A stretch of DNA of 64,000 nt. Origin: Candidatus Woesearchaeota archaeon (lineage in GTDB: Archaea > Nanobdellota > Nanobdellia > SCGC-AAA011-G17 > UBA489). Positions 1 to 64,000 of this stretch are shown here, piece after piece (position 1 is the stretch's first letter; each line of letters starts with the position of its first letter). The notes below the pieces were generated by a model. That model was not told the origin of the DNA and made no database searches. It worked only from the letters and a program-made list of their open reading frames with translations. The stretch covers positions 44,426-108,425 of the forward strand of contig JAGVZA010000003.1 of the NCBI GenBank assembly GCA_018302985.1, written 5' to 3'. Both the position numbers and the translations under genes were made by a program.

Positions 1-2
1 TA

Positions 3-476
3 CGCTGGTATGGTTCTTTCTTTGGAACTATTCACAAACCAGTTTTGGAATTAAAGATTCGTACAGGTCAGCAAATGACTAAAATCAGTTATCCTTTGAA
101 ACCCTTCCAAATTACTCCTGAATTTTCTTTTGCTCTTCTTAAAAAAGAAGTCTTTCCTCATTCGAAATTACCAGCATTTATCATTGAACTGCTTCATAGC
201 CTTGTTCCAGTTCTTTTCAACTCTTATCGACGACGCTATTTTTTGTCTGCAGATAAACATTATAGATTAACCTTAGACACAGACCTTAGTTACTCCAAGG
301 CAAAAAAACATGGCAGCCATTTTTTAACTTTTATAAAAGACCCAGACAGCCTTGTTTTAGAATTAAAATATGCACCAGAATACCATGCATTTGCAGATTT
401 AATTACACAACATTTCCCTTTTAGGCTCACGAAGAATTCAAAGTATGTTTCTGGCGTTTCACTCTTAGACTTTTAA
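3..476 (+). CDS. VTC-like (polyphosphate polymerase fold) domain protein, C-terminal part; 5' end outside window
   Basis: Frame stays open upstream of the listed TTG start (RWYGSFFGTIHKPVLELKIRTG...); LELKIR, YRRRYF and ELKYA motifs resemble VTC/CYTH-like domains. Confidence 0.5.
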   Translation, partial: RWYGSFFGTIHKPVLELKIRTGQQMTKISYPLKPFQITPEFSFALLKKEVFPHSKLPAFIIELLHSLVPVLFNSYRRRYFLSADKHYRLTLDTDLSYSKAKKHGSHFLTFIKDPDSLVLELKYAPEYHAFADLITQHFPFRLTKNSKYVSGVSLLDF

Positions 477-529
477 TAAAGGCCTTTTAACCCCATATAT
501 TTAATAAGTCTTTTTTACTCTTTTTCTGG

Positions 530-1891
530 ATGATCTCTTATAAGGAACGTGCTCGTGGAGTAGTGGACTTTTTATTACGAACTCATTCAGCTCCTACTTT
601 TTTAGCTTCCACAAATGTTCAACAAGGCACTGCTCATGGTTCTGTCATGATCAAGGATCTAGGGGACAGCATGCCTTTTCTTTATTGGGCGGGCCAACAC
701 TTAAATGACTCCTATATGCAGACAGCTGACACCACTTCAAAACATCTTCTTACTACTTATCAACGTCCTAGTGGATTTTTTAAAACTGCTTCTTCCTTTC
801 CTTTTTCTACTCTTAATAATTTTGACGCTATGACTGATCTTTCTTTGGGGATTAACCTTATGTACACCTTGACTCATGATCCTTTTTACCTTGCTTCTTC
901 TCGAAAGTTTTTTGATGCCTTCAGCTCTTTTATGCAAAGAACTAATTATTTTATGCCGACACATTCTTTGGGAAACCATCGTCTTCCTTTATCCTTCTCA
1001 ACAGGCAAGCTTGGATTATATATAGAAGAATTGAACAATCTTTATTCTTGGACTCATGAGGAACGTTATCTTAGAACTGCACAGCGACTAAGTACTTTTT
1101 GGATTGAACAACCTTTTTTTAAGAAGCATGGACTTTTTCCCTTTCTTTTTCAACCTACTTCATTAAAACCTGTCGGCAATTTTATTTTACGAAATAAGAT
1201 AGGATTTTCCGTTGACAGTGCCATGAGCAGCAAAGCAAATTCGAATCTTGTTTTTGGGCTAACAGCATTGTACAGACAAACTAAAGATACTACTTTATTG
1301 CAGGCCTTAGAACATTGGCATACTGGCGTTAGAGATCATCTCCTCCATAAAGATGGCTCTCTCTTTAGTATCTGGGAACAACAAGGATCAGCAAAATTCT
1401 TGGGATGCGATCATGCAGTCATTGATTGTTTCTTAGAACTCTATAGATCAACGAAAAAGAAAGATTATTTACAAGACGCTCTTTTAGCAGCAAACTTCTG
1501 GCTACAAAGACAAGATGCTAGCGGACTTATTCCCCAAGGCGTTCCTGGCAACCAAGTTTGTGTCGATCGTGCAATGCCTCAAGGAGATAAACCTAATTAT
1601 TATAGACTTGATCCCCAGACTGATTTTTTTGTAGTGCTGCTTAAGCTTTACCAAATAACCGAGAACAAACTCTACCTAGATAGAGCACTTAAACTGCTTT
1701 CTGCCCTCACCACCCATCACTTTTCAGGCAAGTCTTTTGTCAATGTTCTTGATGATCATAAACGACCACAATCACCTCTTATTGAGACAAAATTTCTTTT
1801 CCTCATTTTGAAGGCCTTACTTGTTGATGTCTATAAGAAAAAGAATATTTATAAAGATCCGGCTTTGTGGCTGCTCTTGAGGGACAGATAA
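530..1891 (+). CDS. (alpha/alpha)6-barrel glycoside hydrolase/epimerase-like protein
   Basis: Long ORF, repeated helical W/Y-rich segments (YLQDALLAANFWLQRQDASGLIPQG; YRLDPQTDFFVVLLKLYQIT). Confidence 0.5.
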   Translation: MISYKERARGVVDFLLRTHSAPTFLASTNVQQGTAHGSVMIKDLGDSMPFLYWAGQHLNDSYMQTADTTSKHLLTTYQRPSGFFKTASSFPFSTLNNFDAMTDLSLGINLMYTLTHDPFYLASSRKFFDAFSSFMQRTNYFMPTHSLGNHRLPLSFSTGKLGLYIEELNNLYSWTHEERYLRTAQRLSTFWIEQPFFKKHGLFPFLFQPTSLKPVGNFILRNKIGFSVDSAMSSKANSNLVFGLTALYRQTKDTTLLQALEHWHTGVRDHLLHKDGSLFSIWEQQGSAKFLGCDHAVIDCFLELYRSTKKKDYLQDALLAANFWLQRQDASGLIPQGVPGNQVCVDRAMPQGDKPNYYRLDPQTDFFVVLLKLYQITENKLYLDRALKLLSALTTHHFSGKSFVNVLDDHKRPQSPLIETKFLFLILKALLVDVYKKKNIYKDPALWLLLRDR

Positions 1892-3174
1892 TGGATATTA
1901 AGAAAGCGATTTGGGATAGAAGAAGCATTAGAAAATTTAAGAAAGAAAAAATTCCAACTTCTGTTCTTTATAATATTCTTGACGCGGGCGTACAAGCACC
2001 CTCTTCCTGCAATCAACAACTTTTTTACTTTGTTCTTGTTGATGATCCTGCCTTGAAGCAGAAATTAGAAAAGGAAGCTGGCTTCAAGTGGATTGATAGA
2101 ATACCTCATCCTGTTTTTGTTGTTACTGACAAGCGTTTTGGCAATGAGAAATTTTCCAATATCCAAGGCGCTAGCGCAGCCATAGAAAATATGCTTCTTT
2201 ATGCTTATTCTTTAGGCATAGGCTCTTGCTGGATTGCTGGCTACGGGGATAAAGCCATAGTTAAACGTCTTCTCCATATTCCTTCTTATTTTCACATTTT
2301 AGGCTGTGTTGGACTTGGCTATCCTGATGAACGTCCGATTCCTCCTATAAAGCGCAGTGCACGCGAGATTACTTTTGTTAATCATATACCCTTTCCAGAG
2401 GAAGCAACTAATAATCCTGAAGACTGGACTTACAAAGACATTCAATCCTTGGCTGCACGCACTATTTTTGCTAAATCACCTGACATTGGTTACTATCATC
2501 TCTTTCCTTTAGAACTGGAACAACAATTACACTTCATAAGCTCAAAATTAGGCAAAGAAGTCTTATACTTGGAAGATATTTCAGGCATTTATCTTTTTAA
2601 ATTAGCACAGATGCATCAGCGTATTTCTTTTACAATGGTTTCCTCGTCGAAAAAAGTTGTTGCATGGATGGAAGAAAAAGCACAGCATCATAAAATAAAA
2701 AATATCTCTTTTGTTTATTCTCCAGACCTTACTCTCCCTAAAAAGCAATTTGATACAGTCTTATGTTTAGACCAAGTTAATCGATTACCTTCTCGACAAC
2801 GTGAACAAATTATAGCTTTGGCTCACCGCTCTTTAAAAAAAGACAGTACTCTTCTCTTATCTTTCTTGAACAAAAGATCTTTATATGGTGCTCTCTTCAG
2901 AAAAGGTGTTGGACGCCGCTATGGTCCAGAAATTTCTTTAACTTATGGCTCTTTAGCAACTCTTCTTAACAAACAGTTCACCATCACAGAACGTGTAGGA
3001 TTTAATCTTCTCCCATCTCCTAAATTATTCTTCAAGATGGGTGTTCCTGGAAGATATACTGTCTTTAATCCTTTCATGCGCTATCTTGCACGCTTTAACT
3101 TGTTAGAAGGTTCTACTAATTCTGGTTTTTTAGCACGCTTTTCAACAACTAATATTCTTGTTGCTAAGAAATAA
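1891..3174 (+). CDS. Nitroreductase-family domain fused to a C-terminal methyltransferase-like domain
   Basis: N-term DIKKAIWDRRSIRKFKKEKIP...APSSCNQQ is typical nitroreductase; C-term FDTVLCLDQVNRLPSRQREQIIALAHRSLKKDSTLLLSF resembles class I MTase beta4-alphaE. ATG at 1891 overlaps the upstream stop (TAATG); the listed 1867 start is less likely. Confidence 0.75.
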   Translation: MDIKKAIWDRRSIRKFKKEKIPTSVLYNILDAGVQAPSSCNQQLFYFVLVDDPALKQKLEKEAGFKWIDRIPHPVFVVTDKRFGNEKFSNIQGASAAIENMLLYAYSLGIGSCWIAGYGDKAIVKRLLHIPSYFHILGCVGLGYPDERPIPPIKRSAREITFVNHIPFPEEATNNPEDWTYKDIQSLAARTIFAKSPDIGYYHLFPLELEQQLHFISSKLGKEVLYLEDISGIYLFKLAQMHQRISFTMVSSSKKVVAWMEEKAQHHKIKNISFVYSPDLTLPKKQFDTVLCLDQVNRLPSRQREQIIALAHRSLKKDSTLLLSFLNKRSLYGALFRKGVGRRYGPEISLTYGSLATLLNKQFTITERVGFNLLPSPKLFFKMGVPGRYTVFNPFMRYLARFNLLEGSTNSGFLARFSTTNILVAKK

Positions 3175-4336
3175 CTTTTTTATAAATTTCTTTGTATTTT
3201 TCTGCACTATTTTCCCAAGTTGACTCTTTTCTAAATGCTTCATACTTTTTTCTGTCTCTTTTTTTTATCTGTAACTTTACAATTTCACTTATCCACTCTG
3301 CATTGTTTTGCGGAGGCAATAATCTTCCATGAGGTAGAAGGTCTAAGAGCTCTCTACAGCCAGGAATATCGCTTACAATAACAAAAGTGCCACATGCTAA
3401 TGCTTCAGCAACAACATTTGGACGCCCCTCTCGCAAGGAAGGCAGTACTAGAGCATCTGCAGCGTTAAGATAATAAGGAATCTCCTTTTGAGGAATACTT
3501 CCCAAGAATATTATGGTATCTTGTAGTTTTAGATTATTTATTCTTTTCTTTAATTCTTTTTCAAATCTCCCTGATCCAATCAAGTAGCATTTTATATCTC
3601 TTCTTCTCTTCTTTACTTCATGCATTATTTCCATAAGGTTTTCTAATCCCTTATCTTCCACTAATCTTCCTACATATACTAGGGCATGTTGATTTTCAGG
3701 AAACTTAACTCTTGTTTTACACATTTTTTTACTCATTTCCCTAAATAGACTTGTATCAATACCATTTGGAATCGTCATCATAGGTTTTTTTATTCCTAAT
3801 TTATGAAATTGATCTATCTGATGCTCATTATTTGCAGTAATTACATCACAATTTTTTAATATATAGCATAATGTTGTTTTCATTACTTTATTTTTTAAGG
3901 CTATATGTGCTGATGATCCTCTCTCTGTCAAAATTAATTTTTTTCTTAACATTTTTTTTAGTATTACTCCAACCACGCCAGAAAAAGACCACTGACAATG
4001 AATAATATCTGCTTTTTTAGCATATTTCCATGACTTCCAAAGAAAAACGACTGAAAATATTGGCCATTGCATCCTTGCTATCCATGAAGATTTAAGATTA
4101 GTAATTATACCTCCTTCAGCAGTTAATCTCTGCCATTGTCTAGGTATCATATATGAGAAGCGATGTATCTGTATGTTTTCCCACACTTCTTCTTTCTTTG
4201 CATGAGCGTCAGCCGGACATATTACATCTATTAGTATCTTTTTCCTTGCAAGCGCAGCACACAATTCATAGATAAAAGGTGCCTGTGTATCATTTCTATA
4301 TTGTGGAAATGAAGTGGTGAGCATACAGACGCGCAT
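3164..4336 (-). CDS. Glycosyltransferase family 4/1
   Basis: LVYVGRLVEDKGLENL, LPSLREGRPNVVAEALACGTFVIVSDIPGCRELL. Confidence 0.9.
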   Translation of the reverse strand: MRVCMLTTSFPQYRNDTQAPFIYELCAALARKKILIDVICPADAHAKKEEVWENIQIHRFSYMIPRQWQRLTAEGGIITNLKSSWIARMQWPIFSVVFLWKSWKYAKKADIIHCQWSFSGVVGVILKKMLRKKLILTERGSSAHIALKNKVMKTTLCYILKNCDVITANNEHQIDQFHKLGIKKPMMTIPNGIDTSLFREMSKKMCKTRVKFPENQHALVYVGRLVEDKGLENLMEIMHEVKKRRRDIKCYLIGSGRFEKELKKRINNLKLQDTIIFLGSIPQKEIPYYLNAADALVLPSLREGRPNVVAEALACGTFVIVSDIPGCRELLDLLPHGRLLPPQNNAEWISEIVKLQIKKRDRKKYEAFRKESTWENSAEKYKEIYKKVIS

Positions 4337-4341
4337 AGTAA

Positions 4342-5268
4342 TTACTCCTTTTTCTCCTGATCTCCCTTTATAAGAGATGAAACTAAAAATGTTATTGGAG
4401 CTGCTACATAGGTTGTAATAGTCACAATCAGCGAGGCAGACAACACAACACTTCCAGCAACGCCGAGTATATTAAATAAGTAAATCGCAATTCCTTCTTT
4501 TAAACCTAGACCATTAATGGTTATAGGAAGCAAAGTTGCTAATCTTGAAATGGAAGTCACTTGTATCACTTGTGAAAATGCAACTGCTTTGTTTATTGCA
4601 AGGAAGGCAAGATAGTAGGTAAAGAATATGGACATTAATTTCAATACTGTCAAGAATGTATTAACTAAAATTATGCCCTTATCTTCTTCAAGCTCAGCTA
4701 GCCCTCTACTAAACCCCTTGAAATACACAGCTTTTTTCTTGAGAATCACTCTCTTTACAAAATCAGTTGCATATGGCGAGACTAGAATTGCTCCCAAGAT
4801 CATCCCTGCTACAATTAACACACTTGCTACTATAGCACCTGTACTACCATAAAAAGCATAAATACCGATAAGCGAAAATAGAGCAATAACCCATAAGGTA
4901 ATAGTATTATCTACAATCATAGCTGCAACAGCTTTTCCGACCTCAATATCTCTTTTTTTTAGCAGATAGACCATACCAACATCACTTAACTTACTTGGAA
5001 AAAACAAACCAATGGGCCAGATTATCAAATAATCTTTAAGGATGCTCATAAATTTCAGCTCTTTTTTCATTTTCTTTGCTAGTATAAAAATATTGAATGC
5101 ACCTAGTAATAAAGTAATTATCTGCAAGCAAATAATAAGTAGAATAAACACCAGATCTGCATTTTTGAGATGCACTAGTGTTTCTTTAACACCAACTTTG
5201 AGAAATATAGCTACAAGAATCGCTAAGCTTACAATAATTTTCAAAAGATGCTTGTATTTTTTCTGCAT
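4342..5268 (-). CDS. Lysylphosphatidylglycerol synthase TM region/UPF0104 (AglD-like) membrane protein
   Basis: Multi-TM; FFPSKLSDVGMVYLLKK and ITINGLGLKEGIAIYLF motifs. Confidence 0.75.
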   Translation of the reverse strand: MQKKYKHLLKIIVSLAILVAIFLKVGVKETLVHLKNADLVFILLIICLQIITLLLGAFNIFILAKKMKKELKFMSILKDYLIIWPIGLFFPSKLSDVGMVYLLKKRDIEVGKAVAAMIVDNTITLWVIALFSLIGIYAFYGSTGAIVASVLIVAGMILGAILVSPYATDFVKRVILKKKAVYFKGFSRGLAELEEDKGIILVNTFLTVLKLMSIFFTYYLAFLAINKAVAFSQVIQVTSISRLATLLPITINGLGLKEGIAIYLFNILGVAGSVVLSASLIVTITTYVAAPITFLVSSLIKGDQEKKE

Positions 5269-5270
5269 GA

Positions 5271-6152
5271 TTATGATTCTTTTTTCATATCTGCCATAAA
5301 TCCGAAAATAATTATCTGAATACCCATAACAAAGAGCATAACTGTTAGCAGTGTTAGGGGAAGGTGACCAACTTTACCTGTCGTGATAAAAAGATATAAC
5401 AAATATAGACCAATAACAAAACCGAATATGAGCAGCGTTATTCCTATTCTTCCAAAAAACTTCATCGGATCATAGTCACGATAGATTCTGAGAATATTAA
5501 CCCATGCTCTGAAAGCATACTCAAAAGGATTCTTTAATAATCTACTTTCACCATCTCTTCTTCTGAAATAAGTTGGAATTTCTTTGATCTTTAATTTTTC
5601 TTTTACTGCTTTGATAATCTGTTCTTGTGTATAGGTGTGTGTTGAATGAATAGGGAGTTGTGCTGTTTTTCTGTTGAATGCCCTGAATCCAGTTTGACAA
5701 TCATTTACTTTGTATTTAACAATCTCCGAAATTACCTTTGAGAATACTCTGTTTCCTAACTTTTTCATAAATGGCATTTCTTCTATGCCTCCAGAGAATC
5801 TATCTCCCAACACTAAGTCATATCCTTTGTTTACTTCTTCAACTAATCTAGGAATATCTTCTGCTTTATACTGACCATCTGCATCTATATGCACAAAGAC
5901 ATCATATTTTGATCCTAAGAAATTTTTTATCTCTGTTCTAAATGCTTCAGCTAAGCCCTGATTTATAGGATGTACTACGACTTGAGCTCCTCTTTGCGTT
6001 GCAATCTCGACTGTTTTGTCCTTACTTCCATCATCTATCACAGCAATAGCATACTGGTACTTTGTCTTTTTCATCACACTGTTAATTTCGTCAATAACAG
6101 CACCTATAGATTTCTCTTCATTATATGCCGGAATGGAAATTAAGACTTTCAT
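5271..6152 (-). CDS. Glycosyltransferase family 2 with C-terminal TM helices (dolichyl-phosphate sugar synthase-like)
   Basis: VLISIPAYNEEKSIGAVI, VIDDGSKDKT, VHIDADGQY. Confidence 0.9.
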   Translation of the reverse strand: MKVLISIPAYNEEKSIGAVIDEINSVMKKTKYQYAIAVIDDGSKDKTVEIATQRGAQVVVHPINQGLAEAFRTEIKNFLGSKYDVFVHIDADGQYKAEDIPRLVEEVNKGYDLVLGDRFSGGIEEMPFMKKLGNRVFSKVISEIVKYKVNDCQTGFRAFNRKTAQLPIHSTHTYTQEQIIKAVKEKLKIKEIPTYFRRRDGESRLLKNPFEYAFRAWVNILRIYRDYDPMKFFGRIGITLLIFGFVIGLYLLYLFITTGKVGHLPLTLLTVMLFVMGIQIIIFGFMADMKKES

Positions 6153-6156
6153 GGAG

Positions 6157-7827
6157 TTAGTTCACCTGATAGACGTATATATTGCTTTCCGTTTGATAGA
6201 TAGGAGTGTAGTTTACCTCTGCTCTTGAAATGAAATAGTCTGCTTCTAGAGGATTATTACCAATTCTTATCTTCCTATTGATCCAGAATCCTGCAAGCGT
6301 TGTGTCTTTTGCAGATGAACAAATAGATGCATTATCTTGAATGGAACGTTGCAAGCATCCTTTTTCGTCGAACATAATAGTTGCTGTTGGAGGAGTATTG
6401 TTATCTATCCATTTTCCTAGTTGCACTTGCTCGAGTGGAAGCCAATTTTTTTGACTATTGTACCCAGCTATTGCAATATTTCCCAGACTTAGGACTAAAA
6501 AGAAAATGGTACATATTTTTATCATATTTTTTCTGGTTGTTTTTTTCCATACTAGATATGCTGCTAAGAAAGCTACGACTATTGCAAGCATATAAGCAAC
6601 TAGAGTTCCTATTCCTGCATTTAAATTACTAACACTTAAGAATTGTTGGATGACACCCAGCCAGGCCAATGACATATTATTTACTGGCACTAGAGGGAAG
6701 AACATAATCATAGCTCCTAACAAAGTAATTACTCCTAGTGAGATGAACCATTTTTTTCCTACTTCTGCTTGCCTGCTTAAACCTATATAACCAGCAATGA
6801 TTATCAAAGGCAGTGCAATGTCCATGTATCTTCCTATTGGTCTTCCCATAAGCTGCAAAAATGTTTCTGCTTTAATGAGTCCGTGAAATTGATGATTTAC
6901 TGCTACAATAACAACTACGATTAAAGTACTGAGCACTACATATACTAATTCGTTTTTCTTTTTCCTCCATTCTTCTTTTATGAAGAGCAGTGTTCCGAGA
7001 GCAAACAGAATACCAGAACTTAAAATAATCATAGCAACATAAGCTATTGTCCAATACATTCCATTTCCTAAGACTGCTTCGAAGGAGATTCTTGTAGTAT
7101 TTCCTATTTCTCTACTATAGGAACCAATGATGCTGCTTGTCGAGAATCCAAATGCTAGTATGTTTCTTATCATCCAGAGAGCGAGCGTAGCTAGCGTGAT
7201 TATTCCTAGTATGCTTTTATTTTTAATCTCTTCATAGTGCTTGGTAAATAAGGATCTTAAGAATAATAATCCCACAATGCCTAGTAAGGTTACTCCTATA
7301 ATTCGTGTGAGGATTGCTGCTCCTATAGCTATGCCTGCTAGCACATTGTATTTTATTGTTTTTTCTTGCTGTGCTTTGTAGATATAATAAAGTGCAGTTA
7401 AAAATATGGGGTAAAAGAGATTTTCAGCCATGATATAAGAAGTAAAAGCAAAAGTGGGTGGTAATACTGCGACTAATGCAGCAATGGTAATACTTTCTCT
7501 AGTAGAGACAAATTCTTTAGCAAAGAGATAAGCAGGAATAATAATTAACGTTGCAAGGAGTGCATTAATAATCTTCATAATCAGGTAGACTGTATTCATA
7601 TCCTGGAATAAATATGCGGGAGAAATCATAAGCGCATACAAAGGTGCATATTGGTTTGTGGGCATCTCATGAATGGTGAATTCAAAAGAGGTAGCAATAC
7701 TTCTGGCTGTCTTGGCATAAATATATTCATCACTATAGATGGTTGGTGTTACTATGAAGAAGGATCCTACTATTTTTAGCCCTACTAATATAAGATAGAT
7801 AAGAGCTAACTTTCTGGCGGCATTCAT
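6157..7827 (-). CDS. Multi-TM glycosyltransferase (GT39/GT83-like)
   Basis: N-term TM, TIYSDEYIYAKTARSIA, many TM segments. Confidence 0.65.
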   Translation of the reverse strand: MNAARKLALIYLILVGLKIVGSFFIVTPTIYSDEYIYAKTARSIATSFEFTIHEMPTNQYAPLYALMISPAYLFQDMNTVYLIMKIINALLATLIIIPAYLFAKEFVSTRESITIAALVAVLPPTFAFTSYIMAENLFYPIFLTALYYIYKAQQEKTIKYNVLAGIAIGAAILTRIIGVTLLGIVGLLFLRSLFTKHYEEIKNKSILGIITLATLALWMIRNILAFGFSTSSIIGSYSREIGNTTRISFEAVLGNGMYWTIAYVAMIILSSGILFALGTLLFIKEEWRKKKNELVYVVLSTLIVVVIVAVNHQFHGLIKAETFLQLMGRPIGRYMDIALPLIIIAGYIGLSRQAEVGKKWFISLGVITLLGAMIMFFPLVPVNNMSLAWLGVIQQFLSVSNLNAGIGTLVAYMLAIVVAFLAAYLVWKKTTRKNMIKICTIFFLVLSLGNIAIAGYNSQKNWLPLEQVQLGKWIDNNTPPTATIMFDEKGCLQRSIQDNASICSSAKDTTLAGFWINRKIRIGNNPLEADYFISRAEVNYTPIYQTESNIYVYQVN

Positions 7828-7870
7828 ACTCCTAAAACCCTTCTTTTGCTTTAAAAAGGTATCTTCAAGG

Positions 7871-8281
7871 CTATAAGAGGCTTCTTCGTTTTAGCCAGCC
7901 TACCAGAGAAATAGCACGTGCATCTACGTGATTGTACTTGAACAAATTGATAAAATCCATTAAGATATGGAGTATCATTCCTTGTAACACCCAAAATGCA
8001 GGCTCCCAGACGAGTCCTACAATTGCAGTTACTACAAATAGTTCTACAGTATGCGCTATGTGTAAAATGTCTCGCTCATAGTCTGGAGTCATGCCATGTT
8101 TTCTATGCCACCAATAAGATTTCTTCAGACTGAATGACTTGAGTCGCATAATAGAAAAGAGATAGTGGTCACCATCAATTAATACACCGCCGATGATTAC
8201 CCAGAGGCTCATTACCCCTATGAATGGATACAGTATTCCTGCCAAAATGACTGAGGCTATAAGGTGGGTTAGGACTAGCAT
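7871..8281 (-). CDS. Membrane-bound metal-dependent hydrolase-like (YdjM-like) protein
   Basis: MLVLTHLIASVILAGIL, VLIDGDHYLFS, HILMDFINLF; the ORF-track N-term extension is antisense to tRNA-Ser and is excluded. Confidence 0.55.
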   Translation of the reverse strand: MLVLTHLIASVILAGILYPFIGVMSLWVIIGGVLIDGDHYLFSIMRLKSFSLKKSYWWHRKHGMTPDYERDILHIAHTVELFVVTAIVGLVWEPAFWVLQGMILHILMDFINLFKYNHVDARAISLVGWLKRRSLL

Positions 8282-8335
8282 CTTTTTTTGCACGACCAGC
8301 ACCTTAAAAAAGCATCGCTTCTTTTGTTTTCTTGT

Positions 8336-8419
8336 GCCGCGATCGCATAACCTGGTATTGCACCAGTCTCGAAAACTGGAACCTGCAAAGGTCTCGAGGT
8401 TCAAATCCTCGTCGCGGCG
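8336..8419 (+). tRNA. tRNA-Ser(CGA)
   Basis: Acceptor GCCGCGA/TCGCGGC+G; anticodon arm CCAGT-CTCGAAA-ACTGG; long variable arm ACCT..AGGT; T arm CGAGG-TTCAAAT-CCTCG. Confidence 0.92.
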
Positions 8420-8430
8420 TTATTACTCAT

Positions 8431-9357
8431 TTATATAAACTCTTTTAATTTTTTTTGGTCTTTATTTTTGTGAAGTTTAATTAGAAATTGTTTAATTATT
8501 TCTCGGGCATAGTTATAGTCAGCTTTAAATATAAAATTCGATAATTCCATTTTTTGAGCATCAAATATTTCTATTTCACAAATTTTTTTCTTTAATAAAA
8601 ATGCTTCGATTTCTACTTGTATTTTTGCTTCTTTATATCTATCTTCAAATGTTCCCCTTTCATCATTTAAGTTACCTTTTCCAGTTTCAAATGCTTTTTT
8701 AAGAGTTTTTAATGGTGCTTGTGTTGAACACACTTTAAACTCATATACACCATTTTCCCAACACCCGTCTGGTTCAAAACTTATACCTATATTTAATTCT
8801 TTTTTTATTATTCTAAAATAATTTTTCTTTCTATCTTCTATTAGTTCGTCTTTTGTCATTGACTCAACCTTAGAATCAATATAGTACTGTTTTTTTATTT
8901 TTTCTAAATCAGTTCCTATTTTAGAAGAAGAATCAGCAGAAGGATTCGATATATCTGTTCCAGAAACCATTCTTATAATTATATCTGTTTTCCAGTCATC
9001 CTCATTTATTAATTTGTTATCTATTCTATATGAATTATATTCTTTCTTAAAATAAAAATTCCAAAATAGAGGCCATAATATACGAGGAATATGGTATGCA
9101 TATTTTTGAAGCCTAAATATAGCATATTTAAGAAAATTATTTTGTTTTATTCTTTGAGAAATATTGATAATTCTTTTTTTATTATCTACGGGAAAACTTT
9201 CATAGATGTCTGATTTAAAATATCTTTGATTATCTTTTTTTGGAATAAAATCTTCTAAAAAACTAGTTTGAGATATATTATTTAACTTGCCATCTAGAAA
9301 TTTAGATATCTCACTCAATCTTACAAAAATAAATTCTTCAGGTTTACCTGTTTGCAT
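8431..9357 (-). CDS. Hypothetical protein with candidate PD-(D/E)XK nuclease core
   Basis: GISFEPDGCWENGVYEFKVC followed by QVEIEAFLL: spacing like D...ExK...Q of RecB/Cas4-type nucleases. Confidence 0.5.
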   Translation of the reverse strand: MQTGKPEEFIFVRLSEISKFLDGKLNNISQTSFLEDFIPKKDNQRYFKSDIYESFPVDNKKRIINISQRIKQNNFLKYAIFRLQKYAYHIPRILWPLFWNFYFKKEYNSYRIDNKLINEDDWKTDIIIRMVSGTDISNPSADSSSKIGTDLEKIKKQYYIDSKVESMTKDELIEDRKKNYFRIIKKELNIGISFEPDGCWENGVYEFKVCSTQAPLKTLKKAFETGKGNLNDERGTFEDRYKEAKIQVEIEAFLLKKKICEIEIFDAQKMELSNFIFKADYNYAREIIKQFLIKLHKNKDQKKLKEFI

Positions 9358-9365
9358 GAGTGGAA

Positions 9366-11108
9366 TTATTTATTCAAAATTCTACCAATCATAGAAGCAT
9401 AAGCTGGACGTGTAATAAAGACACCTACAGTAACTCCAATGATAGTTGTGACTGCGAAACCACGCACTAATCCTGCGCCTGCTCCCCAAAGAGGAATCAT
9501 TGCAGCAACTGTAGTCGCATAAGCAGCCATGATGATGAAGAACGCACGCTTGACTCTTTCTTTCCAACCTAACATAGCTTCACCTTTCAATACTTCGTCA
9601 GTAATGACAATTTGATCGTTGACACCTGTACCTACAGCAGCAATAATACCTGCGATAGATGCTAAATCCATGCTCCATTGTAAAAGAGCAGCAGTACCTA
9701 AGGTTAAAACTACTTCACTTAAGGTTGTAATCATGATAGGAATAGTAATTTGTAATTTTCTATAGCGTAAATAAATGACTAAAGTAACTGCAATGATAGC
9801 AATTGCTCCAACTATAAATGAATTCTTAATAAATTCTTTTCCTAGGACTGGGGAAATAGTATCTAACTTTTCAATTTCAATTTTGACTGGCAAACTTCCT
9901 GTAATTAATACTGTCTGTAATTTATTCATTTGTTTTAATGCAGCATCATAAGCAGCTTGTTCTGTAGCACCATATCCTGGACCGGAAATAGCGATTTGTG
10001 TTGTTTCTCTTCCTTGGAGGTCTGCACCAATTTGCAAGCTATCTACTAATTGATCATCCAAATGCAAGTCCAAAGGCTGACTTAAGTACCGACTGCCTAC
10101 TTCTGAAGTGTTGATGGGTAAATTTCTTGTGATTTCTGCGTGACGTTTTGCAGAGGCTTCACTTAAAGTGATGACGAACTCAAAAGTACATGCCCATTGC
10201 TCTTCTGCTAGTTGTTGACAAGGAGGACGAATACCTGAACATGAACCATCATTACGACAGACAAAAGGAATATCTCCTTCACCACCTCTAAAGACAATAT
10301 CATTTCCTATTTTTGCTTCGAATTTTCCTTGCTGACCTATTAATTCTCTTACTTCTTCTCTGGTTGCACCAGCAATTTCGATAACGATGAATTTATTTCC
10401 TTCCAGATCTGACGCAGGACGCATCTTCAAGTCTGCTAGACCATAGACATTCAAGCGATTACTTAAGACAGCAATCATATCTTGCAATTGACGATCATCG
10501 ATAGTTGTACTGTTATCAGCAACTGGACGAATAATAACACGACTGCCACCTTGTAATTCTAAACCTTTGTTGATATTAGTTTTTTGTGCAGCTCTTACTG
10601 TGATATCTGGAGCATGTGTGACTAGTGCAGCATATTCTCCTTTATTAGTTTGAATGACTAAGGTTTCTTTTTTGACTAATTCTTTGGTGAATGTTTGGAT
10701 TTCTTCATCTGTTGTGACTGCCTTTCCATTTACAGATTGGATGAGCATATCTTTTTTCAATGAGGCATTGCCTTGGACATCAACTACAGTTAAATTTACA
10801 GTAACAAATCCAGGATTTCCTAAGAATGTATGCTTAATTATTCCTTGATCTGTTTGAAAATCAACAGTTACTTCTTTTAAGTCTAATTGATTGATAGCTT
10901 TTTGATAATCACTTAGTGTTTTTATAGGTTGTCTGTTTATGGAGAGGATAATTTCTCCAGCACTTATTCCTGTTTGTCCAATTTCAGATCCTTCTCTGAC
11001 ACTTCTGACTTCAATGCCTGAAGCCCAAGGAGCAGGATTAATAGCAAGCAATGCTAAGAAGAGCGCGATAATTAAAATCCATACTCTTGTTGTTAAGAGT
11101 TTAGCCAT
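9366..11108 (-). CDS. secD: Protein-export membrane protein SecD (archaeal)
   Basis: LELQGGSRVIIRP, AAVGTGVNDQIVITDEVLKGE, paired with SecF. Confidence 0.9.
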   Translation of the reverse strand: MAKLLTTRVWILIIALFLALLAINPAPWASGIEVRSVREGSEIGQTGISAGEIILSINRQPIKTLSDYQKAINQLDLKEVTVDFQTDQGIIKHTFLGNPGFVTVNLTVVDVQGNASLKKDMLIQSVNGKAVTTDEEIQTFTKELVKKETLVIQTNKGEYAALVTHAPDITVRAAQKTNINKGLELQGGSRVIIRPVADNSTTIDDRQLQDMIAVLSNRLNVYGLADLKMRPASDLEGNKFIVIEIAGATREEVRELIGQQGKFEAKIGNDIVFRGGEGDIPFVCRNDGSCSGIRPPCQQLAEEQWACTFEFVITLSEASAKRHAEITRNLPINTSEVGSRYLSQPLDLHLDDQLVDSLQIGADLQGRETTQIAISGPGYGATEQAAYDAALKQMNKLQTVLITGSLPVKIEIEKLDTISPVLGKEFIKNSFIVGAIAIIAVTLVIYLRYRKLQITIPIMITTLSEVVLTLGTAALLQWSMDLASIAGIIAAVGTGVNDQIVITDEVLKGEAMLGWKERVKRAFFIIMAAYATTVAAMIPLWGAGAGLVRGFAVTTIIGVTVGVFITRPAYASMIGRILNK

Positions 11109-11997
11109 GGTATTGTTTTGCTCCTTCTTTTTGCTTCATTTTTATAATAGTGATTGGCGCGTTTAACATGTAGGTGACAATTACATCAACACATAAGCCT
11201 ACTGCCAGGATAATAAATATTTCCTGCAAGACTACTGATGTTGTTGTGAGATATCCTGCGAATACAGCTACAATAGCTGTGACTGTCATAGTAAGACCTG
11301 TAACAATAGCACTTAATACTCTATCCATTAAATCTCCTTGTTTTTGTTTCATGGCACGAGATGCTAATAACATATCAGAATCAACACTGTATCCAATTAA
11401 TAACAAGAATGCTGCAAGTCCTGCAGTGGAAATTTTAACTCCTAAGAGATCAATAATAGCCAAGGTAACCATAATATCAATGATAATAGAAGCAACAGTT
11501 GCGATAGCAGGAACGAATGAACGGAATGCAATGAAGACTACAATAGCAATTAATACAAATGAGATAAGCAACGCGCGAATCATCTGCTGATAGAAAGATG
11601 CTCCCAGAGCTGAACCGACTACTTCAATAGATAAATTATCATCATTTAAAGTGAAACCTAATTCTCTTTCTACTACTTGTCTAAATGCTTGCTCATCTGT
11701 TTGAGCAATTTCAATTAAAATACCTGTTTGTTGTTCTGTACCAAATTCTGTTAAGAGACGAACATCTGCATCCTCAAATTGCTGCTCTAATTTTTCTTGG
11801 AGCTGCACAATATCTACAGGTTTGTCTGTGATTACAGTAGCAGAGATGCCCCCCTTGAGAGAAACATCTTTGTCCATAATGTCTCCATGAGTATTGTAAA
11901 AAGAAATTAAGGTGATTAAAGCAAATACGATTAAAATTGCAGGCGCTATAAAGAACTTTTTATGATGTTTTTCATAGAGGTGCTTGATACGTTGCAT
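11101..11997 (-). CDS. secF: Protein-export membrane protein SecF (archaeal)
   Basis: VSLKGGISATVIT, LLLIGYSVDSDMLLASRAMK; overlaps secD start. Confidence 0.92.
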   Translation of the reverse strand: MQRIKHLYEKHHKKFFIAPAILIVFALITLISFYNTHGDIMDKDVSLKGGISATVITDKPVDIVQLQEKLEQQFEDADVRLLTEFGTEQQTGILIEIAQTDEQAFRQVVERELGFTLNDDNLSIEVVGSALGASFYQQMIRALLISFVLIAIVVFIAFRSFVPAIATVASIIIDIMVTLAIIDLLGVKISTAGLAAFLLLIGYSVDSDMLLASRAMKQKQGDLMDRVLSAIVTGLTMTVTAIVAVFAGYLTTTSVVLQEIFIILAVGLCVDVIVTYMLNAPITIIKMKQKEGAKQYHG

Positions 11998-12105
11998 GAT
12001 CGCTTTTCGTTTTTGAGGCTTTAAAAACTTTAGGCTTTTCTTTTTTGAGGCAAGAGTAACCTTTATATAGGTTTTAGCCTTCTTTTTTCTTAAAAGAGGT
12101 GTTGT

Positions 12106-14706
12106 ATGCGCTATAAGAAGATTTCTCGCTCGTCAAATCAATCGTGGGGACTACTCTTCGGAGTTGTAGTTTCTATCACTGTCATCTCTTTATTAGTCTT
12201 AATTTTAATGGGCATGGGCATTACTGGTTTTGTTGTTGTCAACCCTATACCTCCTACTTCAGTTAATCTTACTCTTACTGATTCTTCTTACCCTACACAG
12301 AGCTCTGTTCTTGGAACTTTTTCTGCGCAATTTGATGGACCTGTAGACCAACAAACTGACTACTATGCAACTCTTAACAATGAACGCTATTCTCTACGTC
12401 TGACTCAAGCGCTTACTAACCAAAATATTTCTTACTTAATTTCTTCTACAGCACCAGAAGTAGAGAGCACTGCCTCATCAACTACGCTCTTGTTTCCAGG
12501 AAGAAGTACCCAACACTTTACTCTACGATTGCCAAGATCTGTCACTATTCAAAACTTGAACTTAAATATTCACGGCCTTGAGGAACAGGGATCTTATCCT
12601 TCTTTCTTGAAAATGGATGCTAATCGCGATGGACAATTTGAATGGGAATATCTAGGAATATTTGCAGACTTTAATGAGACTTTCACTTTGCCTGTTGGAT
12701 TACAAGAACAGCAAGAAAATAGCGCAGATATTACTGAACAACCAGCATACTATTGCGAACTTATGGACTTGCCTCGAGGCAAAGACTTTTTAGTTTCTGC
12801 AAAGTATCTTCCTTTACAATCTTCATCTGCAGCTGATTTAGAAATTGCTCTTTTCTCTGTTAGCGGCAGTGGATCTACTCTTACAGGCGTTGGAGGTACT
12901 GATGTTTGTGACTTAGAAGAATTTACAGCATCTACTGCAGAATATCGCGACTGCCATTTGACTTTAGATTATCCAGTGCAAGGCAATCATCTTGTCTGCG
13001 TCCATAATGCAGGCTTGAATCTTCCCGCAGCTACTTACTATGAGTTATCACGCGATGGAGATCAAAATTCTGGTTATCGTTGTGGAGCTATAAGCAATGG
13101 ACGCGCGACCTGTGCTTCACAACAAGGAGACTTCTTTATCAAACTCCAAAATGGTATTTATGACGGAGAACTTTCTCGTCAAGTTTCACTTTTAGAAGGC
13201 GGACCAGAAACTTTATTACGACAGAAGTTAAATGAACAATTACGCACGTGCACTGCTTATGGTAATTTTTGTTATCTCACTTTAGACTTCATGAGTGAAA
13301 CCCAAGGCGCTATCTATTTGGACAACTTAGATATCACTTATAGTGATCAAGGAACTTTAGTGCATGAACGCAACTTCTATACTCTGTCTTCTTCTACAGG
13401 AGCACTTACTCACCTAGCTGGTGTTGATCTTACCACTTCTAATTATACTTTGACTCTTCCTTTGGAACTCTTAGATATTCTTACTCCTAATCTAACTGCT
13501 ACTCAAACTAGCCGCAATTATACTTTGACTGTTGGTCTTACTCCTGGACCTTCGACAAGCACGTCACTAACTGTAACTTCTAGCAATGCTACTACAACTT
13601 CTTATACTGGAAACTTTACGCAAGATATTGTTTTCTATCAAGAACTCTTTACTGATTTACTCGCAGAACATGAACTACTTTTAACTGTGGGCGGTTTCAA
13701 GACTAAGATAGAATCTACCTTACAATCTTTATCTAGATATGTTTCTTTAAGCACTAGCACAAGCAACACCACTAACACTTCTTTAGCACAACTTGAAGAT
13801 GAGATTATGGATTCTCTTGACTCTTTACCTCAATATGTTGCTTCGGTTGGCAGTGTTTCTTTCACTCCTTCAGCAAGCACTAGTGATTTCAAAGATGAAT
13901 ATATCTATCCTTCACAAAAAACTGATGCCAATAAACAACGCTTAGCTTATTTACAACAACAATATGCACCTGAGATTACTGCAACTGCTGTAGAAGTCGT
14001 TGACTTTACTAAACATTCTACTCTCTTTACTGTTGTTCAACATAGCACTTCAGCATTGAGCGGCGCTGGCAAGATGATTACCATTTTCCCTGCTTCTTTT
14101 GCTTCCAGTTTAAGCGCTGTTTCCTTTACTGAAGATCCAACTACAACTCTTAGCACGAGTCCTTTGACTGTCAGCTGGAATGCAGCAGACTTACCTGCCA
14201 CTATGACTTATGTGGTTAAAGGCAATTTACTTTCTGCTAGCGAAGACCTTAGAGTTCTTTTTGTACCGGAGACTATACCTCAACAAACTGAACAACCTAG
14301 AACTACTTGCGGCGATGGAGTTTGCAGCGTCTTGGTAAGTGATGGACAGAAAATTGCTCTTGAAGACTCTGACAGTTGCCCTGCAGATTGTGGCGGCACT
14401 GGTGATGTACCTTGGACATGGATTATTGTTTTCTTAGTTATTGCTATAGTTGCATATTATTATTTTGGCGGCATGTACAAAGGACCAGGCAATTTCCAAG
14501 AAGTCTTACAACGCATGAAGAAAAGCAGAAGCACTACATCTTCTCCTAAATTGTTTACTTCTTCCAACGATGAAACTAATTTACGAACTTATGTCCAGAA
14601 TGCACTTAAGAAAGGCGCAACTAAGGAAGCAATTACCTCTACTTTATTATCTAGAGGATGGACTAAGCAACAAGTTGATGCCATAGTAAAACAAGTCAAA
14701 CCATGA
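12106..14706 (+). CDS. Large surface/secreted protein, N-term TM anchor and C-term TM plus short cytosolic domain
   Basis: N-terminal hydrophobic helix, Ser/Thr-rich ectodomain, CGDGVCS...DSCPADCG motif, C-term TM, LRTYVQNALKKGATKEAITSTLLSRGWTKQQVDAIV tail. Confidence 0.7.
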   Translation: MRYKKISRSSNQSWGLLFGVVVSITVISLLVLILMGMGITGFVVVNPIPPTSVNLTLTDSSYPTQSSVLGTFSAQFDGPVDQQTDYYATLNNERYSLRLTQALTNQNISYLISSTAPEVESTASSTTLLFPGRSTQHFTLRLPRSVTIQNLNLNIHGLEEQGSYPSFLKMDANRDGQFEWEYLGIFADFNETFTLPVGLQEQQENSADITEQPAYYCELMDLPRGKDFLVSAKYLPLQSSSAADLEIALFSVSGSGSTLTGVGGTDVCDLEEFTASTAEYRDCHLTLDYPVQGNHLVCVHNAGLNLPAATYYELSRDGDQNSGYRCGAISNGRATCASQQGDFFIKLQNGIYDGELSRQVSLLEGGPETLLRQKLNEQLRTCTAYGNFCYLTLDFMSETQGAIYLDNLDITYSDQGTLVHERNFYTLSSSTGALTHLAGVDLTTSNYTLTLPLELLDILTPNLTATQTSRNYTLTVGLTPGPSTSTSLTVTSSNATTTSYTGNFTQDIVFYQELFTDLLAEHELLLTVGGFKTKIESTLQSLSRYVSLSTSTSNTTNTSLAQLEDEIMDSLDSLPQYVASVGSVSFTPSASTSDFKDEYIYPSQKTDANKQRLAYLQQQYAPEITATAVEVVDFTKHSTLFTVVQHSTSALSGAGKMITIFPASFASSLSAVSFTEDPTTTLSTSPLTVSWNAADLPATMTYVVKGNLLSASEDLRVLFVPETIPQQTEQPRTTCGDGVCSVLVSDGQKIALEDSDSCPADCGGTGDVPWTWIIVFLVIAIVAYYYFGGMYKGPGNFQEVLQRMKKSRSTTSSPKLFTSSNDETNLRTYVQNALKKGATKEAITSTLLSRGWTKQQVDAIVKQVKP

Positions 14707-15860
14707 AGCAGTGGCTCTTTCTCTTATTTCTTTTGTTTGTACCTTTTGTAGTAGCAGATCCTTGCCAAGAAAATCAAGAACGTCAATGTGGTACTACAGA
14801 TATTGGAGCATGCACTTATGGTATTCAAATTTGCCAAGGGGGACAATGGAGTGTTTGCTTTGGAAATATAGATCCTGGTGTTGAATCTTGTGACAATGGA
14901 CAAGATGAGGATTGTGATGGGCAAGTTGATGAAGATTGTTTCTGTGTAGCTGAGACTGTTAGGGATTGCACCGGCAATACCCAAGGCATTTGTCGACCAG
15001 GTTCTCAAACTTGCATTAATGGAACTCAATGGGGCACTTGTTTTAATCAAACTTTTCCTTTAGCTAATGACTTATGCAATAATAGTTTAGATGATGACTG
15101 CGATGGACAAGTGGATGAAGGATGTCAAGTACAACAACAAAATCAAACACCACAGACAGGTACTTGCTTTAACAATGTACAAGATGGCGATGAAACTGGT
15201 ATTGATTGCGGTGGAAGCTGTCACGTATGCACTTTTTGCAACGATAGCATCTTGAATCAAGGTGAATATAAAACTGCTGTAGATTTAGGTAATGGAACTC
15301 TCTCTGATTGTGGCGGACCAAACTGCCCTAGCTGCCCGACATGTTCTGACAAAATAAAAAATCAAAATGAAACTGGTATAGACTGCGGAGGTCCCTGCCA
15401 AACTTGCCAACAAACTTCTCCAGATCCTGACGAAGATCAAGACGGACTCAATTTATCTGTTGAATTACAGAAAGGTACTGATCCTTTATTGAAAGATACT
15501 GATAAAGATGGCATTAATGACAAACAAGATCGCACACCTTTATGTCCTAATACAATATGTGATAGTGCTTATGGTGAAGACGAAGACAGTTGTCCTGAAG
15601 ATTGTGTAGCAGAAGGCTCTTCTCTGGGAATTGTGCTTTTAATTTTCTTTATCCTTCTTTTAACTGTTGGTGGTTATTTGTACTATCAATTCAAAAAGAG
15701 TGGTAAGCTATTATCAACATCAATGACTAAAAAGGAAGCATCACAACCTGTCTATATTGATAAAAATTTATTACAGCAGTCCTCTAACAAAGAGCAACAA
15801 AGTAAAGTTGATACTGAGATAGAGCAGTCTTTGAAGAAGGCTGAGAAATATTTTAAATAA
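14703..15860 (+). CDS. Secreted Cys-rich MopE-like metal-binding-motif protein with C-terminal TM
   Basis: Signal peptide; CDNGQDEDCDGQVDEDC and CNNSLDDDCDGQVDEGC; ETGIDCGG(S/P)C repeats; DPD/DTDKDGINDKQD; ATGA overlap with previous gene. Confidence 0.75.
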   Translation: MKQWLFLLFLLFVPFVVADPCQENQERQCGTTDIGACTYGIQICQGGQWSVCFGNIDPGVESCDNGQDEDCDGQVDEDCFCVAETVRDCTGNTQGICRPGSQTCINGTQWGTCFNQTFPLANDLCNNSLDDDCDGQVDEGCQVQQQNQTPQTGTCFNNVQDGDETGIDCGGSCHVCTFCNDSILNQGEYKTAVDLGNGTLSDCGGPNCPSCPTCSDKIKNQNETGIDCGGPCQTCQQTSPDPDEDQDGLNLSVELQKGTDPLLKDTDKDGINDKQDRTPLCPNTICDSAYGEDEDSCPEDCVAEGSSLGIVLLIFFILLLTVGGYLYYQFKKSGKLLSTSMTKKEASQPVYIDKNLLQQSSNKEQQSKVDTEIEQSLKKAEKYFK

Positions 15861-15874
15861 TTAATGTAGTTTGA

Positions 15875-16924
15875 CTATAATTCTTTGAGAAAAACCTCTA
15901 AGCCACCAATATTTTCTTGAACTCTTATCATCTCCCTCTCAGCTGCTCTTCTTATTCCAGCAATCTTCTCTTCAATTGATTTCTTACTAAATCCTACTTT
16001 TGCTAGTGATTTTCTAAAATCTTCTCCAACCAAACTAATGCTTTTATTTGGATCAATAGGTCCATCTTTAAGTGCTTCAATCTTTTTTAACTGTGAACCC
16101 CAGTTATTCAATGCTTCTCCATATAATCTAACTCTTTTTGGACTATCTGCTTTAACTATTATAGACTCTTCTATTTCTTGTTGATAATCTTCTTCAACTC
16201 GTATCATTCTTCTTATTCTTATTTTATACCATTGTTCTTCATTACTTGCTGATCTAAAATTTTTTGCTCCGAGAAACATCCCTCCACAATCAGAATGATT
16301 AGATCCAAAAAGACTTCCGCCAAGTTTTAACAAATGTGCTAAGGGAGAATCTTTTCTATTTTCATCTTTAGTGTACCAAATAGAAATTTTGTCTGTAGCA
16401 TATGCTCGTGCATGTTCTTTCAAATAGCGTTTCGCACGTTCTTCTCCACCCAAGAATGGAATCGTTTGCGGATGTTTAAGTGCTTGATCAAGAGGAATTC
16501 CGCAAAATGGTGCTGCTGCAAGAACAGCATGATCAACCACCCAGACAATACGATTGCCTTCTGCATCTGTTAATCCATCTCGGTCAACTAACCCTTGAAA
16601 TTCCTTTTGGGAAAGATGAGCTGCAGATCCATAGATACTTTGTTTACTTAGACTGTTTTTTTTCTTTATGGCTTTTGGGGTTGCTACTGATGTAGGGACA
16701 TGTGCATACACAACTATTTTATTACCTTGTTTCGTCTTGCCAGTTGCTTTAATACTTGGTGTAATAAACTCTATATGCTCACAATGCCAATCTTGACCAT
16801 TAATGCGAACATCTACTAATTGAGGCATGAATAAGGGCTGGTAGCCAGCTGCTTGACATTTTTCGAGAGATTTATCTGCTTCTTCATGATAAAATTCCTT
16901 AGTGTCTTGTAATCTAATTGTCAT
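15875..16924 (-). CDS. Hypothetical protein
   Basis: Long ORF, ATGA-type overlap with upstream ORF. Confidence 0.7.
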   Translation of the reverse strand: MTIRLQDTKEFYHEEADKSLEKCQAAGYQPLFMPQLVDVRINGQDWHCEHIEFITPSIKATGKTKQGNKIVVYAHVPTSVATPKAIKKKNSLSKQSIYGSAAHLSQKEFQGLVDRDGLTDAEGNRIVWVVDHAVLAAAPFCGIPLDQALKHPQTIPFLGGEERAKRYLKEHARAYATDKISIWYTKDENRKDSPLAHLLKLGGSLFGSNHSDCGGMFLGAKNFRSASNEEQWYKIRIRRMIRVEEDYQQEIEESIIVKADSPKRVRLYGEALNNWGSQLKKIEALKDGPIDPNKSISLVGEDFRKSLAKVGFSKKSIEEKIAGIRRAAEREMIRVQENIGGLEVFLKEL

Positions 16925-17745
16925 TGTTTTTTCTCTTTTGTAGTAGCATAACCTATATTACCATCCTTAAAACTAAGCCTGTTGAAACTACCATATTCAT
17001 ATCCTTCGACTCCTAATGTATAAGTTTCATGTACTACTACACCTAAAGAATGTACAGTCCAATACTCAAGACTTTTACTATAAGTTCTTTCTACAATTTG
17101 TGCTAAAACTTCCGCGCCAGAAACACCGAAAGAGGCTATCATAAAACCATCATCAACGACTTCTTCTGCGCTTAACCTACGACTCTCGCTTACTGTATGA
17201 TAATTATCTCTTCCCCCAGGATGCCATGTCATAAAGTAATTGTGCCTTTCTACTCTTGTAAGGGCGTCCCAAGGTGTAAATCTGACACTTCTATCTGGAC
17301 TAAATGTTACTCTCTTCTCTTCTTTACCACCTTTTAATTTTTCTTGAAGTTGTTCAACATGTAAATCTACTCTTTTATTTTTTTGCCATCTATTTTCTGA
17401 ATCTTTAAATTCATAAAATGCATCTACTTCACGATCATGCACTACAAATATTCCTTTGTCTCTAACAAATAAGTTATGTTGAAAAACCCATTGTCCTCCA
17501 CTTTCAGCAAATCTTGATCTAAAACTTCTAGCTTCTTTGCTAAATCTTATATTTTCTCTTTCTTTTTTATCATAAGGATATTCTGGAAAATTTTCAGGAG
17601 TTATAACTCTGGCTGCATAAGGGATAAGCTCATCGCCAACATATACTTCAAGACCTTGATCTAATATTTGTCGACCTACTTCTTTATAGAATCCTGGACC
17701 AAAAATTCTTTGATTTTCTTTTGTTGCAGATTCTTCGTTAGTCAT
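16921..17745 (-). CDS. Hypothetical protein
   Basis: Long ORF in co-directional cluster. Confidence 0.7.
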   Translation of the reverse strand: MTNEESATKENQRIFGPGFYKEVGRQILDQGLEVYVGDELIPYAARVITPENFPEYPYDKKERENIRFSKEARSFRSRFAESGGQWVFQHNLFVRDKGIFVVHDREVDAFYEFKDSENRWQKNKRVDLHVEQLQEKLKGGKEEKRVTFSPDRSVRFTPWDALTRVERHNYFMTWHPGGRDNYHTVSESRRLSAEEVVDDGFMIASFGVSGAEVLAQIVERTYSKSLEYWTVHSLGVVVHETYTLGVEGYEYGSFNRLSFKDGNIGYATTKEKKQ

Positions 17746-17756
17746 TGTTTTACTTC

Positions 17757-18074
17757 TTAGTATCGGTAATCTATTCCAAGATGCCTTAACATATCTGCAT
17801 TAAATGGATCTTTTTTTAGATGTTCTGGTACATATGCATACACTACCTGTCTTGCATCATGGCGAGTAGCTCTCTCTGATTGTGCTTCTTGCATTACAGG
17901 ATGTATTCCTTCTAGAATATCATGACATGCTGTTGTACTCACAGATCCCTGACGAATTCCTCTTATTAAAGAATCTATGGTTCTTGTGCGATCTACAACC
18001 TCAAATCTGTTACTTGATCTAAAAGTCTCTTTGACTCTTTGTAATTTTTCAAGCGTTTTTTCATAGACTGTCAT
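17757..18074 (-). CDS. Hypothetical protein
   Basis: ORF preceded (minus strand) by AAAAGGAGATAACAACAATG. Confidence 0.65.
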   Translation of the reverse strand: MTVYEKTLEKLQRVKETFRSSNRFEVVDRTRTIDSLIRGIRQGSVSTTACHDILEGIHPVMQEAQSERATRHDARQVVYAYVPEHLKKDPFNADMLRHLGIDYRY

Positions 18075-18095
18075 TGTTGTTATCTCCTTTTCTGA

Positions 18096-18791
18096 TTAAG
18101 CTGCCTGCATTACAGAAGCTAAATTTCTCCATAATGCATGGTTCTCATTGGAAAGTGCAGTGTATTGTTTTTCACTCATCTTTCTCTCAGCAATTTTTTG
18201 TGCTAGTTGATAGAGTCCAGTAGTTTTTTCCTTCTGACCTCTAGATCTCATTTCCTCACTTGCCTGCATTAATTTTTGATAAAGAGAGTCATTATCTGGA
18301 AGACCTCTGAAATTCGTCCAAGTGTTATGATTGAAGAATTTGTCTGCTACATTCATACCTACTATTTCTTGTACATGACTGCGACTATAACTCCAAGACT
18401 CATTGCCTATTAATTTCTGGCCTTCTGGTAATTGTGCGTTGATAGCATCTAATGTTCGTGCTGCATCCATCACTTGCTGGCTCGTGCTTCGTGCAACCAA
18501 GTCCATTCTGTCTCTTATTGAACTATAGGTACTTATCAATTGTCTAACCTGCATTACTACAGGTGCATGTCTTTCTCCATATTGTGGGATCATTCTTTCT
18601 TTGAATAATCTCTCTTTTTCCTCTGCAGAAAAACCAGAAAAATCTACACCTGCGCCGTCTTGTTTTTTTGGCATATCCCAGAAAGGGTTCTGTTCATACA
18701 TTGCAAGAGCAGTATATAATTGTCTAATCTTACCGACTACTACTTCTCTTGTTTTACTTTCAGATGTTGTGTGTGTTGTCATTGTTGTCAT
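18096..18791 (-). CDS. Hypothetical protein
   Basis: ORF preceded (minus strand) by AAAGGAGATGACAACAATG. Confidence 0.65.
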   Translation of the reverse strand: MTTMTTHTTSESKTREVVVGKIRQLYTALAMYEQNPFWDMPKKQDGAGVDFSGFSAEEKERLFKERMIPQYGERHAPVVMQVRQLISTYSSIRDRMDLVARSTSQQVMDAARTLDAINAQLPEGQKLIGNESWSYSRSHVQEIVGMNVADKFFNHNTWTNFRGLPDNDSLYQKLMQASEEMRSRGQKEKTTGLYQLAQKIAERKMSEKQYTALSNENHALWRNLASVMQAA

Positions 18792-18905
18792 CTCCTTTGT
18801 TGTGGTAATTGTTGTTACCTATAAGTAATAGCATAATCTTTAATATAAAACTATTCCCTTTAATTTTGGGAAAAATAGTAAAATATGGAGTAAATATACT
18901 AAAAA

Positions 18906-19889
18906 GTGACAGAAAACATAGATTTAAAGGATAAAAAGCTTCTATATGCACTTTCTCAAGATGCCAGACTTCCTCATAGCCAGCTAGCAAAACAACTAGG
19001 TTTAAGCAAGAACGCAGTCACCTATAGAATAGAACGTCTACAACGAGAACATCTTATTGAGAAATTTATTGCAGTGATTAATATTGGTGCTTTGAAGTTA
19101 GATACTTTTTGTCTACTCTTGAAATTTAATGAAGATATTTATGGCAATCCTGATATTCTTTCCTATATTGAAAACCATTCTTACATTAATTGGGCAGTTG
19201 TTCTCTCTGGTGACTGGGATTTTTTTGTAGAATTTGTCTATACTGAGCAAAGAGATATTGTCAACATTGTTACTGAACTTATTCAACTCTTTGGCAACCG
19301 CCTGAATGCTTATCATACTTATTTTTCTTATAATCCTATCAAAGTAGAACCTTTAGTCAGAGACTTTTCCAAAGACTTTGTGAAAGAGTATCTTCCCAGA
19401 AAGAAAAGAACTCGTGAGAAATATGATGTTGATGCTATAGATAAAAAGATTTTACATCTCTTAGCAACTGACAGCGCCTTATCCTATGTGGAGATCACTA
19501 AGAAATTAGCACTTAGCTTGGATGTAGTCAGATATCGCATGAAACGCTTAGAAGAACGAGGGATTATTGTTTATTATACACCTCATATTCCTTTACGAGC
19601 ATTGGGGTATACAACTTATCTCTGTACTATCAAGTTGGAAAATATTACCAAGAACAAACTAGCAACCTTGCATCAGTATTTTGAACAGCATGATAATATC
19701 ACTTATGCTTTCTTTGATCAGATTTCTTTGATGATGATCTTCACTATTGCATTTCGCACTGCCCAAGAGATAGATACATTTTCCAGAGACTTAAGAAAAA
19801 ACTATATCGGCAGCATCGCGGAGCAAAAGTATACTATTATTAGACAAGAGCTGGTTTATACTCTCTTCCCGAAGGGGCTGTTGGAATAG
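18906..19889 (+). CDS. Lrp/AsnC-family regulator with two HTH modules in tandem
   Basis: DLKDKKLLYALSQDARLPHSQLAKQLGLSKNAVTYRIERL and AIDKKILHLLATDSALSYVEITKKLALSLDVVRYRMKRLEERGII. Confidence 0.85.
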   Translation: MTENIDLKDKKLLYALSQDARLPHSQLAKQLGLSKNAVTYRIERLQREHLIEKFIAVINIGALKLDTFCLLLKFNEDIYGNPDILSYIENHSYINWAVVLSGDWDFFVEFVYTEQRDIVNIVTELIQLFGNRLNAYHTYFSYNPIKVEPLVRDFSKDFVKEYLPRKKRTREKYDVDAIDKKILHLLATDSALSYVEITKKLALSLDVVRYRMKRLEERGIIVYYTPHIPLRALGYTTYLCTIKLENITKNKLATLHQYFEQHDNITYAFFDQISLMMIFTIAFRTAQEIDTFSRDLRKNYIGSIAEQKYTIIRQELVYTLFPKGLLE

Positions 19890-19973
19890 ACTTAAACTAG
19901 ATTTCGAAAATCTTCCGAAAAATCCGGAAAACTTCTAACTATATTTCAAAAGTGCTGTGTTGCATAATAGGTT

Positions 19974-20231
19974 TTAAAGAATTTTGAAGACCCAGACTTT
20001 GATTCTAAATTTTTTTAGCGCTTTGAGAATCATGCGACTGTCATGTGTGTTGGTCAGCAACACACCATCGAGCAGTCGTTCACACGCGAGGTCATCGATG
20101 AGACCTTTTCGTGTGTAGAAGTATTTTCCTCCATTTGAATAGTCTTTGTGACCATAAAGCTCTCGATGCAGCTTTCTACTCTCAGTGCTCGACAACTTAT
20201 TCAATGCGTAACAGATCAATAATTTTTCCAT
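19974..20231 (-). CDS. 85-aa hypothetical passenger ORF, divergent from transposase
   Basis: ATG-initiated ORF filling the left arm of the IS; MEKLLICYALNKLSSTESRKLHRELYGHKDYSNGGKYFYTRKGLIDDL... Confidence 0.55.
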   Translation of the reverse strand: MEKLLICYALNKLSSTESRKLHRELYGHKDYSNGGKYFYTRKGLIDDLACERLLDGVLLTNTHDSRMILKALKKFRIKVWVFKIL

Positions 20232-20298
20232 GCAAATGAGAACACCAACAAGTATATAAAGCTTACGGTCTTATAAAAGACCGTATAGAGGTGATTTC

Positions 20299-21249
20299 AT
20301 GTACATGAAAGCGAGTGTTAAGAAAGGAGAAGATGATCGATGGGGAAATATCATTACTGATATGAGAAATTGGAAAGCCTACAACGAGGAACTTGTTGTC
20401 CGTGGCGCCTTCTATCTTGATTTGAAATGGGCGTGGTCTTGGAAACAAGAACTTGCCACGATGAATGGTGGCAAGAAAGGAAGACCTTTCTGTTTTCCTG
20501 AATCACTCATCAAACTACAGGCAGTCTGGCATCAATGGATTGACTATCGTGGCATCGAAGGAATCACACGCATGCTCGTTGAGCATGCATTGCTCCCACA
20601 GTTCAATAATTATTCAACGACAAATCGCAGAGTAAACAAACTTGATCTTACCATTACACTTCCTACTGCGGGAGAAGTGCATGTTGCCTGTGATGGCACA
20701 GGCATCAAAATGTGCAACGCAGGAGCATATAGATCAGACAAATATGGAACAAAACGCAGACCTTACATCAGAGTGATTCTCACTGCTGATCCTCTTGCTA
20801 GGAAAATCCTGGCAGTCGAGGTAAATATTGAAGGTCATGGGATGAGTGAGCCTCAAGCAGCAGTCGAGCATCTTTCGATGCTTTGGACGCATGGCAAAAA
20901 AATCAAAAAGTTTTGGGGTGATCCTGGTCTTGATGATCGTAATCTGATTAATTGGTTAGATGCAGAGCATGCTGCTATTGCGATCAAGCCAAGGCAGCTC
21001 AGAACAAGTGATTGTGCAGAATCTGCTGCACGAAAAGTGCATGTTGACAACTATATGCAAGTAGGCTATAAACAATGGGCACAAGAAAATAACTATGGCA
21101 TGCGCTGGGTCGGCACAGAAGGCATATTTTCAGCAGTTAAACGCAAGTTTGGCGAGCATGTACGATCACGAAAGCGATCGAACATGTTGAAAGAAGCAGA
21201 ACGAAAGTTCTGGGCATATGATCAGATTCAGCAATACGCAAAACACTGA
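20299..21249 (+). CDS. DDE transposase (IS5-like)
   Basis: VACDGTGIK, FWGDPGLDDRNL, RWVGTEGIFSAVKRKFG; inside the IR-bounded element. Confidence 0.88.
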   Translation: MYMKASVKKGEDDRWGNIITDMRNWKAYNEELVVRGAFYLDLKWAWSWKQELATMNGGKKGRPFCFPESLIKLQAVWHQWIDYRGIEGITRMLVEHALLPQFNNYSTTNRRVNKLDLTITLPTAGEVHVACDGTGIKMCNAGAYRSDKYGTKRRPYIRVILTADPLARKILAVEVNIEGHGMSEPQAAVEHLSMLWTHGKKIKKFWGDPGLDDRNLINWLDAEHAAIAIKPRQLRTSDCAESAARKVHVDNYMQVGYKQWAQENNYGMRWVGTEGIFSAVKRKFGEHVRSRKRSNMLKEAERKFWAYDQIQQYAKH

Positions 21250-21363
21250 CTCCAAGATAGAGTCAGTATGCTGAATCAATTATGCAACACAGCATTTCAA
21301 AAGAGTAGTTTACTTCTCAAACACCCTCAGAGTATTTATAAAGAATAAGTTATTCACAAAAAT

Positions 21364-22194
21364 ATGACAACGAAACTCGCTATCTTTGAAGGAAAAGAAG
21401 TACGTAAGACCTGGCATAATGAGGAATGGTGGTTTTCTGTAATTGATATCGTTGGTGTTCTTTCAGGAAGTGAAGATCCGAGGAATTATTGGAAAGTCCT
21501 TAAACATCGTCTTAATGAAGAAGGTTCAAATCAAACGGTTACAAATTGTAACCAGTTGAAAATGCCTGCTGAAGACGGTAAATTAAGAGAAACTGACTGT
21601 GTAAATACAGAAGGAGCCTTCAGAATTATTCAATCTATTCCCTCTCCAAAAGCAGAACCCTTCAAACTTTGGCTGGCTAAAACTGGCTATGAACGTGTTC
21701 AAGAGATAGAAAATCCAGAGCTAGCTCAAAAAAGAATGAGAGAACTCTACAGAGCCAAAGGATATTCTGATGCATGGATAGAAAAAAGAGTAAGAGGCAT
21801 TGTCATACGGGATGAACTAACAGATGAATGGAAACAGCGCGGAGTTGATGAACACAAAGAGTTTGCTATATTAACTGCTGAAATCTCCAAAGCAACTTTT
21901 GGAATGACTCCTAACGAATACAAAAAATTCAAGGGCTTGGAAAAAGAGAATCTCAGAGACCATATGAACCACATGGAACTTATCTTTACTATGCTTGGCG
22001 AGGCTTCTACTACAACAATTGCGAGAAACAAGAATGCACAAGGATTTGTAGAAAACAAGGATGCTGCAGTTGAAGGAGGAATAGTTGCTGGAGTCGCGAG
22101 AAAAGAACTTGAGCACAGAAGCGGAGAACAAGTAATGAAACCAGACAATTATCTAGATAGCCCTGAAAAGCACAAAAGACTCACCAAAAAATAG
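21364..22194 (+). CDS. Bro-N domain (phage antirepressor/DinD-like) protein
   Basis: LAIFEGKEVRKTWHNEEWWFSVIDIVGVLSGSEDPRNYWKVLKHRL. Confidence 0.85.
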   Translation: MTTKLAIFEGKEVRKTWHNEEWWFSVIDIVGVLSGSEDPRNYWKVLKHRLNEEGSNQTVTNCNQLKMPAEDGKLRETDCVNTEGAFRIIQSIPSPKAEPFKLWLAKTGYERVQEIENPELAQKRMRELYRAKGYSDAWIEKRVRGIVIRDELTDEWKQRGVDEHKEFAILTAEISKATFGMTPNEYKKFKGLEKENLRDHMNHMELIFTMLGEASTTTIARNKNAQGFVENKDAAVEGGIVAGVARKELEHRSGEQVMKPDNYLDSPEKHKRLTKK

Positions 22195-22277
22195 TAGCAC
22201 CCCTAACAAAAGACTTTTAGACTAGATACTGTAACGGGAATAAGTTTTATAAAGCATTCCAAGAGTCATATTTTCGT

Positions 22278-22376
22278 GCGTCGGTAGTTTAGCCTGGAAT
22301 GGTAAGTCTAAAACCATGGGCTATAGAATCTCGGCCTTCCAAGTCGGGGACCTGGGTTCAAATCCCAGCCGGCGCA
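22278..22376 (+). tRNA. tRNA-Gly(TCC) with probable ~24-nt intron in D-loop
   Basis: Acceptor GCGTCGG/CCGGCGC+A; anticodon arm TCGGC-CTTCCAA-GTCGG; T arm CTGGG-TTCAAAT-CCCAG; D-loop region 35 nt instead of ~11. Confidence 0.85.
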
Positions 22377-22414
22377 CTTATTATTTATTAAGACTAAATT
22401 AAAATTTTATAAAC

Positions 22415-23122
22415 ATGCTAAAGAATATTTTGATTACAGGTATGCCTGGAAGCGGAAAATCCACAGTTCTAGAAAAAGTAATAACAAAGTATCCTAAAAA
22501 AGTTGGTTTTATCACTAGAGAAATCCGCAAAGGCAAAGACAGAGAAGGTTTTGAGATAGCAACCCATACGGGAGAAAAAGCACTCTTAGCACATATTTCT
22601 TTTACCACTTCCCAGAAAGTTTCTAAGTACTTTGTAAGTATACCTCATTTAGAATCTCTTTTACCAAAAGTAAGCAACTTTCAACCTGATGATCTTCTTT
22701 ACTTAGATGAAATAGGCCAAATGCAATTATTTTCAGATGCTTTTAAAGCACTTGTCTTAACTTATTTAGACTCAGATAACATTGTCTTGTGCACTATCAG
22801 CAAGATCTATGCAGATGCCTTTACAACCTCTCTCAAAAAGAGGGATGATGTCCTTCTTATTGAAATTACTGAGGAGAATAGAGCCTCTCAATTGGAATTT
22901 ATTAGTCAATTGATCACAAAGATACTCAAAGCACGCAACTATATCTTAGAAAAAGAGAGATTCACTATTAAAGGTAACACAGCTAAAATGCGTTCCACTC
23001 ATGCACTAAGAAATTTATCTCGTATTCATAACAGATGGACTTGTGATTGTGATTTTTTTAAGAAGCACTTTATTTGCAGCCATGCTCTAGCTCTTACTGA
23101 ACTAACTTCTAAACAACCTTAG
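22415..23122 (+). CDS. THEP1-like NTPase fused to SWIM-type zinc motif
   Basis: ILITGMPGSGKSTVLEKV...GFITREIRKGKDREGFEI; C-term WTCDCDFFKKHFICSHALAL (CxCx8CxH). Confidence 0.8.
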   Translation: MLKNILITGMPGSGKSTVLEKVITKYPKKVGFITREIRKGKDREGFEIATHTGEKALLAHISFTTSQKVSKYFVSIPHLESLLPKVSNFQPDDLLYLDEIGQMQLFSDAFKALVLTYLDSDNIVLCTISKIYADAFTTSLKKRDDVLLIEITEENRASQLEFISQLITKILKARNYILEKERFTIKGNTAKMRSTHALRNLSRIHNRWTCDCDFFKKHFICSHALALTELTSKQP

Positions 23123-23227
23123 TATTGTCTTAGTATCTCCCCATTAGATAATCTCTAAAGTTACCCAACTATTACTTATCGAATCGTCATACTATTTGTA
23201 TACTCTCTCAGTAGTTAATTATTTAAA

Positions 23228-26200
23228 ATGCAATTTACGCTCAATCCTATGGGTATTATAAGAACCTTTACCGCAATAACTAAAGATGATGTAGCTTTAG
23301 CCGGAGGCAAAGGAGCTTCCTTGGGAGAGATGACTCAAGCTGGTATTCCAGTTCCTCAGGGATTTGTACTCCTCTCAGAAGCTTTTGAACGTTTTATTCA
23401 AGAAACTAATCTTGGTGCTGAAATAGATTCTCTTCTTCATAAAGTGAAACATGAGGAAATGCATACTGTTGAAAGAGCTTCAGAACAGATTCAAGCATTA
23501 ATTCTCCAATCACAAATGCCAAAAGATATAGCAAACGAAGTAAAAAAACACTTCAAAACATTAGGAGCTAAATATGTTGCTGTTCGTTCTAGTGCAACTG
23601 CAGAAGATTCCTCTACTGCCGCATGGGCAGGACAATTAGACTCTTACTTGAATACTACAGAAGAAAAGCTCTTAGAACATGTACAACGTTGTTGGGCTTC
23701 TTTGTTTACACCAAGAGCTATTTTTTATAGGTTTGAAAAAGATCTTCACAAAACTAACATTTCTGTGGCAGTAGTGGTGCAAAAGATGATTAATTCTGAA
23801 ATTTCAGGCATAGCTTTCTCAGTGCATCCTGTAACTCAAGATTATAATCAACTTATTATTGAAGCTGGTTTTGGTCTAGGGGAAGCGATAGTTTCTGGAA
23901 CCATAACTCCTGATAGTTATGTAGTTGAAAAGCAACCTAGAAGAATTCTAGAAAAGAACATTGTCGAACAGAAAAGGGGACTTTATAGAAAAGAACAAGG
24001 TGGCAATGAGTGGCATGAACGTATTCCTCATGGACATCAACAGAAACTTTCAGATGCTCAAATTTTGGAACTCACAGCAATTGTATTAACTATAGAAGAT
24101 CATTATGGTTTTCCATGTGACATAGAATGGGCATTTGAAAAAGGAAAATTCTTCATAACTCAAAGCAGACCTATTACAACTTTGACTGAAAAAGAGAAAG
24201 AAAAGAAGTTCTTTTTTGAAAAAGAAGTCACTAGAGATTTAGCGTTATTGGCAATTGAAGGATTTGGTCCAGCACTAATTAATCTTTATAATAAACTGAA
24301 AGGCATTTATCCGACTTCTCCATTTATGATTTTTTATACTAGGAGTCTTCTTGTTGAAGAATGGCTTGATACCGACCTTTTAAAAGAATTTGTCGAGCTT
24401 ATTTATTTAGAGAATTTGAAAGGTTCAATTTTCTTAGAACAATACATCGTGAATTATAAAAAGCATTTAGATTTCTATAAAGATACTAATATTACTTCAT
24501 TAAAAGAACTACAGAAGTATTTGAGCTCATTATATTTCGCTTTAGAAAGTTTTATAATTTTCTATTTTACTGCAGGAGACAATCGAACTCCTAAACCCAT
24601 TCTTCAACTTGCAAAACAAATCCGGAATACTGACAATTTGGGCGATGCCTCTGACAAAGTAGTCAGATCAGCTCTAAAAAATATATTTCCCCATACTACG
24701 GGATATGAAACGGTTATTTCTTCTAATGACTTGCCTAATATGCCTACAATTGACGTTTTAAAAAAGCGAGCGAAACAATTCCTGTTTATTCCTGGGAAAT
24801 TCGCAGAAACTATCTCTTTGCAGGATTTTTCACATAATCACCCAGAGTATCATTTTCATATTGAAACTCCACCAGCCGATAGCACAATGCTTGTCGGCCA
24901 AATTGGGAACAAGGGACTGGCTAAAGGTAAAATTCGTATTGTAAATCGAAAGAAGGAAATTAATAATTTTCGAGAGGGAGAGATTTTAGTATCAACTATG
25001 ACGACGCCAGATTTCTTGCCTATAATGAAAAAAGCAGCCGCTTTTATCACCGATGAAGGCGGAATTACCTGTCATGCGGCCATTATTTCTCGCGAACTCA
25101 AAAAGCCATGTATTATCGGCACCAAGTTCGCTACTAAAATACTAAAGGACGGAGACTTAGTAGAAGTTGATGCAGATAATGGAATTGTGAGAATCTTAGA
25201 AAAAACAGAGGATAAATCTCTCTTAAAATATATTGAATCACAAAAATGGGGGGATTTTAAAAATGTAAGAAGACCTCTCTTAATAGCTTCGCTCTCGAAC
25301 TTAAGTGCTAGAGAGAGCAAGAAAATAATCGCGAAAGAAGATATTGATGTTAAAAAGTTTAATGAAAACTCCTTGAGAGCGTTTAATCTTAATCAACCTC
25401 ATTTGTCTAAAGAAATCTTAGTTAAAGAGTTGAAAGATCCGAAACATATTGTCAACTATATTCAAGAAGACTATACTCATCTAGCTAAGATTGTTAGTCT
25501 TATCAAAACCATAAGTGGTTACATGAAACGCAAAGATCATGCTGGCTTGCATAAGTATACTCTAGAATTTATTACTCTCTATAAAAAGATATTTTTTATG
25601 AAGTATTATTTGAACGGTTTGCTCCAAGAATTAAATGAACATGAAACCAAGTATAACTTCCCTAAGAAAGTCATAGTAATGTCCAACAATTGGAGAAATG
25701 ATTGGTCTAGCATAGAAGAGCTCTATTTTATAAAATTTATAGCAGAATTTTTAATGAAGAGGAAAATTTCTGGTAAGGATTTCATGGATTATGTTCATAT
25801 CGATGAGTTTATGGACTTACTGAATAAGAAAATAACTGGTGATTCTCTCATGGCTCTTCTTGAAAAAAGAAAAAAGAGCGGATATATTTTATTGAACCTT
25901 AAAAACAAGCACTATCAAAATAAATTATTGGAGTTTGAAGATGCAACATTCAATTCCATAGAAAATATACTCTCCGCTAACTATCACAAAGTAATACAAG
26001 CTAAAATAAAAGATAATTGCATCTTTGGAAAATCTGTACTCAAAAATAACAAAAAAGTAATTGGCGAATGCATCCTAATTCATGAAAAGAAAGACCTCCT
26101 TAAACACAAGCTAGATGGCAAAATATTAGTAACTCCTATGACGACACCAGAATTTATCCCTTACATACACAATCTAAAAGGCATTATAACTGATAATGGG

Positions 26201-28519
26201 GGAGTTGTTTGCCATGCAGCAATTACTTCTAGGGAATATAATATACCTTGTATCATTGGGACTGAAGCAGCTACCAAATTTTTAAAGAATGGCGATATGG
26301 TTGAGATTGATGCTAATAAGGGAATTATTCGTCTTTTAGAAAAAGAAACAAATAAAACAATTTTTGATCCTGCCACCATTGATTGGTTTAAAGTTATGGA
26401 AAGAAAAAATCTTTTTTTCGTAGGTTTAGCATTTACCGATGTTGAAACTGAAAAATTTAAACAAGTATGTGGATTTCAACTACAACGCTATCTTTTCAAG
26501 TATGAAAAAGGTATGTGGAGCACCTATAGAGGGATTCAAGAACACTCTGAACTTTATAACTATTTTTCACAACTAATAAAAAAGAGAGACAAAAGACTTT
26601 TTGAATTTGCAAAACAAGCAAAGAAATTTAACGATCTTGCTAAAAAATATATTGATGCTTATTCTTTAAATAAGAATGTTAAGATTGACAATTATGAAAA
26701 AGAGTATAACATTTATTGTGACACCCTTCTTTATGGAGTAACTATTCCTTGGGCAGTTCTTGGAGCTTTTGAAATAATGACTCCGACTGAAAGAAAAGTT
26801 TATAGAGATATTCTTAATTTATATGAACCTTTTAGAGCAGAATCATTATATCCTGATTTTGAAAGGAGAATACTTCAAAAATACAGAGTTGCTTTATCAA
26901 AAAGATATAATCTAGATATTAATTTACTTTACTTGCTTACACCTTGGGAACTTAAAAATGCTCTTAAAGGGATTTTTATACCGAAAAAAGAAATTCTTAA
27001 GAAGAGAAATGAATATTGCATATATTGGTTTAATCCACTAACTAAAGAAATAATTTTTTCCTATGATCCATCTATTGAGAAAAAAATAACAATTCTACAA
27101 AAAGATTCAGTGGAAAATGTTAAAATTATTAAAGGAACTATTGTATATCCCGGAATAGTTAGCGGAAATGTTAGAATCATTTATGAGGCCATAGATTGTG
27201 TGAATTTCAAGCAAAATGAAATACTTGTCTCTCCCTCTACAAATCCCACATTAATGCCTGCCATAAAGAAATGTGCAGGAATAATCACTGATGAAGGCGG
27301 TATGACTTCACATGCTGCTATTATTGCAAGAGAACTAAAGAAACCATGTATAATAGGCACAAGAATCGCAACACAGATTCTTAAAGATGGAATGGAAGTA
27401 GAGGTTGACGCTGATAATGGAATTGTGAGAATCTTATCAGAAAATAGTAAAGTTGATGAAATCAAATATGAAAAAATAATTTTATCTCAATATATGAATA
27501 GAGAACACTCTTTATTTTATGCGCATGTATGGAATGAAGCTAATAGAGATTTATTTGACTCTTTTGTAAAGGGAACTAATATTAAAAATATGGTCTTTGT
27601 ACTCAACAAACTAGGAATTCTTGAAGTATATTATGATCTTAATCAGCTGGAAGAAGTATTTAATAAAATTGCACAACGTCTTATAGAAAATCCAAAATTA
27701 CTTGAAGAGATTATCTCTAATTTTTATAAATATTGGAAGCAGTTATTTCCTTATGTAGAAAAGAAGAAAAAAATTAAGAATTTAAAGGAATTAAAAAAAT
27801 ATTATCATAATTGGATTAGTTGGTGGGCTTCAATGGCCTATCTCTTTGTCATTCCAGATCGCACAAATATTCCACAAAATCTTAAAAAGAAAGCCCTTAA
27901 GGTCCGTGTTGAAACACAACAATATTCAGATGATGGGGATAGAATATTCTTAGAATTCATCAAAGAAAAATATCCCAAATATTTCGATATAGCACATCTT
28001 ATTACTCCAGAAGAAGCTTTCAGATTAGATTCCTTATCTACGAAAGAAGTAGAAATCATCAAAGAACGAAAGAAAGGATGTGCACTGATAACTCTGCATG
28101 GAAAATCAAAACTAATAAAATCTGTTGATCTAGAGGCGGAAGCGAAAAAACAAAATATCTCTTTTGAAATAGTTAAACAGGAAAAGACAGATGAATTAAG
28201 AGGTTTAGCCGCATCTCCTGGAGCAGCTAAGGGTCCAGTAAGACTCGTGCTTAAAAAAGCAGATCTTGCTTTAGTTAAGAAAGGAGATATCATGATAACC
28301 TATGCTACGTCTCCGGATTATGTTCCTGCTATGAAAAAATGTGTAGCAGTCATCACAGATGAAGGGGGAGTTGTCTGTCATGCCGCAATCGTATGTCGTG
28401 AATTAGGTCTTCCATGCATCGTAGGAACAAAAAACGCTACTAAAATACTAAAGGACGGAGATCTAGTTGAAATAGACGCTGATAATGGAATAATTAAAAT
28501 CTTGAAGAGAACAACATGA
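23228..28519 (+). CDS. PEP-synthase-like protein: one ATP-grasp (PPDK_N) domain and four phosphohistidine swivel domains
   Basis: GGKGASLGEMTQAGIPVPQGF, YVAVRSSATAEDSSTAAWAGQLDSYLN, ITQSRPITTL; four T-D-(E/N)-GG-x-x-(C/S)-HAA motifs. Confidence 0.88.
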   Translation: MQFTLNPMGIIRTFTAITKDDVALAGGKGASLGEMTQAGIPVPQGFVLLSEAFERFIQETNLGAEIDSLLHKVKHEEMHTVERASEQIQALILQSQMPKDIANEVKKHFKTLGAKYVAVRSSATAEDSSTAAWAGQLDSYLNTTEEKLLEHVQRCWASLFTPRAIFYRFEKDLHKTNISVAVVVQKMINSEISGIAFSVHPVTQDYNQLIIEAGFGLGEAIVSGTITPDSYVVEKQPRRILEKNIVEQKRGLYRKEQGGNEWHERIPHGHQQKLSDAQILELTAIVLTIEDHYGFPCDIEWAFEKGKFFITQSRPITTLTEKEKEKKFFFEKEVTRDLALLAIEGFGPALINLYNKLKGIYPTSPFMIFYTRSLLVEEWLDTDLLKEFVELIYLENLKGSIFLEQYIVNYKKHLDFYKDTNITSLKELQKYLSSLYFALESFIIFYFTAGDNRTPKPILQLAKQIRNTDNLGDASDKVVRSALKNIFPHTTGYETVISSNDLPNMPTIDVLKKRAKQFLFIPGKFAETISLQDFSHNHPEYHFHIETPPADSTMLVGQIGNKGLAKGKIRIVNRKKEINNFREGEILVSTMTTPDFLPIMKKAAAFITDEGGITCHAAIISRELKKPCIIGTKFATKILKDGDLVEVDADNGIVRILEKTEDKSLLKYIESQKWGDFKNVRRPLLIASLSNLSARESKKIIAKEDIDVKKFNENSLRAFNLNQPHLSKEILVKELKDPKHIVNYIQEDYTHLAKIVSLIKTISGYMKRKDHAGLHKYTLEFITLYKKIFFMKYYLNGLLQELNEHETKYNFPKKVIVMSNNWRNDWSSIEELYFIKFIAEFLMKRKISGKDFMDYVHIDEFMDLLNKKITGDSLMALLEKRKKSGYILLNLKNKHYQNKLLEFEDATFNSIENILSANYHKVIQAKIKDNCIFGKSVLKNNKKVIGECILIHEKKDLLKHKLDGKILVTPMTTPEFIPYIHNLKGIITDNGGVVCHAAITSREYNIPCIIGTEAATKFLKNGDMVEIDANKGIIRLLEKETNKTIFDPATIDWFKVMERKNLFFVGLAFTDVETEKFKQVCGFQLQRYLFKYEKGMWSTYRGIQEHSELYNYFSQLIKKRDKRLFEFAKQAKKFNDLAKKYIDAYSLNKNVKIDNYEKEYNIYCDTLLYGVTIPWAVLGAFEIMTPTERKVYRDILNLYEPFRAESLYPDFERRILQKYRVALSKRYNLDINLLYLLTPWELKNALKGIFIPKKEILKKRNEYCIYWFNPLTKEIIFSYDPSIEKKITILQKDSVENVKIIKGTIVYPGIVSGNVRIIYEAIDCVNFKQNEILVSPSTNPTLMPAIKKCAGIITDEGGMTSHAAIIARELKKPCIIGTRIATQILKDGMEVEVDADNGIVRILSENSKVDEIKYEKIILSQYMNREHSLFYAHVWNEANRDLFDSFVKGTNIKNMVFVLNKLGILEVYYDLNQLEEVFNKIAQRLIENPKLLEEIISNFYKYWKQLFPYVEKKKKIKNLKELKKYYHNWISWWASMAYLFVIPDRTNIPQNLKKKALKVRVETQQYSDDGDRIFLEFIKEKYPKYFDIAHLITPEEAFRLDSLSTKEVEIIKERKKGCALITLHGKSKLIKSVDLEAEAKKQNISFEIVKQEKTDELRGLAASPGAAKGPVRLVLKKADLALVKKGDIMITYATSPDYVPAMKKCVAVITDEGGVVCHAAIVCRELGLPCIVGTKNATKILKDGDLVEIDADNGIIKILKRTT
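24893..25204 (+). other. Phosphohistidine swivel domain 1 (His616)
   Basis: ITDEGGITCHAAIISRELKKPCIIGT; His codon 25073-25075. Confidence 0.88.
26024..26345 (+). other. Phosphohistidine swivel domain 2 (His996)
   Basis: ITDNGGVVCHAAITSREYNIPCIIGT; His codon 26213-26215. Confidence 0.85.
27131..27440 (+). other. Phosphohistidine swivel domain 3 (His1362)
   Basis: ITDEGGMTSHAAIIARELKKPCIIGT; His codon 27311-27313. Confidence 0.88.
28196..28516 (+). other. Phosphohistidine swivel domain 4 (His1718)
   Basis: ITDEGGVVCHAAIVCRELGLPCIVGT; His codon 28379-28381. Confidence 0.88.
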
Positions 28520-30057
28520 AAACAAAAAACAAACTTCAACTCTCTAATCCATTTATAAATATTTCTGGAAATATTGAAAGAGAAAAATTGAAAAAGGATA
28601 TTCAATTTTGTAAAGAAAATATCTTAATCAATCGGTTCGTTAGAAGGAGAATTGTTTTCTTTATGGATGGATATAGATATGCTGCACAAGCAGTGAAAAA
28701 AAGATGGGGAATTAAATTTAGCTTTTTTGAATCAGGACATGATCAGATAAAAAAAGCTTATACTACTGAAAATCTTGAAAAAGAAGCCGGAAAAATATGG
28801 TGGAGCATGATGAATAAGGATAAAAAGTTCTCTAAACAGTTAGTCCAGGAACTTTTAGATATAATTGCATGGGAAAAAAGACTTGCTACGACTATTCCAC
28901 GAAAAGAATTGTCCAGAAAAGAAATGGAAGAAGCTATGCTCATGCATCTTGATTGGTGGATTTCCTTTTTTGAAGTTGCTTATTTATGGTTCTGTGCTGA
29001 AGACATCAAAAATATGATTGATCAGGAACTTACCCTTCTTTGGAGAGATTTCAAACATGATAAAACAACGATTACTCTTTCTTATTTTAAAGAAAATGTT
29101 TATAGACCTATGAAATGGCCTCTTTCTAGCTTAGAACAAAGAGATTTATTAGTCATTAGAACATTGCAAGGAAAAGAAAAAATATCTGCATTGCAAAAAC
29201 ATATAAAAAAATATAATCATCTTTCGTTACATAATATAGATGATGAATATTTTAATGGAGATTACTACAAGAGCAGATTACGCGCTTTGGAAGATGATAA
29301 GGAATACACTAATCAAAAAAATTCTATGGCTAAGGCTGATAAAGAAATTGAGCATGCCAATGATATTTTACAATCTTCTTCATTACCTTCATGGATTAAA
29401 GATAGAATCTCTTTTGTCCGATGGTTTATGTATCTTAGAACGGAGAGTGTCGATCATATGATGTTGGTTAATTCTGCTTATAAATCAGTTTTTAATTCTT
29501 TATCAAAGGAGTTTGGGTTGACAGTGGAAGAAGTCTTGCACATGACTTATGAAGAAATTATTTCTAGCCTAAGAAAAGGGAAATTGACTGTTACTCAAAA
29601 ACTGATAAAAAGTAGAACTCATGAAGGTTACGCCTTTTTGATAGGTGCTTATAATTCCTATTTGACTACTGGCAAAGAAGTAGATGAACTTCATAAATTA
29701 CTCATTCCCCATGAAACTAAGAAAGACATTACAGAATTTAAAGGGCAGTCTGCTTTCAAAGGTATTGTTCAAGGATTTGCAAGAGTCATTGCTGATAGAA
29801 GAAATGCACATGAATTGAAAGCAGGTGAGCTTCTTGTTACCACTATGACTTCACCAGAGTTCGTTCCAGCCATGAAATTATCTGGAGGGATTATTACTAA
29901 TGAGGGTGGTATTTTATGTCATGCAGCTATTATGTCTAGAGAGTTAAGAAAGCCGTGTCTTATTGGCACTAAAATAGCGACAGAAATTATCAAAACTGGA
30001 GATCTCTTAGAATTGAATGCAAATGAAGGAACTGTTAAAATTCTAAAAAGAAGTTAA
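28516..30057 (+). CDS. Hypothetical protein with C-terminal phosphohistidine swivel domain (fifth in array; His469), no ATP-grasp
   Basis: ITNEGGILCHAAIMSRELRKPCLIGT (His codon 29920-29922); ATG overlaps upstream TGA (ATGA). Confidence 0.85.
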   Translation: MKTKNKLQLSNPFINISGNIEREKLKKDIQFCKENILINRFVRRRIVFFMDGYRYAAQAVKKRWGIKFSFFESGHDQIKKAYTTENLEKEAGKIWWSMMNKDKKFSKQLVQELLDIIAWEKRLATTIPRKELSRKEMEEAMLMHLDWWISFFEVAYLWFCAEDIKNMIDQELTLLWRDFKHDKTTITLSYFKENVYRPMKWPLSSLEQRDLLVIRTLQGKEKISALQKHIKKYNHLSLHNIDDEYFNGDYYKSRLRALEDDKEYTNQKNSMAKADKEIEHANDILQSSSLPSWIKDRISFVRWFMYLRTESVDHMMLVNSAYKSVFNSLSKEFGLTVEEVLHMTYEEIISSLRKGKLTVTQKLIKSRTHEGYAFLIGAYNSYLTTGKEVDELHKLLIPHETKKDITEFKGQSAFKGIVQGFARVIADRRNAHELKAGELLVTTMTSPEFVPAMKLSGGIITNEGGILCHAAIMSRELRKPCLIGTKIATEIIKTGDLLELNANEGTVKILKRS

Positions 30058-30773
30058 AAACTTTTTATTACATCGAGATTTACTGGCAAAACTAAATCAT
30101 TTCTCAATAATCTTGCGTCAGTTGTTCCAGATTTTTGGTTTATGTCTATAACTAAATGTGCAATGTTTTCTCTATCAAATTGACCGCCTACATATTCGGT
30201 ACAAGGAGTACTTCTTGCAGAGTCAACAGCACTTAGAACAACTATATCTACCAAAGGAGAATGACCAGAAATAACTCCTAAACCAAAATTTCCATTTTCT
30301 AGAAGTCTAACTGCATCTCCTAAAAGAGGTCTTCTTGTATCATATATCTGTTGGAACGATGTAACTTCTACACCTTTGTTTTGAGTTGCATGTCTATTAG
30401 CCAACATCCATTCACAATATTCTGTACCCATTCCATTCATTTTAATGCCTCTGTAAGACATTCTTGGATCTGGACGAAACATTACTCCGTCAAATTGTAC
30501 TCTTTCTAAATCTGTTTCTGTTTGAGGAGCTGGAGTCATTTTTCTTATACCTGCTAGTCTAGCTCTTGCAGTATTTCTTGTTCTAGGTTTATTGCTATGG
30601 AAAACAAAAGCTTTACCTGTTTGACAATCTTGACCAATAGTTGTTTCAAAATCAAGACCTTGAGCATACATACTTTGTACAGATTCATTAGTTAATTGAT
30701 CAATACCATCAATATCTGTATAATATCCATGCCTTGCAATTATGATTACTTTTCTTACTGTTGTCATACTCAC
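30054..30773 (-). CDS. Histidine phosphatase superfamily-like protein
   Basis: VIIIARHGYYTD, FHSNKPRTRNTARARL, GVISGHSPLVDIV. Confidence 0.7.
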   Translation of the reverse strand: MSMTTVRKVIIIARHGYYTDIDGIDQLTNESVQSMYAQGLDFETTIGQDCQTGKAFVFHSNKPRTRNTARARLAGIRKMTPAPQTETDLERVQFDGVMFRPDPRMSYRGIKMNGMGTEYCEWMLANRHATQNKGVEVTSFQQIYDTRRPLLGDAVRLLENGNFGLGVISGHSPLVDIVVLSAVDSARSTPCTEYVGGQFDRENIAHLVIDINQKSGTTDARLLRNDLVLPVNLDVIKSF

Positions 30774-30847
30774 TTTGAATAATTTCTCTATTTAAAGCTT
30801 TCCAGCGTAACTACTTTAGAATAGTATATTTTTATTAAATGCTCTTT

Positions 30848-31924
30848 TTATTTTTTCTTTTCTACTTTATACACTAATTTCTCAAACACATGTTCACCCA
30901 TGACTTCCTTTCTTTTGACAGAGAGACTTTCCTTTAATTCTTTTAAAAATGGCTTTTGATTGTAGACCATATAAAAGAGGAATACCAATCCCATAGTAAT
31001 TATTGATCCTACTCCTGCTAAAAACATATCCCAATGCGCATCCCAAACATCACCTTGCATTCCGAGATAGGCAACACCTAAATCTCCTCCGAAAACTATT
31101 GCAGCTGCCCATTCTAACAATTCAAAGACTGCACTCAATGCAAGAACAGTTCCTACTGGAGCACTGAGCGCCCAAAATCCCTTGAGATTACCAATACGCA
31201 CCATTATTTCTTTGCAAGGATATGCTAACAATAAACCGAAGGAAAAGTGGACGATACGATCAAAATGATTGCGAGACAAGTTAAATATTCTTTCCAACCA
31301 AAAACCAAAAGGAACTTCTGCATAAGTATAATGTGCACCTACAATGTGCAGGACCATAAAAATATAAATCAAGGTGTATGAAAGATGTGACAACTTGAAT
31401 AATCTATGCGAATAGTAAATCAACAAGGCAAATGGAATTGTCAACACATTTTCTAGCATCCATGCATCTCGATATTTTACATGCATTGCTAAAATAATCC
31501 ACACTATAATGAATGCGACCAGCAAGAACAAGGGATATCTTTCTTTATTTTTTGTCATGTGGTATATTCCCCAGAAAGCAGCCATGACACTTAACGCTAG
31601 AGCATAGGAAATCCATAATCCCAGAGAAAATACTGACTCTATTGCTATGAAAAATGTAAATCCTGTCAAGACTGTTAGATTAAATCTTCTCAAACTTTTC
31701 TTGTACGCGATGTAAAATATACTTATAGAAATAAGACTGATAAACGCACGGGAAATCAGGTTTACTTTATAGACTGTTCCGAGAAAGAAGTAGATAATTC
31801 CTGCAAGTATTATTAGAATTATACCTATAGGGATTGTAAATTTATTTTCCTCAATTAATTTTTTTACCATGTGATTATCTACATTTCTACTCTTATAAAT
31901 GTACCTTAGTTTTATCCATAACAA
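30848..31924 (-). CDS. YjdF/DUF2238-like integral membrane protein
   Basis: HIVGAHYTYAEVPFG, NHFDRIVHFSFGLLLAYP, QGDVWDAHWDMFLAGVG. Confidence 0.8.
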   Translation of the reverse strand: MLWIKLRYIYKSRNVDNHMVKKLIEENKFTIPIGIILIILAGIIYFFLGTVYKVNLISRAFISLISISIFYIAYKKSLRRFNLTVLTGFTFFIAIESVFSLGLWISYALALSVMAAFWGIYHMTKNKERYPLFLLVAFIIVWIILAMHVKYRDAWMLENVLTIPFALLIYYSHRLFKLSHLSYTLIYIFMVLHIVGAHYTYAEVPFGFWLERIFNLSRNHFDRIVHFSFGLLLAYPCKEIMVRIGNLKGFWALSAPVGTVLALSAVFELLEWAAAIVFGGDLGVAYLGMQGDVWDAHWDMFLAGVGSIITMGLVFLFYMVYNQKPFLKELKESLSVKRKEVMGEHVFEKLVYKVEKKK

Positions 31925-31954
31925 CCTTTATTAACTTTTGACTACTTTTAATCA

Positions 31955-33298
31955 ATGAAAAAAATGGTGAAAGTAGTTTCTCGACCACAGCATGAACACT
32001 CTTTACAAGAAGACTTACTCAAACGTAAAGAACAGCATGTAGCTAGAGGATTTCACGCAAGACATCCCCTGTTTATTCTAGAAGGACATAATAGTTTTCT
32101 CAAGGATGTGGATGGCAAAGTGTATATTGATTTTACCTCTGGTATTGGAGCTACGAATGCTGGTCATTCTAATCCTGCTGTTGTAGATGCCATTAAACGT
32201 CAATTAGATCATATTACTCATATTTCTTTTTCTACGAGTTATTACCAATCTTATGTTGATGTTTGTGAAAAACTTAATGGACTTGTTCCTATTCGAGGGC
32301 AAGCTAAAAGCGCTTTGTTTACTAGTGGTGCTGAAGCTGTTGAGAATGCGATTAAAATTGCCAAAGTCGCTACAGGAAGAAAGGCAGTTGTTTCTTTTGA
32401 ACATGGATTTCATGGACGAACTCTAATGACTATGACTTTATCTGCAATGATTAAACCTTACAAAAAAGGATTTGGACCTTTTGCTCCTGAAGTGTATAAA
32501 TTACCTCATCCTTATCAGTATAGAATGCCTAATAAAATGACTGAAGAAAGTTATGTCAAACAATTATTGGAAGATATTGAAGAACAATTCTTTGTTGATG
32601 TGGTTGATCCTGATGATGTTGCTTGTTTAATCATGGAGCCCATTACTGGTGAAGGCGGATTTTTGGTGCCTCCTGTGAGTTATATACAAAAGTTGAGAAA
32701 ACTCTGTCAGAAACATGGCATTTTATTTGTTGCAGATGAAATACAAACTGGTTTTTGCAGAACTGGAAAAATGTTTGCAACAGAACACTTTGACATTAAA
32801 CCTGATTTAATTACTATGGGCAAATCTTTGAGTAATGGAATGCCTTTGAGTGCTGTTAGCGGAAGAGCTGAGATCATGGATGCTGTTTCTGAAGGTGGAT
32901 TGGGAGGGACGTTTGCTGGTCATCCTGCCAGCTGTGCTGCTGCCTTGGCTACGATTGATTATTATGAACACTATAAACTCTGGGAACGAGCTGAACATAT
33001 AGGCAATGTTATTCGCAAAAAGATGCATGCCTGGAAGGAACAATTTACTTCTGTGGGTGATGTCCGTGGATTAGGGGCAATGAATGCGATTGAACTAGTT
33101 AAAGATCGACGATTAAAAACACCTGATGAACACTTGACAAAAAAAATTATTGATCAAGCACGACTCTCTGGACTTTTATTATTAAAGAGCGGCATTTATG
33201 AGAATGTTGTGAGAACTTTACCGCCGTTGACTATTGAGGATAGCACACTGCATGAGGGACTGGAAATCTTTGAGAAGACTTTACGACATCTACACTAA
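31955..33298 (+). CDS. Class III aminotransferase (4-aminobutyrate / lysine 6-aminotransferase-like)
   Basis: FTSGAEAVENAIKIAK, FHGRTLMTM, FVADEIQTGFCRTGKMFA, ITMGKSLSNGMPLSAV. Confidence 0.88.
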   Translation: MKKMVKVVSRPQHEHSLQEDLLKRKEQHVARGFHARHPLFILEGHNSFLKDVDGKVYIDFTSGIGATNAGHSNPAVVDAIKRQLDHITHISFSTSYYQSYVDVCEKLNGLVPIRGQAKSALFTSGAEAVENAIKIAKVATGRKAVVSFEHGFHGRTLMTMTLSAMIKPYKKGFGPFAPEVYKLPHPYQYRMPNKMTEESYVKQLLEDIEEQFFVDVVDPDDVACLIMEPITGEGGFLVPPVSYIQKLRKLCQKHGILFVADEIQTGFCRTGKMFATEHFDIKPDLITMGKSLSNGMPLSAVSGRAEIMDAVSEGGLGGTFAGHPASCAAALATIDYYEHYKLWERAEHIGNVIRKKMHAWKEQFTSVGDVRGLGAMNAIELVKDRRLKTPDEHLTKKIIDQARLSGLLLLKSGIYENVVRTLPPLTIEDSTLHEGLEIFEKTLRHLH

Positions 33299-33633
33299 TA
33301 TCCAAATCTTTTTTCATACTCTTTATGATTAAACCATTCAAGAATGATACTCATTATTTCAATCTTATTTTCATCTATAGTATAAATTAATCTCCATGCT
33401 TTTGGTAAATCATATTTCCATAAATTTGTTATTCGATACTCTTGTATATATACCTTAGGCCATACTTTTCTTCGGATCTTAGTTCCTTTCTCAGGATTCT
33501 CTTTTAACTCATCCATAGATTTAGCTATCCATTTGTGGATTTCTTGTTCTTCAAACTTTCCGTCTTTTAAGTCATTGAATAAATTTCTAAGATCTTCGTT
33601 TATGAAAGATACTGTCTTTTCCTTCTCAATCAT
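33295..33633 (-). CDS. RelE/ParE-like toxin candidate
   Basis: NLWKYDLPKAWRLIYTIDENKIEIMSIILEWFNHKEYEKRFGY. Confidence 0.65.
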   Translation of the reverse strand: MIEKEKTVSFINEDLRNLFNDLKDGKFEEQEIHKWIAKSMDELKENPEKGTKIRRKVWPKVYIQEYRITNLWKYDLPKAWRLIYTIDENKIEIMSIILEWFNHKEYEKRFGY

Positions 33634-33974
33634 CTTACTATTAGGCCTCTAGCTTTTAGATCTTTTATTCTTTCAGGATTATAAGTCCAGTAAATAATAC
33701 CATCTCTTCTATCAATCCTAATTTTTCCTGAGTGTAATAAATAATCTAGAATAGTTAAGTAAGTTTGGTACATCATCTTTTTAGGTAATTTTTTCCAGAG
33801 CTGATATTTACCGTATTCTTGGCTATATTTTCTGATAGTTTTTTCTACCATAAGGACTGATTCTAGAGTTGGACTATGGAATAAGTTGTTTTTTTTCATC
33901 TTATATAAGTATATATAAGAACCTCTATTTAATTCTTTCTTATTACTTTCAAATACTGGTTGTTGCTGTTCCAT
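33630..33974 (-). CDS. Small winged-helix-like protein, candidate cognate antitoxin
   Basis: ORF overlaps the downstream RelE-like ORF by ATGA; DYLLHSGKIRIDRRDGIIYWTYNPERIK. Confidence 0.45.
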   Translation of the reverse strand: MEQQQPVFESNKKELNRGSYIYLYKMKKNNLFHSPTLESVLMVEKTIRKYSQEYGKYQLWKKLPKKMMYQTYLTILDYLLHSGKIRIDRRDGIIYWTYNPERIKDLKARGLIVR

Positions 33975-34111
33975 TTGTCTCTTTTTATGTAAATGGAGTA
34001 TTCTTTATAACATTTACTTAGAAATATCCGCAAATCTTCCGAATTTATCGAAATAAAGCCATTTTAAACTCTTTTTAGAATTATTTCATAGTTCATTGGC
34101 GAAAATTTATA

Positions 34112-34783
34112 TTATAAGGAGTATGCTGCAAAATATTGCTCATGTCTTTTAAGCATTTCATGTGGTTGTGTTAAAAGTTCTTTCATAGTTACTCCTTGTT
34201 TTCCCATAAGTGCTGCTATAGTTCTTCCTCTTGAGGATAACTTATTACCTAACTTCATAAAGAAATGCATTAGTGAACCTACCTCTCCTATTTCTCTAAG
34301 GAAAGGTAAAGCATCTATTGCAAATCTCTGTGCGATTGCTTCGTGATAGTCTCCTGCTTCACGCAAAAGTCCTATTTGATTACCAGTAGATTCAAAAGGA
34401 GGAGTTGCATGATGAAGTGTAGCATGACCTAATTCATGCGCTATTACTTCTCCATCCATCTTAGAGTTCCTATAAGGATTGAGTCTTATTGCCTTGCCAT
34501 CCTTATCACACATTCCACCTAGTTCTTCCATGAAATAAGGTGTAACGCTTCCGCCTAAGGTTGTACGTAAAAATGTTGTTCTTCTAGCATCATCAACAAA
34601 ATCATTTAATGTTAAATATTTAACAGGTGGTTTAGGTATAGTAGTGTCATAGAGAGAAGCAAAGAAATTCGCTAGTCTATCTCTTAATCCATTTGCCGCT
34701 TCTAATCTTTCTTGATGTTCAGCAGTAAGAGCAATTCCGCCTTGATTTATAACATCTACTAATCTTGTTTTTAGATAGACCAT
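34112..34783 (-). CDS. HExxH zinc metallopeptidase-like protein
   Basis: GEVIAHELGHATLHH. Confidence 0.6.
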   Translation of the reverse strand: MVYLKTRLVDVINQGGIALTAEHQERLEAANGLRDRLANFFASLYDTTIPKPPVKYLTLNDFVDDARRTTFLRTTLGGSVTPYFMEELGGMCDKDGKAIRLNPYRNSKMDGEVIAHELGHATLHHATPPFESTGNQIGLLREAGDYHEAIAQRFAIDALPFLREIGEVGSLMHFFMKLGNKLSSRGRTIAALMGKQGVTMKELLTQPHEMLKRHEQYFAAYSL

Positions 34784-34878
34784 ATTTTTTTACTTGAATA
34801 TAGACTATATAAATCTTTCTTTTTGTTACTACTTTAAAGTAATTCTATATAACTTACTCTACAATTGCTTCACTAAAC

Positions 34879-35244
34879 TTAGTTTCTTAGTAATCTCTCA
34901 ACATATCTTGTTATTTCGGGGAGGGATGAGAATGTTTTATCTTCGTACCTCACTACTGTTCTTGCATGTGGTTCTAGACGATATCTTTTTCCCCCCACAA
35001 ATAGTACTCCTGCTGGTCCGTCTTGATGAAATTGTATGGGGTCTCCACTAGGACAAAATATTTTGAAAGTAGTCTCATGCTCAGGCATCCATCCAGTAAT
35101 TACAGCATCTATACCTTGCACTTGTGATCTTTCTGCATCACTTAACTCTTCTATGACTGCTACTTTACAGAACATTCTTTCCAAACCATCTCTTCTTTGT
35201 AGAAACGAAAGATTACTTATGATTCTTCTTCTCTGATTTGTCAT
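34879..35244 (-). CDS. Hypothetical protein
   Basis: ORF only. Confidence 0.45.
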   Translation of the reverse strand: MTNQRRRIISNLSFLQRRDGLERMFCKVAVIEELSDAERSQVQGIDAVITGWMPEHETTFKIFCPSGDPIQFHQDGPAGVLFVGGKRYRLEPHARTVVRYEDKTFSSLPEITRYVERLLRN

Positions 35245-35274
35245 AATTGAAGTATATTCATGGTTATTTTTATC

Positions 35275-35631
35275 TTATTCTCGTCCTCTTATTATTGATG
35301 GATGACTAGGAAGAGTCGATCTAAGATATACAACCCCTGCAAGACCAGCAACTAATAATCCAAATCCTAACACATTTTGAAAATCTCTTCTTTCTCTATC
35401 CTCTTTATTTTCTTCTTCTACTGTTTTTAACTGTCTTCTCAGATATCCTGTTTGAAGATCATAACATTCATAAGGACTTAATTCTTCTATTTCACTTCTA
35501 AGAACCCTTTCTTGCTGCATCCCTGGAGTTTCATGAATATTAGTAGCCATCAGATAAATACCTTCCCCTGCACACCCAATACTAATAGCTGTTGTGGCAA
35601 TTATTGCCTTTAGACTTTTCATTTTAATCAC
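35275..35631 (-). CDS. Hypothetical protein with two TM segments
   Basis: N-term hydrophobic IIATTAISIGCAGEGIYL and C-term FGLLVAGLAGVVYL. Confidence 0.5.
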   Translation of the reverse strand: MIKMKSLKAIIATTAISIGCAGEGIYLMATNIHETPGMQQERVLRSEIEELSPYECYDLQTGYLRRQLKTVEEENKEDRERRDFQNVLGFGLLVAGLAGVVYLRSTLPSHPSIIRGRE

Positions 35632-35727
35632 TTTTCAGTTGTAAGAGTCAATTTATAAGCTTTTTCCCTATTTTAACACAAGTTTTATTAACTTTGGACG
35701 TTTTCCAGCCCTAAAAGAGGTGATAAG

Positions 35728-37089
35728 TTGAGTTCCTTTACTTCGGTCAACCCTACAACGGGAAAGACTTTGAAGAGCTATAGATATGCTCCTGTTTCAC
35801 AACTTCAAACTGTAGTCAAACAAAGCCAAAAAGCTTATGCTCAATGGAAAAAAGTCTCTTTATCAGAGAGAATTATTCTTGTAGCTAAAGTTAGCAAACA
35901 GTTACGTCACCATAAAGAATCTTATGCTAGAATGATTACTTTAGAAATGGGCAAGCTTTATACAGAAGCAGTTGCAGAAGTAGAAAAATGTGCTGTAGCT
36001 TGTGATTATTTTTGTGATCATGCTCCTGATTTTCTCAAAGAAGAACTGATAGCAACGAATTATAAAAAAAGTTCTGTTTGTTTTGATCCTCTTGGAACCA
36101 TTTTAGCAATTATGCCCTGGAATTTTCCTTTTTGGCAAGTCTTTCGTTTTTGTGCACCTGCTTTATTAGCTGGCAATGTTATTCTTTTGAAACATTCTCG
36201 TGTTGTACCTGGCTGTGCATTGATGCTAGAAAAATTATTTAGCGATACTGGATTTCCTAAAGATGTTTTTCAAACTGTTTTTACTGATGAAGCAGGAGTT
36301 GCACAGTTGATTCCCCATGTTCAAGGTGTGACATTGACTGGCAGTGTAGCAGCTGGAAGAACTGTAGCTGCACTTTGTGGAAAACATATCAAACCTTTTG
36401 TTTTAGAATTAGGTGGTAGTGATCCTTTTGTAGTTTTGGAAGATGCAGATGTTGTTCAAGCAGCGAAAACTGCTGTCACCTCTAGATTTTTGAATTGCGG
36501 ACAAAGTTGCATTGCAGCCAAACGCTTTATTGTTGTCAAAAATAATGTCCAGGCATTTACTGATGCAGTCGTTCAAGAGATTGGACACTTTGTTATTGGT
36601 AATCCTCTGGAAAGTGAAACTACTTTAGGTCCGTTAGTGCGTGAAGACCAAGTGAAAGTTTTAGATAAACAAGTGAAATTAGCAGTCAAACAAGGAGCAA
36701 GACTCTTAGTTGGTGGAAATAAACTACCAAGAGAAGGATTTTTCTATGCACCTACACTTCTCACTAATGTTAAATCTACCAATGTGTTATTTCAAGAAGA
36801 AGTTTTTGGTCCAGTGATGCCTGTGATTACAGCTAAAGATGATCAAGAAGCATTACGTCTAGCAAATCAAAGTAGTTTTGGGTTGGGTGCTAGTGTTTGG
36901 ACTAGAGATATGAAAAAAGCAGATTATTTCGCTCACCATCTAGAAGCTGGGGTTGTTGCCATTAACAGCATGGTTAAATCTGATCCTAGACTACCCTTTG
37001 GCGGTGTGAAAGATTCAGGTATTGGGAGAGAATTAAGCAGATATGGTCTGTTAGAATTTTGTAATGTAAAGACGGTGGTTCTGCAATGA
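35728..37089 (+). CDS. Aldehyde dehydrogenase (succinate-semialdehyde DH-like)
   Basis: MPWNFPFWQVFRF, LELGGSDPFVVLEDAD, NCGQSCIAAKRF; TTG start after GAGGTGAT SD. Confidence 0.88.
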   Translation: MSSFTSVNPTTGKTLKSYRYAPVSQLQTVVKQSQKAYAQWKKVSLSERIILVAKVSKQLRHHKESYARMITLEMGKLYTEAVAEVEKCAVACDYFCDHAPDFLKEELIATNYKKSSVCFDPLGTILAIMPWNFPFWQVFRFCAPALLAGNVILLKHSRVVPGCALMLEKLFSDTGFPKDVFQTVFTDEAGVAQLIPHVQGVTLTGSVAAGRTVAALCGKHIKPFVLELGGSDPFVVLEDADVVQAAKTAVTSRFLNCGQSCIAAKRFIVVKNNVQAFTDAVVQEIGHFVIGNPLESETTLGPLVREDQVKVLDKQVKLAVKQGARLLVGGNKLPREGFFYAPTLLTNVKSTNVLFQEEVFGPVMPVITAKDDQEALRLANQSSFGLGASVWTRDMKKADYFAHHLEAGVVAINSMVKSDPRLPFGGVKDSGIGRELSRYGLLEFCNVKTVVLQ

Positions 37090-38252
37090 AATATGTAGTT
37101 TTAGGCGGCACTGGAGAAATGGGTAGATTTGTTGTGAGAGATCTCTTTGAAACTGCGAAAGATGCTCAGATTGTTATTGCTGCCCGCGACATGGAAGAAG
37201 TGAACAAGTATGTCGCTTCATTTAAATCTTCTCGAGTCACTGGCGCTAAAGTTGACTTACTAGAGATTGAAGCTACTGCACAAGTCTTGAGTGGAGCAAC
37301 TGTCTGCATTAATTGTACAAATTATTATTATAACCTGCATGCGATGAAATCTTGCTTGCTGGCAAAATGTCATTATGTTGACTTAGGCGGATTGTATCAT
37401 ATGACTAAAAAACAATTGCAATTCTTCAATCTCTTTAGGAAAAAAGATTTGTTGGCAGTTATTGGCTGTGGATCTACTCCAGGAATAACGAATGTTATGA
37501 TTAAACATGCTGCTGAATCTTTTGAAAAAGTAACTGCAATTCATATTCGTTTTGGCGGTCATGACTGGACTAAACATAGCCAGCATTTTGTTCTTCCTTA
37601 TACTGCATATACTTTGTTTGATGAATTTACTGATAGACCTATGATTATGGAACGCGGCAGAATTAAAATTATGGAACCTCTTTCAGGACAAGACCATTAT
37701 AAATTTCCAGATCCTGTTGGGAAGAAAACCTGCTTCTATACTTTACACTCAGAATTAGCAACTATTCCCCAGAATTATCAGAAAAAAGGATTACGCGACT
37801 GCAGTTTTAGAGTTTGCTTTCCAGAAGACTTAGTGCATGACATGCAACTTCTCATTGAATTTGGTATGACTTCTAACAAACCTATGAACATTGGCAAACA
37901 AACAGTTATTCCTAGAGAAGTTACAGCTAAAGAATTGAATCGAGCTGCTCTTTCTTCTAAACATCCGAAGATTAAAGATATGGAATTTGTCTGGGTTGAT
38001 CTTGAAGGTATTAGTAAAAGGAAAAAAACTAAAATGTCTATTTATTGTGTTTCAAAAAATAATCCCAAGTGGAATGCTTCTGCTGGCGCGGTTGATACTG
38101 CTGTGCCTCCCTCCATTATAGCACAGATGATTGCTGCAAATCAATTAGGACAGAGAGGAGTTGTACCTCCAGAATTGTGCATTGCTCCAGAACCTTTTTT
38201 CAAAGAATTAAAAAAACGAGGCATGGTCATTAAATCTAAGACTAAGAGGTGA
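37086..38252 (+). CDS. Saccharopine dehydrogenase-like protein
   Basis: MKYVVLGGTGEMGRFVVRDL Rossmann start, INCTNYYYNLHAMKSCLLAKCHYVDLGG, IGCGSTPGITNVM. Confidence 0.8.
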   Translation: MKYVVLGGTGEMGRFVVRDLFETAKDAQIVIAARDMEEVNKYVASFKSSRVTGAKVDLLEIEATAQVLSGATVCINCTNYYYNLHAMKSCLLAKCHYVDLGGLYHMTKKQLQFFNLFRKKDLLAVIGCGSTPGITNVMIKHAAESFEKVTAIHIRFGGHDWTKHSQHFVLPYTAYTLFDEFTDRPMIMERGRIKIMEPLSGQDHYKFPDPVGKKTCFYTLHSELATIPQNYQKKGLRDCSFRVCFPEDLVHDMQLLIEFGMTSNKPMNIGKQTVIPREVTAKELNRAALSSKHPKIKDMEFVWVDLEGISKRKKTKMSIYCVSKNNPKWNASAGAVDTAVPPSIIAQMIAANQLGQRGVVPPELCIAPEPFFKELKKRGMVIKSKTKR

Positions 38253-39751
38253 GCATCGTGAAAAAATATCTCAATTTTATCAATGGCAAATGGACTCCTC
38301 CTACTACTGAAGAATATTATCCTGTGAAAAATCCTTACAACCAAGAAGTGTTAGCTACTGCTCCCCTGTCTACGGAAAAAGATGTGGATACTGCTGTCCA
38401 AGCTGCAAAAAAAGCATTTGAAAGTGACGTGTGGAGCAAGAAAACTCCTGCAGAACGCGCTCTCTGTTTATTAAAACTAGCAGACTTAGTAGAACAGCAT
38501 GCAGAACGACTTGCAAAACTAGAAGCGCAAGATGTAGGCAAGACTTTGAAGTATGCTCAAGATTCTGATCTTCCTTTTATCATTGATAATTTACGTTTCT
38601 TTGCTGGTGCTGCCCGCAACTTGGAAGGAAAAAGCGCATCAGACTATTCTGGCATGGGCATGAGTTTTATTAGAAGAGAACCGATTGGTGTAGTTGCTGC
38701 TATTGTTCCCTGGAATTATCCTTTGTATATTGCTGTTTGGAAATTAGCTCCTGCATTAGCTGCTGGCAATTGTATTGTTATCAAACCTGCCTCTATAACT
38801 CCTTTAACTTTATTAGAATTTGCTGACTTAACTTTACAAGCTGGCATTCCTGCTGGAGTCTTTAATGTTGTTGTTGGTTCTGGGAATGTAGTTGGCGATG
38901 CTTTGATGAAACATCCTGACGTTGACATGATTACTTTTACTGGTGATACAGCAACAGGCAAGAAAATATTACATGAAAGTGGAAGTGTCAAACATTTTGA
39001 ATTAGAATTGGGTGGAAAAGCTCCGATGATTGTGTTGAAAGATGCTGACTTAGATATGGCAGCACAAGGTGCGGTTGTTGGTGGCTTCTGGAATTCTGGA
39101 CAAGATTGCACTGCTGTTACTCGAGTGTATGTTCATAACTCACAGTTTAAACTTTTTGTTCAGAAAATGGTCAGCTTAACTAAAAAAATAAGATTGGGAG
39201 ACCCGTTAGCAAAACATGTTGATATGGGTCCCTTAGTTTCTGCAAAACAATTGGAACGAGTAGAAAGTTATGTTGCTTTGGCAAAAAAAGAAGGTGGAAA
39301 GATAGCATGTGGCGGTAAAAGACCCAGTGATAAAAAATTAGCAGCTGGTTATTTTTATGAGCCTACTCTTCTCACAGGCATTAAACAATCTAGCAAAGTA
39401 AGCCAGGAAGAAATTTTTGGACCAGTTATAGCAATTTATCCTTATACTAATTATCCAGAGGCTTTGGAAAAAGCAAATGGTGTTGTTTATGGACTAGCAG
39501 CATCTGTATATGGCATGAATATTTATGATTGTATGGAGATGGCTAAGCATCTTAATTTTGGTACGGTCTGGATCAATGAACATGGTGTACTCGCTTCTGA
39601 AACTCCTCATGGCGGCTTCAAACAAAGCGGCTTTGGCAAAGACTTGAGCATGTATTCATTTGAGGAATATACGAGAATTAAGCATATTTACATAGATAGC
39701 ACTAGACAAAAACAAAGATCCTGGCACTATACTGTGTATGGTGATAAATAA
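38249..39751 (+). CDS. Aldehyde dehydrogenase (betaine-aldehyde DH-like); start may be GTG at 38258
   Basis: VPWNYPLYIAVWK, FELELGGKAPMIVLKDAD, NSGQDCTAVTRVYV. Confidence 0.88.
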   Translation: MSIVKKYLNFINGKWTPPTTEEYYPVKNPYNQEVLATAPLSTEKDVDTAVQAAKKAFESDVWSKKTPAERALCLLKLADLVEQHAERLAKLEAQDVGKTLKYAQDSDLPFIIDNLRFFAGAARNLEGKSASDYSGMGMSFIRREPIGVVAAIVPWNYPLYIAVWKLAPALAAGNCIVIKPASITPLTLLEFADLTLQAGIPAGVFNVVVGSGNVVGDALMKHPDVDMITFTGDTATGKKILHESGSVKHFELELGGKAPMIVLKDADLDMAAQGAVVGGFWNSGQDCTAVTRVYVHNSQFKLFVQKMVSLTKKIRLGDPLAKHVDMGPLVSAKQLERVESYVALAKKEGGKIACGGKRPSDKKLAAGYFYEPTLLTGIKQSSKVSQEEIFGPVIAIYPYTNYPEALEKANGVVYGLAASVYGMNIYDCMEMAKHLNFGTVWINEHGVLASETPHGGFKQSGFGKDLSMYSFEEYTRIKHIYIDSTRQKQRSWHYTVYGDK

Positions 39752-41080
39752 ATGCCTGATGATTTTCGTTATAAAAACTCGATGAAATTATTTCGGGAAG
39801 CATCACATTTCTTACCGGGAGGATCAAATTCTAGTCCTCGTTTATGGAGGGGAGTTTGTCCTTCAAACATGCCTTGCGCTATTTTTGCTGAAAAAGCTAA
39901 GGGAGCTTATATCTGGGATGTGGATGGGAATAAATATATTGACTATCGCTTAGGTTTTGGACCAGTTCTTTTAGGACATAGTCATCCTGCTGTCAGAAAA
40001 GCAGTGCACCGCGCAGAAAAACGCGGACAAATTTTTGCTTTGAACAATGAATTGGAAATTACCGTAGCTAAAAAAATTATCAGCATGATTCCTTGCGCTG
40101 AAAAAGTTAGATTTGCAAATTCAGGAACTGAAGCTACTATGGCAACTGTTCGAGTGGCTAGAGGATATACTAAAAAAGACAAGATTGTTAAATTTGCTGG
40201 ACATTATCACGGGACTAATGACTACTTACTCTTTTCTACAGAACCTCCTTTTGGCTGGCCAACTTCAAGACCTTTAGCTTCTTCTTTAGGCATTCCTCAT
40301 TTACTGAAAGATTTAATTATCATAGAAGAATGGAATAATTTTCAGAGCATAGAACAAACTTTAAGAAAACATCATAAAGAAATTGCAGCAATTATCTGCG
40401 AACCTGTCATGGGTAATGCAACTGTTATTCCTCCTGCAGCTGGTTATTTACGTCATCTCAGAGAATTATGTGATAGGTATGATGTGCTTTTAATTTTTGA
40501 TGAAGTAAAAACTGGTTTTAGATTAGCACCTGGAGGAGCACAACAATATTTCAAAGTCACTCCAGATCTAGCAGCGTTTGCAAAGTCTTTGGGTAATGGT
40601 TATCCTATTGCAGCTATAGCTGGACAAGCTCACTTTATGGATATTATTGGAGCAAAAAAAGTCTATCATGGTGGTACTTATTCTAGTAATCCTATTTCTT
40701 TAACTGCAGCAAGCGCTACTTTGGATATTCTGAGAAAAGGTGATGTCTATGAAAAAATTGGCAGCTATGGTAGTCGTATGATTCAAGGCATTGCTAAACT
40801 CTTTAGAGATTATAAAATTCCAGGACTAGTTCAAGGCTTTCCAGGCATGTTTCAATTTTTGTTTATTGATCATGATGTGAAAACGTATAATGATTTGAAG
40901 GATGCAGACATGCAACAATTTGCTACCTTACATACTCATCTTTTACAACATGGTGTTATGCTTGATGAAGACAATGAAGAGCCTATTTTTATTAGTGCGA
41001 GTCATTCTAACAACGATCTCCATCATACTTTAGAAGCAATAGCACATGGCTTTAGCCAGATGAATTTAAAACGTCGTTAA
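39752..41080 (+). CDS. Class III aminotransferase (glutamate-1-semialdehyde aminomutase-like)
   Basis: LPGGSNSSPRLWRG, FANSGTEATMATVRVARGYT, LIFDEVKTGFRLAPGG, AFAKSLGNGYPIAAIAG. Confidence 0.85.
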   Translation: MPDDFRYKNSMKLFREASHFLPGGSNSSPRLWRGVCPSNMPCAIFAEKAKGAYIWDVDGNKYIDYRLGFGPVLLGHSHPAVRKAVHRAEKRGQIFALNNELEITVAKKIISMIPCAEKVRFANSGTEATMATVRVARGYTKKDKIVKFAGHYHGTNDYLLFSTEPPFGWPTSRPLASSLGIPHLLKDLIIIEEWNNFQSIEQTLRKHHKEIAAIICEPVMGNATVIPPAAGYLRHLRELCDRYDVLLIFDEVKTGFRLAPGGAQQYFKVTPDLAAFAKSLGNGYPIAAIAGQAHFMDIIGAKKVYHGGTYSSNPISLTAASATLDILRKGDVYEKIGSYGSRMIQGIAKLFRDYKIPGLVQGFPGMFQFLFIDHDVKTYNDLKDADMQQFATLHTHLLQHGVMLDEDNEEPIFISASHSNNDLHHTLEAIAHGFSQMNLKRR

Positions 41081-42075
41081 CTTGGGGGATTTGTGTTATT
41101 TGTCGAACCAAATATTCTTACTCCACCAGGCATTAAAATCTCACCTTCTCCTCTTCCACGCTCACCAAAAACTTTTATCAAGGAGCCTTCTGGAGAATAT
41201 ATCTTTACTCTATTATTTTGTGTATCTGCTATTATTAACTTATCATTTATAATCCATATTTTACTTTGAAAACGAAATTCTTCCTCTTCTTTTCCATAGG
41301 TTCCAAATTGATTTGTGAGATTACCTTGCAGGTCATACACATTCATACGATGATTTCTTGTGTCTGCAACATAGACTGCATCTTGATAGGTTGCAATTCC
41401 AAATGGAAATCTTAGACCATATTCTTCACTACTATAAGTTCCCCATTTTAATGTGAAATTTCCATTATGATCGAATACTTGGATACGACTATTATCAGTA
41501 TCTACAACAAAAATACCTCGTTCATTAATTGCTATGTCTGAAGGATAACGAAATTCACCATCTTTCTTTCCTCTTTTACCAAAAGAACTTACATAGTCTC
41601 CTTCTAGTGTAAATATATCAATTTCTGTATTGTAAGTGTCAGTAATGTAGACTTTATTTTCATACATTTCAATACCTAAAGGATACTTTAATTGTCCTTT
41701 TCCAAATGTAGCAATATAATTTCCTTCTTTATCAAAGACTTGTATTCTGTTATTTCCTTTGTCTAAGACGTATACCTTGTTCTCTTTAACAGCTACATCT
41801 GTAGGCATTAATACTTGTCCTTCTCCTCTTCCTTTTTTACCTATGGTCTTAACATAGTTTCCTTCAAGATCAAATACTTGAACACGACTATTGTACGTGT
41901 CTGGAATGTAAATATGCTGTTGTTCTGGAGCTTTTACTTCAATAACTTCTTGTTCTACTACTGGCTGTTGTTGTTCGATAACTACTTCTTGTTCTTTTTC
42001 TTTGAATACTACTATTAGTATGATCACTAAAATAATCACTGCTCCAATAAGTATTTCTTTTTTGGGTTTGACCAT
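41077..42075 (-). CDS. Membrane-anchored NHL-repeat beta-propeller protein
   Basis: N-term TM; six repeats of type (V/I)xDTxNxRIQVFDxxGN. Confidence 0.88.
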   Translation of the reverse strand: MVKPKKEILIGAVIILVIILIVVFKEKEQEVVIEQQQPVVEQEVIEVKAPEQQHIYIPDTYNSRVQVFDLEGNYVKTIGKKGRGEGQVLMPTDVAVKENKVYVLDKGNNRIQVFDKEGNYIATFGKGQLKYPLGIEMYENKVYITDTYNTEIDIFTLEGDYVSSFGKRGKKDGEFRYPSDIAINERGIFVVDTDNSRIQVFDHNGNFTLKWGTYSSEEYGLRFPFGIATYQDAVYVADTRNHRMNVYDLQGNLTNQFGTYGKEEEEFRFQSKIWIINDKLIIADTQNNRVKIYSPEGSLIKVFGERGRGEGEILMPGGVRIFGSTNNTNPPS

Positions 42076-42181
42076 GGTATAACTAATCTCTATTAGCTTG
42101 TTTCCTTTATAATCCTTTCTTAAAGTTTAACACCTCTTTCTAAACACAAACCTTAAAATTACCTAAATTCAAATCTTTTTT

Positions 42182-42817
42182 ATGAACCGTATTGCAGTTA
42201 TTCAGAAACTCTTGGACAAAATCCACGGAAAATTCTATGTTGAAATAGGTGTAGACAAAGGAGAGAGTTTTCTTCCCATACAAATCAATAAGAAAGTTGG
42301 TGTGGACCCTCAACCAAAGTTCAATGATCCTAGAATCTATACTATGACCAGTGATGATTTTTTTAAGAGTTATCCACAAAAGCTTCCAGACCAAAAGATT
42401 GATGTTTGCTTTATTGATGGTATGCATACTCATGCACAGGCCTTGCAGGATTTTAACCATGCTTTCGAACACTTAAGCGAAAAAGGCTTTATCGTCATGC
42501 ATGATTGTAGTCCTCCTCTGGCTGCAGCTGCTGATCCTGCAAATAGCCATTATCCAGAAAAAGGATGGATGTGGTGCGGAGATGTGTGGAAGGCTATAGT
42601 CCATCTTCGATCTACCAGAGATGATTTGCATATTTTTGTCCTTAATGCTGATTATGGCATTGGCGTTATTACCAGAGGAAAACCAGAGAACAGGCTCCAG
42701 TTTACAGCACAAGAAATTCAACAGATGACTTATGCTGATTTATCGAACAATAGAAAGGAATTCCTCAACTTGAAAAACCCTGATTTCTTTGCATCTTTTC
42801 TTCAAGGAATTTCCTAA
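42182..42817 (+). CDS. Class I SAM methyltransferase (Methyltransf_24-like)
   Basis: FYVEIGVDKGESF, IDVCFIDGMHTHAQALQDF, GFIVMHDCSPP. Confidence 0.75.
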   Translation: MNRIAVIQKLLDKIHGKFYVEIGVDKGESFLPIQINKKVGVDPQPKFNDPRIYTMTSDDFFKSYPQKLPDQKIDVCFIDGMHTHAQALQDFNHAFEHLSEKGFIVMHDCSPPLAAAADPANSHYPEKGWMWCGDVWKAIVHLRSTRDDLHIFVLNADYGIGVITRGKPENRLQFTAQEIQQMTYADLSNNRKEFLNLKNPDFFASFLQGIS

Positions 42818-42876
42818 ACAGAAGATTTATAATTGGTCAAACTACCTCTTTAATTATTATCTTACGGGGGTAACCT

Positions 42877-42996
42877 ATGAAACCAACTAAAAAACCAGAA
42901 GCTAAAATGCAAATGAAAGAACATGTGTGTGCTTGCGGTTCAGGCATGCAAAAAGAAAACTGCTGTGGCGCAGGCGGCTGTTGCGGCGGTCATTAA
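42877..42996 (+). CDS. 39-aa SEC-C motif microprotein
   Basis: MKPTKKPEAKMQMKEHVCACGSGMQKENCCGAGGCCGGH*; matches CxCGSGx5CCG; TATA-like TTTATAAT at 42826. Confidence 0.75.
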   Translation: MKPTKKPEAKMQMKEHVCACGSGMQKENCCGAGGCCGGH

Positions 42997-43009
42997 TTTT
43001 TTCTTTATT

Positions 43010-43279
43010 TTAAACGTTATCGTCCTTTCTTAGTTCTGTATCTTGGATAAGAGGGAACTTCTTTCTGTCTTCAATTTTAGATGCCCCAATTCCAACACAT
43101 TCATTGTCAACATGAAAAAATTCGAGATTGACTCCTAAGTCTACTTTCTCGTTCATTTCCTTCTCAAGTGTAGCAACTTCCTCACTAAATCTTTTTTCCT
43201 TTTCCCAATAGTTCTTCCAAAACGGTCTTAATTTCTCAATTATTTTCTCTTTATTATTTAATCTTGGTTCTTTCATCAA
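43010..43279 (-). CDS. Hypothetical protein
   Basis: ORF only. Confidence 0.45.
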   Translation of the reverse strand: MMKEPRLNNKEKIIEKLRPFWKNYWEKEKRFSEEVATLEKEMNEKVDLGVNLEFFHVDNECVGIGASKIEDRKKFPLIQDTELRKDDNV

Positions 43280-43424
43280 TTTTACTTATACTTCTTATCC
43301 TTTAAAGTTTACTATTCCTCTCTTCTTCCAATCTTATATGGCTATAATTATCATTTTTGATAACTATCTCTAGTCATATTTTATTAGCTTCTTCCATTTA
43401 TTCTTTCTACATTTAGAGAAAAAA

Positions 43425-43519
43425 CGGATCCGGGAGGATTTGAACCCCCGACCCCAAACTTAGGACGCCTGCACTAGAATCTTTCTATTTGTGCTCTATC
43501 CAAGCTGAGCTACGGACCC
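43425..43519 (-). tRNA. tRNA-Arg(CCT) with 20-nt intron at non-canonical anticodon-stem position
   Basis: Acceptor GGGTCCG/CGGATCC+G; D arm GCTC..GAGC; T arm GGGGG-TTCAAAT-CCTCC; removing 43468-43487 gives CAAAC-GTCCTAA-GTTTG and a 75-nt tRNA. Confidence 0.85.
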
Positions 43520-43625
43520 TCTCTTTGAACTTCTTAGCAACTTTCCATAGCACATCAAACTTTCTTTTATGTGTTTGGGCATTCTATCTTAGATCCTGAA
43601 TTCAGAGTTTTATGTTTAGACTCTT

Positions 43626-45410
43626 TTATACTTTCACTTCGACTTCTCTGCCACCACTAATAGCGTCCATGACATGTCTGCCTAAATTGCTTTTCTTGTG
43701 AATTTTAATTTCACCTTTCTTGGAACTGAATGCAGACAAAATGAATTTTCCATCTGCCCAGATTTCTACATCACGACCAGGTTCAGCATAGAAGATGATG
43801 TGATTTTTATCCTCTTCATAGTCTGTCTTGGTGCGTCTTTTCTCTTTTTTTAATTCTAGGACTTCAATGGACATACCGAGACGCTCTTCTGTTTCGATAA
43901 TGTTTTTTCCTTTGGTTCCGATGACTTTAGCGATTTCATCTTCTGGTACATAGACTTTCACTTTGTTACTAGAGACTACATCCACTTTGACATCTGAAAC
44001 AAATTTCTTGAATTCACGAAGAATAGACTCTTCTGCTAGTTTTTTTATTCCAGAAGATTTTTCTGTGCCTTCAATAGGAATAACAACAGTTTGTTCACCA
44101 TAGCTGTAGATTTCAAATTCTAACTTGCCTGTTTCGAAGTCTGTGACATCGATGACGGGACGAGCTAGATCTGCTTCAGTCATGCCTGTTGGCACTTTGA
44201 CCATCATTTTCAATGAAAGGACTTTGTCGATCGCTCCCGCCTTGACATAGACAATAGTATCTACTACATTAGGAATCATACCTACATCCATACGTGTGAT
44301 GAATCTTTGGACAGCATCAATAGGCGAGGCTGCATGCAATACTCCAACCATTTCAGATCCTCCTAAACGGACATCAATGTACAATTGGAAGTCTGGGGTA
44401 TCTCGCATTTCATCGAAGATAATATTATCAGGACGAGACAAGAACAAAATATCATGAATTTCTTCACTGGAACTTAAGTTCTTACTGTACTGTGTCACTT
44501 CAGGCGGCATTTGCAGATCTCTTGGTGATTCAATTGTTTTTGTTACACGACCAAGCTCTACGAATTTTTCTCCTAATGCTTGCACTAGAGTACTTTTTCC
44601 TGATCCTGGTTCGCCAGCAACGACAATACCGCGAGATTTTTCATACAGACGTTCAGCAATTTTCTCTGACATCTTGTAATCTTTCAAGTGTAGCTTTTTG
44701 ATGGGCTTTACTACAGTAATTTCCCAGCCTTCTGCTACAGGTGGACGAACAATCACGATACGATAATCTTTGTATTGGACGATTGTGGATCCGCGACGAT
44801 CAATTTCAATCATAGACTCATAATCTACTCGAGATTTCTCGACGATTTCTTTTGCCATGTCTATCATGTGCTTTCGTGTGAATTTTTCATCATTGATTTT
44901 TTCGAGTTTCCAGTCTCCTGGCTTCCCTCGTTTTCCTAAGGGATGACAATTTTCTTTCAAGTGAATACTCATAGTGTGCTCATCGAAGTAGGATTCTATT
45001 TGTAGTTTCTCTACCGGGATGCGCAAGCGGTAATACTTTACTTCCATGCCGAAAGCTTTCGCTGATTCAGCTTGAACAAAGTCCGCTGTAATGAGGATTG
45101 CGTTCTCTTGGAATGCAATGTCTCTGATTCCAGCATCTATTTCGCCAGCTTTGGCAAACTTGATTTGGGTTTCATTAGGTCTATGACCCATGAATTGGAT
45201 AGTAATATCCTTTCCTTTGAGTTTTTGCAGCTCTTGGAGCTCTTCTAAGCCTAAAAGGCCAATTTCTTTGCCTCTGTTAGCTTGCGCTTCTAGTTCTGCG
45301 ACTACCGCATTAGGAACAATAATTGTACCCTTTATTTCTTTATTTTTGATTAATTTGGATACCATCTTTTCGATTACGATAGAGGTATCAACGACATATT
45401 TATTTGTCAT
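43626..45410 (-). CDS. PIN domain - PilT/VirB11-like ATPase - KH domain protein (archaeal PINA-like)
   Basis: N-term YVVDTSIVIEKM; GIVVAGEPGSGKSTLVQALGE; VPEDEIAKVIGTKGKNIIETEERLGMSIEV. Confidence 0.92.
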   Translation of the reverse strand: MTNKYVVDTSIVIEKMVSKLIKNKEIKGTIIVPNAVVAELEAQANRGKEIGLLGLEELQELQKLKGKDITIQFMGHRPNETQIKFAKAGEIDAGIRDIAFQENAILITADFVQAESAKAFGMEVKYYRLRIPVEKLQIESYFDEHTMSIHLKENCHPLGKRGKPGDWKLEKINDEKFTRKHMIDMAKEIVEKSRVDYESMIEIDRRGSTIVQYKDYRIVIVRPPVAEGWEITVVKPIKKLHLKDYKMSEKIAERLYEKSRGIVVAGEPGSGKSTLVQALGEKFVELGRVTKTIESPRDLQMPPEVTQYSKNLSSSEEIHDILFLSRPDNIIFDEMRDTPDFQLYIDVRLGGSEMVGVLHAASPIDAVQRFITRMDVGMIPNVVDTIVYVKAGAIDKVLSLKMMVKVPTGMTEADLARPVIDVTDFETGKLEFEIYSYGEQTVVIPIEGTEKSSGIKKLAEESILREFKKFVSDVKVDVVSSNKVKVYVPEDEIAKVIGTKGKNIIETEERLGMSIEVLELKKEKRRTKTDYEEDKNHIIFYAEPGRDVEIWADGKFILSAFSSKKGEIKIHKKSNLGRHVMDAISGGREVEVKV

Positions 45411-45546
45411 ATTTTATTTCTCCATAAGGCTTTTATAGCCTTGATTGTATATATAATTAAGGTACTAGTTATCTAAGAAGACGTTCATACTTAATAGCTA
45501 GTACCTAGATTCTCTAGTATATAAATGTATCTGGTACTATTATTGA

Positions 45547-45572
45547 GTGGTGAAAAAGCAAAGATTTAAATA
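45547..45572 (+). promoter_or_regulatory. BRE/TATA promoter with shared upstream GTGGTGAAAA element (copy 1)
   Basis: GTGGTGAAAAAGCAAAGATTTAAATA. Confidence 0.65.
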
Positions 45573-45618
45573 CCCTCTATTGATAGAGAATATATCAAAT
45601 TCAAAGAGAAAACCAACT

Positions 45619-46035
45619 ATGACAGAACAGACAAGAACAAAACAAGACTTACAAACAAGAATTGAAGGAATTTTTACTATAGAAACATGGCGTGAGCAAC
45701 TTTGGAGTGTTAGAAGAGAGATCAGAACAACTCAAGGAGTTCTGTTAGGCGTTAATCATGGAGAACAACAATTTAGTTCAACAGCGAAATGGGTCCTTCG
45801 AAAAAAAGAAATACATGGAAGCGTATTGGAAATACAAACAGAACGAGGAACTGATCAAATTTTTATTCCAGTAAAAATACCTTTCACAGATGTACCAAAT
45901 ATCACGCAACAGCGAGTTAACTATTCTCGTTCAAGATGGAGTGCAGACCTCGAAGGCACAGAGGACACTTATATTCTAGAAATGTTAAGTGGTCCCTTAC
46001 TAGGACAGAAATATGAAGGAAAAGTTTTTGTATAA
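45619..46035 (+). CDS. Hypothetical protein (ORF-track start 45547 lies in the promoter)
   Basis: TATA-like TTTAAATA at 45565; ATGACAGAACAG start. Confidence 0.6.
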   Translation: MTEQTRTKQDLQTRIEGIFTIETWREQLWSVRREIRTTQGVLLGVNHGEQQFSSTAKWVLRKKEIHGSVLEIQTERGTDQIFIPVKIPFTDVPNITQQRVNYSRSRWSADLEGTEDTYILEMLSGPLLGQKYEGKVFV

Positions 46036-46125
46036 TCTAAGCTCTTCTTATTCTCTTTTTATCATTAGGCTCCTGAAAAAGCTATAGCATACGAAATATT
46101 CTGCATGTGACTGATTATATACCTC

Positions 46126-47763
46126 CTACTTTCTTTTTTTTATTAAGAAGTTCCCTAGCACTAAGACATCCATTTCAGTTTTCAAATAATCTGCAATAGC
46201 TTCTTCTGGACGATGGACCATGGGTTCACCTTGTAAGTTGAAACTAGTGTTAATAAGAACTGGTACTTTTGTTATTTTTTTAAATTCGTTGATTAACTCA
46301 TAATATTTTGGATTTTGCTGCCTGCTGACGGTTTGTGGACGAGCAGTTTTGTCAATATGAGTTGCTGCAGGAATATTGTCTTTTACTACTGAGAAATTCA
46401 TAGTCATAAAAGGACATCTATGATAGTCTTTGAGATATTGTGGACCTGCTTCTTCTAACAATGAGGGACAGAATGGACGCCAAGATTCACGATGTTTTAC
46501 TTTATTATTGATAATTTTTTTATTTTCTGCGCGTCTTGGATCGCCTAAGATACTTCTATTTCCTAGAGCACGAGGACCCCATTCATCTTTTCCCTGGAAC
46601 CAGCCGACAATTTTTCCCTTACTGAGCAATTCTGCAACTTCGCCAGTATCTGCTGTTTCATATTTGAGATTGTGTTTTTTGATTGCTGTTTTTATTTCTT
46701 CGTCAGTGAATTCATTCCCATAATAGATTTGATCTACTTGTTTTTGTGGCAATTGTCCAGTGAGTTCATGATATACTTTGTATGCCGCACCCAGAGCAAG
46801 ACCACCATCACCAGCATGGGGCTGAATAAACAGTTCATCTAACTTGAGATCAGATAATATCTTTCCATTAGCAACACAATTTAAGAAAAAACCTCCACTA
46901 AGAGCGAATTTCTTTACGCCATATTGATCTTTTAGATCTTGGCTTAATTGTAAGACTAGATTTTCTGCATGCATTTGCGCGCTTGCAGCAATATCTTCTT
47001 TCTTGACATTTTTTGTTACTTCTAGAATCTTACTATCAGGCATAAGTTGCAATTGATATCCTTTCATCTTTGTATAAAATCTAAAAAATCTTTCTGGTGT
47101 GTAAAACTTCAAATTTTTGTATGCAATTACTTTTTCAAATGTTTTAAGCAGCGTAGGTTTTCCATAAGGAGCTAAGCCCATTGTTTTTCCTTCACCCTCA
47201 TTACTTTCAAAACCACACAATAGAGTTGCCATACTGTAGAAAGATCCTAGTGAACTAAATCTATCATTCTGAGCAATATACTTTAACTCTTCATTCTCCC
47301 AAAGAGTACTGTAATAGGATTTTCCATCACCCCATCCATCAATACTTACACTCAAACATTTTTTAAAACCACTTTGCGCGATAGATGAAAACTGATGTGC
47401 AATATGATGCTCAATATATTTTACTGGACATTGTATGCCTAACTTTCTCAATATTTTTACTTCATTAATAGTAGTCCAAGGAGGGAGAAGTTTGAAGGGT
47501 CTCTTGTAAACTGCTACTTTTCTCCAATAAGCACTTGTGAATAACGTATTAAAATTTTTTACTGGACCGAACCATGCCAGAGCGACATACTCAATTTCTT
47601 CTGGCTTTACTCTTTTGAGCACTTCTTTGATGCTTTCTATTGGAAGACCAGCCTGATGTTTTATTCTAGTAATTCTTTCTTCTGTTATTGCATACTCTAT
47701 TTTATCATCTCTGAGCAAACATACAGATGCGTCATGTCCATAATTAATCCCTAAGATGTTCAT
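46126..47763 (-). CDS. Carbamoyltransferase (NodU/CmcH family)
   Basis: MNILGINYGHDASVCLLRDDKI, EERITRIKHQAGLP, WGPRALGNRSILGDPR, VLINTSFNLQGEPMV. Confidence 0.93.
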   Translation of the reverse strand: MNILGINYGHDASVCLLRDDKIEYAITEERITRIKHQAGLPIESIKEVLKRVKPEEIEYVALAWFGPVKNFNTLFTSAYWRKVAVYKRPFKLLPPWTTINEVKILRKLGIQCPVKYIEHHIAHQFSSIAQSGFKKCLSVSIDGWGDGKSYYSTLWENEELKYIAQNDRFSSLGSFYSMATLLCGFESNEGEGKTMGLAPYGKPTLLKTFEKVIAYKNLKFYTPERFFRFYTKMKGYQLQLMPDSKILEVTKNVKKEDIAASAQMHAENLVLQLSQDLKDQYGVKKFALSGGFFLNCVANGKILSDLKLDELFIQPHAGDGGLALGAAYKVYHELTGQLPQKQVDQIYYGNEFTDEEIKTAIKKHNLKYETADTGEVAELLSKGKIVGWFQGKDEWGPRALGNRSILGDPRRAENKKIINNKVKHRESWRPFCPSLLEEAGPQYLKDYHRCPFMTMNFSVVKDNIPAATHIDKTARPQTVSRQQNPKYYELINEFKKITKVPVLINTSFNLQGEPMVHRPEEAIADYLKTEMDVLVLGNFLIKKRK

Positions 47764-47872
47764 CTTCTTTCTTTTAGAGGCCTCTCTTTTAAATGATTTG
47801 TTCTTACTCTTCTCTTCTTTTTAATAAGAACATAATACAACATTTATAAACTCCTTTACATGCTCTTTTTGT

Positions 47873-48721
47873 ATGTCAGCAATATTAGGATTTTTAGCAG
47901 TTCTAGTATCCATCTTTTGTTGGGGATCTTATTTTGTTCCCTTGAAAAAAATTAAGAATTATGATCCTTTCGCAATGCAAATATTGGTCGGCATAGGAGT
48001 ATTTCTTTCAAGCCTTTTTGTTTTAGTATTTCATCAGGGTTTAGTTTTCTCTTTTTGGGCATTTTTAGCAGGACTTTTATGGGCTGCAGGGAATATCATA
48101 GCAGTAAGCGCACTTAAACATCTTGACTTATCTCGGGCAGCTCCTCTCTGGTCCGCTGTTTTTGCAATCTCAACGTTTTTATGGGGAATTCTTTTTTTTC
48201 AAGAACTATTAGGATCATTACTTTTAGGTATTTTAGGAGTTATTTTATTATTGACAGGAGTTATAGCACTTTCTTCTACTGGTACAACAAGTAAAAAAAC
48301 TATGACAACACAAGGTATATTATTGACTATTTTAGCAGGCTTAGTTTGGGGCGTTTATATGGTTCCCTTTAAACTCTCTGGATTACCGCCTTTAGATTTT
48401 CTTTTTCCTATGTCTTTAGGTGTTCTCTTTGTCAGTCTTCTTATTTATCTTCTTAAGAGACCGTCGCTACAGAAAACTATTTTATTTAAGGGCGCATTAT
48501 CTGGGATATTATGGAATATAGGGAATGTAGTTAGCTTCTTTGCTATACTTGCTTTAGGCATTGCTGTTGTTGGTCCACTAACTCAAGTTAATATTTTTGT
48601 TCACATGGCTTGGGGACTATTTTACTTTAAAGAAGCAGTTGAAAAAAAAGAAAGGATCAAATTGATTTTAGGGTCTCTCGTTCTCTTTATAGGGGCGATT
48701 ATTTTAGGATTTACTGTATAA
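47873..48721 (+). CDS. DMT/GRP-type (EamA-like) sugar transporter
   Basis: Ten hydrophobic segments; CWGSYFVPLKKI and VWGVYMVPFKLSG internal duplication. Confidence 0.75.
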   Translation: MSAILGFLAVLVSIFCWGSYFVPLKKIKNYDPFAMQILVGIGVFLSSLFVLVFHQGLVFSFWAFLAGLLWAAGNIIAVSALKHLDLSRAAPLWSAVFAISTFLWGILFFQELLGSLLLGILGVILLLTGVIALSSTGTTSKKTMTTQGILLTILAGLVWGVYMVPFKLSGLPPLDFLFPMSLGVLFVSLLIYLLKRPSLQKTILFKGALSGILWNIGNVVSFFAILALGIAVVGPLTQVNIFVHMAWGLFYFKEAVEKKERIKLILGSLVLFIGAIILGFTV

Positions 48722-48739
48722 TTTTGATACTTCTTTATA

Positions 48740-48765
48740 GTGGTGAAAATGGAAAGATTTAAATA
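48740..48765 (+). promoter_or_regulatory. BRE/TATA promoter with shared upstream GTGGTGAAAA element (copy 2)
   Basis: GTGGTGAAAATGGAAAGATTTAAATA. Confidence 0.65.
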
Positions 48766-48787
48766 TGCCTCTTTATGCTATTTTTGT

Positions 48788-49480
48788 ATGAGAATTGACT
48801 TTAATGATACTATCGAAGGTAAAGATCGACTTCAACCCTTTATTACTGAACAAGCTCCTATTATAGAACATATGTTTGGACCTCTTATGGGAGATGCGAA
48901 TAAATGCAAAAGAATTAATCTATCTGTTGATACTTATAAATTAGAAACTACTCTTGTAGATGTTTTAGAATCATCTTTTACTAAAAACGCTTTTCAAGTT
49001 AAGAGAAGTGCATCTAATACCATTTGGGTTAGTTCTCCTCTTCAATTTTCTCTGCGTGTAGATGGAAAACAATATGGAAGACAAGACATTCCCCACGCAT
49101 TGCCTTCTAATTTACAAGATAATTATGAACTTCTTCAAGTAGAAACTGTAGAACACCATGGAAAATTCCTTTGGTTTTCTTATAAAACAGGAGAAACAAA
49201 AACTACAACGTATAGACAAATTCCTCGAGTTGCTGTTACAGGTAGCATTTTATTTGAGCAATTAAAAGGTATTGAACCTTCTCCAGTGTTAGATATACTA
49301 AAAAAACTAGGTTATGCTGCTTCTGTTATTCCTACACCTAAAGAATTAGGAGATCTTTTACAAGCGATGCAAAGAACAGTAGATTGTGATGGTTCTAGTG
49401 GTTATCGCTCTTCACGTGATGATGATGGTCTTATTACTGGAGGTCCCATTGGAACTTTCTTAGGGAGTCTTGGATTATAA
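48788..49480 (+). CDS. Hypothetical protein (start corrected downstream of TATA box)
   Basis: TTTAAATA at 48758, ATG 48788 30 nt downstream. Confidence 0.6.
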   Translation: MRIDFNDTIEGKDRLQPFITEQAPIIEHMFGPLMGDANKCKRINLSVDTYKLETTLVDVLESSFTKNAFQVKRSASNTIWVSSPLQFSLRVDGKQYGRQDIPHALPSNLQDNYELLQVETVEHHGKFLWFSYKTGETKTTTYRQIPRVAVTGSILFEQLKGIEPSPVLDILKKLGYAASVIPTPKELGDLLQAMQRTVDCDGSSGYRSSRDDDGLITGGPIGTFLGSLGL

Positions 49481-49548
49481 TTATTTTAGGATTTGCAGTC
49501 CAAGCCTAATTTCAATACTTTTTTAAACGTCCTTATTAGCACTATTCT

Positions 49549-50799
49549 ATGTTAGATCACCTTAAAAAAACAGATCCTGAAACTTACGCATTTTTACAGC
49601 AAGAGCTGGAACGACAGAAGAATACTCTTAATCTTATAGCTTCAGAAAATTATGCAAGTCTTGCAGTGCTTGAAGCTTTAGGCTCTGTCGCTACTAACAA
49701 ATATGCTGAAGGATATCCCTCTAGACGCTATTATGCAGGCAATACTTATATCGATGGCATTGAAGCTTTAGCCATTAGTCGAGCGAAGAGTCTCTTCAAC
49801 GCAGAACATGCAAATGTACAACCACTTTCAGGAGCTCCAGCAAATTTAGCAGTTTATACAGCACTACTCAAACCCGGAGATACTATCTTATCTCTGGATC
49901 TTAACTATGGCGGACATTTGACTCATGGTAGTCCAGTTACTGCAGTTTCTCATTTTTATCGTTTTGTGCATTACAAGGCTGACAAAAAAACTGGAAAGAT
50001 TGACTTTGTCGAAGTAGAAGCGCTCGCAAAAAAGGAAAAACCTAAACTCATTCTTGCTGGCTATTCCTCTTATTCCAAAGAAATCGATTACAAAGAATTC
50101 AAACGTATTGCTGACCTTGTTGGCGCTTATACCATGGCAGATATTTCTCATATTGCTGGATTAATTGTTGCTGGTGAGATGCAAAATCCTACTCTTCTAT
50201 TTGATGTAGTGACTACAACTACTCATAAAACTTTGCGAGGTCCACGTGGTGGTCTTATTTTATGCAAAGAAAAAATTGCATTCCTAATTGATAAGGCAGT
50301 TTTTCCAGGATTACAAGGAGGACCACACCCTCATTCTTTAGCAGCGAAAGCAGTTTGTTTTCAAGAAGCATTACAACCAGCATTTAGACAGTATGCAAAA
50401 CAAATCAAAAAAAATGCAGCAGCTTTATGCAAAGCATTACTCAAAAGAAATTTTACTATTGTCTTTGGAAATACAGAAAATCATTTACTTCTCATAGATT
50501 TAACCAATAAAAATATTTCAGGAAAGCAAGCACAAGACTCTTTAGAAAAAGTAGGCCTAATTGTGAATAAAAATGTTATTCCAGAAGATACTAGAAAACC
50601 CTTAGATCCTTCAGGCATACGTATAGGCACACCAGCAGTCACTACTCGCGGTCTTAAAGAAGAACATATGGAAATGATCGCGCAATGGATTGATGAAGTG
50701 ATACAAAACAGCAACGATGACGCGAAATTGACACAAATACACAGACAAGTGCAAAAACTTGCTCAACAATTTCCTATCTATAAGGAGTTAAATTACTAA
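49549..50799 (+). CDS. glyA: Serine hydroxymethyltransferase
   Basis: NLIASENYAS, NKYAEGYPSRRYYAG, TTTTHKTLRGPRGGLIL. Confidence 0.95.
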   Translation: MLDHLKKTDPETYAFLQQELERQKNTLNLIASENYASLAVLEALGSVATNKYAEGYPSRRYYAGNTYIDGIEALAISRAKSLFNAEHANVQPLSGAPANLAVYTALLKPGDTILSLDLNYGGHLTHGSPVTAVSHFYRFVHYKADKKTGKIDFVEVEALAKKEKPKLILAGYSSYSKEIDYKEFKRIADLVGAYTMADISHIAGLIVAGEMQNPTLLFDVVTTTTHKTLRGPRGGLILCKEKIAFLIDKAVFPGLQGGPHPHSLAAKAVCFQEALQPAFRQYAKQIKKNAAALCKALLKRNFTIVFGNTENHLLLIDLTNKNISGKQAQDSLEKVGLIVNKNVIPEDTRKPLDPSGIRIGTPAVTTRGLKEEHMEMIAQWIDEVIQNSNDDAKLTQIHRQVQKLAQQFPIYKELNY

Positions 50800-51632
50800 T
50801 GACTGCTACACTTTTGGATGGAAAAAAAGTAGCACAACACTTACAGCAAGAACTCAAGAAAAAAATACAACGTCTCAAGAAAAAACCTCATTTAGTAGCT
50901 GTGCTTGTTGGAGATGATCCTCTTTCTACTCTTTATGTCAACACCAAAGAGAAAGCATGCGCGATTGTCGGCATAACTTCTTCGAAAAAACAATTACCCG
51001 CTACTATTTCTGAACAAGAACTCATCAAAACTATTACTACTTTGAATACCGACGCCTCAGTCACAGGCATTTTAGTACAGCTTCCTCTTCCTTCTCACAT
51101 AAATCAGACGACTATTCTCTCCGCTATTGATCCAAAAAAAGATGTTGATGGTATGACTCCTTTTCAACTAGGCACTCTTGCTTTAGGCAAAGAAGAATTA
51201 GTTTCTTGCACAGCAAAAGGCATTCTCACACTTTTAGATTTTTATAAAATTCCTCTACAAGGAAAACATGTAGTTATCATTAATCATAGTATTCTTATTG
51301 GTAAACCTTTAAGCTTACTTTTGCTTCAGAGAAACGCTACAGTTACTGTTTGTCATGCGTATACTCAAAACTTAGAAACACTTACTCTTCAAGCTGATAT
51401 TTTAATTAGTGGTGTTGGCAAACCTGCTTTCATCAAAGCTTCGATGGTAAAAAAGGGAGCAGTTGTTGTTGACGTTGGTATTAGCAAAACAGCTAAAGGT
51501 ATTGTAGGTGATGTAGACTTCAAAGAAGTCAGCGCTAAAGCCTCTTTTATAACTCCTGTGCCTGGTGGCGTTGGTCCTATGACTATTGCAATTCTTTTAC
51601 AGAATACTTACGAAGCTTCTACTTATCAATAG
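50799..51632 (+). CDS. folD: Methylene-THF dehydrogenase/cyclohydrolase FolD
   Basis: ILVQLPLPSHIN, DPKKDVDGMTPFQLG, PVPGGVGPMTIAILLQNT. Confidence 0.95.
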   Translation: MTATLLDGKKVAQHLQQELKKKIQRLKKKPHLVAVLVGDDPLSTLYVNTKEKACAIVGITSSKKQLPATISEQELIKTITTLNTDASVTGILVQLPLPSHINQTTILSAIDPKKDVDGMTPFQLGTLALGKEELVSCTAKGILTLLDFYKIPLQGKHVVIINHSILIGKPLSLLLLQRNATVTVCHAYTQNLETLTLQADILISGVGKPAFIKASMVKKGAVVVDVGISKTAKGIVGDVDFKEVSAKASFITPVPGGVGPMTIAILLQNTYEASTYQ

Positions 51633-51673
51633 CTCACGAAATGTTTATATAACAAGTTTTACTCTTTTTGCTC

Positions 51674-52693
51674 ATGACATCTTCAGATAAAATATTGTAC
51701 ATTGGTTATGGGTTTAATGGAGAACCTGGCCTAGACTCTTTGTTCAAACATGGCTCTTTTACTATTGTAGGTGTTGTAACTCCTCCAGCTGATGCACACT
51801 GGCATCGTCGACTCTATCCAAAAGGATTGCCTGTAGAACATTTAGCAAGAAAACATAATATTCCTATTTATCAGACTGATGATAATCAAGAAATCTATCG
51901 CCTTATTAAAAAAACTCAACCTCTTTCTATTATGATGTGTTATTATACTAAAATTATTTCCCCCGAAATTTTACAATCTGGACCTTCTTTTTTTAATGTT
52001 CATCATGGCTGTCACTTACCTCGTTTAAGAGGGAGCAGTAATACTGAATGGGCTGTACGTAATGGCATCAATAAAATTACTGTTAGCTTATTTCAAGTAG
52101 TTCCTGGATTGGATGAGGGTGATCTTTACTGGGAGCCAGAAATAACTATTACTAGCGATGAGACTGTAGCTGATATGCGCAGAAAAATGAATGAAGTCTT
52201 ACGAAAAGATTTAGGGAAGGTGTACGCACATATTCTCCATCCAAAACAATCTTCTGCATTATCTAAACAAGTATTTCGCAGACCACAAAAAGAACGAGGA
52301 GCGACTTATGCTAGCTCTATTCGTGAAGAGGACAATGTTATTGATTGGACTAGACCTGCTCGAAAAATTTACAATCTTATTCGCAGTGGCTGTGATCCGG
52401 AAGTTGCAGCTGTCTCTACTTTTTATCAGGGAAACCCTATACGCATCTGGGCAGCACGCATGATACCAACTACTAAAGTTTGGGAAGGACATATTCCTGG
52501 AAAACCTGTTGCTCGAAGTGACGATGGTGTAGAAATTTTGACAGGAGACAAAAAATATACTATTCTTTTGAAAGAAGTTGAAGTGAACGGACAACGTATG
52601 CCTGCAAAACAAGCAATCACCTCAATTCGCGATACTTTGGGACTTTCTCAATTGGAATTATGGCGCATGTTTCAAGCATTAAAAAAGAATTAA
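51674..52693 (+). CDS. Formyltransferase family protein (Fmt/ArnA-like, two-domain)
   Basis: FNVHHGCHLPRLRGSSNTEWAVRNG, PGLDEGDLYWE, C-term NVIDWTRPARKIYNLIRS...GNPIRIWAA; TATA 51644-51651, ATG 30 nt downstream. Confidence 0.82.
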   Translation: MTSSDKILYIGYGFNGEPGLDSLFKHGSFTIVGVVTPPADAHWHRRLYPKGLPVEHLARKHNIPIYQTDDNQEIYRLIKKTQPLSIMMCYYTKIISPEILQSGPSFFNVHHGCHLPRLRGSSNTEWAVRNGINKITVSLFQVVPGLDEGDLYWEPEITITSDETVADMRRKMNEVLRKDLGKVYAHILHPKQSSALSKQVFRRPQKERGATYASSIREEDNVIDWTRPARKIYNLIRSGCDPEVAAVSTFYQGNPIRIWAARMIPTTKVWEGHIPGKPVARSDDGVEILTGDKKYTILLKEVEVNGQRMPAKQAITSIRDTLGLSQLELWRMFQALKKN

Positions 52694-52714
52694 TCTCTGA
52701 CTTTTTTATTTTCT

Positions 52715-53677
52715 CTATTTCTTTTTTCTTATAAACCAACTTCTAATAAATCCAAAAGCGTAAGGAACATTCTGCATATAACTTACTAAAGGACCTAATA
52801 ATACATACCCTCTATGCTTATGTTTTTTAGCCTGTAAAAATAATTGGATATATCTCATCATAAGCAGTATAGGATGTAGCAACACATACCAGAAAAATAG
52901 TGGATTAAAAAAACCAAGTACAATGCATACGAGTGGTGAAAGGAAAAATGCAATTTTGAGCAATTGTTTCTTGTCTGATCTAATAATTTCCTCATTTAAT
53001 TTTCCAAATTTGTAGCTATATTTGATCAGTGCCTTTGGCTCATCTCTCCATTGGTGCCACCATTCTGCTTTTGGCTCATAAATTAGTTTGTAGCCATGCT
53101 TGAGGAGAGCTCTGTTGAAAAAAATATCAATACCCCATCCAGCATCTGGATTGAAACCACCTACTTTATCATAAGCCGCGCGGGAAAATGTTCTTGGCAG
53201 GATTCTTCCCTCTTTTGTTTCTCTTTCTAGCCTAGGAATATTATTATATCTTAAACTCCAAACTACATCGCGAAATTTTGCCAACCATTTACCAGATGGC
53301 CAAATGATTACCTTCCCGACAACGCCCGCAACATCGCCTTTGATTAATGGAACAGTCAACTCTAGATACTTAGGCATTATTTTCGCATTGGCATCAGCCA
53401 TATAAATGACCTCACCTGTCGCATGTTTCATAGCTTCCATATAATAATGTGTTGCCCACTTTCCTGGAATATTTTTAACGTAATAATATTTAATCCACTT
53501 GTATTTTTTCGCGTATTTTTTCGCGATTTCTGTACATTTTCTTCCTGGATGAGCGTTGTCGAGAAGAATAATTTCTTTATTTTTATAGGTTTGATCCATA
53601 AACGCTAGAATAGTTTCTTCTAAAATGTCATCTTCATTAAAAAAAGGACAAATAATTGAGACTTTTTTCATCTTCAA
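52715..53677 (-). CDS. Glycosyltransferase family 2
   Basis: VSIICPFFNEDDILEETI, VIYMADANAKIMP. Confidence 0.88.
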   Translation of the reverse strand: MKMKKVSIICPFFNEDDILEETILAFMDQTYKNKEIILLDNAHPGRKCTEIAKKYAKKYKWIKYYYVKNIPGKWATHYYMEAMKHATGEVIYMADANAKIMPKYLELTVPLIKGDVAGVVGKVIIWPSGKWLAKFRDVVWSLRYNNIPRLERETKEGRILPRTFSRAAYDKVGGFNPDAGWGIDIFFNRALLKHGYKLIYEPKAEWWHQWRDEPKALIKYSYKFGKLNEEIIRSDKKQLLKIAFFLSPLVCIVLGFFNPLFFWYVLLHPILLMMRYIQLFLQAKKHKHRGYVLLGPLVSYMQNVPYAFGFIRSWFIRKKK

Positions 53678-53771
53678 CCTGAAAACATTTTACTGATTTT
53701 ATAAGCATATCTATTTATTTTTTTCTTGCATTATTCACTATAAACCTTAAAAAGGCTTTATTTATTTTTAA

Positions 53772-53814
53772 GTCATTTTCATATAGTGTGTAGGACACTG
53801 TCATTTTCATATAG
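53772..53814 (+). repeat. 15-bp direct repeat GTCATTTTCATATAG x2 flanking AGTGT-GTAGG-ACACT hairpin
   Basis: Copies at 53772-53786 and 53800-53814. Confidence 0.7.
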
Positions 53815-53849
53815 AAAAGCTTAAAAAGGCCCACTACTGAGTGATTACT

Positions 53850-54740
53850 ATGTCAGCAGTTAAACTCTCTTTTGGTTATGATGTAGAACGTCCTTATGGA
53901 AAATGGGCTAGTTCAGAACGTGCTCCAGCTATGCAGAAAAATGAAATTGATACCTGCCAAAAGCTTAATACACTCTTTAATCAAGAGGGTGTTCCTCGAA
54001 CTTTTTTCGTTCTAGGTAGCTTCTTAGAACGCTGTACAGACAGTATGAGCAAAGGTCAACTTCGCGCTTCACTCAACGCAGACAATCCTTTAGCAGATAT
54101 TCAACAACATAGCTATTCACATCAAGTTATTCGACATGTAGAAGGATCTATTGACAAGACGGTTATGACTCCTGCAGAATTTGCTGCAGACTTAGAACGA
54201 GCTAACCAAGTTCTTGAAGACATTCTTGGAGTTACTCCTGCTGGTTTACGAGCTCCTTTAGGATATGATCATGATTTAAGCGATATTCCAGAAGTTGTTG
54301 CTCAACTTCAACGATTACATTTTTCCTATGTTTCTTCCAATATGCGCGGAACACCAACTTCTTATCGTGCTTTTTTAACTACAGAACGACAACCCCATAC
54401 TTATGCTCATGTAGGTTTTCCCCATGTAGTTGAAATTCCCACTCATGGTTGGCAAGATGCTATTTATACTGTAGAACACGCACAAAAAATGTTAGGGACA
54501 AAACCTGACTCTCCAGACAAAGCAGTTGAACATTATACAGAGCTTTTACAAATAGCAAAATCTCTAGCTCCATTAAATGATAACAAAGCTATTTATGTTT
54601 CTCTTTGCTTACATCCTTGGGCTGTAGCTGAATACGATCCTCAACTTGAAGTTCATAAAAGAATTATTGACGCCGCAAGAAAGCAACATGTCGAAATTGT
54701 TTCTTATAAAGATGTAGCAAATGAGGTTCTTAACCAATAA
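53850..54740 (+). CDS. Polysaccharide deacetylase (NodB-like)
   Basis: LSFGYDVERP, FFVLGSFLERC, IQQHSYSHQVI, PAGLRAPLGY. Confidence 0.78.
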   Translation: MSAVKLSFGYDVERPYGKWASSERAPAMQKNEIDTCQKLNTLFNQEGVPRTFFVLGSFLERCTDSMSKGQLRASLNADNPLADIQQHSYSHQVIRHVEGSIDKTVMTPAEFAADLERANQVLEDILGVTPAGLRAPLGYDHDLSDIPEVVAQLQRLHFSYVSSNMRGTPTSYRAFLTTERQPHTYAHVGFPHVVEIPTHGWQDAIYTVEHAQKMLGTKPDSPDKAVEHYTELLQIAKSLAPLNDNKAIYVSLCLHPWAVAEYDPQLEVHKRIIDAARKQHVEIVSYKDVANEVLNQ

Positions 54741-54745
54741 TTACT

Positions 54746-55285
54746 ATGACAACGCATCCTAATGTTAAAGGATTACACACTATTGTGAATGAATTTGTTG
54801 TTTTTGGTAACGATAGCGCAGTATGGCATTTTTGCAATCTTTTTGGTACAGAAAAAGAACCAATAGTGATTGGTGATAGAACTCAGATAGGAAGCTATAC
54901 TGAAATTAGACCCGGCACTAGAATAGGTAATAATTGTCGTCTTCAAACATCTCTATTTATTGGTGAAAGAACAACCATTGGTGATTATGTTTTTATTGGT
55001 CCTGGAACTCGTTTTATGGTTGATAAATTTCCTTCTGTTTCTAAAGTATTTGATCGTAGCTATGTTATATCTCCCATTACTGTAAAAGATCATGCAGTTA
55101 TAGGCGGCGGTGTTTTACTTGGTCCTGGTGTTACTGTAGGAAAATGTGCTTTCATTGGCATGGGATCAGTTGTTACTCGTGATGTTTCTGATTACGCTGT
55201 TGTTGTCGGTAACCCCGCAAGGCAAATAGGAAATGTACATGACAAAAAATATGCTACTGCTTTTCCAGAATTTAAAGATCTTTAA
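54746..55285 (+). CDS. Left-handed beta-helix acyltransferase
   Basis: Hexapeptide repeats (IGSYTEIRPGTRIGNNCRLQ; IGGGVLLGPGVTVGKCAFIGMGSVV). Confidence 0.88.
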   Translation: MTTHPNVKGLHTIVNEFVVFGNDSAVWHFCNLFGTEKEPIVIGDRTQIGSYTEIRPGTRIGNNCRLQTSLFIGERTTIGDYVFIGPGTRFMVDKFPSVSKVFDRSYVISPITVKDHAVIGGGVLLGPGVTVGKCAFIGMGSVVTRDVSDYAVVVGNPARQIGNVHDKKYATAFPEFKDL

Positions 55286-55293
55286 TACATTCT

Positions 55294-55959
55294 TTATGCA
55301 CAGATACCTAGCTTTTTTAGATCAGCAATGCACCTTTCTTGGAAATCTGGTTGCGTAATATCTACATGAATCGCTGCACCTATTCCATATTTCAATGAAG
55401 CGTCAATATATTTTTGGATATCATCCACATATGCACATTGATTAAGAGGTGTTTGCAAAACACATGTTGCGGCTTCAAATAATCTTCTGTCAGGCTTCTT
55501 TGCTCCAACATTATAAGTTGTCACAAATCTTGCTCTTCCGACTGTCTCTTCTAGACCTGCAAACTTCACCATCTTTTCCATATGCAATTCATTAGTGCTT
55601 GATAATGCACATTGTGGAACACCTTTTCTCTTAAGACCTTGCATGAATGCTATAATCTTTTCATTTCTTGTAAAAATATCAGTCCACGCATCAACAAATT
55701 GTTTATAAGACATGTCAAGACCTAATTCTTTCTTCACATTTTGGTAAAATACTTGAGCGCCTATTCTACCTAGGTAAAAAGGTTCGATAAGCCCTTCATT
55801 GAATTCTCTTCCTGCTACACTATTTCCGAATAATTTTCCAGATATCTGTTCCGGGGTAAGAGCACAATGAGCACTTAGTTTTCGATCTGTTATACTTTCG
55901 TCAAAAGCTAAAACTACTCCTCCTAAATCCCACATAACTGCTGTAATACTATTTGTCAT
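55294..55959 (-). CDS. HAD-superfamily hydrolase-like protein
   Basis: MWDLGGVVLAFDES, LSSTNELHMEKMV, GAKKPDRRLFEAA, YVDDIQKYIDAS. Confidence 0.72.
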   Translation of the reverse strand: MTNSITAVMWDLGGVVLAFDESITDRKLSAHCALTPEQISGKLFGNSVAGREFNEGLIEPFYLGRIGAQVFYQNVKKELGLDMSYKQFVDAWTDIFTRNEKIIAFMQGLKRKGVPQCALSSTNELHMEKMVKFAGLEETVGRARFVTTYNVGAKKPDRRLFEAATCVLQTPLNQCAYVDDIQKYIDASLKYGIGAAIHVDITQPDFQERCIADLKKLGICA

Positions 55960-56783
55960 TCTTTCTTTTCCTTCATAAGATGAGCATACATGAGCGCATG
56001 CGAAGTTCCTTGCATTTGTATTACTTTTTTCCCCATTTCTATATTTCTTCTTCTTAAATATTCTGTTGGATCTCCGATTGCATGTTCAAGATCATTTTCA
56101 TCTACTAAAATAATTCTTTGGTGCTCTGTTGTAATGGTTTCGTTACCAAGTGAGTCACTTACACCTTCTACTTCACCTTCGAACATAAGTGCGTAATCTG
56201 ATGAATAAGTTTCCAGTGCCAATCCTAGATTTTGTATTTTTTTGAATCTTGCTTGTGATTGTTCTTTTCCTTTTTCTGTTAATTCTTCTCGTAATTCACG
56301 TGTAATTGTTTCTTGTCCATAGTTTTGTAGACTTTCACTTGTAGGTACGTCACAAAATCCTTGCGGAACAAACTCTAGACATTCTTCTTCAAGATTTCCT
56401 TTTCCTCTGATACCCATAATAAATTGTTTTCTGCCTTCTCTATCTGTGATGAAAGAAACACTTGCAGTACCAATCGGGAATATTCTATCTTTTTCATCAA
56501 TAGGTATTTCTTCTTCACAACATTTTGCTATGTATCTAAAAACAGAATACTGCATTGGAGCTATTTGAATATGCAGTGTTTCTCCTATTTGACTTGTTGC
56601 CGTAACACCCATTAATGTTCCATTAAACTTGCCCGGCGCTTTCGTCCAAAGTTCTTGCGCTTTAACTAGCACTTCTTCTGCAAATACATGCTGTGCTACT
56701 GAAAAATTGACACTACTATAATCTTGATGTATAATTTGATAGGTCATCGGACTAGGTTTTATTCTTTCCAGAAGAGTTTTCAT
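55956..56783 (-). CDS. NUDIX-like hydrolase
   Basis: ETITRELREELTEKG Nudix-type box. Confidence 0.55.
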   Translation of the reverse strand: MKTLLERIKPSPMTYQIIHQDYSSVNFSVAQHVFAEEVLVKAQELWTKAPGKFNGTLMGVTATSQIGETLHIQIAPMQYSVFRYIAKCCEEEIPIDEKDRIFPIGTASVSFITDREGRKQFIMGIRGKGNLEEECLEFVPQGFCDVPTSESLQNYGQETITRELREELTEKGKEQSQARFKKIQNLGLALETYSSDYALMFEGEVEGVSDSLGNETITTEHQRIILVDENDLEHAIGDPTEYLRRRNIEMGKKVIQMQGTSHALMYAHLMKEKKE

Positions 56784-56913
56784 TTTCTTTTTTAGGGATA
56801 TTCTCTTTATAAACCTTTCTTATTTTAACTACTCTTTAGGAGTACTTAATATTTTTGACAGTGTTTTTGCCTCTTAAAAGCAAAATTTTATAAAGCTTTT
56901 AACGACAACAAAC

Positions 56914-58023
56914 ATGGTTACGCTCCCTATTTCAGCTTTTACCATGACACACCATCCTATTATAGAAGAAGACATTCGAAACATCGCTGAGGATCTTCGC
57001 AGATACGCTCCACAACTGAGTGGCACTACTCTTTTGCTTACTGGGGGGGCTGGGTTTCTTGGCAAATACATCGTTTATACTCTTGATTACATGAATAAAC
57101 ATATCTTTCAAAAACCTTGCAAAATTATAGTTCTTGATAATTTTATTACAGGCATTAAAGAGTTGGCAATTGATCCAAATTATATTTCTCTTGTTCATCA
57201 TGATGTTTCACAACCTTACCAGACTGACGAGCATCTTGATTATATTTTTCACGCAGCAAGCATCGCTTCTCCAGTTTTCTATAAAAAATATCCTTTGGAA
57301 ACTTTAGATGTTGGCACTTTAGGCACTAGAAATATGCTTGAGCTAGCAAAACAAAAACATGTTAAAAGCATTCTCTTCTTCAGCTCGAGTGAAGTGTATG
57401 GAGATCCCGATGACAAATTTGTTCCTACTCCAGAAACTTATCATGGCAATGTTTCCTGCATAGGTCCGCGCGCTTGCTATGATGAAGCTAAACGTGTTGG
57501 TGAAACTTATGCTGTGAACTATCATCAAATTCATAGAGTTCCTGTTAAAATTATTCGCCCCTTCAATATTTATGGACCTGGTATGAAACTTGATGACCGA
57601 AGAGTTGTTCCTAATTTCGTCTTGGCAGCTTTGAAAGGAGAAAAAATTCCTCTTTATGGTGGTGGACAACATACTAGAACTTTTTGTTATATTAGTGATG
57701 CGATTACAGGTATTTTCCAAGTCTTACTTTCCCAATATAATGGAGAGCCTTTCAATATAGGATCAGATGGACAAGAAATTTCCATGGAGAGCTTAGCGAA
57801 CATTATTTCAGAACAGTTTGGCAATGGTGTTCATATTTCTCATGTGGTTGGCCCTAATGATGCTTATGAAAAAGCAGATCCTCAAAGACGCAGCCCTGAT
57901 TTACGAAAGATTCGCACTTTTGTCGGCTATGAACCTAAGACTGATGTTGTTACAGGACTAAAACGATTCATTGTCTGGGCTAAAGACCAAGATATTTCTC
58001 AATTTTCAGTTCATATTAAATAA
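56914..58023 (+). CDS. NAD-dependent epimerase/dehydratase (UDP-glucuronate decarboxylase-like)
   Basis: LLLTGGAGFLGKYIV, SSSEVYGDP, YDEAKRVGETYAV, RPFNIYGPGM; alternative ATG at 56944. Confidence 0.9.
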   Translation: MVTLPISAFTMTHHPIIEEDIRNIAEDLRRYAPQLSGTTLLLTGGAGFLGKYIVYTLDYMNKHIFQKPCKIIVLDNFITGIKELAIDPNYISLVHHDVSQPYQTDEHLDYIFHAASIASPVFYKKYPLETLDVGTLGTRNMLELAKQKHVKSILFFSSSEVYGDPDDKFVPTPETYHGNVSCIGPRACYDEAKRVGETYAVNYHQIHRVPVKIIRPFNIYGPGMKLDDRRVVPNFVLAALKGEKIPLYGGGQHTRTFCYISDAITGIFQVLLSQYNGEPFNIGSDGQEISMESLANIISEQFGNGVHISHVVGPNDAYEKADPQRRSPDLRKIRTFVGYEPKTDVVTGLKRFIVWAKDQDISQFSVHIK

Positions 58024-58087
58024 TGGATTAACAACTATAGAATGCAGAATATATGACTCTAAACAACCTCTAAAATCATTTTATCAG

Positions 58088-58100
58088 AAAGATTTATAAT
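58088..58100 (+). promoter_or_regulatory. BRE/TATA promoter of the C-methyltransferase gene
   Basis: AAAGATTTATAAT; TATA 29 nt upstream of ATG. Confidence 0.6.
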
Positions 58101-58121
58101 CCTCTAATTTACCCCCTAAAT

Positions 58122-59318
58122 ATGCAAAATGTAACTGAATGCCGTTTATGTAGTAAACCTGAATTAATCGAGTTTTTAGACCTTGGAAAGCAACCTTTAG
58201 CAAATAAGTACCCCTATGAAAAGGATTTTGCTACAGAAGATTTTTTCCCGCTTTCAGTCCATTTTTGTAAAAACTGCAAAAACGTTCAGTTAGGAACTAT
58301 TGTTTCTCGTGCTAGAATGTTTGAAGATTATTATTATCTTTCTTCAGTTAATCCAGGTCTAGTAAGGCATTTTCAAGAAATGGCAAAAACTTTAGCTAAG
58401 GAAAAATTTGTTGTAGATATAGGCTCAAATGATGGTATACTGTTAAAACCCTTAAAAGAATTAGGTGTTAAAGCTATAGGGGTCGATCCTTCTATTAACG
58501 TTTCAAAAATTGCAAATGATCAGGGATTAACTACTATAACTGCTTTTTTCAATGAAGAAGTTGCAGAACAAATAGTAAAAGAGTATGGTAAAGCTACTGC
58601 TCTAGTTGCCAGTAGTATTTTTACACATCTTGAGAACCCTCATGCATTTATCAAAGGCGTAGAAAAACTTATGGATGATACTGGTTCTTTTATTATTGAA
58701 GTTGAATATATTGGCAATATTTTAAAAGATATACAATTCGAGAGATTTTATTTAGACAGAATATTCTATTATTCATTAACCTCATTACGTGATTTATTTG
58801 CTCTTTATGATATGACTGTAACTGACGTAGAAAAAATAGCACCTCATGGCGGATCTCTGCGTGTTGAAGTAAAGAAGGCAAACCCTAACCATAGACCATC
58901 AGAGAGAGTTACTCGTTTATTAAAAGAAGAAGAACAAACGTTAAATCCTGCAGCTTTGGAAAAATTCAGACAAACAGTTGACCAGTATGTCAATGATTTT
59001 CGCAATAAACTTATTGCATACAAAAAAGCCAATATTAAAGTTGCAGGTTATGGAGCTCCAGCTCGTGTTAGTACCATTTGCAATTACGGAAAAATTGACT
59101 CTTCATTGATACCGTTCTTAATTGATGATAGCCCATTAAAACAAAATAGACATAGTCCCGGAACACATATTCCCATTTTCTCTAATGAATATTTAGAAAA
59201 AAATAAAGCTGATGCTCTAGTGGTGTTTGCGTACGAATATTTTGATGATATTAAAGAGAAGACAAAGCATGGGAAATATAAATATATGACTGCTATACCT
59301 CCCCAAGAGATAAGTTAA
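58122..59318 (+). CDS. Sugar C-methyltransferase-like SAM methyltransferase
   Basis: CRLCSKPELIEFLDLGKQPLANKY...CKNCKNVQLG zinc site; FVVDIGSNDGILLKPL; VAGYGAPARVSTICNY. Confidence 0.88.
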   Translation: MQNVTECRLCSKPELIEFLDLGKQPLANKYPYEKDFATEDFFPLSVHFCKNCKNVQLGTIVSRARMFEDYYYLSSVNPGLVRHFQEMAKTLAKEKFVVDIGSNDGILLKPLKELGVKAIGVDPSINVSKIANDQGLTTITAFFNEEVAEQIVKEYGKATALVASSIFTHLENPHAFIKGVEKLMDDTGSFIIEVEYIGNILKDIQFERFYLDRIFYYSLTSLRDLFALYDMTVTDVEKIAPHGGSLRVEVKKANPNHRPSERVTRLLKEEEQTLNPAALEKFRQTVDQYVNDFRNKLIAYKKANIKVAGYGAPARVSTICNYGKIDSSLIPFLIDDSPLKQNRHSPGTHIPIFSNEYLEKNKADALVVFAYEYFDDIKEKTKHGKYKYMTAIPPQEIS

Positions 59319-59416
59319 CCCTTTAAAACTAGCCTAATACAAGGAACAAGGAGTCCAATTTGTTATTCCTTTACCTGAACCGAAGGTTTTATAATACCAC
59401 TAAAGAGTAATAAACT

Positions 59417-59830
59417 ATGACACTTGACAACATCATAATTGAAACTATTCCTCTAGGTCATGCAGATGCTAGAGGAGACATCTATAATGTTCTGACTCAG
59501 GAGACTCTTGCTCGATTCTTTGGAGATACTCCTATTACTCATGTAGCCGCCTATACTTCTCAAAAAGACGCAGTCAGAGGAAATCACCATCATCCTTTTG
59601 TTGAAGCGCTTTTCTTATTCTCTGGAAGCTATGAACTTGTATTTCAAAATACACATGAACTTACGAAACCACCAGAAAAACATATTATTCAAGCTACACA
59701 ACTTGTTGTTTTCCCACCACATTTTGCTCATGCTCTGCGACATCTTGATTTTTCTTTAGCAGTTGCTTTTTCTGCTGGCCAAAAAACTGGAGATACTACA
59801 AAAACTGTTATCCCCTATAAACTTTTATGA
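59417..59830 (+). CDS. Cupin-like protein, possible sugar-nucleotide isomerase/epimerase
   Basis: VRGNHHHPFVEALFLFSGSYELVF, VVFPPHFAHALRH. Confidence 0.6.
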   Translation: MTLDNIIIETIPLGHADARGDIYNVLTQETLARFFGDTPITHVAAYTSQKDAVRGNHHHPFVEALFLFSGSYELVFQNTHELTKPPEKHIIQATQLVVFPPHFAHALRHLDFSLAVAFSAGQKTGDTTKTVIPYKLL

Positions 59831-59919
59831 AACAAACTATCCAATATCTTTTCAAACCCTAGAGAAAGATTTATAATCATACCTTACCTTTTAAATTAAT
59901 TCAGTAATGGAGCTTAATT

Positions 59920-61017
59920 ATGAAAGTCAACTTTGTAGATCTGCAGCGTCAGACAAAACTATTGTATCCTGGTTTGCTTAAAGCTATTACTGGAGTTCTA
60001 GAACGAGCAGACTTTATCCAAGGAAAAGCTGTTGAAGAATTTGAACAGGCTTTTGCTCGATTTTGCAACAAAAAATATTGTGTAGCTTTGAATTCAGGCA
60101 CTGATGCTCTAGAATTTGCTTTACGCGCCTATGGCATTCAAGATGGTGAAGTGATCACTGCTCCTAATAGTTATTTTTCTAGCGCGATGGTCATTTCTAA
60201 AGTAGGAGCAACACCTATTTTTGTTGATGTAGATGCAAAAAGTTTCAACATTGATGTTACTAAGTTAGAACAAGCAATTACTAAAAAAACAAAAGCGATT
60301 ATTCCTGTCCATCTCTGCGGACAATCAGCAGACTTAGATCCTATTTATGCACTTGCAAAGAAACATAATCTGGTTGTTATCGAAGATGCTTGTCAATCTC
60401 ATGGTGCAGGCTATAAAGGAAAAAAAGTTCCAGTTGGTGAAACTGGAGCATTTAGTTTTTATCCTGGAAAAAATCTAGGCTGTTTTGGAGATGGCGGTGC
60501 TTTAGTTACTGACAATGAACAGATTGCACAACAAGTTCGTCTTTTACGCAATGACGGATCCAGAGTAAAATATCATCATGAAGTGATAGGTTCCAAAAGC
60601 AGACTTGATACTCTTCAAGCAGTTATTCTCCAAGAAAAGCTTCCTCATCTAGCACAATGGAATGAACAACGTCGCAAAGCAGCACACTTGTATAACCAAT
60701 TATTGAAAGATGTGGTTACTACACCAACAGAAATGCCTTATGCTACACACGTTTATCATTTGTATATGATTCAAGTAGATGATCGTGACGGATTACAAAA
60801 ATATTTAGCAGACAAAGGAATATCTACAGTTATTCATTATCCTATTCCTATTCATTTACAACCTGTTTATGCCTCTTTAGGCCATAAAGAAGGTAGCTTT
60901 CCAGTTACTGAGCGCTTAGCGAAACGTATTCTTTCTTTACCTATGTTTCCTGAAATTACTGCAGAAGAAATACGCTATGTTGCTGATGCTGTTAAGGAAT
61001 TTGTTCAGAAGTCTTAA
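59920..61017 (+). CDS. DegT/DnrJ/EryC1 sugar aminotransferase
   Basis: ALNSGTDALEFALRAYGI, VIEDACQSHGAGYKGKKVP, FSFYPGKNLGCFGDGGALVT. Confidence 0.95.
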   Translation: MKVNFVDLQRQTKLLYPGLLKAITGVLERADFIQGKAVEEFEQAFARFCNKKYCVALNSGTDALEFALRAYGIQDGEVITAPNSYFSSAMVISKVGATPIFVDVDAKSFNIDVTKLEQAITKKTKAIIPVHLCGQSADLDPIYALAKKHNLVVIEDACQSHGAGYKGKKVPVGETGAFSFYPGKNLGCFGDGGALVTDNEQIAQQVRLLRNDGSRVKYHHEVIGSKSRLDTLQAVILQEKLPHLAQWNEQRRKAAHLYNQLLKDVVTTPTEMPYATHVYHLYMIQVDDRDGLQKYLADKGISTVIHYPIPIHLQPVYASLGHKEGSFPVTERLAKRILSLPMFPEITAEEIRYVADAVKEFVQKS

Positions 61018-62519
61018 ATTTTCTTGCTCATTTTTGCTTTTATTGCATTTATAATTTCTTTATCTTCTTCATCAAAACATTTAGTGAAGTATAACAATCC
61101 TACATACACACTTCCAATACTTAAAATATTAGCACCTAGTCTCCAAATGTCCATCATAATCCAAGTTCCTAACCACATATCTACTCCGATTGCAACTATC
61201 GCAGTCACTATACTCATTATCATTAATTTCCCTATTTTTTTATCTAGAGGAATAATTTGTAATAATGTTTTTATTTCTATCATTCTCAAGAGTGCAATTA
61301 TCAAAGACGATGCAAGAAATGCTATACCTGCTCCTAGAACGCCGAACTTTGGAATCAGATAGAAATTTAATCCTAAACTAATTATGCATGCAATAATAGA
61401 ATTTTTCATCATAAACTTTGTTTTATCCATTGCTAATAAAATCATATTTGCTGGCGCTGCTATAGCATTGATGAATACTCCTATTCCTAATAATAGTAAT
61501 ACTGATGCTCCTTCTACATAGCCCATTCCTGCAGTACTATTGATAATACGTTGTGGAAATAAAATAATGGCAAGAATTACAGGCAATGCAATCAGAAATG
61601 TCCATTTTGTTACTGTGCTATAGAGCTTCATCATTTGCTCTGTCTCTTTTTTTGCAAAAAGATTGCTCATGAGCGGCATGAATACTGTTGTTAATGCAAC
61701 TGCTGGCACTGTCAATAAGTTTGCTGTTGGTGTTGCTATATTGTAAATACCAACTTCACTTGCTGTTCTGTAAAATCCTAAGAGTAATGTATCACTCCAG
61801 GTCATAATAATATGCACGATTATAGAGATCATGAGAGGCCATGAAAATGAAACAATGTTCTGCATTTCTTTTACATTGTTTGTAAAGATATTTCTTGTAA
61901 ATGCAGTAAGTACTTTTTCACAAATGATCCAGAAGACTACTGTAGTACAAATAGTTGCAATGAGATAGGTTGTAGAAACTCCTTCAATAGTCATTCCTGT
62001 CAGGACTAAAGCTCCTACTAGGAGGATACGCAATCCATTAAGTACTATATCTGCTGCGGTGCTTAACTCGATACGCTGAAATCCTTCAAATATTTTTTGC
62101 AATGTTAATAAGGTGCTATAGAAGGGTAATAAAAACGCAAATATTTTCAAGAGCGAAGCTATTTCTGGATGGTGGAAGAATACTGCAATCTCTGTTGCAA
62201 ATATCCAGAAACCAATGCCTGCAATTATATTGGTAATTAGTATTGTTTGCAGAGTAGCTCCTATAATGCGTTTTATTTTTTCAGGATCTTTTTTTTCTCG
62301 ATGGTATGCAATATATCTACTCAATGCTAATTGAATCCCGCTGATCATAATTGATGCTATTAAGGATATGATTGCTAATGCTAATGCGAATAATCCAAAA
62401 TCATTTGCTCCTAGCCAACGAGAAATAATTATCTTATATCCATACCCTAATACTTTAGTGAGCACTAAGGAGATCATTACAATAATCATTCCCTTTGCCA
62501 AAGTTTTACTGTAACTCAT
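61014..62519 (-). CDS. Wzx-like flippase/polysaccharide biosynthesis protein
   Basis: ~12-14 TM; ILTKVLGYGYKIIISRWLGANDFGLFALALAI. Confidence 0.9.
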   Translation of the reverse strand: MSYSKTLAKGMIIVMISLVLTKVLGYGYKIIISRWLGANDFGLFALALAIISLIASIMISGIQLALSRYIAYHREKKDPEKIKRIIGATLQTILITNIIAGIGFWIFATEIAVFFHHPEIASLLKIFAFLLPFYSTLLTLQKIFEGFQRIELSTAADIVLNGLRILLVGALVLTGMTIEGVSTTYLIATICTTVVFWIICEKVLTAFTRNIFTNNVKEMQNIVSFSWPLMISIIVHIIMTWSDTLLLGFYRTASEVGIYNIATPTANLLTVPAVALTTVFMPLMSNLFAKKETEQMMKLYSTVTKWTFLIALPVILAIILFPQRIINSTAGMGYVEGASVLLLLGIGVFINAIAAPANMILLAMDKTKFMMKNSIIACIISLGLNFYLIPKFGVLGAGIAFLASSLIIALLRMIEIKTLLQIIPLDKKIGKLMIMSIVTAIVAIGVDMWLGTWIMMDIWRLGANILSIGSVYVGLLYFTKCFDEEDKEIINAIKAKMSKKI

Positions 62520-62520
62520 G

Positions 62521-63246
62521 TTAATACCTTCTCAAGAACACTAAAAATGCTGTATGCATCAATCCTTGATGATTAGGACGTAACCTTGGAGGATCGACAA
62601 TCCATTCACGTTCAATCACTTCACATACTTTTACTACAATACATGTTTTCTTTGCTTCTGTAACTAAGCGTTCTACTTGCGAAATATGCGGGAGGAATGC
62701 AACTATGCTTCCACCGACTTTCAAAGTTGTTTCAATATGGGGCAAAACACGCCAAGGTTCTGGCAAATCTAAAGTGATTACATCAAGATTTTTTTCTTCA
62801 ATGCCTTCATAAATATCTTTTTTCTTGAGCTTATATTTTACTCCGAGCAACTGCATATTTCTTTTCGCGATTTCTAAATGTATTTCATTGTTTTCATAAC
62901 TGGTTACATTTTTACTTGTACGTGCGAGAAATGCAGCCAGCATACCACAGCCAGCGCCAGCATCTAAAATTTTTGTTTTTGCATCGAGTGGAATGTTACC
63001 TAGAATTATTCCTATATCTTTGAGACGAATAACTGCAGGACCACGTTCAATCCTTTCTGTTTGATCTATAAAATTTGCAGGCATACAAATTAATTCTTTG
63101 CCTAAATGTGTCTTTACTTTGCTGTTTTTGAGATCCTTTTCTTTGATGACTCCACTTTGTATATGAACATCACCTTCTGACCAGTAGAACTTTCTTTCTT
63201 CTTCACCATAGAGGACTTTTTTGACAGGTTTTCTGATCTTTGCCAT
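62521..63246 (-). CDS. trmI: tRNA (adenine-58-N1)-methyltransferase TrmI-like
   Basis: ILDAGAGCGMLAAFLAR, VITLDLPEPWRVLPH, WIVDPPRLRPNHQGLMHTAFLVFLR. Confidence 0.82.
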   Translation of the reverse strand: MAKIRKPVKKVLYGEEERKFYWSEGDVHIQSGVIKEKDLKNSKVKTHLGKELICMPANFIDQTERIERGPAVIRLKDIGIILGNIPLDAKTKILDAGAGCGMLAAFLARTSKNVTSYENNEIHLEIAKRNMQLLGVKYKLKKKDIYEGIEEKNLDVITLDLPEPWRVLPHIETTLKVGGSIVAFLPHISQVERLVTEAKKTCIVVKVCEVIEREWIVDPPRLRPNHQGLMHTAFLVFLRRY

Positions 63247-63306
63247 GGTTCTCTTTTTTCTTGATCTCGAAAACTACTTAAAGCTTGTTTTTTCCCTCTT
63301 TTTTGA

Positions 63307-63362
63307 GCAGGGATGCCGGAGCGGTCAAACGGGATAGCCTCAAGAGCTATTGGCTCAGTGCC
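63307..63362 (+). pseudogene. 5' fragment of tRNA-Leu(CAA): acceptor 5' strand, D arm, anticodon arm and variable arm only
   Basis: GCAGGGATGCCGGAGCGGTCAAACGGG-ATAGC-CTCAAGA-GCTAT-TGGCTCAGTGCC followed by TTTTTTTA; no T arm or 3' acceptor strand downstream. Confidence 0.75.
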
Positions 63363-63546
63363 TTTTTTTAATTTCTTCAATAATTTGTTTTTCTATTATT
63401 GATTTATCTTTTTTTGAGACTATATCTCTCAGCTGAGCAAATAAACATCCTTCGTCTTCTTGTTCAACATAATGGCTTATACAAAGAGGAGTATCACCAG
63501 CATCTCTTGCTATTTTTGTTTCTTTCTTACAAATTTTACACTTCAT
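63355..63546 (-). CDS. 63-aa zinc-binding-motif protein
   Basis: MKCKICKKETKIARDAGDTPLCISHYVEQ (CxxC...CxxH); stop codon lies inside the tRNA-Leu fragment. Confidence 0.55.
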   Translation of the reverse strand: MKCKICKKETKIARDAGDTPLCISHYVEQEDEGCLFAQLRDIVSKKDKSIIEKQIIEEIKKRH

Positions 63547-63640
63547 TATTTTTTACCTTCTCTTCTATCTCTCTATTTTTCATTTATTTTAGACTCGTCA
63601 TCCAAAACCTTTATATATAAAGAGTGTTGTGAGAACCTCT

Positions 63641-64000
63641 ATGTTAGAAAAGAGGCATTGGTTGTTAGGATTATTAGTAGTTTTTTTTGTTTATAGTTCT
63701 CTCTCTTCTGTCTCAGCTCTTTTCGCGGTAACTGACGCGAGTTTTGCTCCAGCCAATTTAACTGCTGGTGTGGGATTCCCAGATCGTACCATTTCAATCA
63801 TATTTAATATCACAAACGTTACAGGATGGCATGGTTCAGGAACTGCTGGAGATCCTTACTATGATAACATTTCCAACATTACAGTTCAAGCCATAGACTC
63901 TAATGGTCAACTCATTTTCTTAGGTGCTAACACTACTGGTCCAGGCAATGGCGGAGTTCTTTTAGCTGAAGAAATTGCAACCAAAGGTACAGGTGATTAC
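63641..64000 (+). CDS. Secreted/surface protein N-terminus, runs off window
   Basis: Signal peptide MLEKRHWLLGLLVVFFVYSSLSSVSALFA; TATA TTTATATA at 63610, ATG 31 nt downstream. Confidence 0.75.
   Translation, partial: MLEKRHWLLGLLVVFFVYSSLSSVSALFAVTDASFAPANLTAGVGFPDRTISIIFNITNVTGWHGSGTAGDPYYDNISNITVQAIDSNGQLIFLGANTTGPGNGGVLLAEEIATKGTGDY

Follow-up and report, generated by a model that had tools for sequence, protein, structure and literature searches.

A probable ATP-driven dikinase with several phosphohistidine arms in a Woesearchaeota genome, and its modular relatives in Patescibacteria and DPANN archaea

Two overlapping genes of a Candidatus Woesearchaeota archaeon, here called ORF A and ORF B, are best explained as a branched, parallel, multi-acceptor dikinase driven by ATP, a reading that we consider probable. 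The idea that one kinase charges several arms serving several substrate modules, put forward in a first-pass annotation of this DNA, is strongly supported by comparative genomics, as relatives encode sets of the same modules in separate genes, hold a surplus of swivel domains over kinases and have repeatedly fused the two. The parts of the system are already known. In the open-access papers searched, which represent part of the literature only, we found no description of the arrangement of one loader with many acceptors, nor of its spread through Patescibacteria (CPR) and DPANN, and within that scope these features appear to be new.

Domain content and sequence relations of the gene pair

The window, meaning the whole stretch of 64,000 nucleotides analysed here, belongs to an assembly of 1.04 Mb in 24 contigs that is about 88% complete, contains no 16S rRNA, encodes an archaeal-type ribosomal protein S28e and has order-level relatives with genomes of about 0.4–1.8 Mb, whose PpsA groups with archaeal PpsA; these features make a DPANN archaeon the most likely source. 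ORF A and ORF B are both open reading frames, and the two overlap by the ATGA at 28516–28519 (Table 1). Pfam searches bore out the domain inventory of the first-pass annotation, with PF01326 (PPDK_N) matching ORF A once (residues 23–327, E 3.6e-100), so that its ATP-grasp is single and apparently intact, and PF00391 matching ORF A four times (summed E 1.8e-102) and ORF B, which lacks an ATP-grasp, once (E 1.5e-19). The phospho-acceptor histidines fell exactly where they had been placed, at residues 616, 996, 1362 and 1718 of ORF A and 469 of ORF B, and all five swivels carry the motif [T/S]xxGGxxxH, read as TDNGG in swivel 2 and TNEGG in the ORF B swivel. These five swivels and this ATP-grasp were the sole PF00391 and PF01326 matches in the genome, and no further phosphate donor of the dikinase superfamily was found in the assembly. 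The PEP-binding TIM barrel (PF02896), likewise reported missing from the chain by the annotation, matched neither ORF A nor ORF B nor any other part of the assembly, the same search being positive in all 14 of the 14 control genomes; a hidden barrel, and hence an ordinary PEP synthase, was rejected on these grounds.

Table 1. Features of the gene pair and the genes beside it, in window positions
Feature	Position	Strand	Basis
ORF A, 1763 aa: ATP-grasp followed by four units of acceptor segment and swivel	23228..28519	+	ORF call, Pfam
PPDK_N ATP-grasp domain, ORF A residues 23-327	23294..24208	+	Pfam
Acceptor segment 1, ORF A residues 328-559, predicted RPH-like helical	24209..24904	+	relatives, superfamily profile, fold search
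Swivel 1, phospho-acceptor His616 at 25073-25075	24968..25183	+	
Acceptor segment 2, ORF A residues 661-942	25208..26053	+	relatives, superfamily profile
Swivel 2, His996 at 26213-26215	26114..26323	+	
Acceptor segment 3, ORF A residues 1046-1305	26363..27142	+	relatives, superfamily profile
Swivel 3, His1362 at 27311-27313 (TSHAA)	27206..27421	+	
Acceptor segment 4, ORF A residues 1411-1658	27458..28201	+	relatives
Swivel 4, His1718 at 28379-28381	28277..28489	+	
ORF B, 513 aa: acceptor segment (1-408) and swivel 5, without ATP-grasp	28516..30057	+	ORF call, Pfam
Swivel 5 (ORF B), His469 at 29920-29922	29818..30030	+	
RHG-motif (histidine phosphatase-like) protein, convergent with ORF B	30054..30773	-	motifs, homology
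DUF2238 membrane protein	30848..31924	-	Pfam

A PPDK_N-type ATP-grasp with catalytic residues places ORF A in the dikinase superfamily typified by rifampin phosphotransferase (RPH). Residues K28, R120, E300, Q312 and R314, which we take to correspond to residues lining the RPH ATP site, seem conserved. Lys22 and Arg117 of that site in RPH were used for residue equivalence (PMC4844700).

The five swivels of the window are 46–62% identical to each other as proteins. Pairwise BLASTP gave no significant match among the five segments, in agreement with the earlier view that a different segment separates each pair of swivels. When searched against 165 segments from the fetched loci, each window segment matched its own relatives: segment 1 those of L100:248-1255, L099 (third segment), L086 and L128; segment 2 those of L110:11045, L119:10927, L083:11327, L116 and L070; segment 3 those of L104 and, by clustering, L122:4851; segment 4 those of L054 (34% identity), L112:10953, L110:10015 and L108:8955; and the ORF B segment those of L073 and others. 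Iterated profiles united nearly all segments into one superfamily, of which segment 2 was the most isolated member. Mean pairwise identity in a 42-sequence alignment was 53% for swivels and 17% for segments, suggesting a constant part that faces the kinase and a variable part that serves the acceptor. The histidine was retained in 170 of the 170 module swivels examined, a set picked by similarity to the swivels of the window, and its loss in homologues, named by the first-pass annotation as evidence that would count against the idea, was seen in none of them.

Structure prediction of the segments, an earlier suggestion that was followed for ORF B and for residues 1–662 of ORF A (ATP-grasp, segment 1 and swivel 1), matched RPH by fold and revealed no TIM barrel. 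The ORF B model (pLDDT 84, pTM 0.80) had RPH 5fbu as its best fold match in the PDB (E 9e-15, with a TM-score of only about 0.5), while the ORF A model (pLDDT 78, pTM 0.48) best matched RPH 5hv1 (E 4e-36) and also the HpeI ATP-grasp 9goj. A profile of segment plus swivel aligned to RPH residues 498–878; a sequence search of the PDB with a segment-only profile found no relative. The acceptor assignment thus depends on these models, which predict an RPH-like helical acceptor domain ahead of the swivel. An LxxR-type motif preceding the swivel aligned in all five segments. The acceptor signature of RPH-Lm, Arg666-Glu667-x-x-Lys670 (PMC4844700), could be recognised only in part: at this position many modules read [KR]-D-x-R-K and ORF B reads R-T-E-S-V, the alignment of segments 1–4 being ambiguous.

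Modular relatives in Patescibacteria and DPANN archaea

The ATP-grasps closest to that of the window were found in Patescibacteria, at up to 73% identity, and the window-type ATP-grasps, both bacterial and modular archaeal, formed a clade separate from PpsA (SH-aLRT 96). Archaeal members were interspersed among bacterial ones within this clade, which suggests exchange of modular ATP-grasp genes between Archaea and Bacteria, inner support in the tree being modest. One stand-alone ATP-grasp (L058, genome G073) grouped with PpsA, and the stand-alone kinase role may thus have been filled twice.

A stand-alone ATP-grasp lies among separate acceptor-swivel genes in seven loci (L064, L112, L119, L123, L133, L135 and L203), including one with four modules and an RHG gene (L064) and one in which seven modules, both upstream and downstream, are coupled to a single ATP-grasp (L203). 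In other loci the ATP-grasp is fused to one swivel (L054, L083, L086 and others), two (L065, L080, L081, L098, L193, L194 and L196), three (L191, 1637 aa), four (the window; L099, 1863 aa; L190, 2217 aa; L192, at least 2013 aa) or eight (L189, 3761 aa), and one chain has the order swivel-swivel-ATP-grasp (L195). The count of swivels per chain called for by the first-pass annotation revealed recurrent fusions of two, three, four and eight; mapped on the ATP-grasp tree, the 14 fused cases with at least two swivels require 14 changes, at least four of them forced by well-supported branches. The ORF A chain is known from one MAG, no close relative that shares its fusion was found, and a congener (G007, 83% complete) encodes one module and no ATP-grasp.

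Swivels also outnumber kinases within genomes. Matches to PF00391 and PF01326, respectively, numbered 20 and 2 in G111 (one of the latter in canonical PpsA), 16 and 2 in G117, 15 and 2 in G110, 12 and 2 in G113, 8 and 1 in G115, 7 and 1 in G108, and 46 and 3 in G239 (one canonical PpsA and one weak match). The maximum per genome was thus 20 swivels in Patescibacteria and 46 in DPANN, whereas the PPDK_N kinases, canonical PpsA aside, numbered only one or two. Because PpsA carries its own swivel, the swivels left to one stand-alone kinase would range from about 19 in G111 to about 45 in G239. This ratio is an accounting of gene content and allows for another phosphate donor in those genomes. Viral contigs gave just three matches, weak or PpsA-like, and a viral origin was rejected; a defence system was likewise rejected, PADLOC matches being only weak and unrelated.

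Proposed mechanism and comparison with known systems

In RPH, PpsAB and HpeHI the swivel His takes up the beta-phosphate of ATP, AMP and Pi are released, and the swivel then swings round to the acceptor domain. The single ATP-grasp of ORF A would likewise transfer phosphate from ATP to a swivel His with release of AMP and Pi, loading the four ORF A arms in cis or in trans and the ORF B arm presumably in trans. In HpeHI, the swivel of one protein is charged by the ATP-grasp of another without a stable complex (PMC12167813). As the modules of relatives are separate proteins in any order, each arm is probably loaded by the ATP-grasp independently of the others. Once charged, an arm would dock on an RPH-like helical domain of its own and pass its phosphate to the substrate bound there, such that one kinase would drive five phosphotransfer reactions of differing specificity, probably in parallel rather than in series, and fusion would merely raise the local concentration. 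Hydroxyl-bearing small molecules are the most likely acceptors, above all scavenged metabolites that phosphorylation would trap or activate, and the neighbouring phosphatases would probably remove or process the phosphate. A metabolite-trapping role has been put forward for HpeHI by its authors (PMC12167813) and, by analogy, would suit scavenging symbionts. Some modules could instead be carriers or binders, without transfer to a small molecule.

The system shares with RPH (e.g. Listeria RPH-Lm, PDB 5fbu/5hv1) an ATP-grasp, a helical substrate domain and a C-terminal swivel His. An RPH chain, however, has a single acceptor and a single swivel, compared with the four swivels of ORF A, and its acceptor domain spans about 440 aa as opposed to 230–410 aa in the window. 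In HpeHI, CreHI and phenylphosphate synthase PpsAB an ATP-grasp protein charges, in trans, the swivel of another protein that also bears the acceptor (PMC12167813), as is proposed here for ORF B, but these have one acceptor protein per kinase, whereas the present systems have 5 to about 45 swivels per kinase, with ATP-grasp and modules fused in the window and relatives' separate genes arranged one-to-many. The window system has PPDK_N and PEP-utilizers domains in common with PpsA and PPDK, from which it differs in lacking the PF02896 barrel in chain and genome and in the separate clade of its ATP-grasp (SH-aLRT 96). The PEP:sugar PTS (EI-HPr-many EIIs) similarly has one phosphate loader feeding many substrate-specific branches, and its swivel domain is homologous. 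Unlike the PTS, the window system would be driven by ATP rather than PEP and shares a protein between each swivel and its acceptor, and the PEP-binding C-terminal barrel (PF02896) of enzyme I is missing from its chain and genome.

In all the known dikinases discussed, one ATP-grasp serves one swivel and one acceptor, whereas here one loader would serve from 5 (window) to about 45 (G239). A broader proposition, to which we give slightly less than even weight, is that of a counterpart to the PTS that runs on ATP, a branched network spanning the genome and occurring largely in Patescibacteria and DPANN. One loader would feed dozens of swivel-acceptor proteins of differing specificity, dedicated phosphatases would act against them, and their repeated fusion would have given rise to multi-arm megaenzymes. 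The modules account for a considerable part of genomes that are very small and metabolically little understood, and knowledge of their acceptors would therefore help to show what such uncultivated symbionts import, trap or use for signalling. They also represent a natural kit for building a multi-reaction kinase on one ATP-using domain.

Neighbouring phosphatases and alternative readings

The protein encoded convergently with ORF B carries the motifs RHG14-16, RTRNTA64-69 and GHS170-172; it had no Pfam match on its own, His_Phos_1 included, and was 33% identical (E 7e-31) to L064:8913-9653, the last gene of a homologous operon in G065. Among 142 module-adjacent genes, drawn from the order of the window and Patescibacteria, the commonest Pfam families were His_Phos_1 (14/142), LMWPc (6/142) and HD (6/142), the first two of which did not rank among the top 25 families in 142 distal genes. 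RHG proteins identified by homology made up 23 of 297 genes near modules and 4 of 650 far from them, a test whose seeds were chosen after the neighbours had been seen; by motif, the counts were 15/252 near versus 6/541 far for RHG (Fisher p 2e-4) and 6/252 versus 0/541 for LMW-PTP. A further set of 28 DPANN loci showed no RHG enrichment, with 0/83 by homology and a single case by motif; the commonest there were HAD-type hydrolases (5/57), one of them beside the eight-swivel gene. The association therefore appears to be with phosphatases in general, and to depend on the clade.

These neighbours, topped by phosphatase families in the first set and by HAD in the DPANN arrays, speak for the main rival explanation, a regulatory phosphohistidine network whose signal would be the swivel His~P or partner proteins bound to the modules. 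The shared ATP-grasp would write this signal, RHG (SixA-like) and LMW-PTP proteins would erase it, and the helical domains would sense proteins or ligands instead of taking substrates. We regard this as unlikely, given that RPH, the fold match of the predicted acceptor domains, is a small-molecule kinase, that the RHG association was not replicated in DPANN and that phosphatases could equally take small-molecule products. Less probable again is a broad inactivation of antibiotics or xenobiotics, with every module an RPH-like detoxifying unit for its own drug; RPH is indeed the closest solved structure, and the large, divergent module sets of single genomes would suit many targets, but the rifampin phosphotransferase family NF041857 was not reached (522 bits summed over five stretches, against a cut-off of 999), adjoining phosphatases would reverse the reaction and no resistance genes were seen nearby.

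Two further readings were raised by the first-pass annotation itself, and neither held up. Duplicated units in decay, or an assembly artefact, would fit the tandem layout and the clear homology of the swivels, yet every His is intact, the segments have diverged past pairwise detection while each retains relatives in other phyla, and long fusions arose independently in other genomes. In arrays of at least three swivels, moreover, the best swivel match fell in another array in 78 of 84 cases, which argues against recent tandem duplication, and the swivel-coding DNA copies are just 63–72% identical to the reference copy, contrary to an assembly repeat. Recent duplication or decay was thus rejected, and we consider this reading very improbable. 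The collinear layout of ORF A, with its near-regular His-to-His spacing (380/366/356 aa), would also suit an assembly line in which the ATP-grasp loads swivel 1 only and phosphate is relayed serially from His to His along the chain. Such a relay is the least credible of the alternatives, since the modules of other genomes can be proteins in their own right, vary in order and lie before or after the ATP-grasp (L195, L203), for which parallel branching is the better fit. Beyond the RHG gene lies a gene for a DUF2238 membrane protein, which also adjoins modules in a congener (L067) and directly follows the ATP-grasp in a parcubacterium (L093).

Swivel-rich relatives

Among relatives of the window's class, a 1.5-Mb genome (G239) encoded 46 phosphohistidine swivel domains (PF00391), seven of which were held in one coupled operon (L203) around a single stand-alone ATP-grasp. 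Further layouts in relatives, with the genes adjoining them, are listed below together with the surroundings of the window's own array.

Features of and around swivel arrays in the window and relative loci
Feature	Location	Strand	Remark
One ATP-grasp and eight swivels in a single 3761-aa chain	L189:3024-14306	-	
HAD-like hydrolase gene	L189:2424-3014		Adjoins eight-swivel gene
Two swivel modules, then C-terminal ATP-grasp	L195:4374-8540		Order reversed
Histidine phosphatase domain fused to N-formylglutamate amidohydrolase-like domain	L079:12427-14394		Adjoins swivel modules
DDE transposase and Bro-N protein	window 20299-22194		Upstream of array
NTPase_1 domain (THEP1-like) fused to C-terminal SWIM zinc finger	window 22415-23122		Shortly 5' of ORF A (1763-aa chain)
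DUF2238 membrane protein gene	window 30848-31924		
DUF2238 membrane protein gene	L067:3254-3715		Congener
DUF2238 membrane protein gene	L093:7550-8161		Parcubacterium
Two Class-III aminotransferases, aldehyde dehydrogenase and saccharopine-dehydrogenase-like genes	window 31955-41080		Downstream cluster

Small pairs and split PpsA matches

Three loci from the window's order (L042, L043 and L048) paired a 246-269-aa ATP-grasp with an adjoining small swivel protein of 111-308 aa, and these pairs perhaps constitute a two-component dikinase family of their own. The PF00391 matches in PpsA of G010, G017, G023, G027, G028, G033 and G042 were broken at approximately position 35, within very long open frames, and these swivel domains probably carry inteins.

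Genes flanking the array

The adjacency of the THEP1-like NTPase_1/SWIM fusion was not kept at other swivel arrays. GC content was locally raised at the DDE transposase (0.43), and the transposase and Bro-N region may be a mobile insertion. A DUF2238 gene adjoined swivel modules not only in the window but also at L067, from a congener, and at L093, from a parcubacterium.
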